Assembly: GCF_034424215.1 (NCBI RefSeq)
Contig: NZ_CP139960.1
Span: 3,534,001 to 3,598,000, forward strand
From: Niabella yanshanensis
GTDB lineage: Bacteria > Bacteroidota > Bacteroidia > Chitinophagales > Chitinophagaceae
Reading direction: 5' to 3'
DNA length: 64,000 nt
The stretch's first letter is position 1. Each line of letters begins with the position of its first letter. The translations under genes were made by a program, and so were the position numbers. Positions 1-64,000 of this stretch are shown in pieces. Below the pieces are notes generated by a model that was not told the origin of the DNA, did no database searches, and saw only the letters and a list, made by a program, of their open reading frames with translations.

Positions 1-172
1 GCCTTTTTCGGCGATAAATAGGCATTACAGGACGATGAAAAATATTTTAACGTTATTTTTAATAATGTACTCAAAACACATTAGCTTTGTGTTAACTAAC
101 GGTCGTTGGCATTGTTGCTTTGCAATAACCGTATTTGTGAAAACTGATTCTTTATTAATTAAACCATCTTAA
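1..172 (+). promoter_or_regulatory. Leader and candidate promoter of the first PUL
   Basis: No gene is visible here. A Bacteroidota-type -7 box TAGCTTTG lies at 82-89, which would place transcription start near 95 and give a 5' leader of roughly 80 nt before the SusC start. I see no convincing -33 TTTG at the usual distance. The first bases (T-rich tract after a GCC) could be the end of a terminator of an upstream gene outside the window. No regulator gene is adjacent. Confidence 0.4.
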
Positions 173-3100
173 ATGAAAGGCTTGCAAATCATGAGGGAAG
201 AACCTCGGCGCATCCGTACCCGTAACTGGGCCGGGATGTTTTTGTTTTTTTTAGCAATCTTTTTTAGCAGCACCGGTTTTTCTCAAACTATTACGGTAAA
301 GGGTAATGTTATAAGTGATGCCGGCTCGGCCTTGCCCAATGTTTCGGTGCAGGTGAAAGGCGCTACCATTGGTACTGCAACCGACTCTTCAGGAAATTTT
401 TCAATCACAGTGCCGGGTGCCAATTCAGTTCTTGTTTTTAGTTCGATAGGTTATACCGAAAAAGAAGAGGCAGTTAACGGGCGTACCGAATTGGCAGTTG
501 TGCTGACAGCATCATCACAAAGCCTGGAGCAGGTGGTGGTGATTGGGTATGGTACGGCCGCTAAAAGGGATTTGACGGGATCTATCGTTAAAATAAGTGG
601 TGCCGAGGTTGCTGATAAACCGAACTCAAATCCTGTTGCTTCTTTACAAGGTAAAGTAGCTGGCCTGAGTGTGGTGAATAATGGAACTCCCGGTAGCGCT
701 CCTGATATCAGAATAAGAGGTACTGGAAGTATTGGACAGGTGAAACCTCTTTATGTGGTTGATGGAATATTTCAGGATAACATTGATTATCTGAATCCCA
801 ATGATATTGAGTCTTTAGAAATTTTAAAAGACCCTTCGTCATTGGCCATTTTTGGAGTTAAGGGTGCTACAGGTGTAATTGCTATCACTACTAAGAAAGC
901 GAAGTCTGGGCAGGTGGTTGTAAATTTTAATACCTCTTTGGGTTTTAAAAATCTGGTAGACAAAATTCAAATGGCCAATGCGTCGCAGTTTGCAGAAATG
1001 TATACAGAAGAAATGATTGCTGCAGGTAATGCAGCTCCCACTATAAACGGCAATAGTAATACGGATTGGATTGATGCAGTAACGCGCGTAGGAAAGGTAA
1101 GCATTAATAATCTAAGTATATCCAGCGCTACTGAGAGAAATAAAGTGAATTTTGGCATTGGTTATTTGTATGATGAAGGCATTATCAAACATCAACAATT
1201 AAGCCGGTTCAATATTAATTTTAGCGATGAGTTTAAAGTAAGCAAGAATATTAAAGCCGGCGTTAATTTAATTGCCTCCAGGCAAAATAATCCATATGAT
1301 GTAGGAAGTGTTTTGGACGATGCAAGAAAAGTAGTGCCACAGATATCAGACGGTACCAAACGATTTCGTGTAAGAGATTTATATGGGAACCCTACTGACT
1401 CAATAGATGTAGATTTATATTCTGGTTTGGATGTAGGACTGCAAAACTCAGGTGTAGTTAACCCTTTGGTTAGGTTAGAAAACGAGTGGGACAGAGTCAA
1501 AAATATTGAGTTCCGAACAGTAGGTAGTGTTTTTTTAGACATTAACCTAAGTAAGAGCCTGAATTGGCGTTCGACAGTTTACGCAGATATTAGCAATGTA
1601 AATAAGCGCCAGTATACCCCAACCTATTATGCTTACGATCCTGTAACCAATACTCCTTATGTATATAGCCTTACAACCAAAATAAAAGAAAATGACGACT
1701 CCTATAAAAAGTACCAGCAGGATCATATTTTAACTTATAAAAAGAAGCTTGGTGATCACAACCTAACTGCAACAGCAGGCTTCACTACCTATTACTTTGG
1801 ATATTTTGGAAGAGAGGGCAATGCCAGTCAGAGTATAGCCGTTGGGGGCAAACCTATTCCAAACGATGAAAGGTTTTGGTATATCAACAATGGTTTTCAA
1901 GATCCACTAAGCACAACGGCTACGTCAACCCAAAACGAGTATACTACGGTTTCTGGTTTGGCCAGGGCTTTGTATAACTATAAAAATCGTTATTTTTTGA
2001 ACGGATCATTTAGAAGAGATGCATCTTCCAGGTTATACCGTTCGGTACCAGCGCAAAGTTTTTGGGCTTTGGGAGCTGCATGGGATATTTCCAAAGAATC
2101 ATTTTTTAACCAGCTAAGTAAAACCGTAAGCTCTTTAAGGTTGAAAGGGTCGATAGGTGTATTGGGTAATCAAAGTGCCTATAACCAAAACACAGGAACT
2201 CCCTTGGATTATCCTTTGTATCCTTTGTTGTCATCTGGTCAGTCGGCTGTATTTGGGACCAATGTTTACACTGCTGCCGACGAAACCTATTTGAGAAATG
2301 CCAATTTGAAGTGGGAGCAGGTACATTCTCATGAAATAGGCATTGAAGGTGTCGCTTTTAATAATAGATTGAATTTTGAGGTAAACTATTTTAGCAAAAC
2401 CACCAAAGACCTCATGACTTTTATTGACAACAGCTCATTGGGCTTAAAAAGTGCCTTATTGAACGCAGGTGAACTGAAAAACACAGGTACAGAAATTAGT
2501 GCTGGTTGGAATCAGGATATTACACCAGATTTTGGAATCAGCGTATCAGGAAACATTACCTTTTTAAATAATAAGGTGTTGGATTTAAGTGCTGATTTGC
2601 CGGCGGGGAAAGTAATCAGAGGTCATACCAATAACAATGCGGCACAGGCCATTACCCAAATAGGTTTCCCTATCGGTTATTTTTATGGCTATGTAGTTGA
2701 AGGTTTGTACCAAAGTTATGCCGATGTATTGAGTTCCCCTGATGCCAGTGGTGTCGGTGGTACTTACGGCCCCGGCGATTTTAAGTTTAAAGATGTAAAT
2801 GGTGATGGTGTTATAACGCCGGAAGACAGAACCATAATAGGAAACCCTACACCTGATTTTGCTTATGGAGGAAGCATTTCTTTCAATTATAAAGGGTTGA
2901 GCCTTGGAGTAGACATTAATGGTGTTTACGGTAATGAGGTATTCAGAACCTGGGCTTCTTTAGAGTCTCCTTTTCAAAGAGTAAACTATGCAGCTTTACA
3001 GGAAGGCAGATGGAATGGTGAGGGAACCTCTAATTGGGTACCCATATTAGGGCAAGCACATCGATTTAACTATAATGGATCTAGTTACAATATTGAGGAC

Positions 3101-3337
3101 GGAAGTTATATACGTATCAGAAACCTGCAATTAGGCTATAATATTCCGCAAAAAATCATTTCTAAAGTGGGTATCAAAAATCTGAAAGTTTTTGCCAATG
3201 TACAAAACTTAAAAACCTGGAAACGTAATAGTGGCTATTCGCCTGAATATGGTGGAGATGCAACTTCGTTCGGTTTTGACTTTGGCGGTAACGCGATTCC
3301 AAGGGTAACATCTTTTGGCCTTAATGTAACGTTCTAA
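173..3337 (+). CDS. SusC/RagA-family TonB-dependent outer membrane receptor
   Basis: Outer-membrane transporter that imports glycan oligomers with energy from TonB/ExbBD. The 1054-residue product has an N-terminal hydrophobic signal (about residues 20-38), a carboxypeptidase-D-like regulatory domain (about 40-115), a TonB-box-like VVVIGYG stretch, a plug domain (about 130-245) and a beta-barrel ending in the aromatic residue F. Length and order match SusC. There is no STN domain, so it is not of the sigma-factor-signalling type. An alternative ATG lies six codons downstream at 191; neither start has a clear ribosome site. It is followed 21 bp later by its SusD partner, so the two are surely co-transcribed. 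The neighbouring beta-glucanases suggest beta-gluco-oligosaccharides as cargo; that is inference. Confidence 0.95.
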   Translation: MKGLQIMREEPRRIRTRNWAGMFLFFLAIFFSSTGFSQTITVKGNVISDAGSALPNVSVQVKGATIGTATDSSGNFSITVPGANSVLVFSSIGYTEKEEAVNGRTELAVVLTASSQSLEQVVVIGYGTAAKRDLTGSIVKISGAEVADKPNSNPVASLQGKVAGLSVVNNGTPGSAPDIRIRGTGSIGQVKPLYVVDGIFQDNIDYLNPNDIESLEILKDPSSLAIFGVKGATGVIAITTKKAKSGQVVVNFNTSLGFKNLVDKIQMANASQFAEMYTEEMIAAGNAAPTINGNSNTDWIDAVTRVGKVSINNLSISSATERNKVNFGIGYLYDEGIIKHQQLSRFNINFSDEFKVSKNIKAGVNLIASRQNNPYDVGSVLDDARKVVPQISDGTKRFRVRDLYGNPTDSIDVDLYSGLDVGLQNSGVVNPLVRLENEWDRVKNIEFRTVGSVFLDINLSKSLNWRSTVYADISNVNKRQYTPTYYAYDPVTNTPYVYSLTTKIKENDDSYKKYQQDHILTYKKKLGDHNLTATAGFTTYYFGYFGREGNASQSIAVGGKPIPNDERFWYINNGFQDPLSTTATSTQNEYTTVSGLARALYNYKNRYFLNGSFRRDASSRLYRSVPAQSFWALGAAWDISKESFFNQLSKTVSSLRLKGSIGVLGNQSAYNQNTGTPLDYPLYPLLSSGQSAVFGTNVYTAADETYLRNANLKWEQVHSHEIGIEGVAFNNRLNFEVNYFSKTTKDLMTFIDNSSLGLKSALLNAGELKNTGTEISAGWNQDITPDFGISVSGNITFLNNKVLDLSADLPAGKVIRGHTNNNAAQAITQIGFPIGYFYGYVVEGLYQSYADVLSSPDASGVGGTYGPGDFKFKDVNGDGVITPEDRTIIGNPTPDFAYGGSISFNYKGLSLGVDINGVYGNEVFRTWASLESPFQRVNYAALQEGRWNGEGTSNWVPILGQAHRFNYNGSSYNIEDGSYIRIRNLQLGYNIPQKIISKVGIKNLKVFANVQNLKTWKRNSGYSPEYGGDATSFGFDFGGNAIPRVTSFGLNVTF

Positions 3338-3358
3338 TTTTTAAAAAGATAATATATT

Positions 3359-4936
3359 ATGAAACAGTTGAAAAATGGTTGGTTTATATATGCACTGGCC
3401 TTTTCACTTTTAGGTGCAGTCGGGTGCAAAAAATTTTTGGATAGAGAGCCTCTAACAGCCACACTGCCCGATTTAAAGCAAGGCGCTTTAGAGTCGCAAT
3501 CATATAATATGTACCGGTTAATGCGCACTAATTCCGGACTTACCGAACTGGTATGGCTGGATTTTCATAGCATCAGGGATGATGATGCCCAAAAGGGGAG
3601 TGATGCAGGAGATGGCACAGAAGTGGTAGGTATGTATGATAAATTCGGTTACGCAAAGAGTGGGTGGGCGCCGGATACTTACTGGAACGATCATTATGCA
3701 TTAATTACTGCGGCCAATACATCTATTCATCTAGCCAAAACAAATAACCTCACGGATGCAGCTTCTTTAAGGAACGTGGGGGAAGCGTGTTTCTTTATGG
3801 CGCATAGTTATTTTGAGCTGGTAAAAGCTTACGGTGAAGTACCAATCGTGAATTTTTTTGTATCAAAACCGAGTGATGCCATTCGTCCAAAATCAAGTGT
3901 CGAAGATGTATACAAGTTTATCGATTCAAACTTGCTGGTTGCAGAAAGGTTATTGCCACTTACATCAGCAGAGTACGGTGCGGGCTTTGATGGCCGGCTC
4001 ACCAGGGCAGCTGCCCACACTTTAGCTGCACAAACATTCTTGTTTAGAAAACAGTGGGATTCAGTATTAAATAGAGTCAATAAGGTAATAGACATGAATA
4101 AATACTCCTTGCCGAAGTTTACCGATGTGTGGAAGGATGGTAAAAGTGGTGCAGGCAAAAACGGACCCGAATCTATTTGGGAAATGCAATCTACAGTAGG
4201 TGAAAATGGAGCAAACATATCGGCAAAGGATCAGGGCTCTAACTGGGCAGTTTCTCAAAATGTTCGTAGAAACGGAGCTCCGGTATTTTGGAATTTCGGC
4301 TGGGGCTGGAATACGCCAACAGACAAACTTGAATCAGAATGGCCTTCTACTGATCCGCGAAAAAAGGCTACCATTTTATATTCGGGTCAATACGACGGAG
4401 GACCAGAGCAAGGTGGCTATGGTCTTACTTTGCCAGCTTACACTAACCCGGAAGGAGCTGGGGGGCTAGCTCAGAAATTCTGGAATAAGAAGGTTTATGC
4501 TGATCCTGAGATGAGAACTTTTACTGGTTTTATTGATGGAGGTGCCGGTCGCTGGATCAACCGCCGTATACTGCGCTATGCTGACGTGATATTAATGAAA
4601 GCAGAGGCGGCTAATGAAAAAGGAGATGGTGCAACCGCAGAAGCTATGCTGGAATTGGTTAGAAACCGCGCCAGTGGCTTTTTGGGTACGGGAAGAGCCA
4701 TCGTGCCTAAAATAGCATTCACAGGGCAGGCACAAATGCGCCAGGCCATAAAAGATGAGCGCCGTTGGGAGTTTGCTATGGAAGGATATCGGTTTTACGA
4801 TTTAGTGCGTTGGGGTGATGCAGTAACGATTTTAGGTCCGTTGGGCTTTACTCCTCGTTGCCAATATCATCCTATACCACAGGCTGCTATAGATTTGTCT
4901 GGTGGTGTTTTGAAACAAAATCCAAACTGGAATTAA
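3359..4936 (+). CDS. SusD/RagB-family surface glycan-binding lipoprotein
   Basis: Surface lipoprotein that caps the SusC barrel and delivers glycan to it. The 525-residue product has a lipoprotein signal with Cys at about residue 23 followed by KKFLDREP, the usual SusD start. The TPR-like helical body follows, with the conserved C-terminal block around ERRWEFAMEGYRFYDLVRW (about residues 471-489) and a final region rich in PIPQ, both diagnostic of RagB/SusD. It lies between SusC and a LamG lipoprotein with 15-21 bp gaps, as expected of one operon. Confidence 0.95.
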   Translation: MKQLKNGWFIYALAFSLLGAVGCKKFLDREPLTATLPDLKQGALESQSYNMYRLMRTNSGLTELVWLDFHSIRDDDAQKGSDAGDGTEVVGMYDKFGYAKSGWAPDTYWNDHYALITAANTSIHLAKTNNLTDAASLRNVGEACFFMAHSYFELVKAYGEVPIVNFFVSKPSDAIRPKSSVEDVYKFIDSNLLVAERLLPLTSAEYGAGFDGRLTRAAAHTLAAQTFLFRKQWDSVLNRVNKVIDMNKYSLPKFTDVWKDGKSGAGKNGPESIWEMQSTVGENGANISAKDQGSNWAVSQNVRRNGAPVFWNFGWGWNTPTDKLESEWPSTDPRKKATILYSGQYDGGPEQGGYGLTLPAYTNPEGAGGLAQKFWNKKVYADPEMRTFTGFIDGGAGRWINRRILRYADVILMKAEAANEKGDGATAEAMLELVRNRASGFLGTGRAIVPKIAFTGQAQMRQAIKDERRWEFAMEGYRFYDLVRWGDAVTILGPLGFTPRCQYHPIPQAAIDLSGGVLKQNPNWN

Positions 4937-4951
4937 TTAAATTATTACGTA

Positions 4952-5815
4952 ATGAAAAATATAATAAAGAGTTTTTTATTGATTGGTGGAGGAATAATGA
5001 TACTCACTTCATGTCAAAAATTTGAACGTCCCGGATTAGGAGAGTATCCAAGCGATAAGCCAGTTACTCCCAGCACTCCTTTGCGTTTTTATGTACCATT
5101 CGATTCTACAAAACTGGAGGCAAAGCAAATTAATATAAGATTTGGGGATGAAATTTCCGGACGTCCTTCATTTTTTGTTGATAAGGCTATCTCATATGAT
5201 CAGGGTGTCAGCGGAACTGCCTATAAAGGCGCAGATGGTGTTGCCGTGCGATATCTGGATGCAAATGATATGAAAAGTGCTACCAGTTTTACAGTAGCTT
5301 TTTGGATGAAGCAATCAGTTGCAGAGGCTGCCGGAAGGACTCAGTTTGTGTTTTCTTTTGTAGATGAAACTTATAGCTGGGCCAAGAGTGCGATGTTCAT
5401 GATGGTAGAACATGCTACGGCTACTGATGCAACAGTGAAGGTTACTATTATGGACCAGTGGTTAGAGTTCGCCGGAGACAATAAGCTGAAAAAGCCGATG
5501 TTTGACGGTAACTGGCACCATTGGGCAATGACCTACGATCAGGCAACTTCTAAACTGAGCTACTACTTCGATGGCGTTAATGTATCCGCTCCGGCAGCTG
5601 CTACCGATGTAAAAAAATCTGGCGCGCCGAGAGGAGCATTAGACTTTTCTAAAGCATCCAGTCTGGTAATTGGAGGATATAACAGGCAGGGCGGAGCCCC
5701 GGCTGCCTCTGACGATTGGATGAAATCCTTTGCGGGCAGTATAGATCAATTCCGGATGTATAATAAGGTATTGACCATTGCCGAAATTAAGGAGTTATTT
5801 GAAGGGAAGAAATAG
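4952..5815 (+). CDS. LamG/concanavalin-like domain lipoprotein, probable surface glycan-binding protein
   Basis: A 287-residue lipoprotein with Cys at about residue 21 after a short hydrophobic signal. From about residue 45 to the end it resembles a LamG/laminin-G-like jelly roll: FTVAFWMKQ, GNWHHWAMTYD, KLSYYFDGVNV and a terminal IDQFRMYNKVLTIAEIKELF, the typical closing strand of LamG_3 domains. It sits directly after SusD, where PULs usually encode SusE/SusF or other surface glycan-binding proteins, so a binding role on the cell surface is likely. I see no catalytic motif. Binding specificity cannot be told from sequence. Confidence 0.8.
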   Translation: MKNIIKSFLLIGGGIMILTSCQKFERPGLGEYPSDKPVTPSTPLRFYVPFDSTKLEAKQINIRFGDEISGRPSFFVDKAISYDQGVSGTAYKGADGVAVRYLDANDMKSATSFTVAFWMKQSVAEAAGRTQFVFSFVDETYSWAKSAMFMMVEHATATDATVKVTIMDQWLEFAGDNKLKKPMFDGNWHHWAMTYDQATSKLSYYFDGVNVSAPAAATDVKKSGAPRGALDFSKASSLVIGGYNRQGGAPAASDDWMKSFAGSIDQFRMYNKVLTIAEIKELFEGKK

Positions 5816-5945
5816 CTTGATCCTTTAATAAGTACATTAAAAATACCTACTTAAAGACTGACATTATGTTGGTCTTTTAAGGTTTAAAAAAATTGTTATT
5901 CTTTATATTTTTAAACATAATAAGAAGTGGCTAGTAATTGTTCTT

Positions 5946-7130
5946 ATGGTAGCAATAGTTTTTTTATTGTGGCAATGTAGAAATGGAGAGGGTACTGTCG
6001 AAAAGTTAAGCAAAGTTGATGGTTCGCAATATGTGGGCTCAAAAGCATGCGAGTCGTGTCATAAAGAAATTGTACAGCAACATTTAAAAACAGCTCATTA
6101 CAATACCACAAAATCTGCTACCAATGATCAGGATATTATCGGAGGATTTACAAGTGCCAAGAATTTGTATGACTTTGGTAACGGCAATCAAGTAAGAGTT
6201 GAAAAAAGAGGCGATTCCGTGTATCAGGTGGCTTATGTTCAGGGTGATGAAATGAAAATACAAAGCATCTGTGTGTTATTTGGTGCCGGCAAGCATGCTC
6301 AGTCCTATGCATCCTGGGTGGGCGATAAATTAGTGCAATTACCACTTACCTATTTTGTGGAGCATCAGGCTTTGAGCAATAGCCCGGGCTATCCCAATAA
6401 AATAGTATACAATAGGGTTATTACCTCCCGTTGTATGGAATGCCATACTACTTTTGCTGAAGTAATTAAAACGAACGGCAACCTGGAGGAGTTTAGTAAA
6501 AAGTCGGTAATGTATGGAATATCTTGCGAAAAATGCCATGGACCTGCCGCCGATCATGTAGCTTTTCATACAAAAAATCCTAAAGATACAATTGGTAAAA
6601 ACATCATCAGTACCAAAGGATTTACCCGCCAGCAGCAAATAGATATGTGTGCGGTGTGTCATTCGGGAACTATGAATGAATTACAACCCCCTTTCAGTTT
6701 TAAGTCCGGAGATCAACTATCAGATTTTTATGCGTACAATATTGTAGCACCGGATATAGAAAGTTTAGATGTACACGGCAACCAGTACGGCATGCTTTCT
6801 TTGAGTGAATGTTTCGTAAAAAGTGAAATGACATGTAATAGTTGCCATAATTCACATGAAAGGGAAGATGGACATAAGAACGTTTTCTCACAAAAATGCA
6901 TGAACTGTCATAGCCGGCGTTTGCACAATTTTTGTAGTAATAAAGCGGTTACAATGAATCGTTTAGAAGAGAATTGTATAGATTGTCACATGCCTGCCAG
7001 GCCATCCAATGCAATCATGTTTACTGATCAAGGTACGAAAAAGAAAACAGGTGTGCAAATGCGTACGCATTACATTAAAATATATCCGGAAGAAACAAAA
7101 ACTATCGTAGCGTATATTAATAAGAAATAA
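5946..7130 (+). CDS. Seven-haem c-type cytochrome, membrane-attached, within the PUL
   Basis: The product has seven CXXCH haem-binding motifs (CESCH, CMECH, CEKCH, CAVCH, CNSCH, CMNCH, CIDCH) spread over the chain, the first near residue 36. It resembles multihaem cytochromes of the c554/doubled-CXXCH type and should act outside the cytoplasm in electron transfer. The N-terminus starts in a hydrophobic stretch ending in a Cys (residue 11), a possible lipobox. The reading frame stays open upstream to 5862 and encodes a Lys-rich segment followed by hydrophobic residues, but has no in-frame ATG/GTG/TTG before 5946, so the start is uncertain. It lies on the same strand between LamG lipoprotein and GH30 genes. 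Its role in the PUL is unknown. Confidence 0.85.
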   Translation: MVAIVFLLWQCRNGEGTVEKLSKVDGSQYVGSKACESCHKEIVQQHLKTAHYNTTKSATNDQDIIGGFTSAKNLYDFGNGNQVRVEKRGDSVYQVAYVQGDEMKIQSICVLFGAGKHAQSYASWVGDKLVQLPLTYFVEHQALSNSPGYPNKIVYNRVITSRCMECHTTFAEVIKTNGNLEEFSKKSVMYGISCEKCHGPAADHVAFHTKNPKDTIGKNIISTKGFTRQQQIDMCAVCHSGTMNELQPPFSFKSGDQLSDFYAYNIVAPDIESLDVHGNQYGMLSLSECFVKSEMTCNSCHNSHEREDGHKNVFSQKCMNCHSRRLHNFCSNKAVTMNRLEENCIDCHMPARPSNAIMFTDQGTKKKTGVQMRTHYIKIYPEETKTIVAYINKK

Positions 7131-7146
7131 AATATTTTTTTCAATC

Positions 7147-8595
7147 ATGCACCCTAAAAAATCTTTATTAGCCTTATATCTGCTGGCGTTGGTCTCTATT
7201 TGTGCTCAATGCAATAAAAATAGCAGCGGAGAGAAAACACCAACTCCCCCCAACCCGTCTGGCCTCATTAACGAAGTAGACGTATGGCTGACAAAAGGAG
7301 ATAAGACTGTATTGTTGCAAAAACAAAGCAAAGTCATCAGTTTTTCCGGTACTGTTAATGGCAACTCTACTATCGAAGTTGATGATAGCAAGCAATATCA
7401 AACCATGGACGGTTTTGGATATACACTCACAGGCGGCAGCGCTGCTTTAATTAACCAGATGGAGTCTACGAAAAAGGCTGCATTGATTGCTGAGCTTTTT
7501 GGAACCGGGATTAATGATATCGGGATCAGTTACATACGCGTAAGCATGGGCGCGTCCGACCTGGATGCAACTGTGTTTAGTTATAACGATTTACCAGCCG
7601 GAGAAACGGATGGTCCTCAAAACAAATTCAGTATAGCCGCAGATAAAGTGCATCTGATACCTATACTAAAAATGGTGTTGGCTATTAATCCTAGTATCAA
7701 AATTATTGCTACTCCCTGGAGTCCTCCTGCATGGATGAAGGATAACAATAACAGTGTTGGGGGTAGCCTTAAGTCCGAATACTATGCGTCTTATGCGACT
7801 TATTTTATAAAATATATTATGGCAATGAAAGCTGAGGGCATTACGATTAATGCCGTTACGCCGCAAAATGAACCATTGCACCCGGGGAATAATCCCAGCA
7901 TGTATATGACAGCAGAACAGCAAAGAGACTTTATAAAGAATAATCTGGGACCGGCATTCGTGGCACAGGGAATACAAACAAAGATTATCCTGTATGATCA
8001 TAATCTTGATAAACCAGAGTATCCGCTCACTATATTAAATGATGCCACTGCCAGGCAATATGTGGATGGAACTGCCTTCCATTTTTATGCCGGAGATATT
8101 TCGGCCATGTCACAGATATATAATGCTTATCCCGATAAGAATGTATATTTTACAGAGCAATGGACAGACTCGGAAGGCCAGTTTGCAGGAGATCTAAAAT
8201 GGCATATCAAAAATATTATCATAGCCACATCAAGGAATTGGAGTAAAATAGCATTGGCCTGGAATCTGGCTAATGATCCATACATGGGACCTCACACGCC
8301 TGGCGGTTGTACCCGATGCCTCGGGGCTCTAACAATCAACGGTTCTGCAGTTACCAAAAATGTAGCCTACTACAATATTGCGCATGCTTCTAAATTTGTG
8401 CCTGCAGGCTCTAAGCGCATAGAAAGCAGCAATAGTGCACAGGTTTCTAACGTAGCATTTCTTACGCCGCAGGGTAAAAAAGTAATGATCGTTGTAAATG
8501 ACAATAATAATACGGCTTCTTTCAATATTAAATACAAAGGCAAACTGGCCCCGGTAAGCCTGGAGGGTAATTCGGTTGCTACATTTGTATGGTAA
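7147..8595 (+). CDS. GH30-family beta-glucanase/beta-glucosidase, lipoprotein
   Basis: Secreted glycoside hydrolase of family 30 (clan A, retaining). The 482-residue product starts with a lipoprotein signal (Cys22) and then shows the GH30 hallmark QTMDGFGYTLTGGSA (about 85-99). The acid/base is Glu242 in TPQNEP and the nucleophile is Glu337 in YFTEQW; both are present, so the enzyme should be active. The C-terminal beta-sandwich part runs from about 400 to the end. GH30 members in Bacteroidota PULs include beta-1,6-glucanases (subfamily 3) and glucosylceramidase-like enzymes; with GH144 and GH3 neighbours a beta-glucan is the likely substrate. The start is 17 bp after the cytochrome gene. Confidence 0.88.
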   Translation: MHPKKSLLALYLLALVSICAQCNKNSSGEKTPTPPNPSGLINEVDVWLTKGDKTVLLQKQSKVISFSGTVNGNSTIEVDDSKQYQTMDGFGYTLTGGSAALINQMESTKKAALIAELFGTGINDIGISYIRVSMGASDLDATVFSYNDLPAGETDGPQNKFSIAADKVHLIPILKMVLAINPSIKIIATPWSPPAWMKDNNNSVGGSLKSEYYASYATYFIKYIMAMKAEGITINAVTPQNEPLHPGNNPSMYMTAEQQRDFIKNNLGPAFVAQGIQTKIILYDHNLDKPEYPLTILNDATARQYVDGTAFHFYAGDISAMSQIYNAYPDKNVYFTEQWTDSEGQFAGDLKWHIKNIIIATSRNWSKIALAWNLANDPYMGPHTPGGCTRCLGALTINGSAVTKNVAYYNIAHASKFVPAGSKRIESSNSAQVSNVAFLTPQGKKVMIVVNDNNNTASFNIKYKGKLAPVSLEGNSVATFVW

Positions 8596-8656
8596 TTGCA
8601 ACTATTAACGTTGCTATTCAAAAAAATCTATTGCCACACTTGTTTTGTAGAACAAT

Positions 8657-10339
8657 ATGAAAGTGAAATATTCAGATACCATTATTTTTACAGGGCTTCT
8701 ACTATCAATGGCGTGTAGTAAGAAGGGCAACAATGGTACAGATCAATCTGTTGCGCCGCCGTTGGTATTAAAAAGTATCACGATCCAGGATCAACCGTTT
8801 GGCGCTGTCGCAATCAATCAGCCGGTTCAACCAGTTATTCAATTAATATTGTCAGAACCTGTAAAACCAGGAACTGTAGCCGGGGCTATCACTTTGAAAG
8901 ATCCGTCGGGCAATACGGTACCGCTTCAGGCTGTGGCCAGTAATGGGGGAATTACAGTAAAACCCAATAGTAGTTTATCATATCTTACAAAATATAGTAT
9001 TATTGTCAATAGCTCATTGCAATCTTTATCCGGCGGTAATTTACAAGCCGCAGTTAATAATAGTTTTGTCACTCATCTTGACTCTTCCCGAAAATTTCCC
9101 GCACTTACCAATGAGCAGCTTTTGGATAAAGTACAGCAGCAAACCTTAAAATATTTCTGGGATTTTGCGCATCCCACAAGCGGCATGATCAGGGAGGGTA
9201 GTAAACATGCGCCGGATATTGTCACCAGCGGTGGTACTGGCTTTGGAGTAATGGCGCTGATCGCAGGGATGGAAAGAGGTTTCATCGACAAAGCGCAGGG
9301 ATTGGAGCGGATAAAAACGATGGTATCATTTTTAAAAGATAAAGCACAACGTTTCCACGGAGCTTTTCCTCACTGGATGAACGGCGCTTCGGGGGCCGTT
9401 ATTCCGTTTAGCGCTAATGATAATGGCGCCGACCTGGTTGAGACTTCGCTCCTGATGATGGGGTTAATAACAGCCCGCCAATACTTTACCGGGGCTGATG
9501 CTTCGGAAGCTAACCTGCGAAATGATATCAATAACTTATGGAAAGCCGTGGAGTGGGACTGGTTCAGGCAGAACAGCCAAAACGCTTTATACTGGCATTG
9601 GAGTCCCTCTTCAGCCTGGACAATGAACCTGAAAGTGCAGGGTTGGAATGAATGCCTGATCACCTATGTACTGGCTGCATCTTCTGCTACGCATACCATC
9701 ACAAAGGATGTGTATGATAATGGCTGGGCCAGAAATGGCGCATTCAAAAACGGGAATACTTATTATACATACCCTCTGCCATTAGGTGAAAATATGGGCG
9801 GTCCGCTGTTTTTGGCGCATTACTCCTTTATGGGCATTAATCCTAACGGATTGAGTGATGCCTATGCTAATTATCAAACGCAAACAAAAAATCATACGCT
9901 TATCAATCACGAGTATTGCAAGGCTAACCCCAAAGGATATTATGGATACAGTGATTCGGTATGGGGTCTGACGGCCAGCAATATTAAAGACGGCTATACA
10001 GCGTCATCACCCACTAATGACCAGGGCTTTATTGCACCCACCGCGGCTATTGCTTCTATGCCTTACACACCGGCCGAATCGATGGCGGCATTGAAGTTCT
10101 TTTATTATGTATTAGGAGACAAATTGTTTAAGGAGTATGGATTTGTGGATGCTTTTTCTTTAGATGTGGTGAAGAATAATGGCGCCTGGTTTGCCGATGC
10201 TCATTTAGCTATTGACCAGGGACCTATTGTAGTAATGATCGAAAACTACAGATCGGGTTTGCTATGGAATTTATTTATGAGTGCGCCGGAAGTAAAAGCC
10301 GGAATGAAAAAACTGGGCTTTAGCGGACCTGACTTATAG
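8657..10339 (+). CDS. GH144-type (glycoamylase-like) endo-beta-1,2-glucanase homologue, lipoprotein with N-terminal Ig-like domain
   Basis: First of three consecutive paralogues. The 560-residue protein has a lipoprotein signal (Cys at about residue 20), an Ig-like Big_5-type domain (about 35-140, with the NNSFVTHL ending), and then a roughly 400-residue alpha/alpha-barrel of the PF10091 glycoamylase family, now CAZy GH144. Conserved blocks are LKYFWDFAHPTSGMIRE, TGGTGFGVMA-like, FPHWMNGASG, NDNGADLVETSLL with ARQYF, and IDQGPIVVMIENYRSGLLWNLFM. A characterised GH144 enzyme from Chitinophaga pinensis is an endo-beta-1,2-glucanase. The lipid anchor suggests action at the cell surface. Substrate is inferred from family. 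Confidence 0.85.
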   Translation: MKVKYSDTIIFTGLLLSMACSKKGNNGTDQSVAPPLVLKSITIQDQPFGAVAINQPVQPVIQLILSEPVKPGTVAGAITLKDPSGNTVPLQAVASNGGITVKPNSSLSYLTKYSIIVNSSLQSLSGGNLQAAVNNSFVTHLDSSRKFPALTNEQLLDKVQQQTLKYFWDFAHPTSGMIREGSKHAPDIVTSGGTGFGVMALIAGMERGFIDKAQGLERIKTMVSFLKDKAQRFHGAFPHWMNGASGAVIPFSANDNGADLVETSLLMMGLITARQYFTGADASEANLRNDINNLWKAVEWDWFRQNSQNALYWHWSPSSAWTMNLKVQGWNECLITYVLAASSATHTITKDVYDNGWARNGAFKNGNTYYTYPLPLGENMGGPLFLAHYSFMGINPNGLSDAYANYQTQTKNHTLINHEYCKANPKGYYGYSDSVWGLTASNIKDGYTASSPTNDQGFIAPTAAIASMPYTPAESMAALKFFYYVLGDKLFKEYGFVDAFSLDVVKNNGAWFADAHLAIDQGPIVVMIENYRSGLLWNLFMSAPEVKAGMKKLGFSGPDL

Positions 10340-10446
10340 AGTTGCGATTCGTCATTCAACCCTATCTTCAGAAGTTTTATTCGGGGCAGAAGGTTTGGAC
10401 GCATCACTTGTCAGGTACTTCATATTTTTATTGACAAAACGTAATT

Positions 10447-11814
10447 ATGAAAATCAGAAAGTACTTTTTACCCATTTTTATTTTTTTAACTGCGGCGTCC
10501 ACAATAGCAACTGCACAAAAACCAGTTGCTCTTAAACCCGCGGGTATTCCTTACACGGTTAAAGTAGATAAAAACATTTCTGATTCTGCGCTTATTGACC
10601 TGGTGCAAAAACAAACCATCCGTTATTTCTGGGATTTTGCCCACCCGGTAAGCGGATTGGCGCGTGAACGTAGTAATGTATCTTTTAACTATGGGCCTGA
10701 AGTAACTACTACAGGGGGAACAGGTTTTGGCATTATGGCCCTGATCGTGGGTGTCAATCGGGGATGGATCGAAAGAGACACCGCAGCCCGCTTTATGTTG
10801 AAAATGGTGAAGTTTCTTTCCAAAGCAGATGCCTACCACGGCGTGTTCCCGCACTGGCTGGATGGGGCAACGGGCAGGACCATTCCTTTTAGCAGGAAGG
10901 ATGATGGGGCTGATTTAGTTGAATCATCCTTTTTGTTCCAGGGCTTACTAACGGCCAGGCAGTATTTCAACGGTACCAATGATGTAGAGCGTGATTTGCG
11001 CAATCGCATTAACTGGTTGTGGAATGATATAGAATGGAACTGGTTTACCAATGGTGGCCAAAATGTATTGTACTGGCACTGGAGCCCCAATAACGGCTGG
11101 GCAATGGACTTCCCGGTGCGCGGCTTTAATGAATGTTTGATCATGTATGTGCTTGCGGCATCCACTCCCAACGAAAAATACCAGGTACCGGCCTCTATAT
11201 ATCACCGGGGGTGGGCACAAAGCGATTTCTTTATCAATAAACGCAAATTCTATAATTATACATTGCCCTTAGGTTTTGATTACGGCGGGCCCTTATTCTT
11301 TTCGCATTATTCCTTCCTCGGACTTTCTCCCAGGGGTTTAAAAGACCGTTATGCTGATTACTGGGAGCAGAACCAGAGTCATTCTTTGATCAATTATAGC
11401 TACTGTGTAGACAATCCTAAAGCTTTTAAAGGATATGGAGAAAATTGCTGGGGACTCACGGCAAGCGATACCTATAACGGGTACGATGCTCATTCTCCTA
11501 CCAATGATCATGGAACCATAACTCCCACGGCAGCGCTCTCGGCATTTCCCTATGCCCCGGCGCAGTCGATGAAAGCATTAAGACATTTTTATGTAGATCT
11601 GGGAGACAAAATATGGAGCCCTTATGGCTTTACCGACGCCTTCAATAAAACACAAAACTGGTATGCAACATCACACCTGGCTATCGATCAGGGCCCGATT
11701 GTTGTAATGATAGAAAATTACAGAACAGGCTTGCTGTGGAATCTTTTTATGAGTTGTCCTGAAATAAAAAATGGTTTAAAAAAGCTGGGCTTTACAAGTG
11801 GGTATCATCAGTAA
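10447..11814 (+). CDS. GH144-type beta-1,2-glucanase homologue with signal peptide
   Basis: Second GH144 paralogue, 455 residues. It has a cleavable signal peptide (hydrophobic residues about 7-22, cleavage after ATAQ) and no lipobox, so it is probably periplasmic. The catalytic domain starts near residue 45 and shares all blocks of its neighbours: IRYFWDFAHPVSGLARE, GVFPHWLDGATG, KDDGADLVESSF, and IDQGPIVVMIENYRTGLLWNLFMSCPE. Unlike the first copy there is no Ig-like module. Characterised GH144 members cut beta-1,2-glucan either endo or as sophorose-releasing exo-enzymes; which applies here is not visible. A 107-bp gap separates it from the first copy and its 3' end overlaps the third. Confidence 0.85.
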   Translation: MKIRKYFLPIFIFLTAASTIATAQKPVALKPAGIPYTVKVDKNISDSALIDLVQKQTIRYFWDFAHPVSGLARERSNVSFNYGPEVTTTGGTGFGIMALIVGVNRGWIERDTAARFMLKMVKFLSKADAYHGVFPHWLDGATGRTIPFSRKDDGADLVESSFLFQGLLTARQYFNGTNDVERDLRNRINWLWNDIEWNWFTNGGQNVLYWHWSPNNGWAMDFPVRGFNECLIMYVLAASTPNEKYQVPASIYHRGWAQSDFFINKRKFYNYTLPLGFDYGGPLFFSHYSFLGLSPRGLKDRYADYWEQNQSHSLINYSYCVDNPKAFKGYGENCWGLTASDTYNGYDAHSPTNDHGTITPTAALSAFPYAPAQSMKALRHFYVDLGDKIWSPYGFTDAFNKTQNWYATSHLAIDQGPIVVMIENYRTGLLWNLFMSCPEIKNGLKKLGFTSGYHQ

Positions 11815-13069
11815 AAATAAAATTCAAAAAAGTAACCAGGAACGATTGAGCGATGAGGCTTTGCTGGAGCTCGTGCAGCAACGCACGTTCCGGTATTTCC
11901 GGGATTTTGCCGAGCCGAACTCTGGTATGGCGCGCGAGCGTAACCGCGACACATTTCAAAACGTAGTCACCACGGGTGGTTCTGGGTTTGGCGTGATGGC
12001 AGTTATTGTGGCAACGGAACGAAAATGGATCACCAGAAATGAAGCTGTTATCCGTATAAAGCAAATATTATCCTTTTTGTCGGGGGCAGACCGGTACCAT
12101 GGCGCTTTTGCCCACTGGATCGATGGTAACACCGGCAAAACGGTTCCCTTTAGCAAAAAAGATAATGGAGCAGATCTGGTTGAGACCTCTTTTTTATTCC
12201 AGGGACTTTTAACCGCACGCCAGTATTTTACCAAAAGAAACAAAGATGAAAAATGGATACGGGAAACCATAACTAGCCTGTGGGAGCAGGTAGAGTGGCA
12301 ATGGTTTACGAGAGGCCGCGATGTTTTATACTGGCATTGGAGCCCGGAGCATCAATGGAAAATGAACCTGAAGATTGAAGGATATAACGAAGCGCTGATT
12401 ACCTATATACTGGCGGCAGCATCTCCGCAACACGCAATATCCAGAGATGTATATGACAGCGGTTGGGCCCGAAATGATTCCATGAAAAATGGGCGAACCT
12501 TTTATGATGTGCAACTTCCTTTAGGACCAGATTTCGGCGGTCCGCTCTTCTTTGCACATTTTGGTTTTGCAGGATTAGATCCCCGTGGGTTAAAAGACCG
12601 CTTTGCCGATTACGGTAAACAGAACCTGGCACATGTAAAAATCAACTACAGGTATTGCATTGACAATCCATCCGGTTTTAAAGGATACGGGAAAGAAAGC
12701 TGGGGTCTGTCTGCCTGCGATTATAAGAAACGATACCATGAACAATCGCCGTTAAAAGATAATGGAACAATCTGCTGCTCAGCGGCATTGGCCAGTATGC
12801 CTTATACGCCCAAAGAATCAATGGCAGCTTTACGTTATTTTTATGAAGAATTGAGCAGCAAAATTTTCGGGGAATACGGCTTTACGGACAGCTTCAATCA
12901 AACCCATAACTGGCATGCCGATTCTTACCTGGCCATTAACCAGGGAATTACTATTTTAATGATTGAAAATTATCGCACCGGTTTGCTTTGGAATCTTTTT
13001 ATGAGCGATCCAGATATAAAGAGCGGCTTATCCCGTTTGGGATTTAGAAGTCCCTGGCTAACAAAATAA
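11798..13069 (+). CDS. GH144-type beta-1,2-glucanase homologue without signal peptide
   Basis: Third GH144 paralogue, 423 residues, essentially only the catalytic domain: TFRYFRDFAEPNSGMARE, GAFAHWIDGNTG, KDNGADLVETSF, INQGITILMIENYRTGLLWNLFM. The frame opens with GTG at 11798, inside the end of the previous gene (17-bp overlap), and there is no in-frame ATG before the conserved domain, so translation is probably coupled to the upstream gene. The N-terminus is hydrophilic and Lys/Gln rich with no signal peptide. It would therefore be cytoplasmic unless fused or exported otherwise. The IDQGP block is altered to INQGI, so activity or specificity may differ. Confidence 0.8.
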   Translation: MGIISKNKIQKSNQERLSDEALLELVQQRTFRYFRDFAEPNSGMARERNRDTFQNVVTTGGSGFGVMAVIVATERKWITRNEAVIRIKQILSFLSGADRYHGAFAHWIDGNTGKTVPFSKKDNGADLVETSFLFQGLLTARQYFTKRNKDEKWIRETITSLWEQVEWQWFTRGRDVLYWHWSPEHQWKMNLKIEGYNEALITYILAAASPQHAISRDVYDSGWARNDSMKNGRTFYDVQLPLGPDFGGPLFFAHFGFAGLDPRGLKDRFADYGKQNLAHVKINYRYCIDNPSGFKGYGKESWGLSACDYKKRYHEQSPLKDNGTICCSAALASMPYTPKESMAALRYFYEELSSKIFGEYGFTDSFNQTHNWHADSYLAINQGITILMIENYRTGLLWNLFMSDPDIKSGLSRLGFRSPWLTK

Positions 13070-13075
13070 TTTTTT

Positions 13076-14917
13076 ATGATACCAGCTTTAAGAATATATA
13101 GCAGCAGATTTGCGACGTCCATCTGCCCATTGTGCAGGCTCCGTTTAACAGTGCTGCTGCTATCATCTTTTTTGTGCTCAGCACTTAGGGCGCAGATGGG
13201 AAATGCAAATAAAGCCGATACTTATTGTAATCCTATAAATATTGATTATGGCTATACGCCCATTCCTAATTTCAGTACCTGGGGGCGTCATCGTGCAACG
13301 GCTGACCCGGTGATTGTTAATTATAAAGGGGATTATTATCTGTTCAGCACCAATCAGTGGGGCTATTGGTGGAGCAACAATATGTTGAACTGGAAGTTTA
13401 TATCTAAAAAGTTCCTGCGCCCATGGAACGCAGGTGTATATGATGAGTTGTGTGCGCCTGCTGTAGGCATTATCGGAGATACCATGCTTGTGTTTGGTTC
13501 CACCTATTCCCGCAACTTTACGATCTGGATGAGCACCAATCCAAAGGCCAACGAATGGAAGCCGCTGGTTGACTCTTTTGATATCGGCGGATGGGACCCT
13601 TCTTTCTTCACGGATGAGGATCAGGGGCTATACATGTACAATGGCAGCAGCAATAAGTTTCCTATGTATGGAGTAGAGTTGGATAGAAAAACGATGGTGC
13701 CGCAAGGCGCCCGGAAAGAAATGTATTTATTGGAGCCCTGGCGTTTTGGCTGGCAGCGCTTTGGCGAACATATGGACAATACTTTTTTAGATCCGTTTAT
13801 AGAAGGCAGCCATATGACCAAACATAAAGGGAAATACTATTTGCAGTATGGCGCGCCCGGTACCGAGTTCAGCGGTTATGCTGACGGCTTATTGGTAGGA
13901 ACGGGCCCGCTTGGTCCTTTTGAAGCGCAGTCCGATCCTTTAAGTATAAAACTGGGAGGCTATGTACGTGGTGCAGGTCATGGCGCTACTTTCAAAGATA
14001 ACTATAATCGCTTCTGGCATGTATCCACTACCGTACTTTCGGTAAAAAATACATTTGAACGCCGCCTGGGTATCTGGCCTACAGGTTTTGACGCCGACGG
14101 TACGATGTGGTGCAATACCACTTTTGGCGACTATCCACATTATATTCCATCGGGAACCATAAAGGATGGCTATGGAGAAAATGGACTGTCACCTTATTTT
14201 ACGGGGTGGATGCTGCTTAACTACAACAAGCCGGTACAGTCGTCTTCAACATTAGGAAGCTATGGTCCCAATAACGCCGTAGATGAGTTGATGAAAACTT
14301 ACTGGAGCGCGAAAACAGGTGATAAGGGTGAATGGTTTCAAACAGATTTGGGCAATATTTCTACAGTACACGCCGTTCAGATCAATTATGCGGACCAGGA
14401 TGTGGCTGACGACAGGTTAGGCAAGTTTAACGATCAATATCATCAGTATAAGTTGTATTACTCATTGGACGGAAAAAAGTGGACCCTGTTAGTTGATAAG
14501 AGTGCTAATAAAACGGACATCCCGCATGAGTATATACAGTTAAACCAACCGGTACAGGCGCGCTTTATTAAACTGGAAAATATACACATGCCAACCGGGA
14601 AATTTGCACTAAGCGGTTTCAGGGTGTTTGGTAATGGAAATGGCTCAACGCCCGGTATAGTAAGAGATTTTGTTGTACTGAGAACTGAAAAGGATAAACG
14701 CAGCGCCTTTATAAAATGGAACCCGGTAGATAATGCATTTGCTTATAATATTTTTTATGGTACGCATCCTGATAAATTGTATACCAGCATCATGGTACAT
14801 AATAACAATGAATACTGGATGAAGGCGATGGATTCTCAAAAGCCCTATTATTACTGTATCCAGTCGGTTAATGAAAACGGGGTGAGTGAGAGAAGTAAGG
14901 TTATAAAGGTAGACTGA
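13076..14917 (+). CDS. GH43-like enzyme with F5/8 type C and FN3 modules
   Basis: Secreted 613-residue multidomain hydrolase. A long N-terminal signal region (hydrophobic about 23-38, ending RAQ) leads into a five-bladed beta-propeller of the GH43/clan F type (about 48-370). Candidate catalytic residues are Asp77 in ATADPV, Asp174 in GGWDPSFF and Glu243 in FIEGSH, matching base, pKa modulator and acid. A discoidin (F5/8C) carbohydrate-binding module follows (about 385-525, ending LSGFRVFG), then an FN3 domain (about 530-613). It begins 6 bp after the GH144 stop. GH43 members usually cut arabinose, xylose or galactose linkages; in this context it may remove side groups. Exact specificity is unknown. 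Confidence 0.8.
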   Translation: MIPALRIYSSRFATSICPLCRLRLTVLLLSSFLCSALRAQMGNANKADTYCNPINIDYGYTPIPNFSTWGRHRATADPVIVNYKGDYYLFSTNQWGYWWSNNMLNWKFISKKFLRPWNAGVYDELCAPAVGIIGDTMLVFGSTYSRNFTIWMSTNPKANEWKPLVDSFDIGGWDPSFFTDEDQGLYMYNGSSNKFPMYGVELDRKTMVPQGARKEMYLLEPWRFGWQRFGEHMDNTFLDPFIEGSHMTKHKGKYYLQYGAPGTEFSGYADGLLVGTGPLGPFEAQSDPLSIKLGGYVRGAGHGATFKDNYNRFWHVSTTVLSVKNTFERRLGIWPTGFDADGTMWCNTTFGDYPHYIPSGTIKDGYGENGLSPYFTGWMLLNYNKPVQSSSTLGSYGPNNAVDELMKTYWSAKTGDKGEWFQTDLGNISTVHAVQINYADQDVADDRLGKFNDQYHQYKLYYSLDGKKWTLLVDKSANKTDIPHEYIQLNQPVQARFIKLENIHMPTGKFALSGFRVFGNGNGSTPGIVRDFVVLRTEKDKRSAFIKWNPVDNAFAYNIFYGTHPDKLYTSIMVHNNNEYWMKAMDSQKPYYYCIQSVNENGVSERSKVIKVD

Positions 14918-14957
14918 TGTATATATCAGCTTATAATTATAAATTAAAATTTGCTAT

Positions 14958-17240
14958 ATGGTAAAGAACGCGTTATTGTCAGTTGTTTTTCTTTTTGTTT
15001 TGGTAAGCATAGCTGGCGCCCAGGGGGGTGATGCCGCTATGAACAGCTATATCAGCAATCTGATGAGCAGGATGACGCTGGACGAAAAAATTGGTCAGCT
15101 GAATTTACCCAGCGCCGGTGAATTCACTACGGGAACGGCTACCAATTCTGATATCGGGGTAAATGTAAAAAAAGGGCTGGTGGGCGGACTCTTCAATATC
15201 AAGGGCGTAGAAAAGATCAAAGCCATTCAAAAAGTAGCGGTAGAGGAAAGCCGCATGAAAATCCCTATGCTTTTTGGTATGGATGTGATACACGGTTACG
15301 AAACGACTTTCCCCGTTCCATTGGGCTTATCCTGTACCTGGGACATGAAAGCTGTAGAACAATCGGCCCGCATTGCGGCCATGGAGGCCAGCGCCGACGG
15401 TATCGGCTGGACCTTTAGTCCTATGGTGGATGTGTCCCGCGATCCGCGCTGGGGACGGGTTTCGGAAGGCAATGGCGAAGACCCCTATTTAGGGTCACAA
15501 ATTGCCAGGGCGATGGTTAAAGGCTACCAGGGCGATTTAAAGTCAAATAGTAATATACTGGCTTGTGTAAAACACTATGCCTTATATGGTGCAGGGGAAG
15601 CTGGTCGGGATTATAATACGGTAGATATGAGCCGCATCCGGATGTACAATGAATATTTCCCCCCTTACAAAGCTGCTGTTGACGCAGGAGTCGGAAGTGT
15701 AATGGCTTCATTTAATGAAATAGATGGTATTCCTGCCACAGGTAATAAATGGTTGTTGACCGATGTGTTACGTAAGCAGTGGGGCTTTAAAGGCTTTGTA
15801 GTAACGGATTATACAGGTATCAACGAAATGGTGGATCATGGAATGGGTGATCTGCAGGCAGTATCAGCGCTTGCTTTAAAAGCAGGTGTGGATATGGATA
15901 TGGTGGGCGAAGGATTCTTAAAGACGCTGAAAAAATCTTTAACAGATAAAAAGGTGACAGCGGCAGAAATTGACCTGGCTTGTCGCCGCATGCTGGAAGC
16001 AAAGTATAAACTGGGACTGTTTAAAGATCCTTACAAATACTGCGATGAAACTCGTGCTAAAAATGAAATTTTTACAGATGCTAACCGGAAAATAGCCCGG
16101 CAGATCGCTGCAGAAAGTTTTGTGTTATTGAAGAACCAGGACAATGTACTGCCTTTAAAAAAAGCAGGAAAGATTGCTTTGATAGGCCCACTGGCCGATG
16201 CCGCCAATAATATGGCCGGTACATGGAGCGTAGCTACCAAACAGGATAAGTCTATATCCGTTTTAGCCGGATTAAAACAAGTATTAGGAAATAGTGCCGA
16301 AGTGCTTTATGCAAAAGGAAGTAATCTTACCGCAGACGCCGTGTTGGAAGAGCGGGCTACCATGTTTGGCAAGGGCTTAAACCGGGATCAACGCAGCGAG
16401 GAGGAGCTGGCTAAAGAAGCGCTGAAGATGGCAGCCCAAGCGGATGTGATTGTTGCGGCCATGGGTGAATCAGCCGAGTTTAGCGGGGAAGCCAGCAGCC
16501 GTTCCAATATTGATATCCCTGAAACACAGCAAAAACTCCTGAAACAATTACTGGCCACCGGCAAGCCCTTGGTATTAGTATTATTTGCTGGTCGTCCGTT
16601 AACATTGAGCTGGGAAGAGAAAAATGTACCGGCCATCCTGAATGTTTGGTTTGGGGGAAGTGAAGCGGGTACCGCTATTGCTGATGTATTATTCGGCGAT
16701 GTAAACCCCTCGGGTAAATTAACTATGAGCTTCCCGCAGAACCTGGGACAGATCCCTATCTACTATGCTCATAAAAATACCGGTCGCCCGTTAGCAGAGG
16801 GCAAGTGGTTTCAGAAATTCAGAAGTAATTATATTGATGTAAGTAACGATCCCCTGTACCCTTTTGGATATGGCTTAGGCTATAGCTCTTTTACGTACAG
16901 TGATGTAAAGTTGAGCAGTGCATCTCTAAAAGGCAATCAAACTTTAAAAGCCAGCATTACGCTGACAAACTCCGGTAAGTATGACGGAAAAGAAGTAGTG
17001 CAACTGTATATAAGGGATGTGGTGGGTAGTGTAACCAGGCCCATGAAGGAGCTGAAAGGGTTTCAGAAGGTAGCCGTTAAAGCTGGTGAATCTAAAACTA
17101 TCATCTTCAATATTACGCCCGAAGATTTAAAATTCTATAACAGCAACCTGAAGTACGATTGGGAGCCGGGTGAATTTGAAATAATGGTGGGTAGCAACTC
17201 CAGGGATGTTAAAATGCAAAAAGTCAACTGGGTGAAATAA
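14958..17240 (+). CDS. GH3 beta-glucosidase (BglX type)
   Basis: Periplasmic exo-glucosidase that would finish gluco-oligosaccharides to glucose. The 760-residue protein has a signal peptide (about 1-21, cleavage at AGAQ), the GH3 N-terminal barrel with VKHYALYG and the nucleophile Asp284 in VVTDYTG, the GH3 C-terminal alpha/beta domain (about 390-620) and the FN3-like C-terminal domain (about 665-755). Length matches BglX. GH3 enzymes acting on sophoro-oligosaccharides are known from Bacteroides, which fits the GH144 neighbours. It is the last gene of the locus and a hairpin follows. Confidence 0.92.
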   Translation: MVKNALLSVVFLFVLVSIAGAQGGDAAMNSYISNLMSRMTLDEKIGQLNLPSAGEFTTGTATNSDIGVNVKKGLVGGLFNIKGVEKIKAIQKVAVEESRMKIPMLFGMDVIHGYETTFPVPLGLSCTWDMKAVEQSARIAAMEASADGIGWTFSPMVDVSRDPRWGRVSEGNGEDPYLGSQIARAMVKGYQGDLKSNSNILACVKHYALYGAGEAGRDYNTVDMSRIRMYNEYFPPYKAAVDAGVGSVMASFNEIDGIPATGNKWLLTDVLRKQWGFKGFVVTDYTGINEMVDHGMGDLQAVSALALKAGVDMDMVGEGFLKTLKKSLTDKKVTAAEIDLACRRMLEAKYKLGLFKDPYKYCDETRAKNEIFTDANRKIARQIAAESFVLLKNQDNVLPLKKAGKIALIGPLADAANNMAGTWSVATKQDKSISVLAGLKQVLGNSAEVLYAKGSNLTADAVLEERATMFGKGLNRDQRSEEELAKEALKMAAQADVIVAAMGESAEFSGEASSRSNIDIPETQQKLLKQLLATGKPLVLVLFAGRPLTLSWEEKNVPAILNVWFGGSEAGTAIADVLFGDVNPSGKLTMSFPQNLGQIPIYYAHKNTGRPLAEGKWFQKFRSNYIDVSNDPLYPFGYGLGYSSFTYSDVKLSSASLKGNQTLKASITLTNSGKYDGKEVVQLYIRDVVGSVTRPMKELKGFQKVAVKAGESKTIIFNITPEDLKFYNSNLKYDWEPGEFEIMVGSNSRDVKMQKVNWVK

Positions 17241-17252
17241 ATCGTCCCTATT

Positions 17253-17290
17253 AAATAGGCCAGGGTTTAAACCCCGGCCTGTTTATTGGG
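17253..17290. terminator. Hairpin terminator at the end of PUL 1, possibly bidirectional
   Basis: A stem 17257-17280 pairs AGGCC-GGGTTT with AAACCC-GGCCT (one mismatch), followed by a T-rich stretch. It sits between the convergent GH3 gene and the phnA-like gene and could serve both. Confidence 0.7.
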
Positions 17291-17303
17291 ATAATATATC
17301 GTC

Positions 17304-17861
17304 CTAACCTTTCTTTACGTATTTGGTAAGAATAACAATAGTCTGATCGTTGATCTTTCCTTCAATCTGCTCTACATTATCCGGTACCAGTCTTATTCTT
17401 TTCACCACCGTTCCTTTAGCTGCAGTAAAGCTGGTTCCTTTTACATTCAAACCCTGGGTAAGTGTTACAGTGTCGCCACTTTCAAGGGTGTTGCCAAATG
17501 CATCTTTATGTACCTCGGCTACTTCAAATGCGCTAAGCGCCCATTGAATTACAGGTTCTTCCAACTCAACAGACTGTATAACGTCATTAGCCCAATCGTT
17601 ATCCCTGCAGGTATACAACAGCCGGTAGCTTAATGCCTGTACAACCGGTTCTGTATTCCAGATACTTCCTTCCAGGCATCTCCAGTACTCGCTTTTATCT
17701 TCATTTTTAATAGCCTCGAAGCAGCTGTCGCAAAGGGCTGCCTGGTGTTCAGCTGAAGCATCATCCTTAGGACTTAGTGTATACTCATGTACTGCGGGTA
17801 AGGCTGAGCAAAGTTCGCAGGTTCCGCCACTTCGCTCTGTTAGTTTTGTGTTGATTGACAT
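17304..17861 (-). CDS. PhnA-like zinc-ribbon domain protein
   Basis: The product is about 185 residues and belongs to the PhnA/YjdM family. An N-terminal zinc-ribbon-like part has CELC and CDSC pairs (about residues 15-45), and the C-terminal PhnA domain contains DAFGNTLESGDTVTLTQGLNVKG and ends IVILTKYVKKG-like. The family name comes from the E. coli phn cluster, but PhnA is not required for phosphonate use and its role is unclear. I take ATG at 17861 rather than 17885, because a -7 box TACTTTTG lies at 17890-17883 on the minus strand, which the longer start would overlap, and an AAGAAG sequence precedes the chosen ATG. Confidence 0.85.
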   Translation of the reverse strand: MSINTKLTERSGGTCELCSALPAVHEYTLSPKDDASAEHQAALCDSCFEAIKNEDKSEYWRCLEGSIWNTEPVVQALSYRLLYTCRDNDWANDVIQSVELEEPVIQWALSAFEVAEVHKDAFGNTLESGDTVTLTQGLNVKGTSFTAAKGTVVKRIRLVPDNVEQIEGKINDQTIVILTKYVKKG

Positions 17862-17882
17862 AATACTTCTTTTAAAATGCCG

Positions 17883-17890
17883 CAAAAGTA
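17883..17890 (-). promoter_or_regulatory. -7 box of the phnA-like gene
   Basis: TACTTTTG read on the minus strand fits the Bacteroidota -7 consensus TAnnTTTG, 21 nt before the chosen start. No clear -33 TTTG is seen. Confidence 0.5.
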
Positions 17891-17979
17891 ATATTAATGT
17901 AGTTGCCGCGTTAAATAAATGATGGTAACTTACCTACATAATATAAATTAATCAGGATCAATTTTTTTAATCAACTACT

Positions 17980-18429
17980 ATGACAAATAATGTGATCATT
18001 GAAACCCAAATGCTGGTACGCAAGCCGGTGCAAATTGTTTTTAATGCCTTTATTGATCCGTTAATCACAACAAAATTCTGGTTTACCAAGTCCAGCGGCC
18101 CCTTACAGGAAGGGACCACCGTAACCTGGGAATGGGAGATGTATCAGGTTTCGAGTAATGTCACAACTAAAAAAATTATACCTGGACAATTCATTTCAAC
18201 AGAATGGGGAGACCCCGCTACTACTGTTGATTATGAATTCAATGCATTAACGGAAGACACCACTTATGTGGTAATAAAAAATTACGGCTTTAATCTTTCC
18301 GGTGAGGCATTGATTGCTGCAGTGATGAACAATACCGGTGGGTTTACCACTGTATTAGATGGTTTGAAAGCTTACCTGGAGTATGGCATAGAGCTCCACC
18401 TGGTAGGTGATAAGTTTATAAAAAAGTAA
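17980..18429 (+). CDS. SRPBCC/AHSA1-like domain protein
   Basis: A 149-residue cytoplasmic protein with a START-like helix-grip fold: an N-terminal strand followed by KPVQIVFNAFIDP, a TKFWF segment, EGTTVTWEWEMY, and a C-terminal helix with the pattern GGFTTVLDGLKAYLEYGIEL. This matches Activator-of-Hsp90-ATPase-1-like/SRPBCC proteins, which bind small hydrophobic ligands. No partner gene is obvious; the phnA-like gene is divergent and the sigma gene follows on the same strand after about 100 bp. The particular ligand is unknown. Confidence 0.8.
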   Translation: MTNNVIIETQMLVRKPVQIVFNAFIDPLITTKFWFTKSSGPLQEGTTVTWEWEMYQVSSNVTTKKIIPGQFISTEWGDPATTVDYEFNALTEDTTYVVIKNYGFNLSGEALIAAVMNNTGGFTTVLDGLKAYLEYGIELHLVGDKFIKK

Positions 18430-18505
18430 CGCCATGGCGCCTGGCCTTCGGGTCTTGCAATAAATGAGTAACTGGCATAGTGTATGCTTGTAGAATGGAA
18501 TTACT

Positions 18506-18513
18506 TATATTTG
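18506..18513 (+). promoter_or_regulatory. -7 box of the ECF sigma/FecR operon
   Basis: TATATTTG fits TAnnTTTG. It lies 17 nt before the ATG pair at 18531/18534 and downstream of the GTG (18480) and ATG (18495) that could extend the frame, so it argues for the shorter start. Confidence 0.5.
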
Positions 18514-18530
18514 TTTTGACGCTTGCTTGC

Positions 18531-19130
18531 ATGATGCACGAAGATAGATTGCCCGATAACGTTTTTACTGAGAAGTGGAAGCACCTGATTGCCGCTGGTA
18601 ATGAAGATGCTTTCAGGGAGATGTTCAATGCCTATGCCGGCCGTTTAACGGCATTTGCTTTTTCCATTACCAAGAACAAAGAAGCGTCAATTGAAATAAT
18701 GGACGAAGTGTTCATTAAGATATGGAAACATAAAGAACAGCTGACCCGGATTACCAATATAACTACCTACCTATATACGGCTACTAAAAATACGGCACTC
18801 AATTTCTTATCTCATAAAAGCAGGGAAACTCATTTGCAGGCGTTCGACTTTATTAATATTGAGCTTATGGAAGAAGAGCGTCCTGACCAGCGATTGATAT
18901 CGTCCGAAATTTTATCAAAAATTAAAAAAGCGGTAGAAGGACTTCCTCCCAGGTGTAAAATAATTTTTAAGCTGGTTCGCGAAGATGGCTTAAAATATAA
19001 GGAAGCTGCAGAAGTACTGGGCGTTTCGGAGAAGACCATAGATGCCCAGATGGTGATTGCGGTAAAGCGTATAGGAGACGCTGTCGGCAGTTATTTTGAT
19101 TGTTTTCCCGCCAGGTTTCAAAAAAAATAA
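18531..19130 (+). CDS. ECF (FecI-like) RNA polymerase sigma factor
   Basis: Extracytoplasmic-function sigma-70 factor of about 199 residues. Sigma2 spans the region with LIAAGNEDAFREMFNAYAG and AFSITKNKEASIEIMDEVFIKIWK; sigma4 covers VEGLPPRCKIIFKLVREDGL, KYKEAAEVLGVSEKTIDAQM and the DNA-binding helix. This is the Bacteroidota FecI-like type that is held by a FecR anti-sigma. The frame can be extended to GTG 18480, but a promoter -7 box lies at 18506-18513, so ATG 18531 or 18534 is preferred. The fecR gene follows after 54 bp and an STN-containing SusC after that, giving the standard trans-envelope signalling order. Confidence 0.9.
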   Translation: MMHEDRLPDNVFTEKWKHLIAAGNEDAFREMFNAYAGRLTAFAFSITKNKEASIEIMDEVFIKIWKHKEQLTRITNITTYLYTATKNTALNFLSHKSRETHLQAFDFINIELMEEERPDQRLISSEILSKIKKAVEGLPPRCKIIFKLVREDGLKYKEAAEVLGVSEKTIDAQMVIAVKRIGDAVGSYFDCFPARFQKK

Positions 19131-19184
19131 AAATTCTTTAGGGTCATCTTTCCTTTTGGTTGTCTATTATAATAGAACAGCTAT

Positions 19185-20263
19185 ATGAAGGAAGAACTGG
19201 CCATACTACTATCCCGTAAATTATCAGGGGAGGCTACGCCCGCGGAATTAAAGAAACTCGGGGAATGGATCAGGGACAACCCTCAGGATCATTATGTTAT
19301 TGAGTCGGTTCAGCTGTATTGGCACAGTATGCCTGGACAGGACTTTTTTAATATTTCGGATAATGCGCATTTTGAGCGGATACTGAATAAAGCTGAAACA
19401 TCCGCTGTTCCACTGTATGGTTTACAAAAGGCGGAGAAAAAAGACCGGCCATTGTGGTTGAAATGGATCGCTGCGGCTGCCTTTATTGGCTTTGCAATTG
19501 TAGCCGCGATCATGTTCCAGCAACAGTTGCAAAAAGGCGATGGCGCGAAGAACGATATTGTAACCAGCCGGGGAATAAGGTCAAAGATCATTTTACCCGA
19601 TGGTACCAAAGTTTGGCTGAACGCCGATACGAGGCTGAATTTTGATAAAAAGTTTAATGGCGCGTTAAGGGAGGTTTATCTGGATGGAGAAGCTTTTTTC
19701 GATGTTGTCCAAAATAAGGAACGGCCCTTTATTGTGCATACTTCGGATATTGACATACGGGTACTGGGTACCGCATTCAATGTGAAGTCGTATAAAGAGG
19801 AGGCTACAATTGAGGCAACCCTGATCCATGGCTCCATACAGGTGTAACTAAGCAGAAGGAGTGTATACCCAAAATTATACTCAGTCCCAATGAAAAGCTG
19901 GTATTTAATAAGTTAATCGGAAAAGTTGTGGAGTCGCCTGATCACCTGCCCATGGTTCAACAAAAAGAACCTCAATACCTGGTGTCAAAAATTGCGGTAA
20001 ACGAAAGCAATGACTCATCGATTGTAGAAACTGCCTGGGTCCACAACCGGTTATTGTTTGACGGAGATTCATTTAGAGAACTGGCGATAAAGATGGAACG
20101 CTGGTTTGATGTACAAATAAAGTTTGAGAGCACAGAAGTAGCCAATTACCGTTTGCGCGGAGCATTCGAAGATGAAACGATTGGGGAAGCCTTAAAAGCC
20201 CTGCAACAAATCGCCAATTTTAAATTTACTGTAAGAGATAAAACTGTAACGATAGCTAAATAA
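19185..20263 (+). pseudogene. FecR-family anti-sigma factor, split by a frameshift
   Basis: The first part (19185-19847) holds the cytoplasmic N-terminus, one membrane helix (about residues 89-108, LWLKWIAAAAFIGF) and the FecR domain with SRGIRSKIILPDGTKVWLNA and RPFIVHTSDIDIRVLGTAFNV. It stops at TAA 19845 directly after LIHGSIQV. The coding pattern continues without a gap in another frame from 19844, reading VTKQKECIPKIILSPNEKL, and runs through a DUF4974 domain (FRELAIKMERWFDVQIKF) to 20263. The whole would be a normal-length FecR of about 360 residues. A -1 shift (one lost base) near 19835-19847 explains it. The upstream half alone lacks the periplasmic end that contacts the STN domain. 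It could be a mutation or a sequence error. Confidence 0.85.
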
Positions 20264-20266
20264 AAA

Positions 20267-20294
20267 ACCGGAGAATGCTGCAACATTCACCGGT
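20267..20294 (+). terminator. Hairpin between fecR and the STN-SusC gene
   Basis: ACCGG-GAATG pairs with CATTC-CCGGT around a six-base loop, with one bulged A on each side. It follows the fecR stop directly. There is no U tract after it, so it may be an attenuator or processing site rather than a full terminator. Confidence 0.45.
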
Positions 20295-20359
20295 GATAAG
20301 ATAAACGGAATGCCACTTTACCGGAGCAATTCCTATTGTTTAACTCTAAAATCAAAAGT

Positions 20360-23300
20360 ATGAAAAAAAACGTACTGAAGGGTTTTCTATTCCCTTCAGG
20401 GGCGCTGCTCAAAACCTTGCTTGTTATGAAGCTTGCTATTGCAATTGTGTTGTTTACTGCTTTTCAGGTACAGGCCGGCAATGCCTCGGGCCAGGGTATT
20501 TCTCTTAACCTAAAAAACACTGATGTTAAAACCGTGCTTGCTGCTATAGAAAAGAGCACGCGTTACCGGTTTATTTACAATTATGAGTTAAGCGGTTTAA
20601 AAGCCCAGCTGGATTTTAAAGCCAGGGAAGCTTCTTTAACAGAAGTGTTAAACAAGCTTCTGGAAGGGAACAACCTTGCCTACAAAAAGCTCAATAGAAA
20701 TCTTATAGCAATTGTTTCCACGATTGATGAGGAGAAAAGACAGGTTGAAATCACAGGTAGGGTAGCCGATACGAAGGGCGATCCGATACCAGGTGCGTCA
20801 GTTACCGAAAAGGGAACAAGCAATGGTGTTGTTACCAACAATAACGGGGAGTATAGAATTACTGTGGGTGATGGCGCTGTATTGGTGGTGAGCGCTGTTG
20901 GCTTCCAGCAACAGGAGATAATTGTTGGCACACAAACAGAGATAAACGTAGCGCTGGAAACTTCGGTATCGAGTTTAAATGAAGTGATCGTGATCGGATA
21001 TGGAACGCAACGTAAAAAGGATCTTACCGGTTCGGTGGCAGTGGTAGATATGAAGGAGTTGAAAGCACAGCCTGCTGCAAGCCCGTTAGAAGCATTACAA
21101 GGTAAAGCTGCCGGGGTGCAAATTGTAAATGACGGATCACCAGGCGCTACACCGCAAATTCGCATTCGTGGTTTTAGTACGATTAACAATAATGATCCTT
21201 TGTTTATCATAGATGGAATGCCTTACCAGGGTAAGCTAAGCTGGTTGAGTTCTAATGATATAGAAAGCATGCAGGTGTTGAAGGATGCGTCAGCGGCCTC
21301 TATATACGGATCAAGAGCAAACAACGGTGTGGTGATCATTACTACCAAAAAAGGCAGGTCGGGTAAACCGCAGGTTAACCTGGATATCTACTACGGCAGC
21401 CAAAATCCTAACCGTAGCAGATTCCCAACTTATTTAAATCCACAACAATTCGCCGATTATTTGTTTACGGGTTACAGAAATGCAGGACTGGATCCGACTC
21501 AGACCGATTATTACGGAACCAACGCCAATCAACCTACCTTACCAGAGTATTTATTGGCAGGCGCTGTTAACGGGCAAAAGATCACCGCTGCAATGGTCGA
21601 TCCGTCGCTTTATAAATACACAACCAGCCAGAGTACTTTTTACCAGATAACCAAAGCCAACCAGCAGGGTACAGACTGGTTTAGAACCATTACTCAAAAT
21701 GCACCCATGCAGAACTACCAGCTCACAGTGAGTGGCGGTACAGAAAAGTCCAACTATGCAGTAAGCGGTGGCTACCTCAACCAGGAGGGTATTGTAAAGC
21801 ATACGGGGTTTAAGCGTTATACCATAAGAGCCAATACCAATTTTACTTTGTTAAATGACCGGTTACAGTTAGGTGAGAATATCCAGTATTCAAGAACCCA
21901 GGGCGTTGGATTTGCAACGAATGTAAATACACCTGGCAGTTATATGGGCGAAGGCTCCCCTATAGGTTGGGCTTACCGTGTTCAAACCATTATTCCTGTA
22001 TATGATATCATGGGCAACTTTGCAGGTAGCCGGGGTAATTTGTTGGGAAATGCAGAAAACCCCCTGGCAGTGCTGGTGCGCGGAAAAGATAATTTAAACA
22101 CCAGTAACCAGTTTTTTGGAAGCGCTTTTGCCGATCTTAAAATCCTGGAAGGCCTTCATTTAAGAACGACCTACGGTGTCAGATATGAAACATGGAACGG
22201 TGTCTCCGTAACCTATCCTAATCCTGAACGTGCAGAAGGTAGTTATGATAACCACTCCTTTAGCGAAAATATGGGTTGGGGTACCGACTGGACATGGTCG
22301 AATACATTGACCTATAAAAAGCAGTTCAACGAAAATCATGAGCTCACTATTCTGGCAGGTACTGAAGCCATCAAGGCAAATGGCCGGATACTAAGAGGTT
22401 CCGCTAATGGTTTTTACCTAATGGGCGATATGAACTATTATTATATGAATACGGCTAACTCCTCGCCCGTAGCAGCCAATGATATTATACAACCCAGTTC
22501 GCTATACTCTATATTGGGTAGGGTGGATTATAGCCTGATGGATAAATACCTGATTTCTGCTACACTACGCCGGGATGGTTCTTCCAGGTTTGGCTCCACC
22601 AACCAGTACGGAAATTTTCCTGCCGCCAGCGTGGCATGGCGTCTTTCCAATGAAGACTTTTTCAAAAGAGTTACCTGGATCAATGATCTGAAACTTCGTG
22701 CGGGCTATGGTGTTACGGGTAACCAGTCCATTCGCGATTTTGAATATCTGAAAAGATTACAGGCTTCTCTTAACAATTCATTCTATCCCATTAACGGCAG
22801 CTTATCCAGCGGTGTGTGGATCGCCAATTACGATAATAAAGATGTAAAATGGGAACAGGCCCAATCTTTAAATCTTGGGATAGATTTTACTTTATTTAAT
22901 AATAAGTTAGGGGGATCCTTCGATGTGTATAATAAAAAGACGAAGGACCTGTTATATGTATTGGACCTGCCGGCGCAGGCAATCGGAGGCGGACAATCGC
23001 CGTTTGTGAACCTCGGCAATATGAGTAATAAGGGATTTGAAATAGCATTGAATTATAACTATACAAGTCTTTCTCCAACCAATCCTTTTTCATTAGATCT
23101 CGGAGTAAATTTTTCGAGGAATATCAATGAGTTAACCAAGCTGGCCGACGGCGTAAAAAGAACCTTCCTGTTAAGTAACCGTTCCGTACAGCCATCGGTG
23201 CTACAGGCTGGACTTCCATTTGGTGCCTTTTACGGGTATAAGGTAGAAGGATTATTTAACTCTGCAGAAGAAATTGCAGGTGCAGCTACACAGCCAGGGG

Positions 23301-23902
23301 CGCATCTGGGCGGTTTCAGGTATGCTGATGTATCGGGGCCCGACGGTACACCTGATGGAGTGATTAATGATGATGACCGTACTTTTATCGGAAATCCGCA
23401 CCCCGATTTTATTTATGGGTTCAACGTGAATGCCCGCTATCATAATTTCGATGTTGCCTTATTTTTCAACGGCTCTCAGGGCAACGACCTGTTTGATATG
23501 ACAAGGCTGTACACAGACCTGAGTTTGTTTGATGGGTCGGTAAGCGACAGAATGCTGGATGCCTGGAGCCCCACCAATACCAATAGTAATATACCGGCTC
23601 CTTACAGGGACCGGCCCGCCATCGAGATGCTCTCCAATAGTTATTTTGTACAGGATGGAAGTTATCTCAAATTGAAACTGTTACAGATAGGCTACAACTT
23701 TAAGTTTAAAGGTACACTGCAGGATAAGGTTAAAAACTGCAGGCTATATGTAAGTGGCACTAATTTATTCACGGTTACCAACTACACTGGTTTAGATCCT
23801 GAAGTTACGTCCTCACCCGGAACCTGGGCGGCGCCGGGGGTAGATATGGGAATGTATCCCATGTCGCGTCAGTTCCTGATAGGCTTAAATGTTACATTCT
23901 AA
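20360..23902 (+). CDS. SusC-family TonB-dependent transducer with STN signalling domain
   Basis: Outer-membrane receptor of about 1180 residues. Domain order: signal (about 1-40), STN domain (about 45-120, ISLNLKNTDVKTVLAAIEKS and the LTEVLNKLLEG helix), carboxypeptidase-like domain (about 130-210, ITGRVADTKGDPIPGASV), the TonB-box-like VIVIGYGTQ, plug (about 225-340) and beta-barrel with terminal NVTF. STN domains contact FecR and pass an occupancy signal to the ECF sigma factor, matching the genes just upstream. The longer frame opens with TTG at 20336, but ATG 20360 begins a standard MKKN signal and is preferred. SusD follows 24 bp later. No glycoside hydrolase is encoded next to this pair, so its cargo is unknown. 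Confidence 0.93.
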   Translation: MKKNVLKGFLFPSGALLKTLLVMKLAIAIVLFTAFQVQAGNASGQGISLNLKNTDVKTVLAAIEKSTRYRFIYNYELSGLKAQLDFKAREASLTEVLNKLLEGNNLAYKKLNRNLIAIVSTIDEEKRQVEITGRVADTKGDPIPGASVTEKGTSNGVVTNNNGEYRITVGDGAVLVVSAVGFQQQEIIVGTQTEINVALETSVSSLNEVIVIGYGTQRKKDLTGSVAVVDMKELKAQPAASPLEALQGKAAGVQIVNDGSPGATPQIRIRGFSTINNNDPLFIIDGMPYQGKLSWLSSNDIESMQVLKDASAASIYGSRANNGVVIITTKKGRSGKPQVNLDIYYGSQNPNRSRFPTYLNPQQFADYLFTGYRNAGLDPTQTDYYGTNANQPTLPEYLLAGAVNGQKITAAMVDPSLYKYTTSQSTFYQITKANQQGTDWFRTITQNAPMQNYQLTVSGGTEKSNYAVSGGYLNQEGIVKHTGFKRYTIRANTNFTLLNDRLQLGENIQYSRTQGVGFATNVNTPGSYMGEGSPIGWAYRVQTIIPVYDIMGNFAGSRGNLLGNAENPLAVLVRGKDNLNTSNQFFGSAFADLKILEGLHLRTTYGVRYETWNGVSVTYPNPERAEGSYDNHSFSENMGWGTDWTWSNTLTYKKQFNENHELTILAGTEAIKANGRILRGSANGFYLMGDMNYYYMNTANSSPVAANDIIQPSSLYSILGRVDYSLMDKYLISATLRRDGSSRFGSTNQYGNFPAASVAWRLSNEDFFKRVTWINDLKLRAGYGVTGNQSIRDFEYLKRLQASLNNSFYPINGSLSSGVWIANYDNKDVKWEQAQSLNLGIDFTLFNNKLGGSFDVYNKKTKDLLYVLDLPAQAIGGGQSPFVNLGNMSNKGFEIALNYNYTSLSPTNPFSLDLGVNFSRNINELTKLADGVKRTFLLSNRSVQPSVLQAGLPFGAFYGYKVEGLFNSAEEIAGAATQPGAHLGGFRYADVSGPDGTPDGVINDDDRTFIGNPHPDFIYGFNVNARYHNFDVALFFNGSQGNDLFDMTRLYTDLSLFDGSVSDRMLDAWSPTNTNSNIPAPYRDRPAIEMLSNSYFVQDGSYLKLKLLQIGYNFKFKGTLQDKVKNCRLYVSGTNLFTVTNYTGLDPEVTSSPGTWAAPGVDMGMYPMSRQFLIGLNVTF

Positions 23903-23926
23903 ACCTTGACCTAAAAATATACAACG

Positions 23927-25636
23927 ATGAAAAATTTACATAAATCTATTATTGTCCTCTGCCTGCTATTCATTGTTTACTCCTGTGGAAAGGGCTTTTT
24001 GGAACAGAAGCCACAGGCCATTCTTTCGGAAGAACAATTGAAAGGAGCCAAGGGAGTAGAATCTGCATTGATAGGAGCCTATGGTATCATGAACGGAAAT
24101 ATCAGCGGAACCTGGGGCAACTATTCAAGCTCGCCCAGCCAATGGCTATTTGGAGAAGTGGGTTCTGACAATGCACACAAAGGAAGCAACTCGCTCGATC
24201 AATCTCCCATGAACGATATCGAACTGCATCGTGTTAATCCCTCGAATGATAACTTACCTACCATGTGGCGGGTTTACTACGAAGGCATTGGCCGCTGCAA
24301 TTTGACACTTAGCCTGTTAAAAGCAGTACAGGAAGGAAGCGGTGAAAAATTAAGCGATCAGCGGGCTAAGGAAATTACAGGGGAAGCAAGGTTGTTACGG
24401 GGACACTATTACTTTTTCCTGGCCAGGGTGTTTCGGGACATTCCTTATGTAGATGAAACCATGAGCACCCAGGAGGCTGCCAAAGTTAAAAATGATAAGG
24501 ATGTATTCCCCATGATAGAGGCCGACTTTAAGGCTGCCATTGATAACCTGCCTGCCGACAAACCATTGGGCGATGTGGGCCGGGTAGACAAACGCGCGGC
24601 ACAGGCTTATTTGGGAAAGCTTTATCTCTATCAAAAAAAATATGCAGAAGCCTTACCCTTGTTCCAGGAGGTGATCAACAATAAACCGGCCCTAAGTACG
24701 CTTGCTTTTGATGCGAATTTTAATATCAAAACAAAGAACGGACCTGAAGGTGTGCTGGTATCCCAAAGCATTATAAACCCTGATGGTAGCGGTGATAATG
24801 GAAATGTGGGTGATATGTTAGGCGGTCTTTATGGCGGGCCTATTAACTGTTGCGGATTTTTTCAGCCTACGGTAGACCTGGTTAATTCCTTCAAAGTCAA
24901 TGCCAGTGGTCTGCCGCTGCTGGATGGAAGTTATCGCGACAATCCCTACGTATCGGACCAGGGCTTAACAGGCGCTGCAAAAGACAATTATAAAGTAAAT
25001 ACGGCCATTGCCTTCGATCCCCGCCTGGACTATACAGTGGGCAGACGGGATGTAAATTATCGCGACTGGGGTGTGTTGCAGGGTTCATGGATACGTGACC
25101 AGGCTTTTAGCGGTCCTTTTGTGGGCGTTAAACAAATGATCAATGTTGCAGATATGGATGGAAATGTATCTCCCGGTGCCAGTAATATCACCGCACAGAA
25201 TGTAAACATTATCCGCCTTTCTGATGTATACCTGATGGCTGCCGAATGCGCAGTTGAAACCAATGCGCTTCCGTTGGCACTGACCATGGTCAATGCGGTA
25301 AGGCAGCGCGCAGCCAGCTTGCCCGCCGTGAAGGCCGGCTCTGGTAGTGCTGCTGCACAATATAATGTAAAACCCTATGCTTCTTTTCCCAACCAGGCTT
25401 ATGCCCGTAATGCCGTTCGGTTCGAAAGAAGGTTGGAACTGGCGCTGGAAGGCCACCGGTTTTTCGACCTGGTACGCTGGGGAACTGCCAAGTCGGTGTT
25501 GGAGCCATTTATGGAGTTTGAAAAAAAATATGTGGCCGCTTCACGTACTATTACTTATACGGATAAAAACAATTATTTGCCACTGCCACAGGAACAAATA
25601 GATCGTGCACAGGGCGCCTTAATCCAAAATCAATAA
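23927..25636 (+). CDS. SusD/RagB-family lipoprotein
   Basis: Partner of the STN-SusC receptor. The 569-residue lipoprotein has Cys21 after a hydrophobic signal, followed by GKGFLEQKP. The N-terminal SusD-like part and the C-terminal RagB part are both present, with the block FERRLELALEGHRFFDLVRWG near residues 502-522 and a final LPLPQEQIDRAQG. It should sit on the surface over the SusC barrel. It is the last gene of the sigma-fecR-susC-susD cluster, and a strong terminator follows. Confidence 0.94.
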   Translation: MKNLHKSIIVLCLLFIVYSCGKGFLEQKPQAILSEEQLKGAKGVESALIGAYGIMNGNISGTWGNYSSSPSQWLFGEVGSDNAHKGSNSLDQSPMNDIELHRVNPSNDNLPTMWRVYYEGIGRCNLTLSLLKAVQEGSGEKLSDQRAKEITGEARLLRGHYYFFLARVFRDIPYVDETMSTQEAAKVKNDKDVFPMIEADFKAAIDNLPADKPLGDVGRVDKRAAQAYLGKLYLYQKKYAEALPLFQEVINNKPALSTLAFDANFNIKTKNGPEGVLVSQSIINPDGSGDNGNVGDMLGGLYGGPINCCGFFQPTVDLVNSFKVNASGLPLLDGSYRDNPYVSDQGLTGAAKDNYKVNTAIAFDPRLDYTVGRRDVNYRDWGVLQGSWIRDQAFSGPFVGVKQMINVADMDGNVSPGASNITAQNVNIIRLSDVYLMAAECAVETNALPLALTMVNAVRQRAASLPAVKAGSGSAAAQYNVKPYASFPNQAYARNAVRFERRLELALEGHRFFDLVRWGTAKSVLEPFMEFEKKYVAASRTITYTDKNNYLPLPQEQIDRAQGALIQNQ

Positions 25637-25654
25637 CCATTCTGCCCTCAAAAG

Positions 25655-25688
25655 AAAATTCCCATCCGAACGGATGGGAATTTTTATA
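25655..25688. terminator. Strong bidirectional terminator between susD and pheS
   Basis: The arms 25655-25668 and 25671-25684 are fully complementary (core ATTCCCATCCG / CGGATGGGAAT) and are bordered by A and T tracts, so the hairpin works in both directions between these convergent genes. Confidence 0.88.
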
Positions 25689-25730
25689 TCACTATTGTGC
25701 ACTTAGTATTATTTAATAACTAAACCAGCG

Positions 25731-26771
25731 CTAAGTGGCGCTTGTAAACTGCTTTAAAAACCGAACATCATTCTCGCTAAACAGGCGGATATCATTAATG
25801 CCATATTTCAACATGGCCGGACGTTCTACGCCCATACCAAATGCGAAGCCGGTATATTTCTCAGGATTGATACCGCAGTTCTGTAATACATTGGGATGTA
25901 TCATACCACAGCCTAAGATTTCTACCCAGCCCGTTTTTTTGCAAATGTTACAACCGGTGCCACCGCAAATAAAACAGCTTACATCCATTTCCGCGCTCGG
26001 CTCTGTAAAAGGAAAATAAGATGGACGGAAACGTACCCGAACATCCTGGCCGTACATTTCTTTCACAAAGAAGTAAAGCGTTTGCTTTAAATCGGCAAAG
26101 GATACATGCTCGTCGATATATAATCCTTCAACCTGGTGGAAAAAGCAATGGCTCCTGGCACTGATGGTTTCATTACGGTAAACGCGGCCCGGGCAAATCA
26201 CACGGATCGGTAACTTTCCCTTCTCCATTTCGCGTATTTGTGTGTTACTGGTATGGGTACGCAATAACCAATCTACAGCGCTGTTTTCACCTGCATCCAC
26301 ATAGAAGGTATCCTGCATATCGCGGGCCGGGTGATGTTCCGGCATATTCAAAGCTGTAAAGTTGTGCCAGTCATCTTCAACCTCCGGACCTTCGGCAACC
26401 GCAAAGCCTAATCTCTGGAAAATAGAGATGATCCGGTTGCGCATCAGGGAGATCGGATGGCGGCTTCCCAATGGCGTTTCATCACCTGGAAGACTCAGAT
26501 CCATCGAATCCGACAGGCTTTCGGTCCCGGAATGGGCTTCTTTTAAAGCCTCGAACTTTGCTTCGGCAAATTGTTTAAATTCATTCAGGATCTGTCCTGC
26601 CTCACGTTTTTGTTCATTGGGCACGTGCTTCATCTCACCCATGGTTCCCTTTACAAGTCCCTTGGTTCCCAGCCACTTAATACGAAACTCTTCAACCCGT
26701 TTATCGTCTGCAGCAGTAAAAGCATCAATCTCGCTTTTATATGCGGCTATCTTTTGTAACAAATCCTGCAT
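25731..26771 (-). CDS. pheS: Phenylalanine-tRNA ligase alpha subunit
   Basis: Class II aminoacyl-tRNA synthetase subunit that carries the phenylalanine and ATP site of PheST. The 346-residue form has an N-terminal coiled coil (about 1-85), then the catalytic core with GSRHPISLMRNRI, the motif-2 region VYRNETISARSHCFFHQVEG, and the motif-3 end GFAFGMGVERPAMLKYGINDIRLF. A Cys cluster CFICGGTGCNICKKTG near residues 265-280 is a zinc-like insertion of a type seen in some PheS proteins. I choose ATG 26771: the longer start at 26870 adds 33 residues without homology, and a -7 box lies at 26785-26778. pheT is not adjacent. Confidence 0.95.
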   Translation of the reverse strand: MQDLLQKIAAYKSEIDAFTAADDKRVEEFRIKWLGTKGLVKGTMGEMKHVPNEQKREAGQILNEFKQFAEAKFEALKEAHSGTESLSDSMDLSLPGDETPLGSRHPISLMRNRIISIFQRLGFAVAEGPEVEDDWHNFTALNMPEHHPARDMQDTFYVDAGENSAVDWLLRTHTSNTQIREMEKGKLPIRVICPGRVYRNETISARSHCFFHQVEGLYIDEHVSFADLKQTLYFFVKEMYGQDVRVRFRPSYFPFTEPSAEMDVSCFICGGTGCNICKKTGWVEILGCGMIHPNVLQNCGINPEKYTGFAFGMGVERPAMLKYGINDIRLFSENDVRFLKQFTSAT

Positions 26772-26777
26772 AGGCTG

Positions 26778-26785
26778 CAAAGATA
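26778..26785 (-). promoter_or_regulatory. -7 box of pheS
   Basis: TATCTTTG on the minus strand, only 6 nt before the pheS ATG, implies a nearly leaderless mRNA and excludes the upstream start. Confidence 0.6.
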
Positions 26786-26895
26786 AAGCAATGTAGAATG
26801 GAAAATATTGAATGTAAACGAAAAATGAGTACTGGTGTAAGACTTTCTGAGAAGGGAATAGGCATCTCATAAAGTTACGAATATTTAATTTATCC

Positions 26896-26923
26896 TTGTT
26901 TTATGAAGCTAACCGTAATTTTG
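26896..26923 (+). promoter_or_regulatory. Promoter of metF
   Basis: TTG at 26896-26898 and TAATTTTG at 26916-26923 are separated by 17 bp and match the Bacteroidota -33/-7 pattern. The metF ATG is 20 nt downstream. Confidence 0.6.
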
Positions 26924-26943
26924 CACCCTAGAAAAAAACAGGA

Positions 26944-27903
26944 ATGAAGGTAATTGATCACATTAACAGGGCAAAAGAGAAGAATGAAACCCTGATCTCT
27001 TTCGAAATACTTCCGCCGCTCAAGGGAAAAGGAATTGAAGGATTGTATGAACATTTAGACCCGCTAATGGAATTTAAACCTGCCTATATCAATGTTACCT
27101 ACCACCGCAGTGAGCACGAGTTTAAAAAAAATCCCGACGGGAGCTTTAAGAAAGTTACCATTCGTAAACGTCCCGGTACCGAAAGCATTTGCGCTGCTAT
27201 CATGAATAAATATAATGTTGATACGGTTCCCCACCTGATCTGCGGCGGATTTAGTGTGACAGAAACGGAGGATGCTTTGATCAATCTGAATTACCTGGGT
27301 ATTGATAATGTACTGGTATTAAGAGGTGATGCGGCTAAAAATGAAACAGCGTTCATTCCCCAGCCGGATGGTCATTTTTATGCAGTTGACCTGCTAAAGC
27401 AGGTAATCAATCTCAATAACGGTGTTTATTTAGAAGAAGAACTGCTGAATAGTCGCAAAACTTCTTTCTGTATTGGTGTGGCCGGCTATCCCGAAAAGCA
27501 TTTTGAAGCGCCGAATATGCAAACAGACCTGGCTTACCTGAAAGCAAAAGTAGATGCAGGCGCCGATTATATTGTAACACAAATGTTTTTTGATAACGCA
27601 AAATATTATGCATTTGTGGAAGCCTGCAGGGCCAATGGCATCAATGTTCCCATTGTACCCGGATTAAAACCTATCTACAATAAAAAGCAACTAACGATGT
27701 TGCCGAAAATATTTTCTATTGATCTCCCACAGGAGCTTTCGAAAGAAATTGAAGCCTGTAAGAACAATGCAGAAGTGGAGAAAGTGGGTGAAGACTGGTT
27801 GCTGGCGCAGAGCCGGGATCTAAAGAAGAATGGGGTGCCGGGTTTACACTATTATACTTTAGGTAAACCTGGTATTGTAGCGAATGTTATACGAAGACTC
27901 TGA
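26944..27903 (+). CDS. metF: Methylenetetrahydrofolate reductase
   Basis: FAD-dependent enzyme that reduces 5,10-methylene-THF to 5-methyl-THF for methionine synthesis. The 319-residue length and the barrel motifs fit: FEILPPLKGKG near the N-terminus (substrate/FAD loop), YINVTYH, a nucleotide-contact segment VLVLRGDAAKNE, and GADYIVTQMFFDNAKYYAFV with VPGLKPI. It stands alone with its own promoter, divergent from pheS. A structured intergenic stretch follows before the rRNA methyltransferase gene. Confidence 0.95.
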   Translation: MKVIDHINRAKEKNETLISFEILPPLKGKGIEGLYEHLDPLMEFKPAYINVTYHRSEHEFKKNPDGSFKKVTIRKRPGTESICAAIMNKYNVDTVPHLICGGFSVTETEDALINLNYLGIDNVLVLRGDAAKNETAFIPQPDGHFYAVDLLKQVINLNNGVYLEEELLNSRKTSFCIGVAGYPEKHFEAPNMQTDLAYLKAKVDAGADYIVTQMFFDNAKYYAFVEACRANGINVPIVPGLKPIYNKKQLTMLPKIFSIDLPQELSKEIEACKNNAEVEKVGEDWLLAQSRDLKKNGVPGLHYYTLGKPGIVANVIRRL

Positions 27904-27956
27904 TGCTGCATCCGGCAATGCGTTGGAGTTCATCTTTCAAAATATAAATAATTTTA

Positions 27957-28028
27957 TGTACGATGTTTATTGTACAATGTACGTGCAGCAAATAAGAATA
28001 CTATATCGTACAACAACATCGTAAATCA
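27957..28028. repeat. Imperfect inverted repeat in the metF-rlmD intergenic region
   Basis: TACGATGTT followed by ATTGTAC (27959-27976) is matched as a reverse complement by GTACAACAACATCGTA (28008-28023), with a few mismatches, forming a long hairpin with a loop of about 30 nt. The words GTACGATG, GTACAATGTACG and ATCGTAC recur inside it. It lies 27 nt before the TTG start of the next gene. Confidence 0.6.
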
Positions 28029-28054
28029 CACATAAATAATAAATCGCACAAATA

Positions 28055-29494
28055 TTGGCTCGTAAAAAGAAAAATATAACGCTCGAGAACGTATTAATTG
28101 AGGATTATGCGGCAGAAGGAAAATCACTGGCTCGCTTAGACGGAAAAGTGATTTTTGTAGAACAGGTGGTACCTGGCGACGTGGTAGACATATGCCTTAC
28201 CAAAAACAAAAAAGACTGGGGCGAGGGCTGGCCTTTACGCTTTCATTCCTACTCCGACAAAAGGGTCGATCCGTTTTGTGCCCATTTCGGAACCTGTGGT
28301 GGTTGTCAGTGGCAGATGCTGCCGTATGACCTGCAATTACAGTATAAGCAAAAACAGGTACAGGATAATTTAAAACGTATCGGGAAGGTACAGCTACCCG
28401 AAATCTGGCCGATTATTGGCGCAAAAAGTATTACGCGCTATCGCAACAAAATTGAATATACTTTCGGTACGGAAGAATTTCTTACCAAGGAAGAATTTAA
28501 TCGCCGTAAGGCGGAAGCACAGGTCTCACCGTTAGAAGCCGGGGATAGGAAAAGCCCCGGGGCTGCAGGTTTTCATGCCAAAGGATCCTGGAGCAAAGTG
28601 GTAGATGTACAAACCTGCCATTTGCAGGCAGAGCCTACCAACGATCTCAGGTTGGCGATCAAAAAATACGCATTCCAAAACGGCCTTAGTTTTTATAATC
28701 TGCGGGAGCAGCATGGTTTTTTACGCACCATGCAGGTACGCCTTTGCGAAACAGGAGAGTGGATGGCCAATATCATGGTAGGGGAGGATGATCCTGAAAA
28801 GATCGAGAAACTCATGCAGTTTGTATTGCTGCAATTCCCGGGTATTACTTCATTGCTGTACACGGTTAATACTAAAAGAAATGATAGCCTGCACGACCTG
28901 GAGCCTGTGGTATACCATGGTAAGGGTTATGTAATTGAGCAACTGGAAAACTTTCAGTTTAAAATAGGACCTAAATCTTTTTTTCAGACCAATACCCGCC
29001 AAGGGGAAGAATTATACCGGATCACGCGCGATTTTGCTGAATTGACAGGTAAAGAGACCTTATATGATCTGTACTGCGGCACAGGAAGCATCGGTATATT
29101 TTGTAGTCAGAATGCAGGAAAAATCATAGGAGTAGAAATGATCGACGCGGCTATTGAAGATGCCAAAGAAAATGCGGCGCTTAACAACCTGGACAAAACC
29201 CATTTCTATGCCGGCGACGTGATTAAGGTTTGCGATGATGATTTCTTTGCCAAACATGGCCGGGCAGATGTGATTATTACCGATCCGCCGCGGGCAGGTA
29301 TGCACGAAAAACTGGTGCAGAAGATAAATGAAATGGCAGCGCCTACAGTAGTGTATGTAAGCTGTAATCCTGCTACCCAGGCGCGTGACCTTGCTTTGCT
29401 GGATGAAAAATACGCGGTGACTAAAATTCAGCCGGTGGATATGTTCCCGCATACCTTGCATATTGAGAACGTAGTGCAACTGAAGTTGAGATAG
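28055..29494 (+). CDS. rlmD: 23S rRNA (uracil-5-)-methyltransferase, RlmD/RumA type
   Basis: SAM-dependent TrmA/RumA-family RNA methyltransferase, 479 residues. An N-terminal TRAM domain (about 5-65, VLIEDYAAEGKSLARLDGKVIFV), a Cys cluster for an Fe-S site (CAHFGTCGGCQW at about 76-87 and a later Cys), the SAM motif LYDLYCGTGSIGIF (about 346-359), DPPRAGMHEKL, and the catalytic Cys in VYVSCNPATQARDLA (about 438-452). The start codon is TTG at 28055; the resulting MARKKKN is a plausible N-terminus and no upstream ATG exists. It may be RlmD or RlmCD; the target base cannot be told from sequence. Confidence 0.9.
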   Translation: MARKKKNITLENVLIEDYAAEGKSLARLDGKVIFVEQVVPGDVVDICLTKNKKDWGEGWPLRFHSYSDKRVDPFCAHFGTCGGCQWQMLPYDLQLQYKQKQVQDNLKRIGKVQLPEIWPIIGAKSITRYRNKIEYTFGTEEFLTKEEFNRRKAEAQVSPLEAGDRKSPGAAGFHAKGSWSKVVDVQTCHLQAEPTNDLRLAIKKYAFQNGLSFYNLREQHGFLRTMQVRLCETGEWMANIMVGEDDPEKIEKLMQFVLLQFPGITSLLYTVNTKRNDSLHDLEPVVYHGKGYVIEQLENFQFKIGPKSFFQTNTRQGEELYRITRDFAELTGKETLYDLYCGTGSIGIFCSQNAGKIIGVEMIDAAIEDAKENAALNNLDKTHFYAGDVIKVCDDDFFAKHGRADVIITDPPRAGMHEKLVQKINEMAAPTVVYVSCNPATQARDLALLDEKYAVTKIQPVDMFPHTLHIENVVQLKLR

Positions 29495-29529
29495 TATATA
29501 ACAAGGTTTAGTATACCTTTCAATAAAAT

Positions 29530-29574
29530 AGCCCGGAGCAAATGTTCGATACATAACATCTGTTCCGGGCTTTG
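29530..29574. terminator. Bidirectional terminator
   Basis: AGCCCGGA (29530-29537) pairs with TCCGGGCT (29564-29571), with an inner ATGTT/AACAT helix. It separates the convergent methyltransferase and DUF4185 genes. Confidence 0.7.
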
Positions 29575-29591
29575 CTTGTAATGATGCTGTC

Positions 29592-31031
29592 CTAAAAAGC
29601 GCCCATATCGGCGAGTTCTGCTTTCATGAGGAAAACATTGTAAGGCATCCACATCGACATCAGGAAATACAGGTTATCGCCTGTTGCAGACAGGGGGTGC
29701 AGGTAAGAGCCATATAACTGCGGATAGGCAGTACCTGCAGCCAGCTCGTATGGTTGGCTCCAGGGCCCGGTGATATTTTCTGCTGTTCGCATGGTAATGT
29801 TGTACCGGTCTTCACTAAAGTAGGTAAGTATCCATTTTTTATGGGTGGTATTGTAAACAAAAGAAAGCTCGCCAACTTTTTCGTTGATGAGGATACCGGC
29901 GGCCGACTCGTTACCAGTTACCCATTGATTGCCCGAACTGTTCCAGTATTCATACCGGCTTTGGTTTTCAATATCAGCTTCTTTAAACCGGGCTAAGTAG
30001 GCCGGGTTAATTCGCCCTGCGTGGGTACCCATCATGTACACATATCCATCCTTTTTAAAATACCCTGCCATACCAAAATTGCTGTTGGCAGCAAACAACA
30101 CCGTTTCACATTTTTTCCAGGTTCGCCCATTGTCTGTCGATTTAAACAGCCCCGAATGATTGGTGATCCAACCTGTCCAGTTCCTGATATTGAAATAATG
30201 AACATAATCCGCTCCGTTAACCCTGATAGCCGCAGATGGTATAGACGTCAGGTTGCCATTGCCCGACTGATCTTTTCCTCCCGGAACCAGTTCACGGGCC
30301 GTGCCTGCATTATCTGATACCATACTGCTAAAGGTAAGACCATCCTCTAACTGATTATCCTTGGAAAATGCCAGCACATTAGAGCGCCAGCTACCGCCGT
30401 TTGGACCGGGATTGGCAGTATTGGGAACAAAGTCTTGCCCAAAAGTGTCGCCAAAAAATATCCCATAATTGTTGGGTTCCATCTCCCACACAATGCCCAG
30501 GTCGGTGCCTCCCACATTCCATTTGGTAGCAGTATTATTTGGATTGGGAAAGGATTCGTTTCCTATGGACTTACCGGTTACCCTGGCTACGCGCTTCATA
30601 CTTCGTATAAAAAATCCCCAGCGATTGTCCACCTCCAAGGCCAGTGTGTTGGATACATTCCCATCTTTATAATGTGCCTTTAACAACAGTTTGAATGATT
30701 GGGGGTCTGTAGCCTGGATCGGATAACTAAAGGTGTAAGACGACGACAGCTCACCCCGGTTTATTTTATTATTGTAACTGTTACCCCCACTTTTGGTAAC
30801 TGAGATGTATTCTATAGCATCCAGGTTTTTAAAGCTTAAAGCAGCAGAAACTTTTTTCGTTTGCTTATCGGGGACAAGGATGGTTTGAGTTGCCATCAAC
30901 TCGTCGGTGGGTACAAACACATCCTTCTCACCATCCTTTTTACAAGCCAGTAGCAGGCAAAGAAAGTACACCCATATAGTGCGGGCTATAGGTGTACTTT
31001 CCTGATCCGCCATTAGGTATTTTCTAAACAT
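29592..31031 (-). CDS. DUF4185-domain lipoprotein, candidate glycoside hydrolase of PUL 2
   Basis: The 479-residue protein has a hydrophobic segment ending LLLACKK (Cys about residue 30), so it is probably a lipoprotein. An Ig-like N-terminal region (about 45-135) precedes the DUF4185 beta-propeller (about 150-475): GKSIGNESFPNPNNTA, GTDLGIVWEM, IFFGDTFGQ, and repeated GYFKKDGYVYMMGT-type blades. DUF4185 includes the GH183 endo-D-arabinanases, so a glycan-cleaving role is plausible, but I cannot assign the substrate. Its ATG shares the last base of the SusD stop codon (TAATG), so translation is coupled. It is the last gene of the operon. Confidence 0.8.
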   Translation of the reverse strand: MFRKYLMADQESTPIARTIWVYFLCLLLACKKDGEKDVFVPTDELMATQTILVPDKQTKKVSAALSFKNLDAIEYISVTKSGGNSYNNKINRGELSSSYTFSYPIQATDPQSFKLLLKAHYKDGNVSNTLALEVDNRWGFFIRSMKRVARVTGKSIGNESFPNPNNTATKWNVGGTDLGIVWEMEPNNYGIFFGDTFGQDFVPNTANPGPNGGSWRSNVLAFSKDNQLEDGLTFSSMVSDNAGTARELVPGGKDQSGNGNLTSIPSAAIRVNGADYVHYFNIRNWTGWITNHSGLFKSTDNGRTWKKCETVLFAANSNFGMAGYFKKDGYVYMMGTHAGRINPAYLARFKEADIENQSRYEYWNSSGNQWVTGNESAAGILINEKVGELSFVYNTTHKKWILTYFSEDRYNITMRTAENITGPWSQPYELAAGTAYPQLYGSYLHPLSATGDNLYFLMSMWMPYNVFLMKAELADMGAF

Positions 31032-32788
31032 TAGTATCCGGGGTTTTGTGTGTAGTTACCTTTAGCCCAGTTGATCTGGGGCTGTGGTATGGGGAAAAAT
31101 TCATCGCGCCCTGATGTGAATTTCGCAATGTTCATCCAGGCAAACCTGGTTTTTTCAATAGCGAAGTAGTCATTCATCGTTTTCTCTAAAATTCCCCAAC
31201 GTTGTAAGTCAAAGAAACGGCGTCCTTCTCCTGCCATCTCCAACCGGTTTTCCCATTGCATGGCTTTCAGGGCAAAATCTTTGGTCCAGGCACAATTAAC
31301 ACCGGGTTTATAAGTTTCAATACGGTAATTCAACACAGGCTGGCCGTTACTTTTTACCAGTCGTCTGGTACTGTTAGCAGCTCTCTGGCGAATCTTATTA
31401 ATAGGCTCCAGGGCCTCCATATGCCTGTCCAGCTGAATAAGAAGCTCGGCTTTCCACAATAGCACTTCATCATACCGGATCATTCGTTTGTTCATCGAAT
31501 TAAATTGCCAGCCATCATATAATAAGCATCCGCAATTAGGACGCGGCAATTCTTTAATCGATTTAAAATAGCCATATTCTGCGGCGTTACGAACGCCTTT
31601 ACTTTCAAAGATCAGGTTAGGGTCGTATTTCCAGGGCAGGCCAGGCGCAGCAATAGTGTGGCTAAACCGGGGATCAAAACTATTGCTGGTAAAGTAAGTA
31701 GCAGGGTTATCCATATAGCTGCCGTTGTTATAGGTATCGAACAGGGGTAAACCGTCAGCGCCGGTTTTAAATGCATTACCCATGGCATAGCTGATATGAT
31801 GAAAACCGCAACAGGTAAATCCGCCCCATTGAAAGGGATGATTCAATCCCTCCCCCCGGTTTATTTTTCCACCCGTGGAGCTGCCGTCGTTAATCGAATA
31901 TTGAATTTCCCAGATAGACTCTTTGGTTTTATTATCAAACTCCACTTCGAAGTTGTCAGAGAAATCAGCCTGTAAGCCTACTTTAGCGCCTTCCTGGCCG
32001 GTGATCTTATTGATGTATGTTAGTGCTTCAGTCAATCTGTCTTTATTAATGTTAACTACTTTATGCATGTCGTCCTGCTCGTAGGCCATAAACATCAGTG
32101 TTCTTGCAACCATTGCAGTGGCAGCATTTTTATCAACCCTTCCTTTGTCCTCCTGCGTATCAGGTAAACGGCTTTCTGCATCTTTAAAGTCGTTCAAAAT
32201 TTTTTCCCATAGATATTGATCATTAGGGTGGGTTTTATCCCTGTTGGGAACCGCCTCAAATTCTGCCGTTGAACCCACTACATTCTCATCGATATAAGGG
32301 ATATATTTAAAGAACTGTTTGAGCCTGAAATGTACAAATGCGCGAATGAACTTCACTTCACCAATGCGGGCGTCCCGGGATGGATAGGCTTCAGCGCTGA
32401 TCAGTTGCAATTTCTGTATGGCTGTATTACAGCGTTGAATAATCTGGTAAGATACATACCAGGGATAGTCCAGAGGCCATCCGTTTGGATTTAAACCAAC
32501 AAAGGTTTCCATGTTATGCCAGCCATCGCCATCCCAGGTTCCGCCACCTCCTTTATACGAATCGTCAGCGCGCATAGAGCCCGACCACCAGGGAGAAAAC
32601 GGAGAATCAAAAGATGGAATATCGGTCATTCTCGCATAAGCTGCAGTCACAAAACCATCCATGTCTTCAGGCTTTGTCAATAGTCCTTCATCCAGCACCT
32701 GCTTAGGTGCAACATCCAGGTACCTGTCACAGCCTGTAAAGAATAGGGTTAAAAAGGCGGATAATAAAAAGTAGGTATACTTATTCAT
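31031..32788 (-). CDS. SusD/RagB-family lipoprotein of PUL 2
   Basis: A 585-residue lipoprotein with Cys20 after a hydrophobic signal and the start DRYLDVAPKQ. The N-terminal helical SusD part carries KFIRAFVHFRLKQFFKYIPYID; the C-terminal RagB block has WENRLEMAGEGRRFFDLQRWG (about 525-545) and ends with FPIPQPQINWAKGN. It pairs with the SusC gene 11 bp upstream. The DUF4185 gene overlaps its stop codon. Confidence 0.94.
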   Translation of the reverse strand: MNKYTYFLLSAFLTLFFTGCDRYLDVAPKQVLDEGLLTKPEDMDGFVTAAYARMTDIPSFDSPFSPWWSGSMRADDSYKGGGGTWDGDGWHNMETFVGLNPNGWPLDYPWYVSYQIIQRCNTAIQKLQLISAEAYPSRDARIGEVKFIRAFVHFRLKQFFKYIPYIDENVVGSTAEFEAVPNRDKTHPNDQYLWEKILNDFKDAESRLPDTQEDKGRVDKNAATAMVARTLMFMAYEQDDMHKVVNINKDRLTEALTYINKITGQEGAKVGLQADFSDNFEVEFDNKTKESIWEIQYSINDGSSTGGKINRGEGLNHPFQWGGFTCCGFHHISYAMGNAFKTGADGLPLFDTYNNGSYMDNPATYFTSNSFDPRFSHTIAAPGLPWKYDPNLIFESKGVRNAAEYGYFKSIKELPRPNCGCLLYDGWQFNSMNKRMIRYDEVLLWKAELLIQLDRHMEALEPINKIRQRAANSTRRLVKSNGQPVLNYRIETYKPGVNCAWTKDFALKAMQWENRLEMAGEGRRFFDLQRWGILEKTMNDYFAIEKTRFAWMNIAKFTSGRDEFFPIPQPQINWAKGNYTQNPGY

Positions 32789-32799
32789 TGTAAAATAAT

Positions 32800-35700
32800 T
32801 TAGAATGTAACATTAAGTCCCAGGGTATAAAAAGCGGGTGTCAGGTAACCGTAGCCCGGCATCTCCGGATCAAAACTGGTGAATTGGCTGTTTTTAATGG
32901 TCAGGATATTCCTCGCTGATGCATATACTCTCAGGTGCTGCATCCGGGCGCGCCCCGATACTTTTTTAGGCAGTGTATAACCCAATTCAATATTCCTCAG
33001 TTTCAGGTAAGAGCCGTCTTCTACAAAGTAGCTCGACATACGCAACTCCGCATTTTGATTGGAGTTAGAGATCGCAGGAATATCGGAGTTTTGATTGTCG
33101 AAATACCAGCCCCCTAAAATGCGGGTAGGATGATTTTTATGCGCCGGCACACTTATATTCCACAAGTCCGATTCATATTTCCAGGAATTCAACACTTTGT
33201 TGCCGAAAACCCCCTGGAAGAATACGTTCAGGTCAAAATTATGATAGCCTAAATCAAAAGTAATACCACCAAAAAATTTAGGATCTAATACACCAATGTA
33301 GGTTCTGTCGTTTAGTTCTTCTATTTTACCGTTACCATCTAAGTCTTTATACCGGATGCGCCCGATGGCTTTCCCTGTTTGCTCCGCATGGTTATCCACT
33401 TCTTCCTGGGTTTTAAAAATACCATCAGCTACTAAGCCATATAAGATATTGGGACTTTTACCTACCACATTATCTTCCTTTCCATTGCCGGGGTATTTGT
33501 TAATTACATTTTCCGGTATACTAAGAATTTTCGTTTTGTAAGTTCCGATATTCGCCGAAACCCCGTATTGAAGGCCGTATTTGGTTTTGTCTTTATAACC
33601 TAATTCCAATTCAATACCCTTGTTATTCATAGCAGCACCATTGATCCAGGGCTCGCCACCTTCGCCCATCGCAGCGATATAAGGCGTTTGAACCAGAATA
33701 TCGGTGGTCTTTTTGAAGTAATAGTCAAACGAACCATTCAGGCGATAATTAAAAAGACTGAAGTCGATGCCCAGGTCGGTCTGTTTAGTAGTTTCCCATC
33801 TCAGGTCAGGATTTCCCAGCCAGGTTCTCCTGTATCCGGAAAGCAGGGAACCTGTTTCATTACCCATTATGGGATAGGATGTGCCAAAATAGTCTGTAGT
33901 AAACGGTGTGGAAGTATAGCCTCTTGGCAGGCCCTGCACACTACCATTCGCACCCCAGCTGGCTCTTATTTTCAGGTCTGATATAAACCCGATATCTTCC
34001 ATGAATTTTTCCTGGCTGATTCTCCATCCGGCAGAGAACGCAGGGAAAACAGCGTAACGGTGGTTCACGCCGAAAAGCGATGAGCCGTCTCTTCTTAATG
34101 TGGCAGATAAAAGATATTTCTGATCGAATGTATAGTTGGCTTTTGCAAAAAGCGAATAATACACATATTCATCTGCCGAACTGCCTAACGAGTATTTGTC
34201 ACCTGTGGTAATTCCCAAATGTGCAAAGTCCCTGTCTTCCAGGTAAACACCCTCTCTTCTGGCACTAAATCCTTCCTGTACAAAGCGGGTGTATTCAATA
34301 CCTCCCACTGCGTTAAAACTATGTTTACCCTTATTCAGGTTATATCCTAAAGTGTTGGTCCATACATAGCTTAGCGCATGGGATTGTCCGTTACCCACAT
34401 AATTCTCGCCGTTGCTGCTGCGGCCACCTGTTTCCGACCACTCTTTATCCAAAGCACGGTTGTAGGAGTTGCCGTAGTCAATTCCGAACTGCGTACGGGC
34501 AGATATGCCCTTCCATATGTTCAGGTCCGCAAAAACATTACCGATAATTTTAACGAAATGATTGGTATTATCCTTACTGTCGGTAAGCACGCGAACAGGA
34601 TTGGTAAAGTCGTCGAAGCCGGCTGCCCCTGCCCAACCCCCGTTGATATCACGAACGGGAACTGCCGGAGGATTAATTAAAGCCCAGCGCATCATAGGGC
34701 TAAACCCCGGATTATTGGGATCGTTCATATCTCTATATTGCAAATAAGATATAGCCAGGTTTTCACCAATTTTCAGCCGGTCATTAATCAGGCTGTATTC
34801 GGTATTAGATCTTATTGAATATTTTCTAAAGAAGGTATGTATTTGTGTTCCTTCATTACCAAAATACCCCAGCGAAAAAAGGCTTTTCGATCTGTCCGAT
34901 CCTTTAGAAACCGTTACCTGGTGCTCTGTCATAGTGGCCGGTTGCAAAATTTCATCGAGCCAGTTGGTATTGGATCCTCTTACGGTTTTGTCTGCATTCA
35001 ACCATTCTGCCGGTTTTACCGCATCCAGCACTGCTCTGCCGTCGGCATCCCTATGCCAGGTGAAATCGTAGGTGGCCGGTAAGTTCAAAGGAGTGCCGTA
35101 TACCTGCTCATCATAGGCATAAGCACGAAACATAGCAGTGCCGTACTGCTCTGCATTCATCAGCTTGGGTTTTTGGATAACCTTACTCAGCGCCAGGCTG
35201 CCTGAATACTCTACTTTTGTCTGGCCACTTTTAGCCTTTTTAGTTTGAACCAATATAACACCACCTGATGCCCTGGCTCCGTAAATACTGGCCGAAGCCG
35301 CGTCTTTTAAGACCTGCATAGATTCAATATCGGCTGCATTGATATCGCGGAGATTTAAGTTTTCGGTAGGCATACCGTCCAATACGATCAGGGGGCGCAC
35401 ACTTCCTGATAGGGACGAGAGACCCCTGATCTGCACAGTTACGTTTTCTGCAGGGTTGCCACCATTGGTATTAATGTGTACACCTGCCAGCTTACCCTGT
35501 AAAGATTTCATAGCGTTAGCGGATGGATTTTTGGCGATATCGTTATTGGTGGCCATAGATATAGCGCCGGTAAGATCTTTTTTCTTCTGTACCATATAAC
35601 CCACGTACACTTCCTCCATCAGGGCCACTTCATTTTCCAGGGTTACATCAATTACGGGGGCGCCAGCAACCGTCTTTTCCTGCCGCAGCTTCCCGGCATA

Positions 35701-35967
35701 GCTAAATACCAGTACGGCATCATTTGAAGGCACCGCAATTTCATATTGCCCGGCGCCATTGGTAACTGTTCCCCCGGCAGCTCCCTTTACACTAACGCTT
35801 ACCCCACTCAGAGGCGTTCCAGTTTCCTTTTCAGTAACAGTACCTTTTACTACTCTGTCCTGATACAGATTTGCCGCATTAGCGGATACCTGCAAATAAA
35901 TAGCCTGGCAAAAAAGTAAACAGGCTAAGATCATTTTGCATTTTACATGTATTGTTTTCTTCTTCAT
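32800..35967 (-). CDS. SusC-family TonB-dependent receptor of PUL 2
   Basis: The 1055-residue outer-membrane receptor has a signal peptide (about 1-30), carboxypeptidase-like domain (about 35-115, VVKGTVTEKETGTPLSGVSV), plug domain (about 125-245) with RGLSSLSGSVRPLIVLDGMP, and a beta-barrel ending NVTF. It has no STN domain, consistent with control by something other than an ECF sigma/FecR pair; LacI-type palindromes lie upstream of the operon. A 142-bp gap with a short hairpin (CTGCTAC / GTGGCAG near 36021-36042) separates it from the gene before it, so partial termination or a second promoter is possible. Confidence 0.94.
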   Translation of the reverse strand: MKKKTIHVKCKMILACLLFCQAIYLQVSANAANLYQDRVVKGTVTEKETGTPLSGVSVSVKGAAGGTVTNGAGQYEIAVPSNDAVLVFSYAGKLRQEKTVAGAPVIDVTLENEVALMEEVYVGYMVQKKKDLTGAISMATNNDIAKNPSANAMKSLQGKLAGVHINTNGGNPAENVTVQIRGLSSLSGSVRPLIVLDGMPTENLNLRDINAADIESMQVLKDAASASIYGARASGGVILVQTKKAKSGQTKVEYSGSLALSKVIQKPKLMNAEQYGTAMFRAYAYDEQVYGTPLNLPATYDFTWHRDADGRAVLDAVKPAEWLNADKTVRGSNTNWLDEILQPATMTEHQVTVSKGSDRSKSLFSLGYFGNEGTQIHTFFRKYSIRSNTEYSLINDRLKIGENLAISYLQYRDMNDPNNPGFSPMMRWALINPPAVPVRDINGGWAGAAGFDDFTNPVRVLTDSKDNTNHFVKIIGNVFADLNIWKGISARTQFGIDYGNSYNRALDKEWSETGGRSSNGENYVGNGQSHALSYVWTNTLGYNLNKGKHSFNAVGGIEYTRFVQEGFSARREGVYLEDRDFAHLGITTGDKYSLGSSADEYVYYSLFAKANYTFDQKYLLSATLRRDGSSLFGVNHRYAVFPAFSAGWRISQEKFMEDIGFISDLKIRASWGANGSVQGLPRGYTSTPFTTDYFGTSYPIMGNETGSLLSGYRRTWLGNPDLRWETTKQTDLGIDFSLFNYRLNGSFDYYFKKTTDILVQTPYIAAMGEGGEPWINGAAMNNKGIELELGYKDKTKYGLQYGVSANIGTYKTKILSIPENVINKYPGNGKEDNVVGKSPNILYGLVADGIFKTQEEVDNHAEQTGKAIGRIRYKDLDGNGKIEELNDRTYIGVLDPKFFGGITFDLGYHNFDLNVFFQGVFGNKVLNSWKYESDLWNISVPAHKNHPTRILGGWYFDNQNSDIPAISNSNQNAELRMSSYFVEDGSYLKLRNIELGYTLPKKVSGRARMQHLRVYASARNILTIKNSQFTSFDPEMPGYGYLTPAFYTLGLNVTF

Positions 35968-36109
35968 AATGTTTAAGAATTGGTTTCCAGTTCTTTTAAA
36001 TTAAGTTTCTGTTTTCCTGCTGCTACTTTACTTAGTGGCAGCTATCCCGTTAGGTATAGGGCTTTGGGGGTGCAAATGCCGGTAGGGCGATTGATGGGTT
36101 TCCGTCTTC

Positions 36110-37171
36110 TCATTTTCTCTTATTTTTTATATTTTTTACAAATTTGTCTGCGGCCAGGGGGCTAACGCCAAAAACATAGGTGTTGCCCTGAGCGAACGGC
36201 GCTTTTAATTCAAAGTTTTCATAGGCAATGCCTTCCGGTATGGGTGATTGGCTGGCCCAATAAGTATAGCGGCCATTTACCAGGCCTTCCATTTTTTCGC
36301 TGTAATGGCTGCTATACCAGTATTGTGTTGCCTTTTGCCCGTAGTATTTCCAATGATCGTTAGTGCCGTTTGCATAGATCGCTTCCGATGGGTTTTTCTC
36401 ATCCGGAGCCGCAATAAAATAGGCGCGGCCATTCCTGTCCTTTATAAAGCTGCTTTGGGAGAAATGTGCGTGAGGTGTAAAACCATCCTCCCGGTAATCG
36501 GGCCAAAGCTTTTGCGGGGAAACGGTTCCCGGTTGCAGGTAGAGATTCCGAAGACGTGCATAATTTCCCATAGTTGCTGTAACAATAAAATGCTCAAGAG
36601 CCCTGGAGCCCGGTGCTGCATAAGTGGTGATTTCTACCTCGTAGGGCTGATGTTCATAGAACCGAAGCCTTGTATAAACAGTTGCCCCGTTATCGAACGG
36701 CTCAGAGAATATATAAACTGTCAGCGTTTCTGTTCCGCCTGTTTTTTCAATGATGCCCGTTGCGGGAGCATTTTCCGGGACAGGGGTGGTGCTGAGGGAA
36801 TCGTTAGCGCTCCAGAATCTTTTACCTCTTTGATTGTCGAGTTTACTCATTTCGAGTTCAGAAAGTCCGCGATGGGAATCGCCCTTTACTATAGGTTCGA
36901 ATGCAATGAAGTTCATTACTTCTGCTTCCTTGTGACCTAAATACGGTGTATAGATGCGCAACAATCCTCTTGGGCCGGGGAAGGGCGATAATCCTACCTG
37001 TAACCCTTTGGAATGGCCCCAAACCGGTTGTGCAGGTGTACCCTGAGAAGGGCGTACCCATTTTGTTCCTTTTTGGGGCGTTGCCAGCTCTTTCCAGTTC
37101 TGTGCACCCGCCGCTGCATAAACGAGTAAAAAACAGATGCAGGAGATCAATACCGTATACAATTTCTTCAT
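36110..37171 (-). CDS. Secreted protein of unknown function in PUL 2
   Basis: I do not recognise this family with confidence. The 353-residue product (ATG 37171, chosen over 37183 because it starts a normal MKKLYTV signal) has a signal peptide cleaved at AGAQ. The body is beta-rich with conserved-looking aromatic and charged blocks: MNFIAFEPIVKG, RGLSELEMSKLD, GKRFWSAND, TATMGNYARLRNLYL, WPDYREDGFTPHAHF, and ATQYWYSSHYSEKM, which suggest a jelly-roll or polysaccharide-lyase-like fold acting on or binding glycan. It is the first gene of the PUL and is followed by SusC, SusD and DUF4185. A LacI-type operator pair lies upstream. Confidence 0.6.
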   Translation of the reverse strand: MKKLYTVLISCICFLLVYAAAGAQNWKELATPQKGTKWVRPSQGTPAQPVWGHSKGLQVGLSPFPGPRGLLRIYTPYLGHKEAEVMNFIAFEPIVKGDSHRGLSELEMSKLDNQRGKRFWSANDSLSTTPVPENAPATGIIEKTGGTETLTVYIFSEPFDNGATVYTRLRFYEHQPYEVEITTYAAPGSRALEHFIVTATMGNYARLRNLYLQPGTVSPQKLWPDYREDGFTPHAHFSQSSFIKDRNGRAYFIAAPDEKNPSEAIYANGTNDHWKYYGQKATQYWYSSHYSEKMEGLVNGRYTYWASQSPIPEGIAYENFELKAPFAQGNTYVFGVSPLAADKFVKNIKNKRK

Positions 37172-37392
37172 ATGGGCTATCAAACTTTTTTATTATAGAT
37201 GCAATCCACGGCCTATTCAAACCTGGCGAAAGGTTTTACTCCAACACAATCGCTTAACGCCGTTTGCCGGTTGTTGGGCAACAGCTTTGAAGCTGTGCCT
37301 TATGCGTGTCCAGACCAGGAAGAAAGATTCAATAACTTGTTATGCGGCTGGATTCTATTTTCACACCAATCGTTTCAAACACATTGCAAATG

Positions 37393-37408
37393 GCTTAATC
37401 GTTTAAGC
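37393..37408. promoter_or_regulatory. Second LacI-type operator copy in the PUL 2 leader
   Basis: GCTTAATCGTTTAAGC is a 16-bp palindrome with one mismatch pair and the same half-site (GCTTAAAC) as the copy in the promoter. Centres are 64 bp apart, about six helical turns, which would allow a tetrameric repressor to loop DNA. Confidence 0.55.
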
Positions 37409-37446
37409 AATTCTTAAAAAAAATATGTTTCAAGCAAAACGCGATA

Positions 37447-37479
37447 CAAAAATAGTGCTTAAACGTTTAAATAGCCAAA
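37447..37479 (-). promoter_or_regulatory. Promoter of PUL 2
   Basis: Read on the minus strand, TTTG at 37479-37476 and TATTTTTG at 37454-37447 are separated by 21 bp, a full match to the Bacteroidota -33/-7 pattern. The first gene starts at 37171, so the leader would be about 270 nt. Confidence 0.65.
37457..37472. promoter_or_regulatory. LacI-type operator inside the PUL 2 promoter
   Basis: GCTTAAACGTTTAAAT contains the perfect palindrome TTAAACGTTTAA with a central CG, as in LacI/GalR-family sites. It fills the spacer between the -33 and -7 boxes, a position for direct repression. Confidence 0.6.
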
Positions 37480-37557
37480 TTTTTAGGCTTAAAAATTAAA
37501 ATTGGCCCGGGATGCCTTGGGTAAGTACTATATCGGACTTGTAACAGGCGGGTGATA

Positions 37558-37960
37558 TTAACGATGCCCCTGTTGATAGCCGGGCTGATGGAACGACTGC
37601 AATTGCTCACTGAAGGAGCCGCCGTAAATTCTTACGCTGTTTGTAAAAGAAGCGTCTTTAGGATAACCCGGCCTTTGGTGACGAATACCTGTACAATAGG
37701 AAAAGGCTACCGTAAATAACTGACGGATAAATTTGATGAATCAGGCGGAGCAATGACGTACTTAAATGCCATGTGAGATCGTAAGGTGTTATGATGTATA
37801 CACACAGGTACGCCCCCAAAGTACCTGATAACATCAGTACGATTCCTGATGTCAGCTGGCGTGGACAAACCACCAGTATGGCAAAAGACAGTATCATTAA
37901 TAATGGGGAACTGATCGTATTTTCATTATACGACAACTTGGCGTTATGATGCTCATACAA
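37558..37960 (-). pseudogene. Remnant of the C-terminal end of a glycosyltransferase-39-like membrane protein
   Basis: An open stretch 37658-37960 encodes hydrophobic helices (LLMILSFAILVVC; GIVLMLSGTLGAYLCVYII) followed by TPYDLTWHLSTSLLRLIHQIYPS, which I recognise as typical of the C-terminus of GT39/ArnT-like multi-span glycosyltransferases in Bacteroidota. No N-terminal part exists. After the stop near 37660 a coding-like stretch continues in another frame (GYPKDASFTNSVRIYGGSF) to a TAA at 37558-37560, so a frameshift is likely. The family call is from memory of the motif only. Confidence 0.45.
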
Positions 37961-38223
37961 AAGATGCCATGAAAATTATTGAGACTACAACAAAAGATGC
38001 AGCGCAACAGTATATGATCAGTAACGACTGGCTGCTGGAGCCCGCTATCAATTATTATAGAAGAACCCGGGGTCTAAAGCTGGCCCCAGCCGACAGGAGT
38101 GATGTAAAAGCTGATTCTCACTTTATCTAAAAGCTGAATACGGAGCGTTCTGTGAATTTTACATTATTGAAGTCATATGATGACATTCAAAGCAGCTTGT
38201 GGATTCATAAAGAGACCCTGTAG
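37915..38223 (+). pseudogene. Remnant of a glycosyltransferase-like protein, C-terminal part with internal stop
   Basis: The frame from 37915 reads WRYDAHTKDAMKIIE, then DWLLEPAINYYRRTRGLKL and APADRSD, hits a TAA at 38129-38131 and continues coding-like (NTERSVNFTLLKSYDDIQ) to TAG at 38221-38223. The pattern resembles the soluble C-terminal segment of Bacteroidota membrane glycosyltransferases. There is no start or upstream domain. It lies back to back with the minus-strand remnant, so the site probably arose from deletion plus inversion. Confidence 0.45.
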
Positions 38224-38307
38224 CGGAAAATTTCCGGTTTAGGTACCCCGGTTATTTGTTTTATGAAGATCGTTGCAATAACAACCGTTTTGAAAGGCCT
38301 TCCATAC

Positions 38308-38315
38308 TATCTTTG
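38308..38315 (+). promoter_or_regulatory. -7 box of the rhomboid operon
   Basis: TATCTTTG lies 4 nt before the ATG at 38320. This suggests a leaderless transcript and that the longer frame start (38263) is wrong. Confidence 0.55.
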
Positions 38316-38319
38316 TCAC

Positions 38320-38967
38320 ATGAGTTTTAATTACAGGCCTGCAGAAAAATTTCCGCCGGCAGTTAAGAACCTGATCCTGATTAATGTGTTGGTTTGGGTG
38401 GCCCAGTTACTTTACGACCCTAAATATGGCCTTACTGCCAAAATTGGTCTGTGGCCGGTAAGTGACGAACGTTTTCGCCCCTGGCAGTTGATTACCCATA
38501 TGTTTGCGCACGCCTCCTATAATACCAATATAATTGGAGAAACCACAGGCATTGTTTTCTATCATATCCTTTTTAATATGTTTGCCTTGTGGATGTTTGG
38601 GCGCATTTTAGAAAATGTATGGGGGGCCAGGCGATTTTTAATTTTTTACATGATATGCGGCCTGGGAGCAGGGTTGGCCCATTTGCTGACAGATTCCAGC
38701 ATGGCGGTAGGCGCTTCGGGAGCGGTATTTGGTATTCTGGTGGCATTCGGGATGACTTTTCCCAATACTGAACTGTATATTATGTTTATCCCCATACCCA
38801 TAAAAGCCAAATGGGCTGTTATCGGACTCATAGCAATCGATCTTTTTGGTGGCATCTACCAGGTGCCCGGTGATAATATTGCGCATTTTGCCCACCTGGG
38901 TGGCGCTGCAACCGGCTTTATTTTGCTGAAAATATGGAACAAAAACAACCGGAGAACGTTATATTAG
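38320..38967 (+). CDS. Rhomboid-family intramembrane serine protease
   Basis: A 215-residue polytopic membrane protein with six predicted helices. It has the catalytic serine in GASGAVFG (loop-helix 4) and the catalytic histidine in HFAHLGGAATG (helix 6), plus the WR-like motif WMFGRILENVWGARRF in loop 1. It should cleave transmembrane substrates in the inner membrane; the substrate is unknown. The ATG at 38320 is preferred over 38263 because a -7 box lies between them. A second rhomboid-like gene begins 3 bp after the stop, followed by an EEP-family gene, so the three probably form an operon. Confidence 0.92.
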   Translation: MSFNYRPAEKFPPAVKNLILINVLVWVAQLLYDPKYGLTAKIGLWPVSDERFRPWQLITHMFAHASYNTNIIGETTGIVFYHILFNMFALWMFGRILENVWGARRFLIFYMICGLGAGLAHLLTDSSMAVGASGAVFGILVAFGMTFPNTELYIMFIPIPIKAKWAVIGLIAIDLFGGIYQVPGDNIAHFAHLGGAATGFILLKIWNKNNRRTLY

Positions 38968-38970
38968 CAA

Positions 38971-39951
38971 ATGCAGGCAGATTGGCTGCAAATTGTAAAA
39001 AGAAGATTATCTATGGCGATTTCAGATAGAGATTATGATTCACGACTTTCTTTCGGAACCAAAATAAACCCGTTAATAGTTCTGATAGGTATTGCCATGA
39101 TCATTTTTGTGGTGCTCACTTTTTTCAGGGGGCTCACTTATTTAAGACTACCCGAGGGAGGAGATGTAACCGGGGTTTTTAATGAAAAAGTATTATGCTG
39201 GTTTGCACTGTCTGGCGATATTTCGAAGGCAATGCTAAAACCCTGGACCATTATAACCTATTCTTTCGCGCACACCAATATCTGGCAATTATTTGCCAGC
39301 ATGATATGGCTTTGGAGCTTCGGATATATATTCGTAGACCTCACAGGTTTCAAAAAGATTGTTCCGGTTTTTTTATATGGAACGATAGCGGGTGCAGTGG
39401 CTTTCCTGGTAGCCAAGAGTTTTCTTCCTGTTGCTCCGCTGGGCACCGGGTATTTTATGGGTGGAGGCCCGGCTGTATTGGCCATTTGTGCAGCAGCAAC
39501 TACTATCAGTCCTAATTATAAGATCTTCCCTATGTTAGGCGGAGGCATTTCGTTGTGGATCCTGGCCATTGTTTACTTAGCTATTGATATGGCAACCCTT
39601 CCGGTTGACAGCCCGGAGACTTATATAGCCCATTTGGCCGGGGCTTTAATGGGGTTCCTATTTATCCTTTTACTAAGAAAGGGTTGGGATGGCAGCGAGT
39701 GGATGAATAATTTATATGATTGGGTATTCAACCTGTTCAACCCCGAAAAGCCGCAGCATCGCAGAAACCAGATTAAATCGACTCTTTTTTATAAGGCTGC
39801 CAAGGCGCCATATTCGAAAACATCCAAACTTACGCAACAAAAACTCGATGAGATCTTAGATAAGATCCATCAACAAGGGTATGATCAATTATCTGAAGAT
39901 GAAAAGGAACTTTTAAAAAGAGCCAGTAATGAAGATTTAAAAGGAAAGTAA
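38971..39951 (+). CDS. Rhomboid-like membrane protein lacking the catalytic serine
   Basis: A 326-residue protein with six helices in the first 235 residues and a charged cytoplasmic tail (about 240-326). It has the rhomboid layout (WRLF-like entry FAHTNIWQLFASMIWLWSFG, HLAGALMGFLF in the last helix), but the serine motif GxSG is replaced by GGGPAV, so no nucleophile is present. This is a rhomboid pseudoprotease that may bind membrane proteins or regulate the active neighbour. The tail ends in a short domain with LTQQKLDEILDKIHQQGYDQLSEDEKELL, which is found after rhomboid-like domains in Bacteroidota. An alternative start is ATG 39013. Confidence 0.85.
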   Translation: MQADWLQIVKRRLSMAISDRDYDSRLSFGTKINPLIVLIGIAMIIFVVLTFFRGLTYLRLPEGGDVTGVFNEKVLCWFALSGDISKAMLKPWTIITYSFAHTNIWQLFASMIWLWSFGYIFVDLTGFKKIVPVFLYGTIAGAVAFLVAKSFLPVAPLGTGYFMGGGPAVLAICAAATTISPNYKIFPMLGGGISLWILAIVYLAIDMATLPVDSPETYIAHLAGALMGFLFILLLRKGWDGSEWMNNLYDWVFNLFNPEKPQHRRNQIKSTLFYKAAKAPYSKTSKLTQQKLDEILDKIHQQGYDQLSEDEKELLKRASNEDLKGK

Positions 39952-40014
39952 AATTTATAGATTCCGCGGGGAATTCTTCTTTTACTTTTCTATCTTCCGG
40001 TTGCAAACTACATC

Positions 40015-41127
40015 ATGGGACTTTTTGCAAGAATAAGCAATCGGGTACTGTTAGTAATAAATAGTATAGTCGTCATGGCCTTTTTATTGGCTTGCCTCAA
40101 CCCGTATATTAATCCAGGGGAGGCTCCGTTGTTGTCGCTGATCAGTCTCGCTTTTCCCTTTTTACTGTTATTGGTTATCGTTTTTCTCATCTGGTGGCTT
40201 CTGGTAAGAAAAAAATGGGCGCTGTTATCCGGTATCGCGTTATTACTGGGTGGTGGCGAGATCACCAGCTTTTTTGCCGTCAACATTTTTAACTCCTTTG
40301 ACGAAAAAAAGGAGAAAGACCATGTACGGGTGGCAACCTGGAATGTTGCCCGGTTCATAGAAATGGTTAAAAACAATAATATGGGTAGCCAAACCCGGTA
40401 TAAGATGCTGAAGCAGATTGGCCAGGTAAATGCTGATATTTTATGTTTCCAGGAATTTTCATCGTCTGTTAGGCATGACTGGTATAACAATATTGTTGCA
40501 GTTGGAAAGGGATTGAACTATCCTTACCATTATTTTTCTCACGAGAAGGATGGCGACAGCCTGTTTAATGGCAGCGTCATATTTAGCCGTTTCCCGATCG
40601 TTGATACGGGAATGGTGCGTTTCCCACGGCCGACTTTACCCGAGGCCCTCGTATTTACGGATATCAAACTGGGTAAAAAGATGATTCGGGTGTATACTAC
40701 TCATTTACAGTCTAACCAGTTCAGAAAGGAAGATCTTTCAAAAATCCAGGAGTTAAAAGGCGTTAAAGGCAATGTTTTGGGGAATGCCCGCTATATATTA
40801 TCCAAGCTGAGTGTGGCCATAACGCACCGCAGCATACAGGCAGATATGATTAGCAGCATCATCAGCAACAGTCCGCACCCGGTTATTTTTTGCGGCGATC
40901 TGAATGATGTTCCCAACTCCTACACCTATAAAACGATCAAGGGCGATATGCAGGATGCCTTTTTGCGGAAAAGCTTTGGGGTGGGGCGTACCTATTCCTC
41001 TTTGTCTCCCACGCTTCGTATCGATTATATTCTTAGTGACAGAAACTTTGGGATAGCGCAGTGCAAGCGAATCACCACTAAGTCATCTGATCACTACATG
41101 GTGGTGGCCGATCTTAAACTTAAATAG
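40015..41127 (+). CDS. Membrane-anchored endonuclease/exonuclease/phosphatase-family protein
   Basis: A 370-residue protein with two or three N-terminal membrane helices (about 10-85) and an EEP (DNase I-like) domain from about 100 to 370. The metal- and phosphate-binding motifs are visible: VATWNVARF, ILCFQEFSS, FCGDLNDVPNSYTY, LRIDYILSD and SSDHYMVVAD. It probably hydrolyses a phosphodiester or phospholipid substrate on the periplasmic face, but the substrate is not known. It follows the two rhomboid genes with a 63-bp gap, an order often conserved in Bacteroidota. Confidence 0.88.
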   Translation: MGLFARISNRVLLVINSIVVMAFLLACLNPYINPGEAPLLSLISLAFPFLLLLVIVFLIWWLLVRKKWALLSGIALLLGGGEITSFFAVNIFNSFDEKKEKDHVRVATWNVARFIEMVKNNNMGSQTRYKMLKQIGQVNADILCFQEFSSSVRHDWYNNIVAVGKGLNYPYHYFSHEKDGDSLFNGSVIFSRFPIVDTGMVRFPRPTLPEALVFTDIKLGKKMIRVYTTHLQSNQFRKEDLSKIQELKGVKGNVLGNARYILSKLSVAITHRSIQADMISSIISNSPHPVIFCGDLNDVPNSYTYKTIKGDMQDAFLRKSFGVGRTYSSLSPTLRIDYILSDRNFGIAQCKRITTKSSDHYMVVADLKLK

Positions 41128-41343
41128 TTTTAAAAACGCCCTGTTCGTCGAAAAAAAGCTTAACTGATCGAAAATCACTGATTTATGAAGAAGGTCCTGT
41201 TTAATTTTGGCGTGCACCAGGCGATTTGAGGTAATAAAAGCAATACATCCCTGGAAAACGTACCAATATCTAATCTACGTACCGGGACTTCAATCCCGGT
41301 TTTTTATTGCCTTAGATATCCGTTATTTTTGCAATCTTTAGAA
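41128..41343 (+). promoter_or_regulatory. Terminator and cysS promoter region
   Basis: A terminator hairpin ACCGGGA (41281-41287) / TCCCGGT (41294-41300) followed by six T ends upstream transcription. A -7 box TATTTTTG at 41324-41331 lies 12 nt before the cysS ATG. Between 41128 and 41280 I see only a 14-codon frame starting ATGAAGAAGGTC near 41184, with no Cys codons, so a leader peptide for cysS is not supported. Confidence 0.65.
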
Positions 41344-42858
41344 ATGTCAGAAGCAATGAGTGCGTTAAAAGTATATAATTCTTTATCAAGGGAAAAAGAG
41401 GTTTTTGAACCGGTTACTCCGGGATATGTGGGTATGTATGTGTGCGGGCCTACCGTGAGTGGAGAAAGTCACCTGGGACATGCAAGGCCTTATGTTACAT
41501 TTGACGTGCTATATCGTTACTTAACTCATTTGGGGTACAAGGTTCGTTATGTTCGTAATATTACCGACGCGGGTCATTTTGAAGAAGAGGGGCGCCAGGC
41601 GGAGGATAAGATATCCAGTAAGGCTGTTCTTGAAAAATTAGAGCCGATGGAGCTGGTACAGAAATATACCAACCTGTTTCATTGGGCGATGCTGCAGTTC
41701 AATAATATTCCACCATCGATTGAGCCTACTGCAACAGGGCATATTGTAGAGCAGATTGAAATGATCAAAAAGCTGATCGCCGAAGGATACGCTTACGAAA
41801 AAAATGGTTCTGTATATTTTGATGTAAAGAAATATGCCGCCAATTACGATTATGGGAAGTTAAGCGGCCGAAAAATAGAGGATCTGCTGGAGAACACACG
41901 TGAACTGGAAGGTCAGGGTGAGAAAAATAATCAGGCTGATTTCGCCCTTTGGAAGGCTGCGCCGCCACAGCATATCATGCGCTGGCAAAGTCCATGGGGG
42001 GAAGGTTTCCCAGGCTGGCATATAGAGTGCTCGGCTATGGCCACCAAGTATCTGGGGAAGGAGTTTGATATACATGGAGGAGGAATGGACCTGCAGTTTC
42101 CTCACCACGAAAGTGAGATTGCACAAAGTACTATTTGCAATAACACGGCGCCGGTTAAGTATTGGATGCACAACAATATGATTACCATCAATGGCCGCAA
42201 AATGGGAAAAAGCTACAACAATGTAATTAAACTTACTGAATTGTTTAGCGGCGATCATCCTTTGCTAACCCAGGCATTTCACCCGATGGTGGTAAGGTTC
42301 TTTATTTTGCAAAGCCAGTATCGTAGTACGCTCGATTTCAGCAACGAAGCATTACATGCCTCTGAAAAAGGGCTGAAAAGATTATGGGAAGCATATGAAA
42401 ACCTGATCAGGCTCCAATCACGAAGCAATGAATTGGCTGCAGATGCAGGCGACAAAGAATTGGATCAGAAGGTGAGTAAACTTGTGGACGAGTTTGATGA
42501 GTTTATGAATGACGACATCAACACGGCTAAAGTGCTGGCGAATATGTTTGAACTGGCTCCTGTTATCAATGGTATCAAAGACAAGGTAGTAAATATAACA
42601 GCTTTATCGATCAATACTTTTAATAAGTTGCAAGCTCAGTTGAAGGTTTACCTGGAAGATATCTTCGGGCTGAAAGGAGTGTCGGCTGCTGATAACGAAA
42701 AGCTTAAAGATGTAATGCAGGTTCTTATTGATATACGCCGGGAAGCCCGTAGCCGGAAGGACTTTGTAACCTCGGACTCGATACGCAATCAACTGGCGCG
42801 GATTGGCATTACGCTTAAAGACGAAAAAGACGGAACCGTTAACTGGAATGTTGAATAG
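41344..42858 (+). CDS. cysS: Cysteine-tRNA ligase
   Basis: Class I aminoacyl-tRNA synthetase that charges tRNA-Cys. Signature HIGH is SHLGHAR and KMSKS is KMGKS; zinc ligands are the Cys in VCGPTV and the ECSAM / HHESEIAQS cluster. The DALR/helix-bundle tail with [23 protein letters not shown] matches the family. The start is taken as ATG 41344, as the frame can be extended only to a TTG at 41329 that overlaps the -7 box; a further ATG at 41356 is possible. Length of about 504 residues is normal. Confidence 0.96.
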
Positions 42859-42860
42859 CT

Positions 42861-42887
42861 CTATAGTTAATGGACCATGGACTATAG
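42861..42887. repeat. Short inverted repeat after cysS
   Basis: CTATAGT (42861-42867) and ACTATAG (42881-42887) flank a CCATGG palindrome. It lies just before the ABC permease start. Confidence 0.5.
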
Positions 42888-42896
42888 ACTTTGATA

Positions 42897-44183
42897 ATGT
42901 ACAAACTCTGGGTAACTATAAAAAAGGACTGGCGTATTCTTACGCGTGATAAGGTAGGGCTTACCCTGATGTTTGTAATGCCCATTGTTTTAGCTATTGT
43001 AATTACAACCGTACAAAACAGCACGTTTGAACTGGTAAATGATAAAAAAGTACCGCTACTGCTGCTAAACAAAGATGAGGGCGTTGCGGGTAAAGAACTG
43101 GAGACTACGCTGGAGAAAGGTGGTATGTTTACCATTAAGAAGCTATCTGCCGGGCAGGATGAGGCGGCGCTGAAACAAAGATTACAGGACAAGGATGCTT
43201 TGCTGGGACTGGTGATTCCATCTAAATATACTACCGATGTGATGGCGAAATCGGAAGATGTGGCGGGGCGGGCTTTACAGTCGGTAGCGGTTAGCACAGA
43301 TAGTACTTCGGGTGCAAACTTGCCTTCATCAGCGTCTGTTGTCTTGTTTTATCACCCTGTGTTGCAGGCTTCCTTCAGGCAGGGAATAGATGGGGCTTTG
43401 AATAGTGTATTGCAGATTGTACAAAGCAAATATATTGTCAGGCAGTTGTACAGCGCCATCAACGATTCGGCAGCTATACCCACCGATCTGGAACAGCAGA
43501 TATTGACCAATCAGACGCCCATACAACAATTGTCTGTATCAAAGGATGGAGGTCATGTTATTGTAAATGCCACCCAGCATAATATTCCCGCATGGACTGT
43601 ATTTGCTATGTTCTTTATTGTAATATCATTAGGTGCCAGTATTGTAAGGGAAAAGAACAGTGGTAGCTTTATGCGGCTGAAAACCATGCCTACCTCTATC
43701 ACGTTGGCAATGATATCCAAGCAGATAGCTTACGTGGTGATCACTATTATACAAGCCCTGGTTATTTTCTCTATAGGTAAATGGATCTTCCCGATGATTG
43801 GATTACCGGGCCTGGATTTCCCTCACGATAAAGCAAGCCTTTTGCTGGTCATTATTTTATGTGGATGGTGTGCAGCCAGCTTTGCCATTATGATTGGCGT
43901 ATTTGCCAAAACCCAGGAGCAGAGCAACGGAATTGGGGCTGTAACTATTGTTTTGTTTGCCGCAGTAGGAGGTTTATTGGTACCTTCATTTGCCATGCCG
44001 CAATCTATGCAGGGATTGATGCGTATTTCTCCTCTGCACTGGTGCCTGGAAGCTTTTTATGGCTTGTTCCTCGAAGGAGGAGCGCTAAAAGACATCTTTA
44101 CCATATTGATCCCCACACTCGTTATGATTGTTTTATTTCAGTTGATTGCACATTGGGGAATGAAGAGACAGGGATTGGTATAG
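42897..44183 (+). CDS. ABC-2 type transporter permease
   Basis: A 428-residue membrane protein with one N-terminal helix (VGLTLMFVMPIVLAIVI, about 22-40), a large periplasmic loop (about 45-235) and five C-terminal helices (about 240-425), the layout of the ABC-2/YhgE-type export permeases. The frame can extend to TTG 42891, but ATG 42897 gives MYKLWVTIKKDW, a typical start. The conserved IVREKNSGSFMRLKTMP segment and HWCLEAFYGLF near the end fit drug- or polysaccharide-export permeases. No ATP-binding gene lies within the window nearby; an ATPase must be encoded elsewhere. The cargo is unknown. Confidence 0.85.
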   Translation: MYKLWVTIKKDWRILTRDKVGLTLMFVMPIVLAIVITTVQNSTFELVNDKKVPLLLLNKDEGVAGKELETTLEKGGMFTIKKLSAGQDEAALKQRLQDKDALLGLVIPSKYTTDVMAKSEDVAGRALQSVAVSTDSTSGANLPSSASVVLFYHPVLQASFRQGIDGALNSVLQIVQSKYIVRQLYSAINDSAAIPTDLEQQILTNQTPIQQLSVSKDGGHVIVNATQHNIPAWTVFAMFFIVISLGASIVREKNSGSFMRLKTMPTSITLAMISKQIAYVVITIIQALVIFSIGKWIFPMIGLPGLDFPHDKASLLLVIILCGWCAASFAIMIGVFAKTQEQSNGIGAVTIVLFAAVGGLLVPSFAMPQSMQGLMRISPLHWCLEAFYGLFLEGGALKDIFTILIPTLVMIVLFQLIAHWGMKRQGLV

Positions 44184-44204
44184 GTTGAGCTATTGTTGAC
44201 AGTT

Positions 44205-44318
44205 GGCAGATGACAGATTAGTAGTTAGCGACTAATTGCAACATTAGGAGTTGAAAATTTATCTTTTACTTATTATCCCCTGTTTTATTTGTTGAGTATT
44301 TTTTATCTGTCATCTGCC
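44205..44318. repeat. 14-bp perfect inverted repeat between ABC permease and lipoprotein gene
   Basis: GGCAGATGACAGAT (44205-44218) recurs exactly as its complement ATCTGTCATCTGCC (44305-44318), spaced 86 bp. It could form a long hairpin. The flanking words (CAGTTGGCAG, TAGTTAGCGACTAA) look iterated. It lies at the 3' ends of two convergent genes and may stop transcription. Confidence 0.65.
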
Positions 44319-44334
44319 CTCCGTCCTCTGTACG

Positions 44335-45018
44335 CTATATCGTCCATTGGTCGTGCACTACACCCACCAGGTAATATTTCCCACCTACTTCTTTAAATAC
44401 CAGCCTCACTGATTTCCAGTCGATTCCTCCGTTCTTTTTGGAACCCGAAAAATGACTTTCTGTAAAATCGCTTCCTTCGTACTTCGACTTAAGGTTGTTT
44501 ACCGAGTTGCCCGTTTCGATGAAATTATTGATATCAAACTTTTCAGGAGCAACGAAATTGGCATCATATACAAATTTTTTGAAATATTCTGCCGCTGTAA
44601 GGATGATCGGGTCGCCGCTGCCATCAAAGCTCCCCCAGGTTATCTTTTTATTTTTATTAGAGGTCACCAGTGTTTTGAATTCCTCACGAGAAAACTTTTT
44701 ATCATCTGCGGATATCGTCGCATACGGAGAAAAACGAACGCCTTCTTCAGGATGTATCAATGAATCCAGTTTGGTGTATTGCTTATCTTTAAATATAGTC
44801 AACACTTCTTTGGTAAGACTGGTCAAAACAGAATCCTTGCTGAGCCTGAGCCGGGCTGAATCAGCTTGTAAATTGGCTGTCAACGTATCAGCGCGCTCCC
44901 CTTTGTTATAAGTGGTCGAATCTTCTCCGGGCTGATCACCGTCTTTTTTGCCGCAGCCATTTTTGCAGCCGGTTATCAATATGCCGCCCAACACCAGAAG
45001 CACAAAAAATTTCTTCAT
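44335..45018 (-). CDS. Hypothetical lipoprotein
   Basis: A 227-residue lipoprotein with a clear signal (LVLGGILITGC, Cys18) and a Lys/Gly/Asp-rich linker to about residue 45. The remaining domain starts LTKEVLTIFKDKQYTKLDSLIHPEEGVRFSPYA and ends VRLVFKEVGGKYYLVGVVHDQWTI, which resembles NTF2-like or DUF-type domains of periplasmic proteins. I do not recognise the family. It is monocistronic, next to the DUF3127 gene on the same strand. Confidence 0.7.
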   Translation of the reverse strand: MKKFFVLLVLGGILITGCKNGCGKKDGDQPGEDSTTYNKGERADTLTANLQADSARLRLSKDSVLTSLTKEVLTIFKDKQYTKLDSLIHPEEGVRFSPYATISADDKKFSREEFKTLVTSNKNKKITWGSFDGSGDPIILTAAEYFKKFVYDANFVAPEKFDINNFIETGNSVNNLKSKYEGSDFTESHFSGSKKNGGIDWKSVRLVFKEVGGKYYLVGVVHDQWTI

Positions 45019-45088
45019 TGCAATAAGGTTTTTCTTTGGATAAAGGTAAAGTGCATTGAACTACTATAGTTATAATAAAGGCTTAAAA

Positions 45089-45442
45089 CTAAAACGGAAG
45101 ATCATCCTTTGAATCATCGTAGTTGATATCCGGAGGCATTTCGTCTGCATAGCTGCTGTTACCGCCACCTGCTGCACTGCCTGCTGCTTCTACCTTCCAG
45201 GCTTTCACATCTGTATACCATCTGCCATTATACTCCCTGCTTTCCACATCAAAAGATATGTTAAGGGTATTGCCAATCTGCAAGGCTTTTTCATTGATCT
45301 TATCGCCCCAGATAGATATACATACTTTTTTAGGGTACTGTCCGCCTGTTTCAACAATAATGTCCTGTTTTTTCCATTCTCCATTCTTACCCTGGCCTTT
45401 TTGCAGGGGTAACATCTGTACTAATTTCGCTGTTAAATCCAT
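45089..45442 (-). CDS. DUF3127-domain protein with SSB-like acidic tail
   Basis: A 117-residue cytoplasmic protein. The core (about 1-88) has strands with KNGEWKKQDIIVET, KKVCISIWGDKI and ISFDVESREYNGRWYTDVKAWKVE, an OB-like pattern of the DUF3127 family. A Gly/Ser linker (about 90-100) leads to an acidic C-terminus ending DDLPF, the same form as the tip of single-stranded DNA-binding proteins that recruits repair partners. This suggests a role with DNA or with SSB-interacting proteins. A -7 box TATCTTTG lies at 45466-45459 before its ATG. Confidence 0.85.
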   Translation of the reverse strand: MDLTAKLVQMLPLQKGQGKNGEWKKQDIIVETGGQYPKKVCISIWGDKINEKALQIGNTLNISFDVESREYNGRWYTDVKAWKVEAAGSAAGGGNSSYADEMPPDINYDDSKDDLPF

Positions 45443-45458
45443 AAAATATTTATTGGCA

Positions 45459-45466
45459 CAAAGATA
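45459..45466 (-). promoter_or_regulatory. -7 box of the DUF3127 gene
   Basis: TATCTTTG on the minus strand, 16 nt before the ATG, fits TAnnTTTG. Confidence 0.5.
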
Positions 45467-45540
45467 AAGGCATTACCAATAGCTGGCAGGTTTCGCCGAC
45501 TATTTCATTTCCCTTCATACTATTTTTGTAAAAATTGATT

Positions 45541-47970
45541 ATGGTTATGCGTATTTCATTCATCGCAGCTTTAGCCTGCTTTTTATTTGTTGAGCCTTTA
45601 AAAGCCCAGGAAGACCTGGCTTATCAGAAACCATCAGCGTCTATTCTGGCCCTGACAGATTATGAGCCCGCTCCGTCGGTAGCTATGGACACCAAAAAAA
45701 ATTATATGCTATTGTCTTACAGAGCTGTATATAAGACCCTGGATGACCTGAACCAGGAGGAAATGCGGCTGGCAGGTCTCCGTATCAACCCGGTTACCAA
45801 TATAGCTTCAACGGTAACGTATAGCAATAATTTAAAGATCAGGAAAATAAAAGATGTAAAAACCGGACCCACCCAGGTAGCCGGCTTACCAGCCAATCCA
45901 AAAATTACCTATATATCCTGGAGCCCTGATGATTCAAAAATAGCGTTTACCAATACTACTTCCACCGGGGTGGAACTTTGGGTGATAGATGTGGCTACTG
46001 CAACTGCAACAAAGCTCACCGGGGCCAATCTCAATGCGAATATGGGCATACCTTATACCTGGTATAAAGACAATAAAACGTTGCTGGTAAGGATGATACC
46101 GGCCAATAGGGTTCCCCTGATCGATTCAAAAAAGGATTTGCCTAAAGGTCCGATTGTCTCGGTAGCCGAAGGCAAGGTTTCACAGAACCGGACCTACCAG
46201 GATCTTTTAAAGAGTAAAACCGATGAGCAGAATTTTGAAACACTGGTTAGCGCTGAATTGCACAATGTAAGTATTACTGGTGATAAGAAATTATATAAAG
46301 GCGCAGATATATACGATAACCAATCGATTTCTCCCGACGGAAATTATGTGATGTTAACCACCATTAAAAAACCATTTTCTTATATCGTTCCGTTAAGCCG
46401 GTTTCCGCAAGCGACAGTGGTTTATGACCTGCAGGGAAAGGAAGTAAAAAAAGTTAATGAAAAGCCGTTGGTGGAGATTATGCCTAAGGGTTTTGGTGCG
46501 GTGGGTACAGGTAAGAGAAGTATGGGCTGGCGTGCCGATCAACCTGCGTCTTTGTATTATGTGGAAGCATTGGATAAGGGAGATCCTGCCAATAAAGTGG
46601 ATTACCGGGATGAGCTTTTCACCTGGGAAGCGCCTTTTACTGCCGCCCCCATCTCTGTTGCTAAAACCAGGCAGCGTTATGGAGGCGTAGTTTGGGGCAA
46701 TGCTTCAACCGCAGTTTTGTTGGATAGCTGGTACGATACCCGCAATCAAAAAACTTACCTGATCAATCCTTCTGCGCCTGGCAGTCAACCACAATTGGTT
46801 TTTGACCGCAACTACCAGGATATTTACAGCGACCCCGGCAGTTTTGAAACAAAAGAAAACGAATACGGAAGAAGCGTGCTGGCAATAGAAGGAGATAACC
46901 TGTTTTTAATAGGAAAAGGATTCACCAAAGAAGGACAATTTCCCTTTATCGACGAATTTAGCCTGAAGACTTTGAAAACAAAACGGCTATACCAGAGCGC
47001 TGCTAAAGATAAAATGGAAACCATCTATTCTATAGAAGACTTTAAAAACGGGGTAGCTTTGGTACAGTTACAGTCTTCCAACGAATATCCCAACTATTAT
47101 TTCCGCAACTACAAAAACAAGATAGCGCCCATACAGGTCACTTTTAATAAAAACCCGTTTGAAGCCATTGCCAATGTGCACAAAGAAGTCATCCATTACA
47201 AACGTGCCGATGGCGTTGATCTTTCGGGGACTTTATACCTGCCGGCAGGATACGATCAAACAAAAAAGGAAAAGTTGCCCTTGTTGATATGGGCCTATCC
47301 CCAGGAGTTTAAAGATAAAAACAGTGCGGGTCAGAGTGATAAGAATCCGAATGAATTTACGTTTCCTTATTATGGGTCGTTTGTGTATTGGGTAACAAAA
47401 GGGTATGCCGTTTTAGATGACGCATCATTTCCTATAATTGGTGAAGGAACCAAAGAGCCCAATGATAGTTTTATTGAGCAATTGGTAGCAAATGGCCGAG
47501 CGGCTATTGATGCGGTAGATAAACTGGGGTATATTGATCGGAGCAAAGTGGCCGTGGGAGGTCATTCGTATGGCGCATTCATGACTGCCAATTTGCTGAC
47601 CCACTCCAACGACTATGCCTGTGGTATTGCGCGTAGCGGTGCCTACAACAGAACCCTTACCCCGTTTGGTTTCCAGGGCGAGCAGCGTAATTACTGGGAT
47701 GTACCGGAGATCTACAATACGATGTCGCCGTTTATGAATGCACAGAAAATCAAAAAGCCCATTTTGCTCATTCATGGTGAAGCCGATAATAATCCAGGCA
47801 CATTTACCCTGCAAACAGAGCGTTATTTCCAGGCGATTAAAGGCTTGGGTGGCCAGGCCAGGATGGTGATATTGCCTAAGGAAAGCCATGGGTATGCAGC
47901 TAAAGAAAATATATTACACACCCTTTGGGAGCAGGAACAGTTTTTGGATAAATACCTGAAGAGTGAATAA
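45541..47970 (+). CDS. S9 family (prolyl oligopeptidase-type) serine peptidase, S9D/glutamyl endopeptidase-like
   Basis: Secreted peptidase of about 809 residues. A signal peptide (cleavage after PLKAQ) is followed by a beta-propeller (about 60-560) and an alpha/beta hydrolase domain (about 590-805). The catalytic Ser676 is in GGHSYGAF; the acid is Asp in HGEADNNPG and the base His in PKESHGY. The N-terminal phrase ALTDYEPAPSVAMD and LRINPVTN resembles glutamyl-endopeptidase-like S9D enzymes. ATG 45541 is taken over TTG 45535; a -7 box TATTTTTG is at 45521-45528. A bidirectional hairpin follows the gene. Confidence 0.92.
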   Translation: MVMRISFIAALACFLFVEPLKAQEDLAYQKPSASILALTDYEPAPSVAMDTKKNYMLLSYRAVYKTLDDLNQEEMRLAGLRINPVTNIASTVTYSNNLKIRKIKDVKTGPTQVAGLPANPKITYISWSPDDSKIAFTNTTSTGVELWVIDVATATATKLTGANLNANMGIPYTWYKDNKTLLVRMIPANRVPLIDSKKDLPKGPIVSVAEGKVSQNRTYQDLLKSKTDEQNFETLVSAELHNVSITGDKKLYKGADIYDNQSISPDGNYVMLTTIKKPFSYIVPLSRFPQATVVYDLQGKEVKKVNEKPLVEIMPKGFGAVGTGKRSMGWRADQPASLYYVEALDKGDPANKVDYRDELFTWEAPFTAAPISVAKTRQRYGGVVWGNASTAVLLDSWYDTRNQKTYLINPSAPGSQPQLVFDRNYQDIYSDPGSFETKENEYGRSVLAIEGDNLFLIGKGFTKEGQFPFIDEFSLKTLKTKRLYQSAAKDKMETIYSIEDFKNGVALVQLQSSNEYPNYYFRNYKNKIAPIQVTFNKNPFEAIANVHKEVIHYKRADGVDLSGTLYLPAGYDQTKKEKLPLLIWAYPQEFKDKNSAGQSDKNPNEFTFPYYGSFVYWVTKGYAVLDDASFPIIGEGTKEPNDSFIEQLVANGRAAIDAVDKLGYIDRSKVAVGGHSYGAFMTANLLTHSNDYACGIARSGAYNRTLTPFGFQGEQRNYWDVPEIYNTMSPFMNAQKIKKPILLIHGEADNNPGTFTLQTERYFQAIKGLGGQARMVILPKESHGYAAKENILHTLWEQEQFLDKYLKSE

Positions 47971-47991
47971 ATAAGAATTAATAAGTTATGT

Positions 47992-48029
47992 AAAGCGCCA
48001 ACCGGGAGATATGGGTTGGTGCTTTGTTT
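47992..48029. terminator. Bidirectional terminator
   Basis: AAAGCGCCAACC (47992-48003) pairs with GGTTGGTGCTTT (48014-48025), including one G-U pair, with T-rich sequence after it. It separates the convergent S9 peptidase and beta-helix genes. Confidence 0.8.
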
Positions 48030-49932
48030 ACTGGTTGACGACGGTAATAGTTTTACTATATTCTTTCTTACCATCCTTGTCTACCTGGGCGATTCTTAAA
48101 TAAAGCTTTAACTCGTTCTCCGTTACAGAAGTATGGCTTTTTGAGCAACTCAAAACACCGGCCGCCCCAATGATCAATATCAGCCCAGCGATCCTTTTCC
48201 TTCTCAGGGGAGCCGTCAGCGCTAATGATAGCAGGGAAAATAATCCCATTTGGAAAGCCTGCCAGCCGGAAAAACTGCTGTCAAAAGTATAATTGATAGG
48301 TGTTGCTGAATTGCCATTTACCGCTTTTGACTTAACCGAGGCAATCGGGTTGAACTGCTTGCCATCTGCTGAAATTTCTATTTCGAAATGATCATTGTTC
48401 GTTTCTGATTCGGTTGACCAATTAATAAGAATCTGGTTATGTTTGAGAGCAGCTGATAGCGCTCCAAAGCGTACGGGCAATGCAGAAGAGTTGGCCTCGT
48501 ACGCCCCTATGTCAATAGTAGTTTGTGTTATGCGCTGGTTATTGGCGAGATCTCCGTTGCCATTGGCAGTATTGGTGTAAAGTGTGTTATTCCCGTTATT
48601 AATGGCCGGGCTTCCTGGTTGCAGACTAAAGTCGCCTGAGGCAGGATTGGCAAACGCCGGGTTGGTTGTTAATATATTAGATCCTGTTATTGTACCCTGG
48701 TACGTGGCATTGAGGAGAGAATTTTCGATGTTTATGGTTGGACTACCATTGCTTACAGCTATTATATTGGCTGCGCTGTTGTCTGTCCATAATATCGAGT
48801 TGTAAATATTGTTGGCTACAGGATTGTTGACATCCAGCGCACTGCTCCCGGGGTTGTATACCGTAGTATTAACAAGTGTAAGGGTTGACTGGATATTATA
48901 AAACGGGGTATAGTTGTTATTGGCATAGGCAAGGCTGTTGATAACGGTTGTATTGCCTCCGTTTCTAACTGATACTGCTGTACCTTTGTAAGCCCCTGCA
49001 AAACTGGTAGCCGGTCCTATGGTATTATTGATAAATGTGGTGTTATTTACTTTAAGTGTGCCCTGGCCAAAACTATTAATGCCTGCACCCACTCCTCCGT
49101 TGGCGCCCCCCTGGGAATAATTATCGATCGAGTTATTTAAGAACGAGCATTTTTCAACAGCAACTGAAAATACACCCGGAACACCATATCCGGCTGCATC
49201 AAGCTGCATTATATCTATTGCAGCTCCCGAATACCCGGCATAGTTGTTTTGAAAGATACATTGTTCCACCGTAAAAACGTTGCTACCCGCAGATATACCA
49301 TAGTAAGTCAACGCTCCGCTAGAAAAGGCGCGATTGTCAGTAAAAATACAGTTGCGGATCAGCGGTGTAATATTGATGGAGCTGAAGTTGCAGGAAACAA
49401 AAATAGAGGCGCCTGTATACCTCGGATATAATGAATTCAACACTCCGCCTGAATTGGCATTTCCTTCTGAAAACGTGAAGCCATCGATGACGAGCGAGTT
49501 GTCAATGGGTTGTGGGTTGGCCGGATTTAGCTCAATTACCATAATGTGGTAACTATTATCGCTATTAGAGGCCGCGTTGCCGATATTACCACTTAAAATA
49601 GTGGGGTTGATTGCCGCATTGCGTTGCGTTAAGCTGGTTTCCGAGCCCGTAAACCCGCCGTACACCTGCAGATTATTTCTCCTGATATTAAAGAAATCAT
49701 CGCGGTTATTGGTTTGAGAGGGATAATAAGTACCCGATGCTACCCATATTTGTGTAACAGCGGCATTGGTATGGGCTGCGGCTAACGCCGTTGTAAGGCT
49801 TTGATAAGCATTTTGCCAGGAACTTCCGTCGTTACTACCGGTAGCGGCATGGTTTACAAAAATGGTTTGAGCGAACAGGAGCGGGGGAAAAAAGCTCAAT
49901 ACAAGTAGAGTAGATAAAAATTTTTTCATCAT
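48028..49932 (-). CDS. Exported right-handed beta-helix (choice-of-anchor Q type) protein with unusual C-terminus
   Basis: A 634-residue exported protein. A signal peptide (about 1-21) leads to a repetitive parallel beta-helix (about 25-470) that begins FVNHAATGSNDGSSWQNAYQSL, the usual opening of choice-of-anchor Q proteins, with many Asn-rich turns. A module at about 485-550 (LPVRFGALSA, INWSTESETNNDHFEIEIS) is the FN3-like segment that normally precedes a type IX sorting domain. Here it is interrupted by two hydrophobic stretches (about 562-574 and 582-596) with an RRKR between and Cys596, before the closing motif RIAQVDKDGKKEYSK. No standard sorting domain follows. Function is unknown, possibly surface adhesion or glycan binding. 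Confidence 0.75.
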   Translation of the reverse strand: MMKKFLSTLLVLSFFPPLLFAQTIFVNHAATGSNDGSSWQNAYQSLTTALAAAHTNAAVTQIWVASGTYYPSQTNNRDDFFNIRRNNLQVYGGFTGSETSLTQRNAAINPTILSGNIGNAASNSDNSYHIMVIELNPANPQPIDNSLVIDGFTFSEGNANSGGVLNSLYPRYTGASIFVSCNFSSINITPLIRNCIFTDNRAFSSGALTYYGISAGSNVFTVEQCIFQNNYAGYSGAAIDIMQLDAAGYGVPGVFSVAVEKCSFLNNSIDNYSQGGANGGVGAGINSFGQGTLKVNNTTFINNTIGPATSFAGAYKGTAVSVRNGGNTTVINSLAYANNNYTPFYNIQSTLTLVNTTVYNPGSSALDVNNPVANNIYNSILWTDNSAANIIAVSNGSPTINIENSLLNATYQGTITGSNILTTNPAFANPASGDFSLQPGSPAINNGNNTLYTNTANGNGDLANNQRITQTTIDIGAYEANSSALPVRFGALSAALKHNQILINWSTESETNNDHFEIEISADGKQFNPIASVKSKAVNGNSATPINYTFDSSFSGWQAFQMGLFSLLSLALTAPLRRKRIAGLILIIGAAGVLSCSKSHTSVTENELKLYLRIAQVDKDGKKEYSKTITVVNQ

Positions 49933-50421
49933 TGGGCCGGTTTTGATGGGCTAAAAAAATAGTAGAGAGTAAGTTGTTCTGCCAACGCTGGTTTATTTCG
50001 CAGAGGTTAAAGGTGCAGCTTTGCAGGAACGCCTCCAAAACGGCAGAGGGATGAAATGCGGACAGGGGGCGGACAAAATCCGGACAAACCCTATGGATTG
50101 TCGATCAGGCATTTAGGGCCCGGATAGGACATGGCGTTGAACGGTGTTATAAGCCTGTTTGCACCTGTCCCCGTTTCTGATGGGGGGTGATATGCGGGCT
50201 CAAACTGGTTAGTTGTAGAAAGGCAGTTAGTTGGTATGGATCCTGTACTCGAAATAATACCATACTGCTACCAGCAATAGCAAGCCGGTGAAAAGGATGA
50301 TGAGCATGTTTATAATATGTTTGCGGCGATTCATTCCTTGCAAATATGGTCTTCAGGGAAGCCTGCTCCAAAATCGGGGGCGGACAATTTCAGGACATTC
50401 AGAAATTGGGGGTTGAGTGGT
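49933..50421. other. Intergenic region between the beta-helix and TPR-HTH genes
   Basis: This 489-bp stretch contains one convincing small frame (50227-50334, described separately). The rest is G-rich with no recognisable promoter boxes or repeats; the segments GGGGGCGGAC and similar at 50066-50080 and 50377-50388 recur twice. No RNA gene is recognised. Confidence 0.5.
50227..50334 (-). CDS. 35-residue single-span membrane peptide
   Basis: ATG at 50334 opens a 35-codon frame: a basic start (MNRRKH), a hydrophobic helix of about 17 residues (MLIILFTGLLLLVAVWY) and a short polar tail YFEYRIHTN. The positive-inside pattern and clean single helix support a real small membrane protein, and AAGGA lies directly before the ATG. 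It is between the TPR-HTH and beta-helix genes on the same strand. No family is recognised, and conservation was not tested. Confidence 0.45.
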   Translation of the reverse strand: MNRRKHIINMLIILFTGLLLLVAVWYYFEYRIHTN

Positions 50422-52176
50422 TTAGCATCTGGTGGTTAAAGTTTTAACATGATCTTCCAGACTTTCATCAGCAGTCAATTCTAAAATAGTTCTCAGGCGT
50501 CGTTTACTACGGGCTACACTTTCTTTACTAATGCCCAAAGCGCTGGCAATTTGATAATTATTAAGCTGCAGGAAAATGAGTGCGGAAAGCCGCTCCATCG
50601 CAGGAGTGAGCCCTTCATATCGCGCTCTGAGTTGTTGAAAAAATAAAGGATACGCCTTTGAAAATTCCTGCCGGAAGTTTTCCCAATCGTCTTCTGTCAG
50701 CAATGGCGCTTCCAGTAGCTTTTCTGTCACTTCATGGGTCAGGTCCTTCGATTGGTCGAGTTGTATCTGAAGCGCATCAATGAGATTATTTTTCTCTATC
50801 AGGTGGCGGGTAAAAACATCAATTCTGTCCCGTGCATCTGCTACCTGTTGCGCTGCCCGGGCGTGTTTTTCCCTTGCTTCCTTAAGCCTGGCTTGATCGC
50901 GGGCTCTTTTCTTATTATACAAAAGCAACACAATGATGGTAAGCAGCAGAATACTCACCAGGATAGCATTGCGAAGACTTTTTTCGCGATTAACTGAAGC
51001 CTGTGCGAGCATTAAGAAATGTTGCAAGTTGTCAAAAGCAATTTGTGCGTTAGCAACACTCAGCTCGCTTTTTTTCAATTCTTCCTTCTCCCGTTGCTTA
51101 TACTGGTTTTCCAGTTCATAATAATAAAAAGCACTGTCGATATTTCTTTGAATGCGGTAGATACCGGCGAGCAGTGCTGCTGAGCTGATTAATTCGGCGT
51201 TTAGTTGATGCTCTTTAGCCACGGCCAGCGCTTCGGCGGCAAAAGAGGCTGCCCTGTTGTATTTTTTTTGTTTGTAATAGAATGTAGATAGTGCATTTTG
51301 TGCAATGGCAATATTGAGCCAATCGCCGCATTCCCGGCTGACTTGCAGATAGGTGTTTAATAAAGGGGCCGCCGCATCGAAGTTGCCCTCGCTGGTATAA
51401 GTGCGACCTATATTACCCTTTGCTATTCCAGTCCATAATTTGATAAACCAGGGGTCTGTATCGTTCGACACCGATGCTATAATATGATTATAGTACCAGC
51501 GGGCGCTGTCTGGTTTATTTAAATTGCGATAGGAGGCGCCAATTATATCAAGCTGAAAAATATATACCCTTGGGTCGCGGTGAACGCTGTCTAAATTCCA
51601 GGCATTAAGTCCTTCCTTGCCATATGCAATACATTGGGCATAATTGCTTTGGCCGAATAAAACAGCGCTGATACCAAAAAAACGATTATGTACATAGGGG
51701 AAATGCGAAAACCCGATGCTGCGTTGTATCTCAACAGCTTTCAGGTTGTAAAGCAAATGTGTTTCACCCGATGGCGGTATGTCGGCCCTTATACTATAGA
51801 GCTCGGCATTTAATTGTGGATCGTTAAGCGGATAGGCGATTTTGATAATGCTGTCAATAACAGAATAGTATCGGGATGCCAGTCCGTGCTCCCTTGCTGC
51901 CATTATTTCGAACATCAGTAACCGAACTCCCAGCCTGCGGTCCGGATGACGGTCCAGGTAATGATGCAGCTGGCTGATATCATCCCAGTAACGCTTTTTA
52001 GCAGCGAGGTCGTATTTGGTAATGCGAAGAGAGTCGAAAAATACCTGAGCGGCATAGCTTTGATCTTTTCCTGTCTTTTTCCAGGCATCAATATAGGAGC
52101 TGATAGCTTTGGGTTGCGCCCAAACAACCAGGTGGCAGAGAAGCAATATCGCGCATACAGTCAATTTTAATCGCAT
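50422..52176 (-). CDS. Membrane-anchored TPR-HTH transcriptional regulator
   Basis: A 584-residue protein with a signal sequence (cleavage after VWAQ), a periplasmic TPR array (about 40-375, including the YNRAASFAAEALAVAKEH repeat), one transmembrane helix (about 401-419, AILVSILLLTIIVLLLY), a cytoplasmic coiled coil (about 425-480) and a C-terminal helix-turn-helix (about 540-575, LNNYQIASALGISKESVARSKRRLR). The organisation is that of Bacteroidota regulators which sense outside the cytoplasm and act on DNA directly from the membrane. It lies upstream of the beta-helix gene on the same strand, which could be its target; that is inference. Confidence 0.85.
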   Translation of the reverse strand: MRLKLTVCAILLLCHLVVWAQPKAISSYIDAWKKTGKDQSYAAQVFFDSLRITKYDLAAKKRYWDDISQLHHYLDRHPDRRLGVRLLMFEIMAAREHGLASRYYSVIDSIIKIAYPLNDPQLNAELYSIRADIPPSGETHLLYNLKAVEIQRSIGFSHFPYVHNRFFGISAVLFGQSNYAQCIAYGKEGLNAWNLDSVHRDPRVYIFQLDIIGASYRNLNKPDSARWYYNHIIASVSNDTDPWFIKLWTGIAKGNIGRTYTSEGNFDAAAPLLNTYLQVSRECGDWLNIAIAQNALSTFYYKQKKYNRAASFAAEALAVAKEHQLNAELISSAALLAGIYRIQRNIDSAFYYYELENQYKQREKEELKKSELSVANAQIAFDNLQHFLMLAQASVNREKSLRNAILVSILLLTIIVLLLYNKKRARDQARLKEAREKHARAAQQVADARDRIDVFTRHLIEKNNLIDALQIQLDQSKDLTHEVTEKLLEAPLLTEDDWENFRQEFSKAYPLFFQQLRARYEGLTPAMERLSALIFLQLNNYQIASALGISKESVARSKRRLRTILELTADESLEDHVKTLTTRC

Positions 52177-52381
52177 AACATATACTGTAAAAATAATCGT
52201 TTAGCAGTAGATGCGCTTCTTGTTGCTCGGGTTATTTATGGTAAAGGGGGGGCTGTGACATCAAACGGCCGGCAGCAAACAGGTATTACAGGATGCTAAA
52301 ATGTTTTATTTAGGCCAGGTATCTTCAAAAGTCTGCGAGGCACCAACGGTTGTACTACTTCACTCTGAAAATTAAATACAT

Positions 52382-52389
52382 TACTTTTG
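52382..52389 (+). promoter_or_regulatory. -7 box of the PAP2-like gene
   Basis: TACTTTTG fits TAnnTTTG and lies 13 nt before the ATG at 52403. Confidence 0.5.
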
Positions 52390-52402
52390 CGGCTGATACA
52401 AT

Positions 52403-53092
52403 ATGTCTACACAGCTTTTTATAACACCCGAAGGGTTGCAGCAGGATGAAAAACCTCCTTATAGCCCCAATCCCGTATTAGGCGCAATCGCTAATTTTTT
52501 ATCTTACCTGTTTCATCCGGTGTTTGTTCCGCTGTACGTAATAGCTTTCCTTTTATTTGTGGAGCCTTTTTTATTTGTAGGGGCTTCAGGTGCGGAAAAG
52601 GTATTAACCCTGGGCCGGGCCTTTATCAACTACACTTTTTTCCCTTTGATAAGTGTGTTGCTTTTAAAAGGGCTTAACCTGATCGGTTCTATCAAATTAA
52701 AAGAGCGAAAGGACCGGATCGTGCCGTTTATCATTTGTAATATCTGGTATTTCTGGATCTGGTATGTGTGGAGGGGGCTGCCAGGCGCACCTCATTACCT
52801 GGTGGTATTCGCGCTGGGCGTATTCCTGGCTTCTTCAATGGGGCTTTTGTCTAACATCTATTTAAAGATCAGCATGCATGGTATTGGCCTGGGTACTGCA
52901 ACAGCTTTTCTATGCCTGCTGAGCTTTGATCCGGCTTCATCTAATATTACTATTTACCTGGCGCTGGCCATGCTCATTACCGGGTTGGTAGGTACATCGC
53001 GTTTGCTGCTATCGGCTCATACACCCCGCGAGTATTATCTGGGTCTCGGCGTAGGTGCACTTGGTATTATTATCGCCAACTGGGTGGCCTGA
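52403..53092 (+). CDS. PAP2-like membrane phosphatase homologue with altered motif
   Basis: A 229-residue membrane protein with six helices. It keeps a degenerate PAP2 (phosphatidic acid phosphatase) motif set: a KERKDRIVPF segment in the first motif position, SMHGIGLGT for the PSGH motif and SRLLLSAHTPREYYLG for the third motif SRx5Hx3D, where the last acid is Glu instead of Asp. PAP2 enzymes dephosphorylate lipid phosphates. Whether this one is active is uncertain. It stands alone between a divergent TPR-HTH regulator and the M16 pair. Confidence 0.7.
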   Translation: MSTQLFITPEGLQQDEKPPYSPNPVLGAIANFLSYLFHPVFVPLYVIAFLLFVEPFLFVGASGAEKVLTLGRAFINYTFFPLISVLLLKGLNLIGSIKLKERKDRIVPFIICNIWYFWIWYVWRGLPGAPHYLVVFALGVFLASSMGLLSNIYLKISMHGIGLGTATAFLCLLSFDPASSNITIYLALAMLITGLVGTSRLLLSAHTPREYYLGLGVGALGIIIANWVA

Positions 53093-53280
53093 TTAATTTT
53101 TTTAATATATTTTGAAAAGATCTATTTTGGTGCTTATATTTATTATACAGGCGGTAGCGTACTGATGATTTTAAATATTATATGAGTGGTAATCTATGGC
53201 ACACTGTTTTTTATTAGTTTCGTCTAACTAACAGGCAACCTGGTCTTTATATTTTTATTTTAATTCTTTAACAAAATCAG

Positions 53281-54606
53281 ATGAAGAAAATCAACATTGG
53301 CTTTTTGCTGCTGGCAGGCGCATTGCCCGCTATGGCGCAAAAGGTAAAGTTTACAGAATTCGATTTGAGTAACGGCATGCGCGTAGTGTTGCATGAGGAT
53401 CATACGGCGCCGGTGGTAGTGACTTCGGTAATGTACCACGTAGGTAGTAAAGACGAAGTGCCCGGGCATACCGGGATGGCGCATTTTTTTGAGCACCTGC
53501 TGTTTGAAGGTTCTAAGAACATTAAGAAGGGCCAGTTTATGAAGATCGTTTCACAGAACGGGGGACAAAACAATGCCAATACCAGCCAGGACCGTACTTA
53601 TTACTTTGAAGCATTTCCGAGCAACCAGCTCGAAACCGGCTTATGGCTGGAAAGTGAAAGACTAATGCATCCCGTGATCAATGAGGATGGGGTTAAAACG
53701 CAGAACGAGGTAGTGAAAGAAGAAAAAAGATTGCGCATTGATAACCAACCCTACGGAAACCTGATCGCTTCTGTATTTAATAAACTGTTTACCAAACATC
53801 CCTATCATTGGCCGATTATCGGTAGCATGGAGGACCTGGACAATACCAAACTGCCCGACTTTTTAGCGTTCAACAAAAAATATTATGCGCCTAATAATGC
53901 AGTGCTGGTAGTGGCGGGAGATATCGATCCTGTTAAAACCAAAAAACTGGTAGAAGCGTATTTTGGTCCTATTCCCAAAGGCCCTGCCATTGAAAGAGTA
54001 AATATCAAAGAGGATCCTATTACGCAACAAATTGTAGATACGGCTTACGATGCCAATATCCAGATACCTGCGATAGTAGCGGCTTACCGTACAGTGGGTA
54101 TGAAAGAGCGCGATGCTATTGTGCTGGATATGGCTTCCCAGATCTTAAGCGGCGGAGCCAGCAGCCGTATGTATAAAAAAATGGTGGACCAAAAGAAAAA
54201 TGCAGTGGCAGTACAGGCATTTAATTATACGCTGGAAGATTATGGGGCTTACCTGACTTTTGCCATACCCAATGGCAGCCAGAGCCTGGATCAATTGCTC
54301 GCTGATATGGACGAAGAAGTAGCCAAACTGCAAACTTCCCTGATCTCAGAGGCCGAGTTTACCAAGTTGCAAAACCAGGCAGAAAATGACTTCGTAAGCG
54401 GCAACAACACCATGATGGGGATCGCGGAAAGCCTGGCAAGCGGGTATACTTTCCATGGTAATACCAATTACCTGAACACAGAGCTTGACCTGATTAAATC
54501 TATAACCCGCCAGGATATCCAGGAGGTTGCTAAAAAATACCTTAATAAAGATCAGCGCGTGGTGCTTTATTATTTGCCTTCAAAAAAAGATGAAGCTGCT
54601 AAATAA
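53281..54606 (+). CDS. M16 family zinc metallopeptidase (catalytic subunit)
   Basis: A 441-residue peptidase with a signal peptide (cleavage after AMAQ) and the inverted zinc motif HFFEH (about residues 66-70) with the distal Glu in NEVVKEEKR (about 144). The second half has SRMYKKMVDQKKNAVAVQ and YTLEDYGAYL, the usual M16 R/Y region. It acts in the periplasm, probably with the next gene's product as a heterodimer that degrades peptides. The next gene starts 58 bp downstream. Confidence 0.93.
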   Translation: MKKINIGFLLLAGALPAMAQKVKFTEFDLSNGMRVVLHEDHTAPVVVTSVMYHVGSKDEVPGHTGMAHFFEHLLFEGSKNIKKGQFMKIVSQNGGQNNANTSQDRTYYFEAFPSNQLETGLWLESERLMHPVINEDGVKTQNEVVKEEKRLRIDNQPYGNLIASVFNKLFTKHPYHWPIIGSMEDLDNTKLPDFLAFNKKYYAPNNAVLVVAGDIDPVKTKKLVEAYFGPIPKGPAIERVNIKEDPITQQIVDTAYDANIQIPAIVAAYRTVGMKERDAIVLDMASQILSGGASSRMYKKMVDQKKNAVAVQAFNYTLEDYGAYLTFAIPNGSQSLDQLLADMDEEVAKLQTSLISEAEFTKLQNQAENDFVSGNNTMMGIAESLASGYTFHGNTNYLNTELDLIKSITRQDIQEVAKKYLNKDQRVVLYYLPSKKDEAAK

Positions 54607-54664
54607 TAGATCCCATTATCTAAATGTATTTTAAAAAACTTGCGCAAGCAATAAATAATCAATT

Positions 54665-56743
54665 ATGAAGAGAGTTTTTATAGCATCTGCTGCTTTGTTC
54701 TTTTGTACAGCGGTATTTGCACAAACTATAGACAGAAGCAAAAAGCCAAAAGAAGGGCCGGCTCCTGTCATTAAAATTGCTGATCCTGCAAAATTTGTTT
54801 TACCTAACGGGATGACCGTGCTCGTGGTGGAGAATCATAAATTACCTAAAATAACGGCAAGCCTTTCTACCAACCGGGGTGATATTGTAGAAGGAGATAA
54901 GGCGGGAGTGATTGGTTTAATGGGTGATATGCTAAACGAAGGCACTAAAAGTCTTTCTAAAGAAGCATTTGATGAAAAGGTAGAAGTGATGGGTGCCTCT
55001 GTTTCATTAAATTCGGGCGGTGGCTATGTATCAGCCCTAAACCGGTATTTTGAGCCCAGCCTGATGCTGATGGCGGACGCTTTAAGAAACCCGGCTTTTG
55101 AAAAGGAAAATTTTGATAAGCTGAAATCACAGGCGGTAACTAATCTGAAATCGCAGGAAAAAAATGCCAAGTCTATTTCTGCAAGAGTAGTGAATGCTAT
55201 TTCTTACGGAAAAAATACAGCCAGGGGCGAGTTTCAAACCATTCAGAGTACAGAGGCCGTTACGCTTGACGATATTAAAAGCGCTTATCAAAAATACCTG
55301 AGCCCGGCCAGCAGCATTTTGACTTTTGTAGGTGATATCACACCGGCGCAGGCGAAGGAATATGCCACCAGGGCTTTTGGCAGCTGGAGTGGTAAGAAAA
55401 TTGAGATCGCGAAAAACACCACGGTGGCTAATCCTGCGAAAACGGAGATCGACCTGATTGATGTACCTTCCGCAGTGCAAAGCGAAATATCTGTAGCCAA
55501 CCTGATCAATAATCCGTACAGCAATCCCGATCACCATGCTTTAGTATTGGCGAATCATATTTTGGGTGGCGGCGCTGAGAGTAAATTATTCATGAACCTT
55601 CGTGAAAAACATGGTTTTACTTATGGCAGCTACAGTAACCTGCCCTCAGATCGTTACCAGACGATGTTCAAAGCCGGTGCTTCGGTACGTAATGATAAAG
55701 TAGACAGTGCGGTTACCGAGATCATCAGGGAGATCAACAATATGAGAGAGGGGAAGATCACGGCAGAAGAGCTGGCTACTGCCAAAGCGGTATACAATGG
55801 TGTGTTTGCTATGCGTATGGAAAATCCGCAGACCACTGCCAACTACGCCACTACCATTTTGATCAACGGGCTGCCTAATGACTTTTACAGAACCTATCTC
55901 CAAAAGATCAACGCAGTAACTGTGGCAGATATTAAGCGTGTAGCACAAAAATACCTGAACAGCGCCGATACCCGTATCGTAGTAGTTGGCAAAGCATCAG
56001 TAGTAAAAGATGGTTTGAGTAAGCTGGGCTACCCGGTTAAGTTGTATGATATTTATGCAACTCCTGTAACAGAAGCTGCAGCAGCCCCATCAGCTGATGT
56101 AGATAAAAACATTTCGGCGCAGGCGGTTATAGACAAGTATGTCGCAGCAATCGGCGGTAAAGACGCATTATCTAAAGTGACTTCTATGAGCGCCGATATT
56201 ACTATGAATGTAAGCGGTCAGGCGCTAGGTGGTGTGATGAAGAATGCGGCGCCTAATAAATCATTGATGCAATTGTCAATGGGCGGTATGACGGTGATGA
56301 AAAGAGTGTTCGATGGCAAAAAGGGCTACCAGGAGCAAATGGGACAAAAGAAAGAATTAGGTGCAGATGAGGTTGCTGCTGCAGGCGATACAAAAGGACT
56401 TTTCCCTCAACTGTATTACAATACCGATGGATTTAAATTAAGCGCCCCTGCTTTTGAAAAGGTAAACGGCGAGGATGCTTACAAAATTGTGGTAACCAAA
56501 CCGAGTGGTAAGACCGAAACAGAGTACTATTCGGCAAAAACAGGATTTCTCCTGAAACAGGAAGGTAAAGTAAAGGCAGCAGGCCAGGAATTAGAACAAA
56601 CGATGGAGTTTAGTAATTATACACCGGTAGGAGGCATTCAATTACCGGCTTCTATGACCCAGTCGATCATGGGGCAGAGTTTTGAAATAACCATGAAAGG
56701 CTACAAGTTGAATGAAGGTGTTGCGGATACGGACTTTGAATAG
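54665..56743 (+). CDS. M16 family peptidase homologue, non-catalytic subunit with C-terminal LolA-like domain
   Basis: A 692-residue exported protein (signal peptide cleaved at VFAQ). Residues about 30-470 form an M16 fold, but the HxxEH site is missing (GLMGDMLNEGT at the matching position), while the R/Y region (SKLFMNLREKHGFTYGSYSNL) is present. This is the inactive partner of the preceding M16 enzyme, as in M16B pairs. Residues about 480-692 are an extra domain beginning NISAQAVIDKYVAAIGGKDAL, similar to LolA/outer-membrane lipoprotein-sorting-like proteins. Together they may bind peptides. A terminator follows. Confidence 0.9.
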   Translation: MKRVFIASAALFFCTAVFAQTIDRSKKPKEGPAPVIKIADPAKFVLPNGMTVLVVENHKLPKITASLSTNRGDIVEGDKAGVIGLMGDMLNEGTKSLSKEAFDEKVEVMGASVSLNSGGGYVSALNRYFEPSLMLMADALRNPAFEKENFDKLKSQAVTNLKSQEKNAKSISARVVNAISYGKNTARGEFQTIQSTEAVTLDDIKSAYQKYLSPASSILTFVGDITPAQAKEYATRAFGSWSGKKIEIAKNTTVANPAKTEIDLIDVPSAVQSEISVANLINNPYSNPDHHALVLANHILGGGAESKLFMNLREKHGFTYGSYSNLPSDRYQTMFKAGASVRNDKVDSAVTEIIREINNMREGKITAEELATAKAVYNGVFAMRMENPQTTANYATTILINGLPNDFYRTYLQKINAVTVADIKRVAQKYLNSADTRIVVVGKASVVKDGLSKLGYPVKLYDIYATPVTEAAAAPSADVDKNISAQAVIDKYVAAIGGKDALSKVTSMSADITMNVSGQALGGVMKNAAPNKSLMQLSMGGMTVMKRVFDGKKGYQEQMGQKKELGADEVAAAGDTKGLFPQLYYNTDGFKLSAPAFEKVNGEDAYKIVVTKPSGKTETEYYSAKTGFLLKQEGKVKAAGQELEQTMEFSNYTPVGGIQLPASMTQSIMGQSFEITMKGYKLNEGVADTDFE

Positions 56744-56777
56744 TTTGGCCTGGAAAATGTAACCTTCAAATAGGGTA

Positions 56778-56808
56778 AAAGCGCATCAGCAATGGTGCGC
56801 TTTGCTGT
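56778..56808 (+). terminator. Terminator of the M16 pair
   Basis: AAAGCGCA (56778-56785) pairs with TGCGCTTT (56796-56803), followed by GCTGTT. Confidence 0.65.
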
Positions 56809-56878
56809 TATATGAAAAAGTCTTAATTTGTTTTAAGTAGATAGGCATCGGGGATGCGCATCATTTTTATTTTGTGTC

Positions 56879-57579
56879 ATGCATAAAAAATATTTTTTTA
56901 TAGATGAAAGTGGAGATCCGATGTTCTATGCCGGTCGAAAAAAGCTTTTAGTAGGAACTGATGGTTTCCAGCCATACCTCATCATTGGAATGATTGAAAC
57001 CGAAAACAGAAGATTATTGCGAAAAGCAGTGCTTGAATTTATGGAGGATGTAAAAATGATAAACTCTATAATACGATTCCGTCCATCGCTACTGATAAAG
57101 GCTGGTACGTTCATGCACGGGGAGACCATCCCGAAATAAGAGTAAAGTTTTTTGAGATGTTAAGAAGATTGGGTGGCTACAAAGCAGATATTGTGATAGC
57201 AAAGAAAGATTTAAGCATATTTAATAGAAAACATAATAACAGCCCAACTGAGTTTTATTTTGATGTGTTATATCATTTAATAGACAGGAAATTGTCTGAC
57301 TCAAACTGCGAGTATATGCTTTACCTTTCTCAAAGGGGAAACAACTCTTTAAGTGATTTTCAAAAGGCAGTTGACAAAACCTTAATAGCTAGCCATACAT
57401 TGGAAAATCCAATAAGCTATAGACTTGAAGTTGTACCAGGATCAGAAATGCCAGAACTAAGCATAATTGACTACTTGATATGGGCTGTTCAGCGTAAATT
57501 ATTAAAAAAGGAAGCCAGATACTTTGAGGCGTTGGAAAATAAGTATAGAGTCATACTTAACTTATATGACAATATATAA
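56879..57579 (+). pseudogene. DUF3800-family protein, interrupted by a frameshift
   Basis: The first frame (56879-57139) opens HKKYFFIDESGDPMFYAG, the DESG-type start of DUF3800 (RNase H-like fold) proteins, and ends after 86 codons. The second frame (coding-like from about 57055 to 57579) reads NDKLYNTIPSIATDKGWYVH, ARGDHPEIRVKFFEMLRR and SIIDYLIWAVQRKLLKKEARYF, the normal continuation. The join is at the A5 run 57052-57056: one more A would restore a protein of about 234 residues. DUF3800 proteins are often linked to mobile or defence regions; the gene is AT-rich compared with its neighbours, which hints at transfer. It could be a real mutation or a sequencing error. Confidence 0.8.
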
Positions 57580-57582
57580 AAA

Positions 57583-57665
57583 AGCTAAAAAATCTTTTTG
57601 CCCCCGTGCCAATACTGGCAGCACCCATCATGGGATGAGATGTGTTGACTCAAAACTTTTTAGCT
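57583..57665 (-). ncRNA. Candidate structured small RNA between the DUF3800 gene and recA
   Basis: On the minus strand a -7 box TATCTTTG (57676-57669) predicts a start near 57665. From there the sequence forms a closed structure: outer stem AGCTAAAAA / TTTTTAGCT (57657-57665 with 57583-57591), inner hairpin CCCA-TGA-TGGG and hairpin TGCCA-GTAT-TGGCA, followed by a G-rich stretch and two U tracts that can end transcription. Length is about 83 nt. I do not recognise a known RNA family. The plus-strand orientation is possible as a terminator of the DUF3800 gene. Confidence rests on structure and promoter only. Confidence 0.4.
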
Positions 57666-57668
57666 CTG

Positions 57669-57676
57669 CAAAGATA
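57669..57676 (-). promoter_or_regulatory. -7 box of the candidate small RNA
   Basis: TATCTTTG on the minus strand, 3 nt from the outer stem of the predicted RNA. No clear -33 box. Confidence 0.4.
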
Positions 57677-57854
57677 CAAAATATTCCCAAGGGATGTTAA
57701 CCCTTTTGTTGGCTGAAATTTAGCGTAGGAGCAACTAAGCTAATTTACTTTAACAGTTGCTGCCTTTTTTTTGCGTCATTGCGCCTAGCGGTTAAGAATT
57801 TGATATTGATGAAAAATAAATCCAAATAAATTAGCATTATTGTGCTAAATATAT

Positions 57855-57908
57855 TAGTTTTGTTGTTGATAATTATTTTAGACAGGAGATAGCTAAATTG
57901 TAATTTTG
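57855..57908 (+). promoter_or_regulatory. recA promoter region
   Basis: Two TAnnTTTG boxes are present: TAGTTTTG at 57855-57862 and TAATTTTG at 57901-57908. The second is only 4 nt before the recA ATG and would give a leaderless mRNA. I see no obvious LexA-type palindrome. Confidence 0.5.
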
Positions 57909-57912
57909 GATT

Positions 57913-58944
57913 ATGGCAAAGACAGATAAATCACCCGAAATAGACGTTAATAACGAGAAGTTTAAAGCACTAAAGCTTACCATGGAAAAAATCGATAAAG
58001 ATTATGGTAAGGGCAGTGTAATGTTGATGAATGAGAAAGCCGTAGAGTCGCATGCAGTGGTTTCTACGGGCTCTATTGGACTTGATACTGCGCTGGGCAT
58101 CGGAGGCTTACCTAAAGGCCGTGTGATCGAAATATATGGTCCGGAGTCATCTGGTAAAACAACTATTGCTACACATGTTATAGCAGAAGCGCAGAAAAAA
58201 GGCGGCATGTGTGCCATTATTGATGCAGAACACGCTTTTGATAGCGTGTACGCCCAAAAGCTGGGAGTAAATGTAGATAACCTTTTGATCAGTCAGCCGG
58301 ATTATGGAGAACAGGCATTAGAAATTGCTGACCGGTTGATACTCTCTGGAGCCCTGGATGTTGTGGTGATAGATTCTGTTGCTGCACTGGTACCTAAGAG
58401 TGAGCTGGAGGGGGAAATGGGCGATAGTAAAATGGGGCTGCACGCCCGTTTAATGAGCCAGGCCTTAAGAAAGCTAACGGCTACTATTTCCAAAACCAAT
58501 ACCATTTGTATATTCATTAACCAGCTAAGGGAAAAAATTGGTGTTATGTTCGGTAATCCCGAAACAACCACCGGTGGTAACGCCCTGAAGTTCTATGCTT
58601 CAGTAAGGTTAGACATTCGCCGCTCCGCTCAAATTAAAGATGGCGATGAAGCAATAGGGAACCGTGTAAAAGTAAAAGTAGTAAAAAACAAAGTTGCCCC
58701 TCCATTCCGTGCTGCTGAATTTGATATCATTTTTGGAGAAGGAATTTCCAAAACGGGTGAGATTATAGACATGGGCGTTGAGTTGAATATCATTCAAAAA
58801 AGCGGATCCTGGTATAGCTACAACAGCGATAAACTGGGACAAGGCCGTGATGCGGTGAAAAGCTTATTAATTGATAATCCTGAATTAGCGGGTGAAATTG
58901 AAGCAAAAATCAGGGAGAAGATAGTAGAAATGAAAAGTGCTTAA
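57913..58944 (+). CDS. recA: Recombinase RecA
   Basis: Central recombination and DNA-repair ATPase, 343 residues. The Walker A motif GPESSGKT lies at about 76-83, Walker B in [13 protein letters not shown], and the conserved [21 protein letters not shown] (L2 loop region) follows. The N-terminal helix and C-terminal acidic/lysine-containing domain are present; length is normal. ATG at 57913 gives the standard start. A terminator follows the gene. Confidence 0.98.
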
Positions 58945-58973
58945 CAGGTATATTTTATTTGACGGGTTAGTAG

Positions 58974-59003
58974 AACCGCCTCTTTCGGGGCGGTTATTTT
59001 TTT
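58974..59003 (+). terminator. recA terminator
   Basis: AACCGCC (58974-58980) pairs with GGCGGTT (58989-58995), followed by a run of T. Confidence 0.85.
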
Positions 59004-59117
59004 GTTTATCCCATAGTTGAATACTTTTATCCGCTTAACGGCCCGCCGGTGTGGCTGCGGGAACCATGCGGATTTTTAAGTCAAAATGGTTATCTTCATC
59101 GGATATAGCTTTTATGC

Positions 59118-60128
59118 ATGGGGCGTTTTGTAACTATTAAGGATATAGCTAAAAAATTAAATATTTCTGTCTCTACCGTGTCACGTGCGTTAAGAGATAC
59201 TTACGACGTAAACCAGGAAACCCGCGAAAAGGTATTGGCATTAGCGAGTGAACTCAATTACCGGCCCAATTTTAATGCAATGGGCCTGGTGAACCGTAAC
59301 TCCCATAATATTGCAGTGATCCTGCCTTTTATCACTAACTATTATTTCTCTACCGTTATTACCGGTATACAGGAAGTTGCGTATAAGCATGATTATAATA
59401 TTATCCTCCATATTACCAACGACTCGCCCGAACGTGAGCTGTCGATTATAAAAAATCTGGCAGTTTCCAATCTGGATGGATTGCTGGTTTCTGTTTCAAC
59501 AAATTCTGATGCAGGAACTCACTTTCAACAGGTGATCGACACGGGTATTCCTATTGTATTCTTTGACCGGGTATCGGATGGGATTCTTACCTCAAAAGTA
59601 ATGCAGGACGACTATAATGGCGCATTTGAAGCGGTTGAGCATTTAATCGAACGGGGATATAAAAAGATCGCCCATATAGCAGGTCCCGAAGGATTAAGCT
59701 TTACACAAAAACGTAAAAAGGGCTACCTGGATGCTTTGAAGAAACATGGCCTTCCTGTAAAAGAGGGATGGATCGTTTCCTCAGGCTTTTCCCAGGAAGA
59801 CGGACAGCAGGATGCCGCCAAACTGTTTAGCCGCAAAGACCACCCCGATGCTGTTTTTGCAGCGAATGACCGCAAGGCAATAGGCGCCATGGTTACATTG
59901 AAGGAAAAAGGGCTGCAGATTGGAAAGCAGGTTGGCGTAATAGGGTTTACTAATGATCCTGTTTCAACAGTTGTGACACCCACCTTATCTACTATCGCAG
60001 AGCCGGCATTCGAAATAGGTAAAAAAAGTTGTGAGCTGCTGCTAAAGCATATTAACAAACGCAATTTTATAGCCGAAGATGTGACACTACCCGGAACATT
60101 AATAGCAAGGGAGTCCACGCATCGCTAG
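59118..60128 (+). CDS. LacI-family transcriptional regulator of the GlcNAc cluster
   Basis: A 336-residue repressor-type regulator: N-terminal helix-turn-helix (VTIKDIAKKLNISVSTVSRAL, residues about 5-25) with the hinge region ending NYRPNFNAMGL, then a periplasmic-binding-like effector domain (about 60-336; IAVILPFITNYYF, ISPDAVFAANDRKAIGAMV-like segments). It is next to nagA, a sugar transporter and nagB, so it probably responds to an amino-sugar phosphate and binds the palindromes before nagB. That is inference. Its stop codon overlaps that of the convergent nagA by 4 bp. Confidence 0.9.
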   Translation: MGRFVTIKDIAKKLNISVSTVSRALRDTYDVNQETREKVLALASELNYRPNFNAMGLVNRNSHNIAVILPFITNYYFSTVITGIQEVAYKHDYNIILHITNDSPERELSIIKNLAVSNLDGLLVSVSTNSDAGTHFQQVIDTGIPIVFFDRVSDGILTSKVMQDDYNGAFEAVEHLIERGYKKIAHIAGPEGLSFTQKRKKGYLDALKKHGLPVKEGWIVSSGFSQEDGQQDAAKLFSRKDHPDAVFAANDRKAIGAMVTLKEKGLQIGKQVGVIGFTNDPVSTVVTPTLSTIAEPAFEIGKKSCELLLKHINKRNFIAEDVTLPGTLIARESTHR

Positions 60129-61318
60129 CGGTTGTCGCTGCTGTAAACGATATTCCCTTTTACGATCGTTTTGCGGATCTGTATATCCTCATCAAACAAT
60201 ACCAGGTCGGCGTCCTTACCAACGGCTATCGATCCTTTATGTGAATCAATACCCATAATTCGGGCCGGGGTAAGACTGATCATTTTGACAGCATCGGTTA
60301 AAGATACTTCGGCAAGGTTAATTATGTTCCTAACCAGTCGATCTGCTGTAGCCACGCTTCCTGCAAATGAGCTCCGGTCCGGCAACCAGGCTACGCCTTT
60401 ATCCACTACTACTTTTAACCCGGTTTCCATTCCTCCTAAAATACTGTCACCTTCCGGCATGCCCGCAGCACGCATGGCATCAGTAATTAATGCAATATGG
60501 TCTGCTCCTTTTATTTTATAGATCAGCTTTAATAAAGGCGCCGGTAAATGAACGCCATCTGCAATAACTTCTACATCCATTTCATTGATCAGGTAGCCGC
60601 TTTCAATTACACCGGCATAACGGTAGCCATTACGGCGCATGACGCCCGACATACCCGAGTAAAAATGGGTGGCCAATGTATATCCATTTTCGAAGGCTTC
60701 GGCTACTTCTTCATAAATAGCATCAGTATGGGCTATGGCCGGTAAAATACCACGGCTACGCAGAAACCTGCCCATTTCCACAGCACCCTCCAGCTCCGGG
60801 GCGGAGCTCCAGCGTTTTATTGAAGCAGAGGCCGCCACTACTTCCTTATATTCGGCAGGATCAGGATTCCGGATATACCTCGGATCTTGCGCCCCCCGCT
60901 GGCTCATAGAAAAATAAGGCCCTTCCAGGTGCATGCCCATTAATTGGGCGCCATTGTCGTTCCTTTTGTTGGCGCGTTCAAATACCTGCAGCGTTTCGAG
61001 CAGGTCCTTTTTTTCACTGGTTAGCGTAGTAGGGTACATCGCGGTAGTGCCATAACGGGCATGGGTTTGAGCAATGGTCAGAAAAGCTTCTGCTGTTCCA
61101 TCCATAAAATCGGCTCCCCCTCCTCCATGTATGTGTAAATCGATAAAGCCTGGCGAAAGGTATAAACCAGCTGCATCAATTTCCACAGCGCCTTCTATGT
61201 CAATATTTTTATTGCCAACACTTTCAATGAGTCCATTCTTTACAGTAACTACCCCCTCGTTGACAATACCTTGGGAGGTGATGACTTTTGCGTTAACTAT
61301 TTTAAGAAATCTGTCCAT
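60125..61318 (-). CDS. nagA: N-acetylglucosamine-6-phosphate deacetylase
   Basis: Amidohydrolase that converts GlcNAc-6-phosphate to glucosamine-6-phosphate and acetate. The 397-residue product has HIHGGGGADFMDG near residue 63 (metal-binding HxH), MHLEGPYFS (Glu ligand), LATHFYSGMSGVM and LITDAMRAAGM (catalytic Asp). ATG 61318 is used, because the longer start at 61339 overlaps the transporter gene and adds only seven residues. The gene follows the transporter with a 2-bp gap, so they are one operon. nagB is divergent. Confidence 0.95.
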   Translation of the reverse strand: MDRFLKIVNAKVITSQGIVNEGVVTVKNGLIESVGNKNIDIEGAVEIDAAGLYLSPGFIDLHIHGGGGADFMDGTAEAFLTIAQTHARYGTTAMYPTTLTSEKKDLLETLQVFERANKRNDNGAQLMGMHLEGPYFSMSQRGAQDPRYIRNPDPAEYKEVVAASASIKRWSSAPELEGAVEMGRFLRSRGILPAIAHTDAIYEEVAEAFENGYTLATHFYSGMSGVMRRNGYRYAGVIESGYLINEMDVEVIADGVHLPAPLLKLIYKIKGADHIALITDAMRAAGMPEGDSILGGMETGLKVVVDKGVAWLPDRSSFAGSVATADRLVRNIINLAEVSLTDAVKMISLTPARIMGIDSHKGSIAVGKDADLVLFDEDIQIRKTIVKGNIVYSSDNR

Positions 61319-61320
61319 GT

Positions 61321-62649
61321 TTACAATTTTAAAGACCATTTTTTTACCTTATGCCCATAAAAGGCGTAATAGATCAGGTAAAGGTAGCAAGGTATTAATA
61401 TCCAGTAAGCCTCTTTCACCCCCTGTAGATCTGCAAGGTAACCATATACCAGCGGCAGTAGTCCATTTCCGCAAAGTCCCATGATCATAATAGAGGCACC
61501 CAGCTTCGTAAACCTCCCCAGTCCCTTCATCGCCAGTGGCCATATGCCGGCCCAGATCAGCGAATTGGCAAATCCCAATAATACCAAAAACCAAATGGAC
61601 AGATCCGTATCATGTCCCAGGAATAGTACCCTTGTTTTTACCAGTACAATCAACAAGGAGAATACACAGCCCAGTATAGTGAAGAGTTGAAAGGCTTTCT
61701 TCTGGCTGATGAGTTTAGGTATGGCAATAACCCCGAGCATATAACCACAAATGGTGGCAAATAAAGTATAGGACGGGAATACTTTGGCCTCCAGCAGTGG
61801 TATGTGCATAGAAGTAGCATATCCGATAATGGTATCAATAGAAATAACCTGTGTGCCTACATGCAGGAAGATGGCAATAGCGCCTAAAATCAGGAATGGG
61901 AAATCGAAGATGCTTTTTTTACCGGCGTTGGCTTTAGATAGTTCGGCATCTTCCTCTTCTGTATTGATCTCGGGCAGCGGTGATTTCAATATCAATAACC
62001 CTAATAACAATAATACAACGCCAACAACCAGGTAAGGAACCATTACCCTTTGTATCAATTCATCCAGAACTACCGATCTCTCCGCCGGGTTCATCAAGGG
62101 GATCCGGTTAAAAAGCTCCGTATCTGTTTTACGTAGTATCACTGCAGCAAAAATCAGTGGCGCCAATATACCCGCGCCCTTATTACAAACGCCCAGGATA
62201 CTGATGCGTTGTGCTGCCCGCTCTATAGGACCAAGAATGGTAATGTAGGGATTGGCTGCAGTCTGTAAAACCGATAATCCCGTTCCTAATGCAAATAATC
62301 CGGTTAAAAACATACCGTAAGTACGGGTGGCTGCTGCCGGTATGAAAATAAAAGCTCCTACAGACATTACTGCAAATCCAATAGCCATCCCCTTTTTAAA
62401 GCCTGTTTTTTTTAACATGTAAGAAGAAGGCACTGATATCACCAGGTAAGAAATGTAGAAGGCAAAGGTGACAAAATAAGATTCGAAAGTAGTAAGCTCG
62501 CAGGCAATTTTAAAATAGGGTATTAAGATGGCATTGACCCAGGAAATAAAACCGATCACAAAAAATACAACAGCAATAATGCTGATAGATACAATGATCC
62601 TTTTAGGGTCAGGGGCCTGAGTGGGTATAGTAGTAGTTTGCTCTTTCAT
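61321..62649 (-). CDS. nagP: MFS sugar transporter, NagP/FucP-type
   Basis: A 442-residue major-facilitator permease with 12 predicted helices and a cytoplasmic loop with EEEDAELSKANAGKK. Segments such as FFVIGFISWVNAILIPYFKIACELT and LQTAANPYITILGP are typical of the FucP/NagP glucose/galactose/GlcNAc proton symporters. The operon with nagA and the divergent nagB point to N-acetylglucosamine import; the symbol is given on this context. It starts at ATG 62649. Confidence 0.85.
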   Translation of the reverse strand: MKEQTTTIPTQAPDPKRIIVSISIIAVVFFVIGFISWVNAILIPYFKIACELTTFESYFVTFAFYISYLVISVPSSYMLKKTGFKKGMAIGFAVMSVGAFIFIPAAATRTYGMFLTGLFALGTGLSVLQTAANPYITILGPIERAAQRISILGVCNKGAGILAPLIFAAVILRKTDTELFNRIPLMNPAERSVVLDELIQRVMVPYLVVGVVLLLLGLLILKSPLPEINTEEEDAELSKANAGKKSIFDFPFLILGAIAIFLHVGTQVISIDTIIGYATSMHIPLLEAKVFPSYTLFATICGYMLGVIAIPKLISQKKAFQLFTILGCVFSLLIVLVKTRVLFLGHDTDLSIWFLVLLGFANSLIWAGIWPLAMKGLGRFTKLGASIMIMGLCGNGLLPLVYGYLADLQGVKEAYWILIPCYLYLIYYAFYGHKVKKWSLKL

Positions 62650-62746
62650 GATAATCGTTAGACATAAGGCCCGGGGGCATTATAATGTTTTAGCTAAAAT
62701 ATCGATAAATGCCACTTTCCTGATGCTAATGGCCAGATAAATGATT

Positions 62747-62782
62747 GGCAACGTTACCGGTATCATTGCCGATAACGTTACC
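62747..62782. promoter_or_regulatory. Two LacI-type operator sites between the transporter and nagB
   Basis: GGCAACGTTACC (62747-62758) and GATAACGTTACC (62771-62782) both deviate once from the palindrome GGTAACGTTACC with a central CG. Centres are 24 bp apart. They lie between the divergent nagP-nagA operon and nagB and are likely targets of the LacI regulator encoded nearby. Confidence 0.65.
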
Positions 62783-62827
62783 GTTGTTTTATTAGCCCTT
62801 TGGGGTTCGTTCCTATTGCTTAATTGA

Positions 62828-62835
62828 TACTTTTG
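62828..62835 (+). promoter_or_regulatory. -7 box of nagB
   Basis: TACTTTTG fits TAnnTTTG; a TTTG lies upstream at 62799-62802 with a rather long spacer of 25 bp. The nagB ATG is 45 nt downstream. Confidence 0.45.
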
Positions 62836-62880
62836 GTTACAACGATGCTTTAATCGCCCAAACTTTAAAAACAGATATCA

Positions 62881-63627
62881 ATGGAAATGATGGTACTAAA
62901 AGATAAGTACGAATTAGGAATTGCTGCCGGGAAAAAAACCGGCGAGCTGATCCGCAATACGATCAATGAAGCAGGACAAGCCAATGTTATACTGGCTACC
63001 GGCACCAGCCAGTTCCAGACCCTGGAACAGTTAATAAAAGAAGAAGGAATTGACTGGAGCAAAGTGGTGATGTTTCACTTAGATGAATATATTGGGCTGC
63101 CGGTTACACATCCCGCCAGTTTCAGGAAATACCTGAAAGAACGTTTTTTAGAAAAAGTACCACCATTGAAAGCCTATTATCTTATTAATGGTGAAGCAGA
63201 TGCGGAAGCGGAGCGCCTGCGTTTGAATGCCATTATTCAGCAGCACCCGATTGATGTAGCATTGGTGGGCGTTGGTGAAAACGGGCACCTTGCTTTTAAT
63301 GATCCGCCCGCAGATTTTGACACCGAAGATCCTTACCTGGTAGTAAACCTGGATGAGCAATGTCGCATGCAGCAAATGGGTGAAGGCTGGTTTGCCTCGC
63401 TGGAAGAAGTGCCTGCACAAGCCATCAGCATGTCGGTAAAGCAGATCATGAAATCTACCCATATCATCTGTTCGGTACCCGATGGCAGAAAAGCTCAGGC
63501 GGTAAAAGACAGCATTGAACAACCTGTTAATCCTGTGTATCCTGCCAGCATCCTGCAATTACATGCATCCTGCAGTTATTACCTGGATCAGTCTTCGGCG
63601 GCATTACTGAGTGTAGCCTCTCGATAA
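62881..63627 (+). CDS. nagB: Glucosamine-6-phosphate deaminase
   Basis: Converts glucosamine-6-phosphate to fructose-6-phosphate and ammonia. The 248-residue product has FHLDEYIGL (about residues 63-71), GVGENGHLAFNDPPADFD (about 130-147, catalytic Asp/His/Glu cluster) and the C-terminal IICSVPDGRKAQAV segment. Length is that of the shorter bacterial NagB forms. ATG 62881 is used; ATG codons at 62887 and 62890 are also possible. It is divergent from nagP-nagA with operators between. Confidence 0.95.
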   Translation: MEMMVLKDKYELGIAAGKKTGELIRNTINEAGQANVILATGTSQFQTLEQLIKEEGIDWSKVVMFHLDEYIGLPVTHPASFRKYLKERFLEKVPPLKAYYLINGEADAEAERLRLNAIIQQHPIDVALVGVGENGHLAFNDPPADFDTEDPYLVVNLDEQCRMQQMGEGWFASLEEVPAQAISMSVKQIMKSTHIICSVPDGRKAQAVKDSIEQPVNPVYPASILQLHASCSYYLDQSSAALLSVASR

Positions 63628-63662
63628 AAACGGATATAAAGAGATTTTTAAATTAGATCCAT

Positions 63663-64000
63663 ATGAAATTATTAGATATAGGGCTTTTGTCAGCCAGCTT
63701 GCTGCTAACCTGCTTCACGGGTATCGCTCAAAAAGATGAGCAACCGCTCCGGCTGCAGCATATACCTTCGGATGGTGTACCCTATGCGCAAATATTCGAC
63801 AGCAGGGTGAAGGATGCTTCGGTATATCAAAAGCGGGGCAACAAATTTTTTTTTATCTGGGGTGCCACAAAACCTGATCCTATTGAGGGGGTAACGATCA
63901 GCAAATATTTCCCTTCGTATCGTAATCCGGAACGGCAATTCGATATTGAATGGTATAAAAAGAACCACCCCGATTGGATCATATATAAAGAAGATAAGGT
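63663..64000 (+). CDS. Secreted protein, partial at window end
   Basis: ATG at 63663 opens a frame that runs off the window (112 codons visible). It has a signal peptide (hydrophobic about 7-20, cleavage near TGIAQ) and a mature part with a beta-rich pattern: FFFIWGATKPDP, VTISKYFPSYRNPER, FDIEWYKKNHPDWIIY. This resembles the opening of putative glycoside hydrolase-type proteins of unknown class. It follows nagB by 35 bp, so it is likely co-transcribed and linked to amino-sugar use. I cannot name the family. Confidence 0.6.
   Translation, partial: MKLLDIGLLSASLLLTCFTGIAQKDEQPLRLQHIPSDGVPYAQIFDSRVKDASVYQKRGNKFFFIWGATKPDPIEGVTISKYFPSYRNPERQFDIEWYKKNHPDWIIYKEDK

Follow-up and report, generated by a model that had tools for sequence, protein, structure and literature searches.

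Within a window of 64,000 nucleotides from Niabella yanshanensis (the whole stretch of DNA analysed here), three tandem GH144 genes were found, the third of which would be a genus-specific cytoplasmic enzyme that is co-translated with its exported neighbour and has a retuned active site. Together with the interpretation of the surrounding genes as a SusC/SusD polysaccharide-utilisation locus (PUL) for a beta-1,2-glucan, we hold this joint reading to be reasonably probable. The three genes, referred to as copy 1 (8657..10339), copy 2 (10447..11814) and copy 3 (11798..13069), lie on the + strand, as do all other features given below.

In the same locus, genes for a SusC-like TonB-dependent receptor (173..3337) and a SusD-like protein (3359..4936) adjoin each other and are followed by glycoside hydrolases, the arrangement of a SusCD PUL. 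A Laminin_G_3 protein with a lipoprotein signal recognised by eye and putative glycan binding (4952..5815), a multihaem cytochrome c-like protein identified by Pfam (5946..7130) and a GH30 enzyme (7147..8595) precede copy 1. The nearest named model of the latter is the endo-1,6-beta-glucanase BT3312 (386 bits, below the 700-bit cut-off), and the target glucan perhaps carries beta-1,6 branches. Copy 3 is followed by a GH43 protein with an F5/8 type C domain (13076..14917; Pfam) and a BglX-like GH3 beta-glucosidase, exported by hydropathy (14958..17240). A scan of the locus genes and of ten further genes in the window showed no inner-membrane oligosaccharide transporter.

An earlier note on this DNA had placed three paralogues with differing N-termini at these positions, and both statements hold. 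All three proteins match PF10091 far above the cut-off of 27 bits (235.8, 264.0 and 240.3 bits for copies 1, 2 and 3), copies 1 and 3 being 53% identical. A search against solved structures, covering copies 2 and 3, matched both to the Chitinophaga pinensis endo-beta-1,2-glucanase CpSGL (5gzh; E 1.6e-160 and 1.9e-144, respectively). Copy 1 contains, besides PF10091 (aa 326-543), a Pfam match to the Ig-like Big_5 domain (aa 40-139), and its N-terminus, with an n-region, a hydrophobic core and the lipobox cysteine of LLLSMAC-SKK (lipobox LSMAC), reads by eye as that of a lipoprotein, MKVKYSDTIIFTGLLLSMAC. All four acidic residues of CpSGL are conserved in it. Copy 2 joins its GH144 domain to a classical signal peptide, MKIRKYFLPIFIFLTAASTIATAQ, with an N-terminal hydropathy peak of 2.39 (L035). 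Copy 3, which starts with GTG, has a GH144 domain and no signal peptide. Long and short GH144 genes are paired repeatedly in the Chitinophagaceae (e.g. G018, G070, G085), and the three copies here are probably enzymes for cutting beta-1,2-linked glucan.

To assess export, a hydropathy rule and the junction length were used in place of SignalP. The open frame of copy 3 comprises 429 aa, and an in-frame stop at 11777-11779 leaves six codons ahead of the GTG at 11798, so that no usable start codon provides an export signal. The domain begins 46 nt past the copy-2 stop in the source genome, and this distance is 42–63 nt in 11/11 tandem Niabella junctions. A missed upstream signal, named in the earlier note as what would overturn its cytoplasmic assignment, is ruled out by this frame length and these junctions. 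Copy 3 is present in 12 of 17 Niabella genomes (10 intact and two, G007 and G009, frame-broken), and the 11 other genes read lack a signal as well (0/12 with a signal). In the twelfth (G012) the gene stands behind another gene and starts with MKILNSLKQKQFFDANISD, likewise without a signal. For G007 and G009 the N-termini were taken from L009 and L008, the hydropathy values of L019 and L021 being those of fragments. In the 10 intact copy-3 loci the N-terminal hydropathy peak did not exceed 1.06, against values of 2.19 or more in 43 of the 45 other GH144 loci, whose N-termini indicate export. Both exceptions are accounted for: a lipobox signal lies in a neighbouring frame of L037 (1.68), and L054, first read on the wrong strand, gave 2.96 on re-reading. 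Cysteine content was no marker of copy 3 (mean 5.4 versus 4.9 in the family rows). Because the signal is lacking in the Niabella relatives too, copy 3 is likely cytoplasmic and probably a working enzyme kept there.

The catalytic residues were compared with those of CpSGL, mutation of whose D135, D139, E142 and E211 strongly lowers activity (PMC12102758). All four are kept in 10/10 intact copy-3 proteins, which excludes the loss of catalytic residues that the earlier note had named as its other refutation. In copy 3 the first three lie in the block DNGADLVE (aa 122-129; 12161..12184), and E211, the proposed general acid, corresponds to Glu198 (12389..12391). The residues described as defining the SGL clan (E211, F268 and Y330; PMC12102758) are E198, F251 and Y313 in copy 3, invariant in the seven copy-3 rows aligned. 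With no missed signal and the catalytic residues retained, the sequence gives good support to a cytoplasmic location of the third copy. An (alpha/alpha)6 fold would follow from homology; AlphaFold2 run on copy 3 with five sequences gave a mean pLDDT of 46.2, too low for the model to be of use.

The substitution of IDQGP by INQGI in the third copy, described earlier, is real: by alignment Asn381 (12938..12940) occupies the D400 position of CpSGL, and Asn was found there in 10/10 intact copy-3 proteins, Asp in 45/45 other GH144 rows. Such recurrence, of this Asn as well as of the missing signal, goes beyond chance. It is no loss of a needed residue. Many groups of the clan share D400, but CpSGL mutants at this position are reported to retain activity (PMC12102758) and BDI_3064 (5z06) also has Asn, so Asp, absent here from copy 3, does not define GH144. 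The alignment also pairs Arg312-Tyr313 (12731..12736) with G329-Y330; Arg is found at the G329 site in 10/10 copy-3 rows and Gly in 45/45 others. Altogether, 14 fixed residues are specific to copy 3, several adjoining catalytic ones in sequence, and E194, Y196 and A199 flank the general acid. The changes E194, Y196, A199, R312 and N381 suggest that a subsite has been retuned, not that the enzyme is dead.

The first 17 nt of copy 3 (11798..11814) are also the last 17 nt of copy 2, whose TAA is at 11812-11814, and from this anatomy copy 3 is predicted to be translationally coupled to copy 2. The start at −17 is likewise GTG in G005 and G009 and ATG in G001, while five genomes have ATG at +2 (junction TAA-gc-ATG). 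Ten of the 11 junctions offer ATG or GTG at −17, +2 or +15 nt, and in G007 TTG is the sole in-frame copy-3 start. At 9/11 junctions the reading frame of copy 3 continues upstream into copy 2 without a stop; relative to copy 2 this frame is 0 in G008, 1 in G000 and G001, and 2 in G002, G003, G006, G010 and G013.

Phylogeny, proposed in the earlier note as a check, placed the signal-less copy 3 in a single clade (support 100/98). A quick tree, in which it falls outside the family-wide copy-2 group, would speak against an origin by recent duplication of the Niabella copy 2, but a clade uniting copy 3 with the Niabella copy 2 was not rejected (p-AU 0.154). The trees and the counts over 10 and 45 rows were made without L019 and L021 (broken copy 3) and L054, and a second tree without the distant GH144 of G014. 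Copy 3 is under purifying selection, with dN/dS of 0.035–0.089 (19 of 45 pairs with finite dS), compared with 0.017–0.046 for copy 2 (20 of 36 pairs); pairs with saturated dS were left out (26/45 and 16/36). In the least saturated pair, G010/G013, the values were 0.049 for copy 3 and 0.025 for copy 2. Constraint on copy 3 is weaker by this measure, and the gene is absent from 5 of 17 Niabella genomes.

That copy 3 changes faster than copy 2, and that in G007 and G009 it is split between two frames, might be read as the decay of a functionless duplicate. This is hardly credible, given dN/dS far below 1 and ten intact genes in which the four key acidic residues are all retained; moreover, neighbouring genes are broken too in G007 and G009, which points to assembly indels. 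Export of copy 3 by other means, either as a fusion with copy 2 that arises by recoding (a frameshift or a readthrough) or along a route that needs no signal, would agree with the frame open into copy 2 at most junctions and with the lone TTG of G007, but we regard it as improbable. Conserved recoding is unlikely because it needs a conserved frame, yet the frames differ between species, which rejects a programmed joining of the two copies as a general explanation; in addition, G012 has a gene in between and a usable ATG or GTG exists at nearly all junctions. A somewhat larger but still minor possibility is that copy 3 is no longer an endo-beta-1,2-glucanase and has taken on a changed reaction or linkage, such as exo release of a disaccharide or transfer. 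The clade-wide D400->N and G329->R, the changes flanking the general acid and the Asn shared with BDI_3064, whose LNQAP is near the AINQAP of the G012 copy 3, speak for it; however, the residues essential by mutation in CpSGL are kept, one common residue is weak evidence for a common mode of action, and the extra N-terminal region of BDI_3064 is absent from copy 3.

The remaining alternative concerns the source of the substrate. Some 64 kb downstream of copy 3 lies the gene for a 2890-aa cyclic-glucan-synthase-like protein that carries the only GH94 domain of the genome along with a PF10091 domain, and copy 3 might act on beta-1,2-glucan made by Niabella itself. A GH94 match occurs in 16/17 Niabella genomes, in 13 of these 16 on the same contig as the GH144 match (about 33–131 kb apart), and the soluble domains of Agrobacterium Cgs all face the cytoplasm (PMC10901819). 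Nevertheless, we think this doubtful. Copy 3 and the GH94 protein are mutually independent, because four of the five genomes without copy 3 carry the GH94 match; copy 3 lies within a SusCD locus abutting an exported enzyme; a free cytoplasmic glucanase could damage glucan synthesis; and Pfam found no glycosyltransferase domain in the 2890-aa protein, the label 'synthase-like' resting on its other domains and its length. It is likewise only a tentative thought that the cytoplasmic GH144 branch, with its changed site and coupling to an exported twin, connects the degradation of foreign beta-1,2-glucan with the handling of cytoplasmic beta-1,2-glucan that belongs to the cell itself.

Our preferred explanation, a coupled cytoplasmic copy 3, comprises two exported GH144 genes (long and short) and a Niabella-specific one whose product would stay in the cytoplasm. 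Ribosomes ending copy 2 would restart at a start codon overlapping or just after its stop, and the outside and inside enzymes would thereby be produced together. Copy 3 would most likely cleave short beta-1,2-linked gluco-oligosaccharides entering the cytoplasm upon induction of the locus. The earlier proposal of glucan breakdown extending across surface, periplasm and cytoplasm stands in part: the sequence supports a cytoplasmic third copy, but a surface location has just the lipobox of copy 1 in its favour. As a cytoplasmic partner for the cascade, no enzyme using copy-3 products was found among the GH3, GH1 and GH94 families searched. A simple three-compartment cascade is disfavoured because 5/5 GH3 proteins of the genome have a signal by the hydropathy rule, no GH1 was found in the genome, and GH94 is confined to the synthase-like protein.

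We found no report of a cytoplasmic GH144 among the open-licence papers searched. The signal-less clade and its abutting exported copy offer a natural pair for studying the compartment division of beta-1,2-glucan use in Bacteroidota, and for asking whether D400->N and G329->R alter the cutting mode.

The best-scoring solved relative is the putative glucoamylase 4gl3 (544.4 bits to copy 3 and 615.2 to copy 2), which is assigned no function in its listing and, unlike copy 3, has Asp in IDQGP. CpSGL (5gzh, 5gzk; 484.7 bits to copy 3) is homologous to copies 2 and 3 over the whole domain, and its D135, D139, E142, E211, F268 and Y330 also occur in copy 3; copy 3 differs in lacking a signal peptide, in having Asn and Arg in place of D400 and G329, respectively, and in further clade-specific substitutions close to the general acid. 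BDI_3064, which we take to be the exo-type GH144, scores lower (443.2 bits). Its domain is homologous and shares Asn at the D400 site, but it is a 712-residue chain matched from residue 281, with an insertion absent from copy 3. Release of sophorose by an exo-type GH144 has been described (PMC12369401; PMC8861115). GH144 loci are among the abundant Bacteroidetes PULs (PMC6499787), and a division of labour between the outside and the inside has been proposed for a cluster of Ignavibacterium album that holds two GH144 genes (PMC8861115). In the portions available of these accounts of I. album and Bacteroidetes loci, the inside steps are ascribed to GH94 and GH35 and not to a GH144, the role that copy 3 may hold in Niabella.

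The source of the window is a single-contig genome of 5.54 Mb (window at 3534001-3598000), in which PF10091 (GH144) matches comprise the three tandem genes and a weaker match in a very large protein encoded elsewhere in the genome. Its assignment to Niabella follows protein hits at 68-86% in four named records of that genus. All three genes lie on the forward strand. Copy 1 (8657-10339) carries a Big_5 domain besides its lipoprotein signal, copy 2 (10447-11814) carries a signal peptide, and copy 3 (11798-13069) has neither, which agrees with the N-termini described in the earlier note. The copy-3 frame is shut by a stop codon six codons upstream of its GTG start.

Copy 3 was present in 12 of the 17 Niabella genomes searched (G000-G003, G005-G010, G012 and G013), intact in ten; in G007 and G009 it is split over two frames, and the genes adjoining it there are broken as well. 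Several neighbouring locus genes also show broken frames in the G005, G007 and G009 neighbourhoods (L072, L074 and L076), and the breaks in these three are probably assembly indels. No copy 3 was found in G004, G011, G014, G015 and G016, whose best matches are other GH144 copies as grouped by the tree. At all tandem junctions (11/11), the GH144 domain starts 42-63 nt past the copy-2 stop codon, so that there is no space for a usual signal. The start codon is an ATG 2 nt past this stop in G002, G003, G006, G010 and G013, a GTG or ATG 17 nt before the end of the stop in G000, G001, G005 and G009, and a GTG 15 nt past it in G008; TTG is the only candidate in G007. In G012 another gene separates copy 2 from copy 3, which is still without a signal. 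A scan of N-terminal hydropathy gave values of at most 1.06 for the intact copy-3 loci (n = 10) versus at least 2.19 for 43 of 45 other loci. The exceptions are L037 (1.68), which has its lipobox signal in a neighbouring frame, and L054, which reaches 2.96 when read correctly. A further reading covered 28 loci, many being genes already included in the first scan, and gave at least 1.95 throughout.

Copy 3 forms one clade (support 100/98). In a quick tree it falls outside the family's exported copy-2 group on long branches; a constraint joining copy 3 with Niabella copy 2 was not rejected (p-AU 0.154). Of 396 genomes sampled from the order, 179 gave a match, the only Niabella among these being G000, G004 and G015. 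Apart from the window's own copy, the best score was 664 bits versus 859 for that copy, the latter inflated by its being part of the query. N-termini were read for the 29 other loci returned, further members being known by frame length alone. Within this sample copy 3 is specific to Niabella.

In CpSGL, the GH144 endo-beta-1,2-glucanase of Chitinophaga pinensis, E211 is the likely general acid and E142 the likely base; D135, D139 and E142 are needed, D400 is dispensable, and E211, F268 and Y330 define the clan (PMC12102758). By alignment, D135, D139, E142, E211, F268, Y330 and D400 correspond to copy-3 D122, D126, E129, E198, F251, Y313 and N381. D135, D139, E142 and E211 are retained in all ten intact copy-3 proteins, and the D400 position is Asn in all ten versus Asp in 45/45 other rows. 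This N381 is among 14 residues that are fixed in copy 3 and occur in 10% or less of the remaining rows. Several of them lie next to catalytic positions along the chain: E198 is bordered by E194, Y196 and A199, and R312, replaced by Gly in 45/45 others, adjoins Y313. Purifying selection acts on the copy-3 genes, dN/dS being 0.035-0.089 (19 of 45 pairs) as against 0.017-0.046 for copy 2 (20 of 36 pairs), in each case over the pairs whose dS is finite; both ranges are rough owing to large synonymous distances. The residue pattern would be better explained by retuning of the enzyme than by loss of its activity.

A cytoplasmic copy 3 would encounter oligosaccharides brought in from outside or beta-1,2-glucan made by the cell itself. 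We rank the imported oligosaccharides first, with modest confidence. The earlier note had suggested that a cytoplasmic member would extend glucan breakdown across surface, periplasm and cytoplasm; a full cytoplasmic breakdown line is countered by the signals on the five GH3 proteins of the genome and by the finding of neither a GH1 match nor a stand-alone GH94 phosphorylase. Self-made beta-1,2-glucan, ranked lower, draws on a synthase-like protein of 2890 aa that combines a GH94 with a PF10091 domain and is encoded about 64 kb downstream, on GH94 matches in 16 of the 17 Niabella genomes, and on the cytoplasm-facing Cgs of Agrobacterium (PMC10901819); however, four of the five Niabella genomes without copy 3 also have the GH94 match, which speaks against a strict link. 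In 13 of the 16 genomes with a GH94 match, this match shares a contig with a GH144 match, the two being approximately 33-131 kb apart.

The locus encodes SusC-like and SusD-like proteins, a Laminin_G protein, a multihaem cytochrome c, GH30, the three GH144, GH43 and GH3. The nearest model to the GH30 is the endo-1,6-beta-glucanase BT3312, with a score under that model's cut-off, and 5ngk is a structure match; the GH3 clears the cut-off of the BglX model. Beta-1,2-glucan with beta-1,6 branches has been described for osmoregulated periplasmic glucans (PMC11842490), and the set of GH144, GH30 and GH3 would fit such a substrate. In 17 stretches of up to 20 kb from 16 other Niabella genomes (the G012 contig being only 7 kb), GH144, GH30, GH43 and GH3 recur in varying subsets, and SusC and SusD vary by species. 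The cytochrome c-like gene (5946-7130), lying within a carbohydrate locus, recurs only in G001 and G011 among these neighbourhoods. A sigma-70-like factor (18480-19130) precedes a FecR-type anti-sigma factor in two frames (FecR, 19185-19847; FecR_C, 19928-20263). Between copy 3 and GH43, G008 carries genes for a Gfo/Idh/MocA oxidoreductase, a glucosamine-6-phosphate isomerase/6-phosphogluconolactonase-type protein and a GMC oxidoreductase (L075:12380-16107), a hint that some species may process sugars by an oxidative route. Directly before GH3, four relatives have a 218-aa gene with the motif FIGSSSFTKW (L069:14133-14789, L068:14656-15312, L075:18106-18762 and L077:5598-6254), its product, judged by eye, appearing esterase-like and exported; the window has no such gene between its GH43 and its GH3.

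No description of a conserved signal-less GH144 clade adjoining an exported copy was found in the open-licence papers searched. Already known or proposed are the GH144 family itself, a role of GH144 in PULs (PMC6499787) and a multi-GH144 cluster in which the work is split between outside and inside (PMC8861115).
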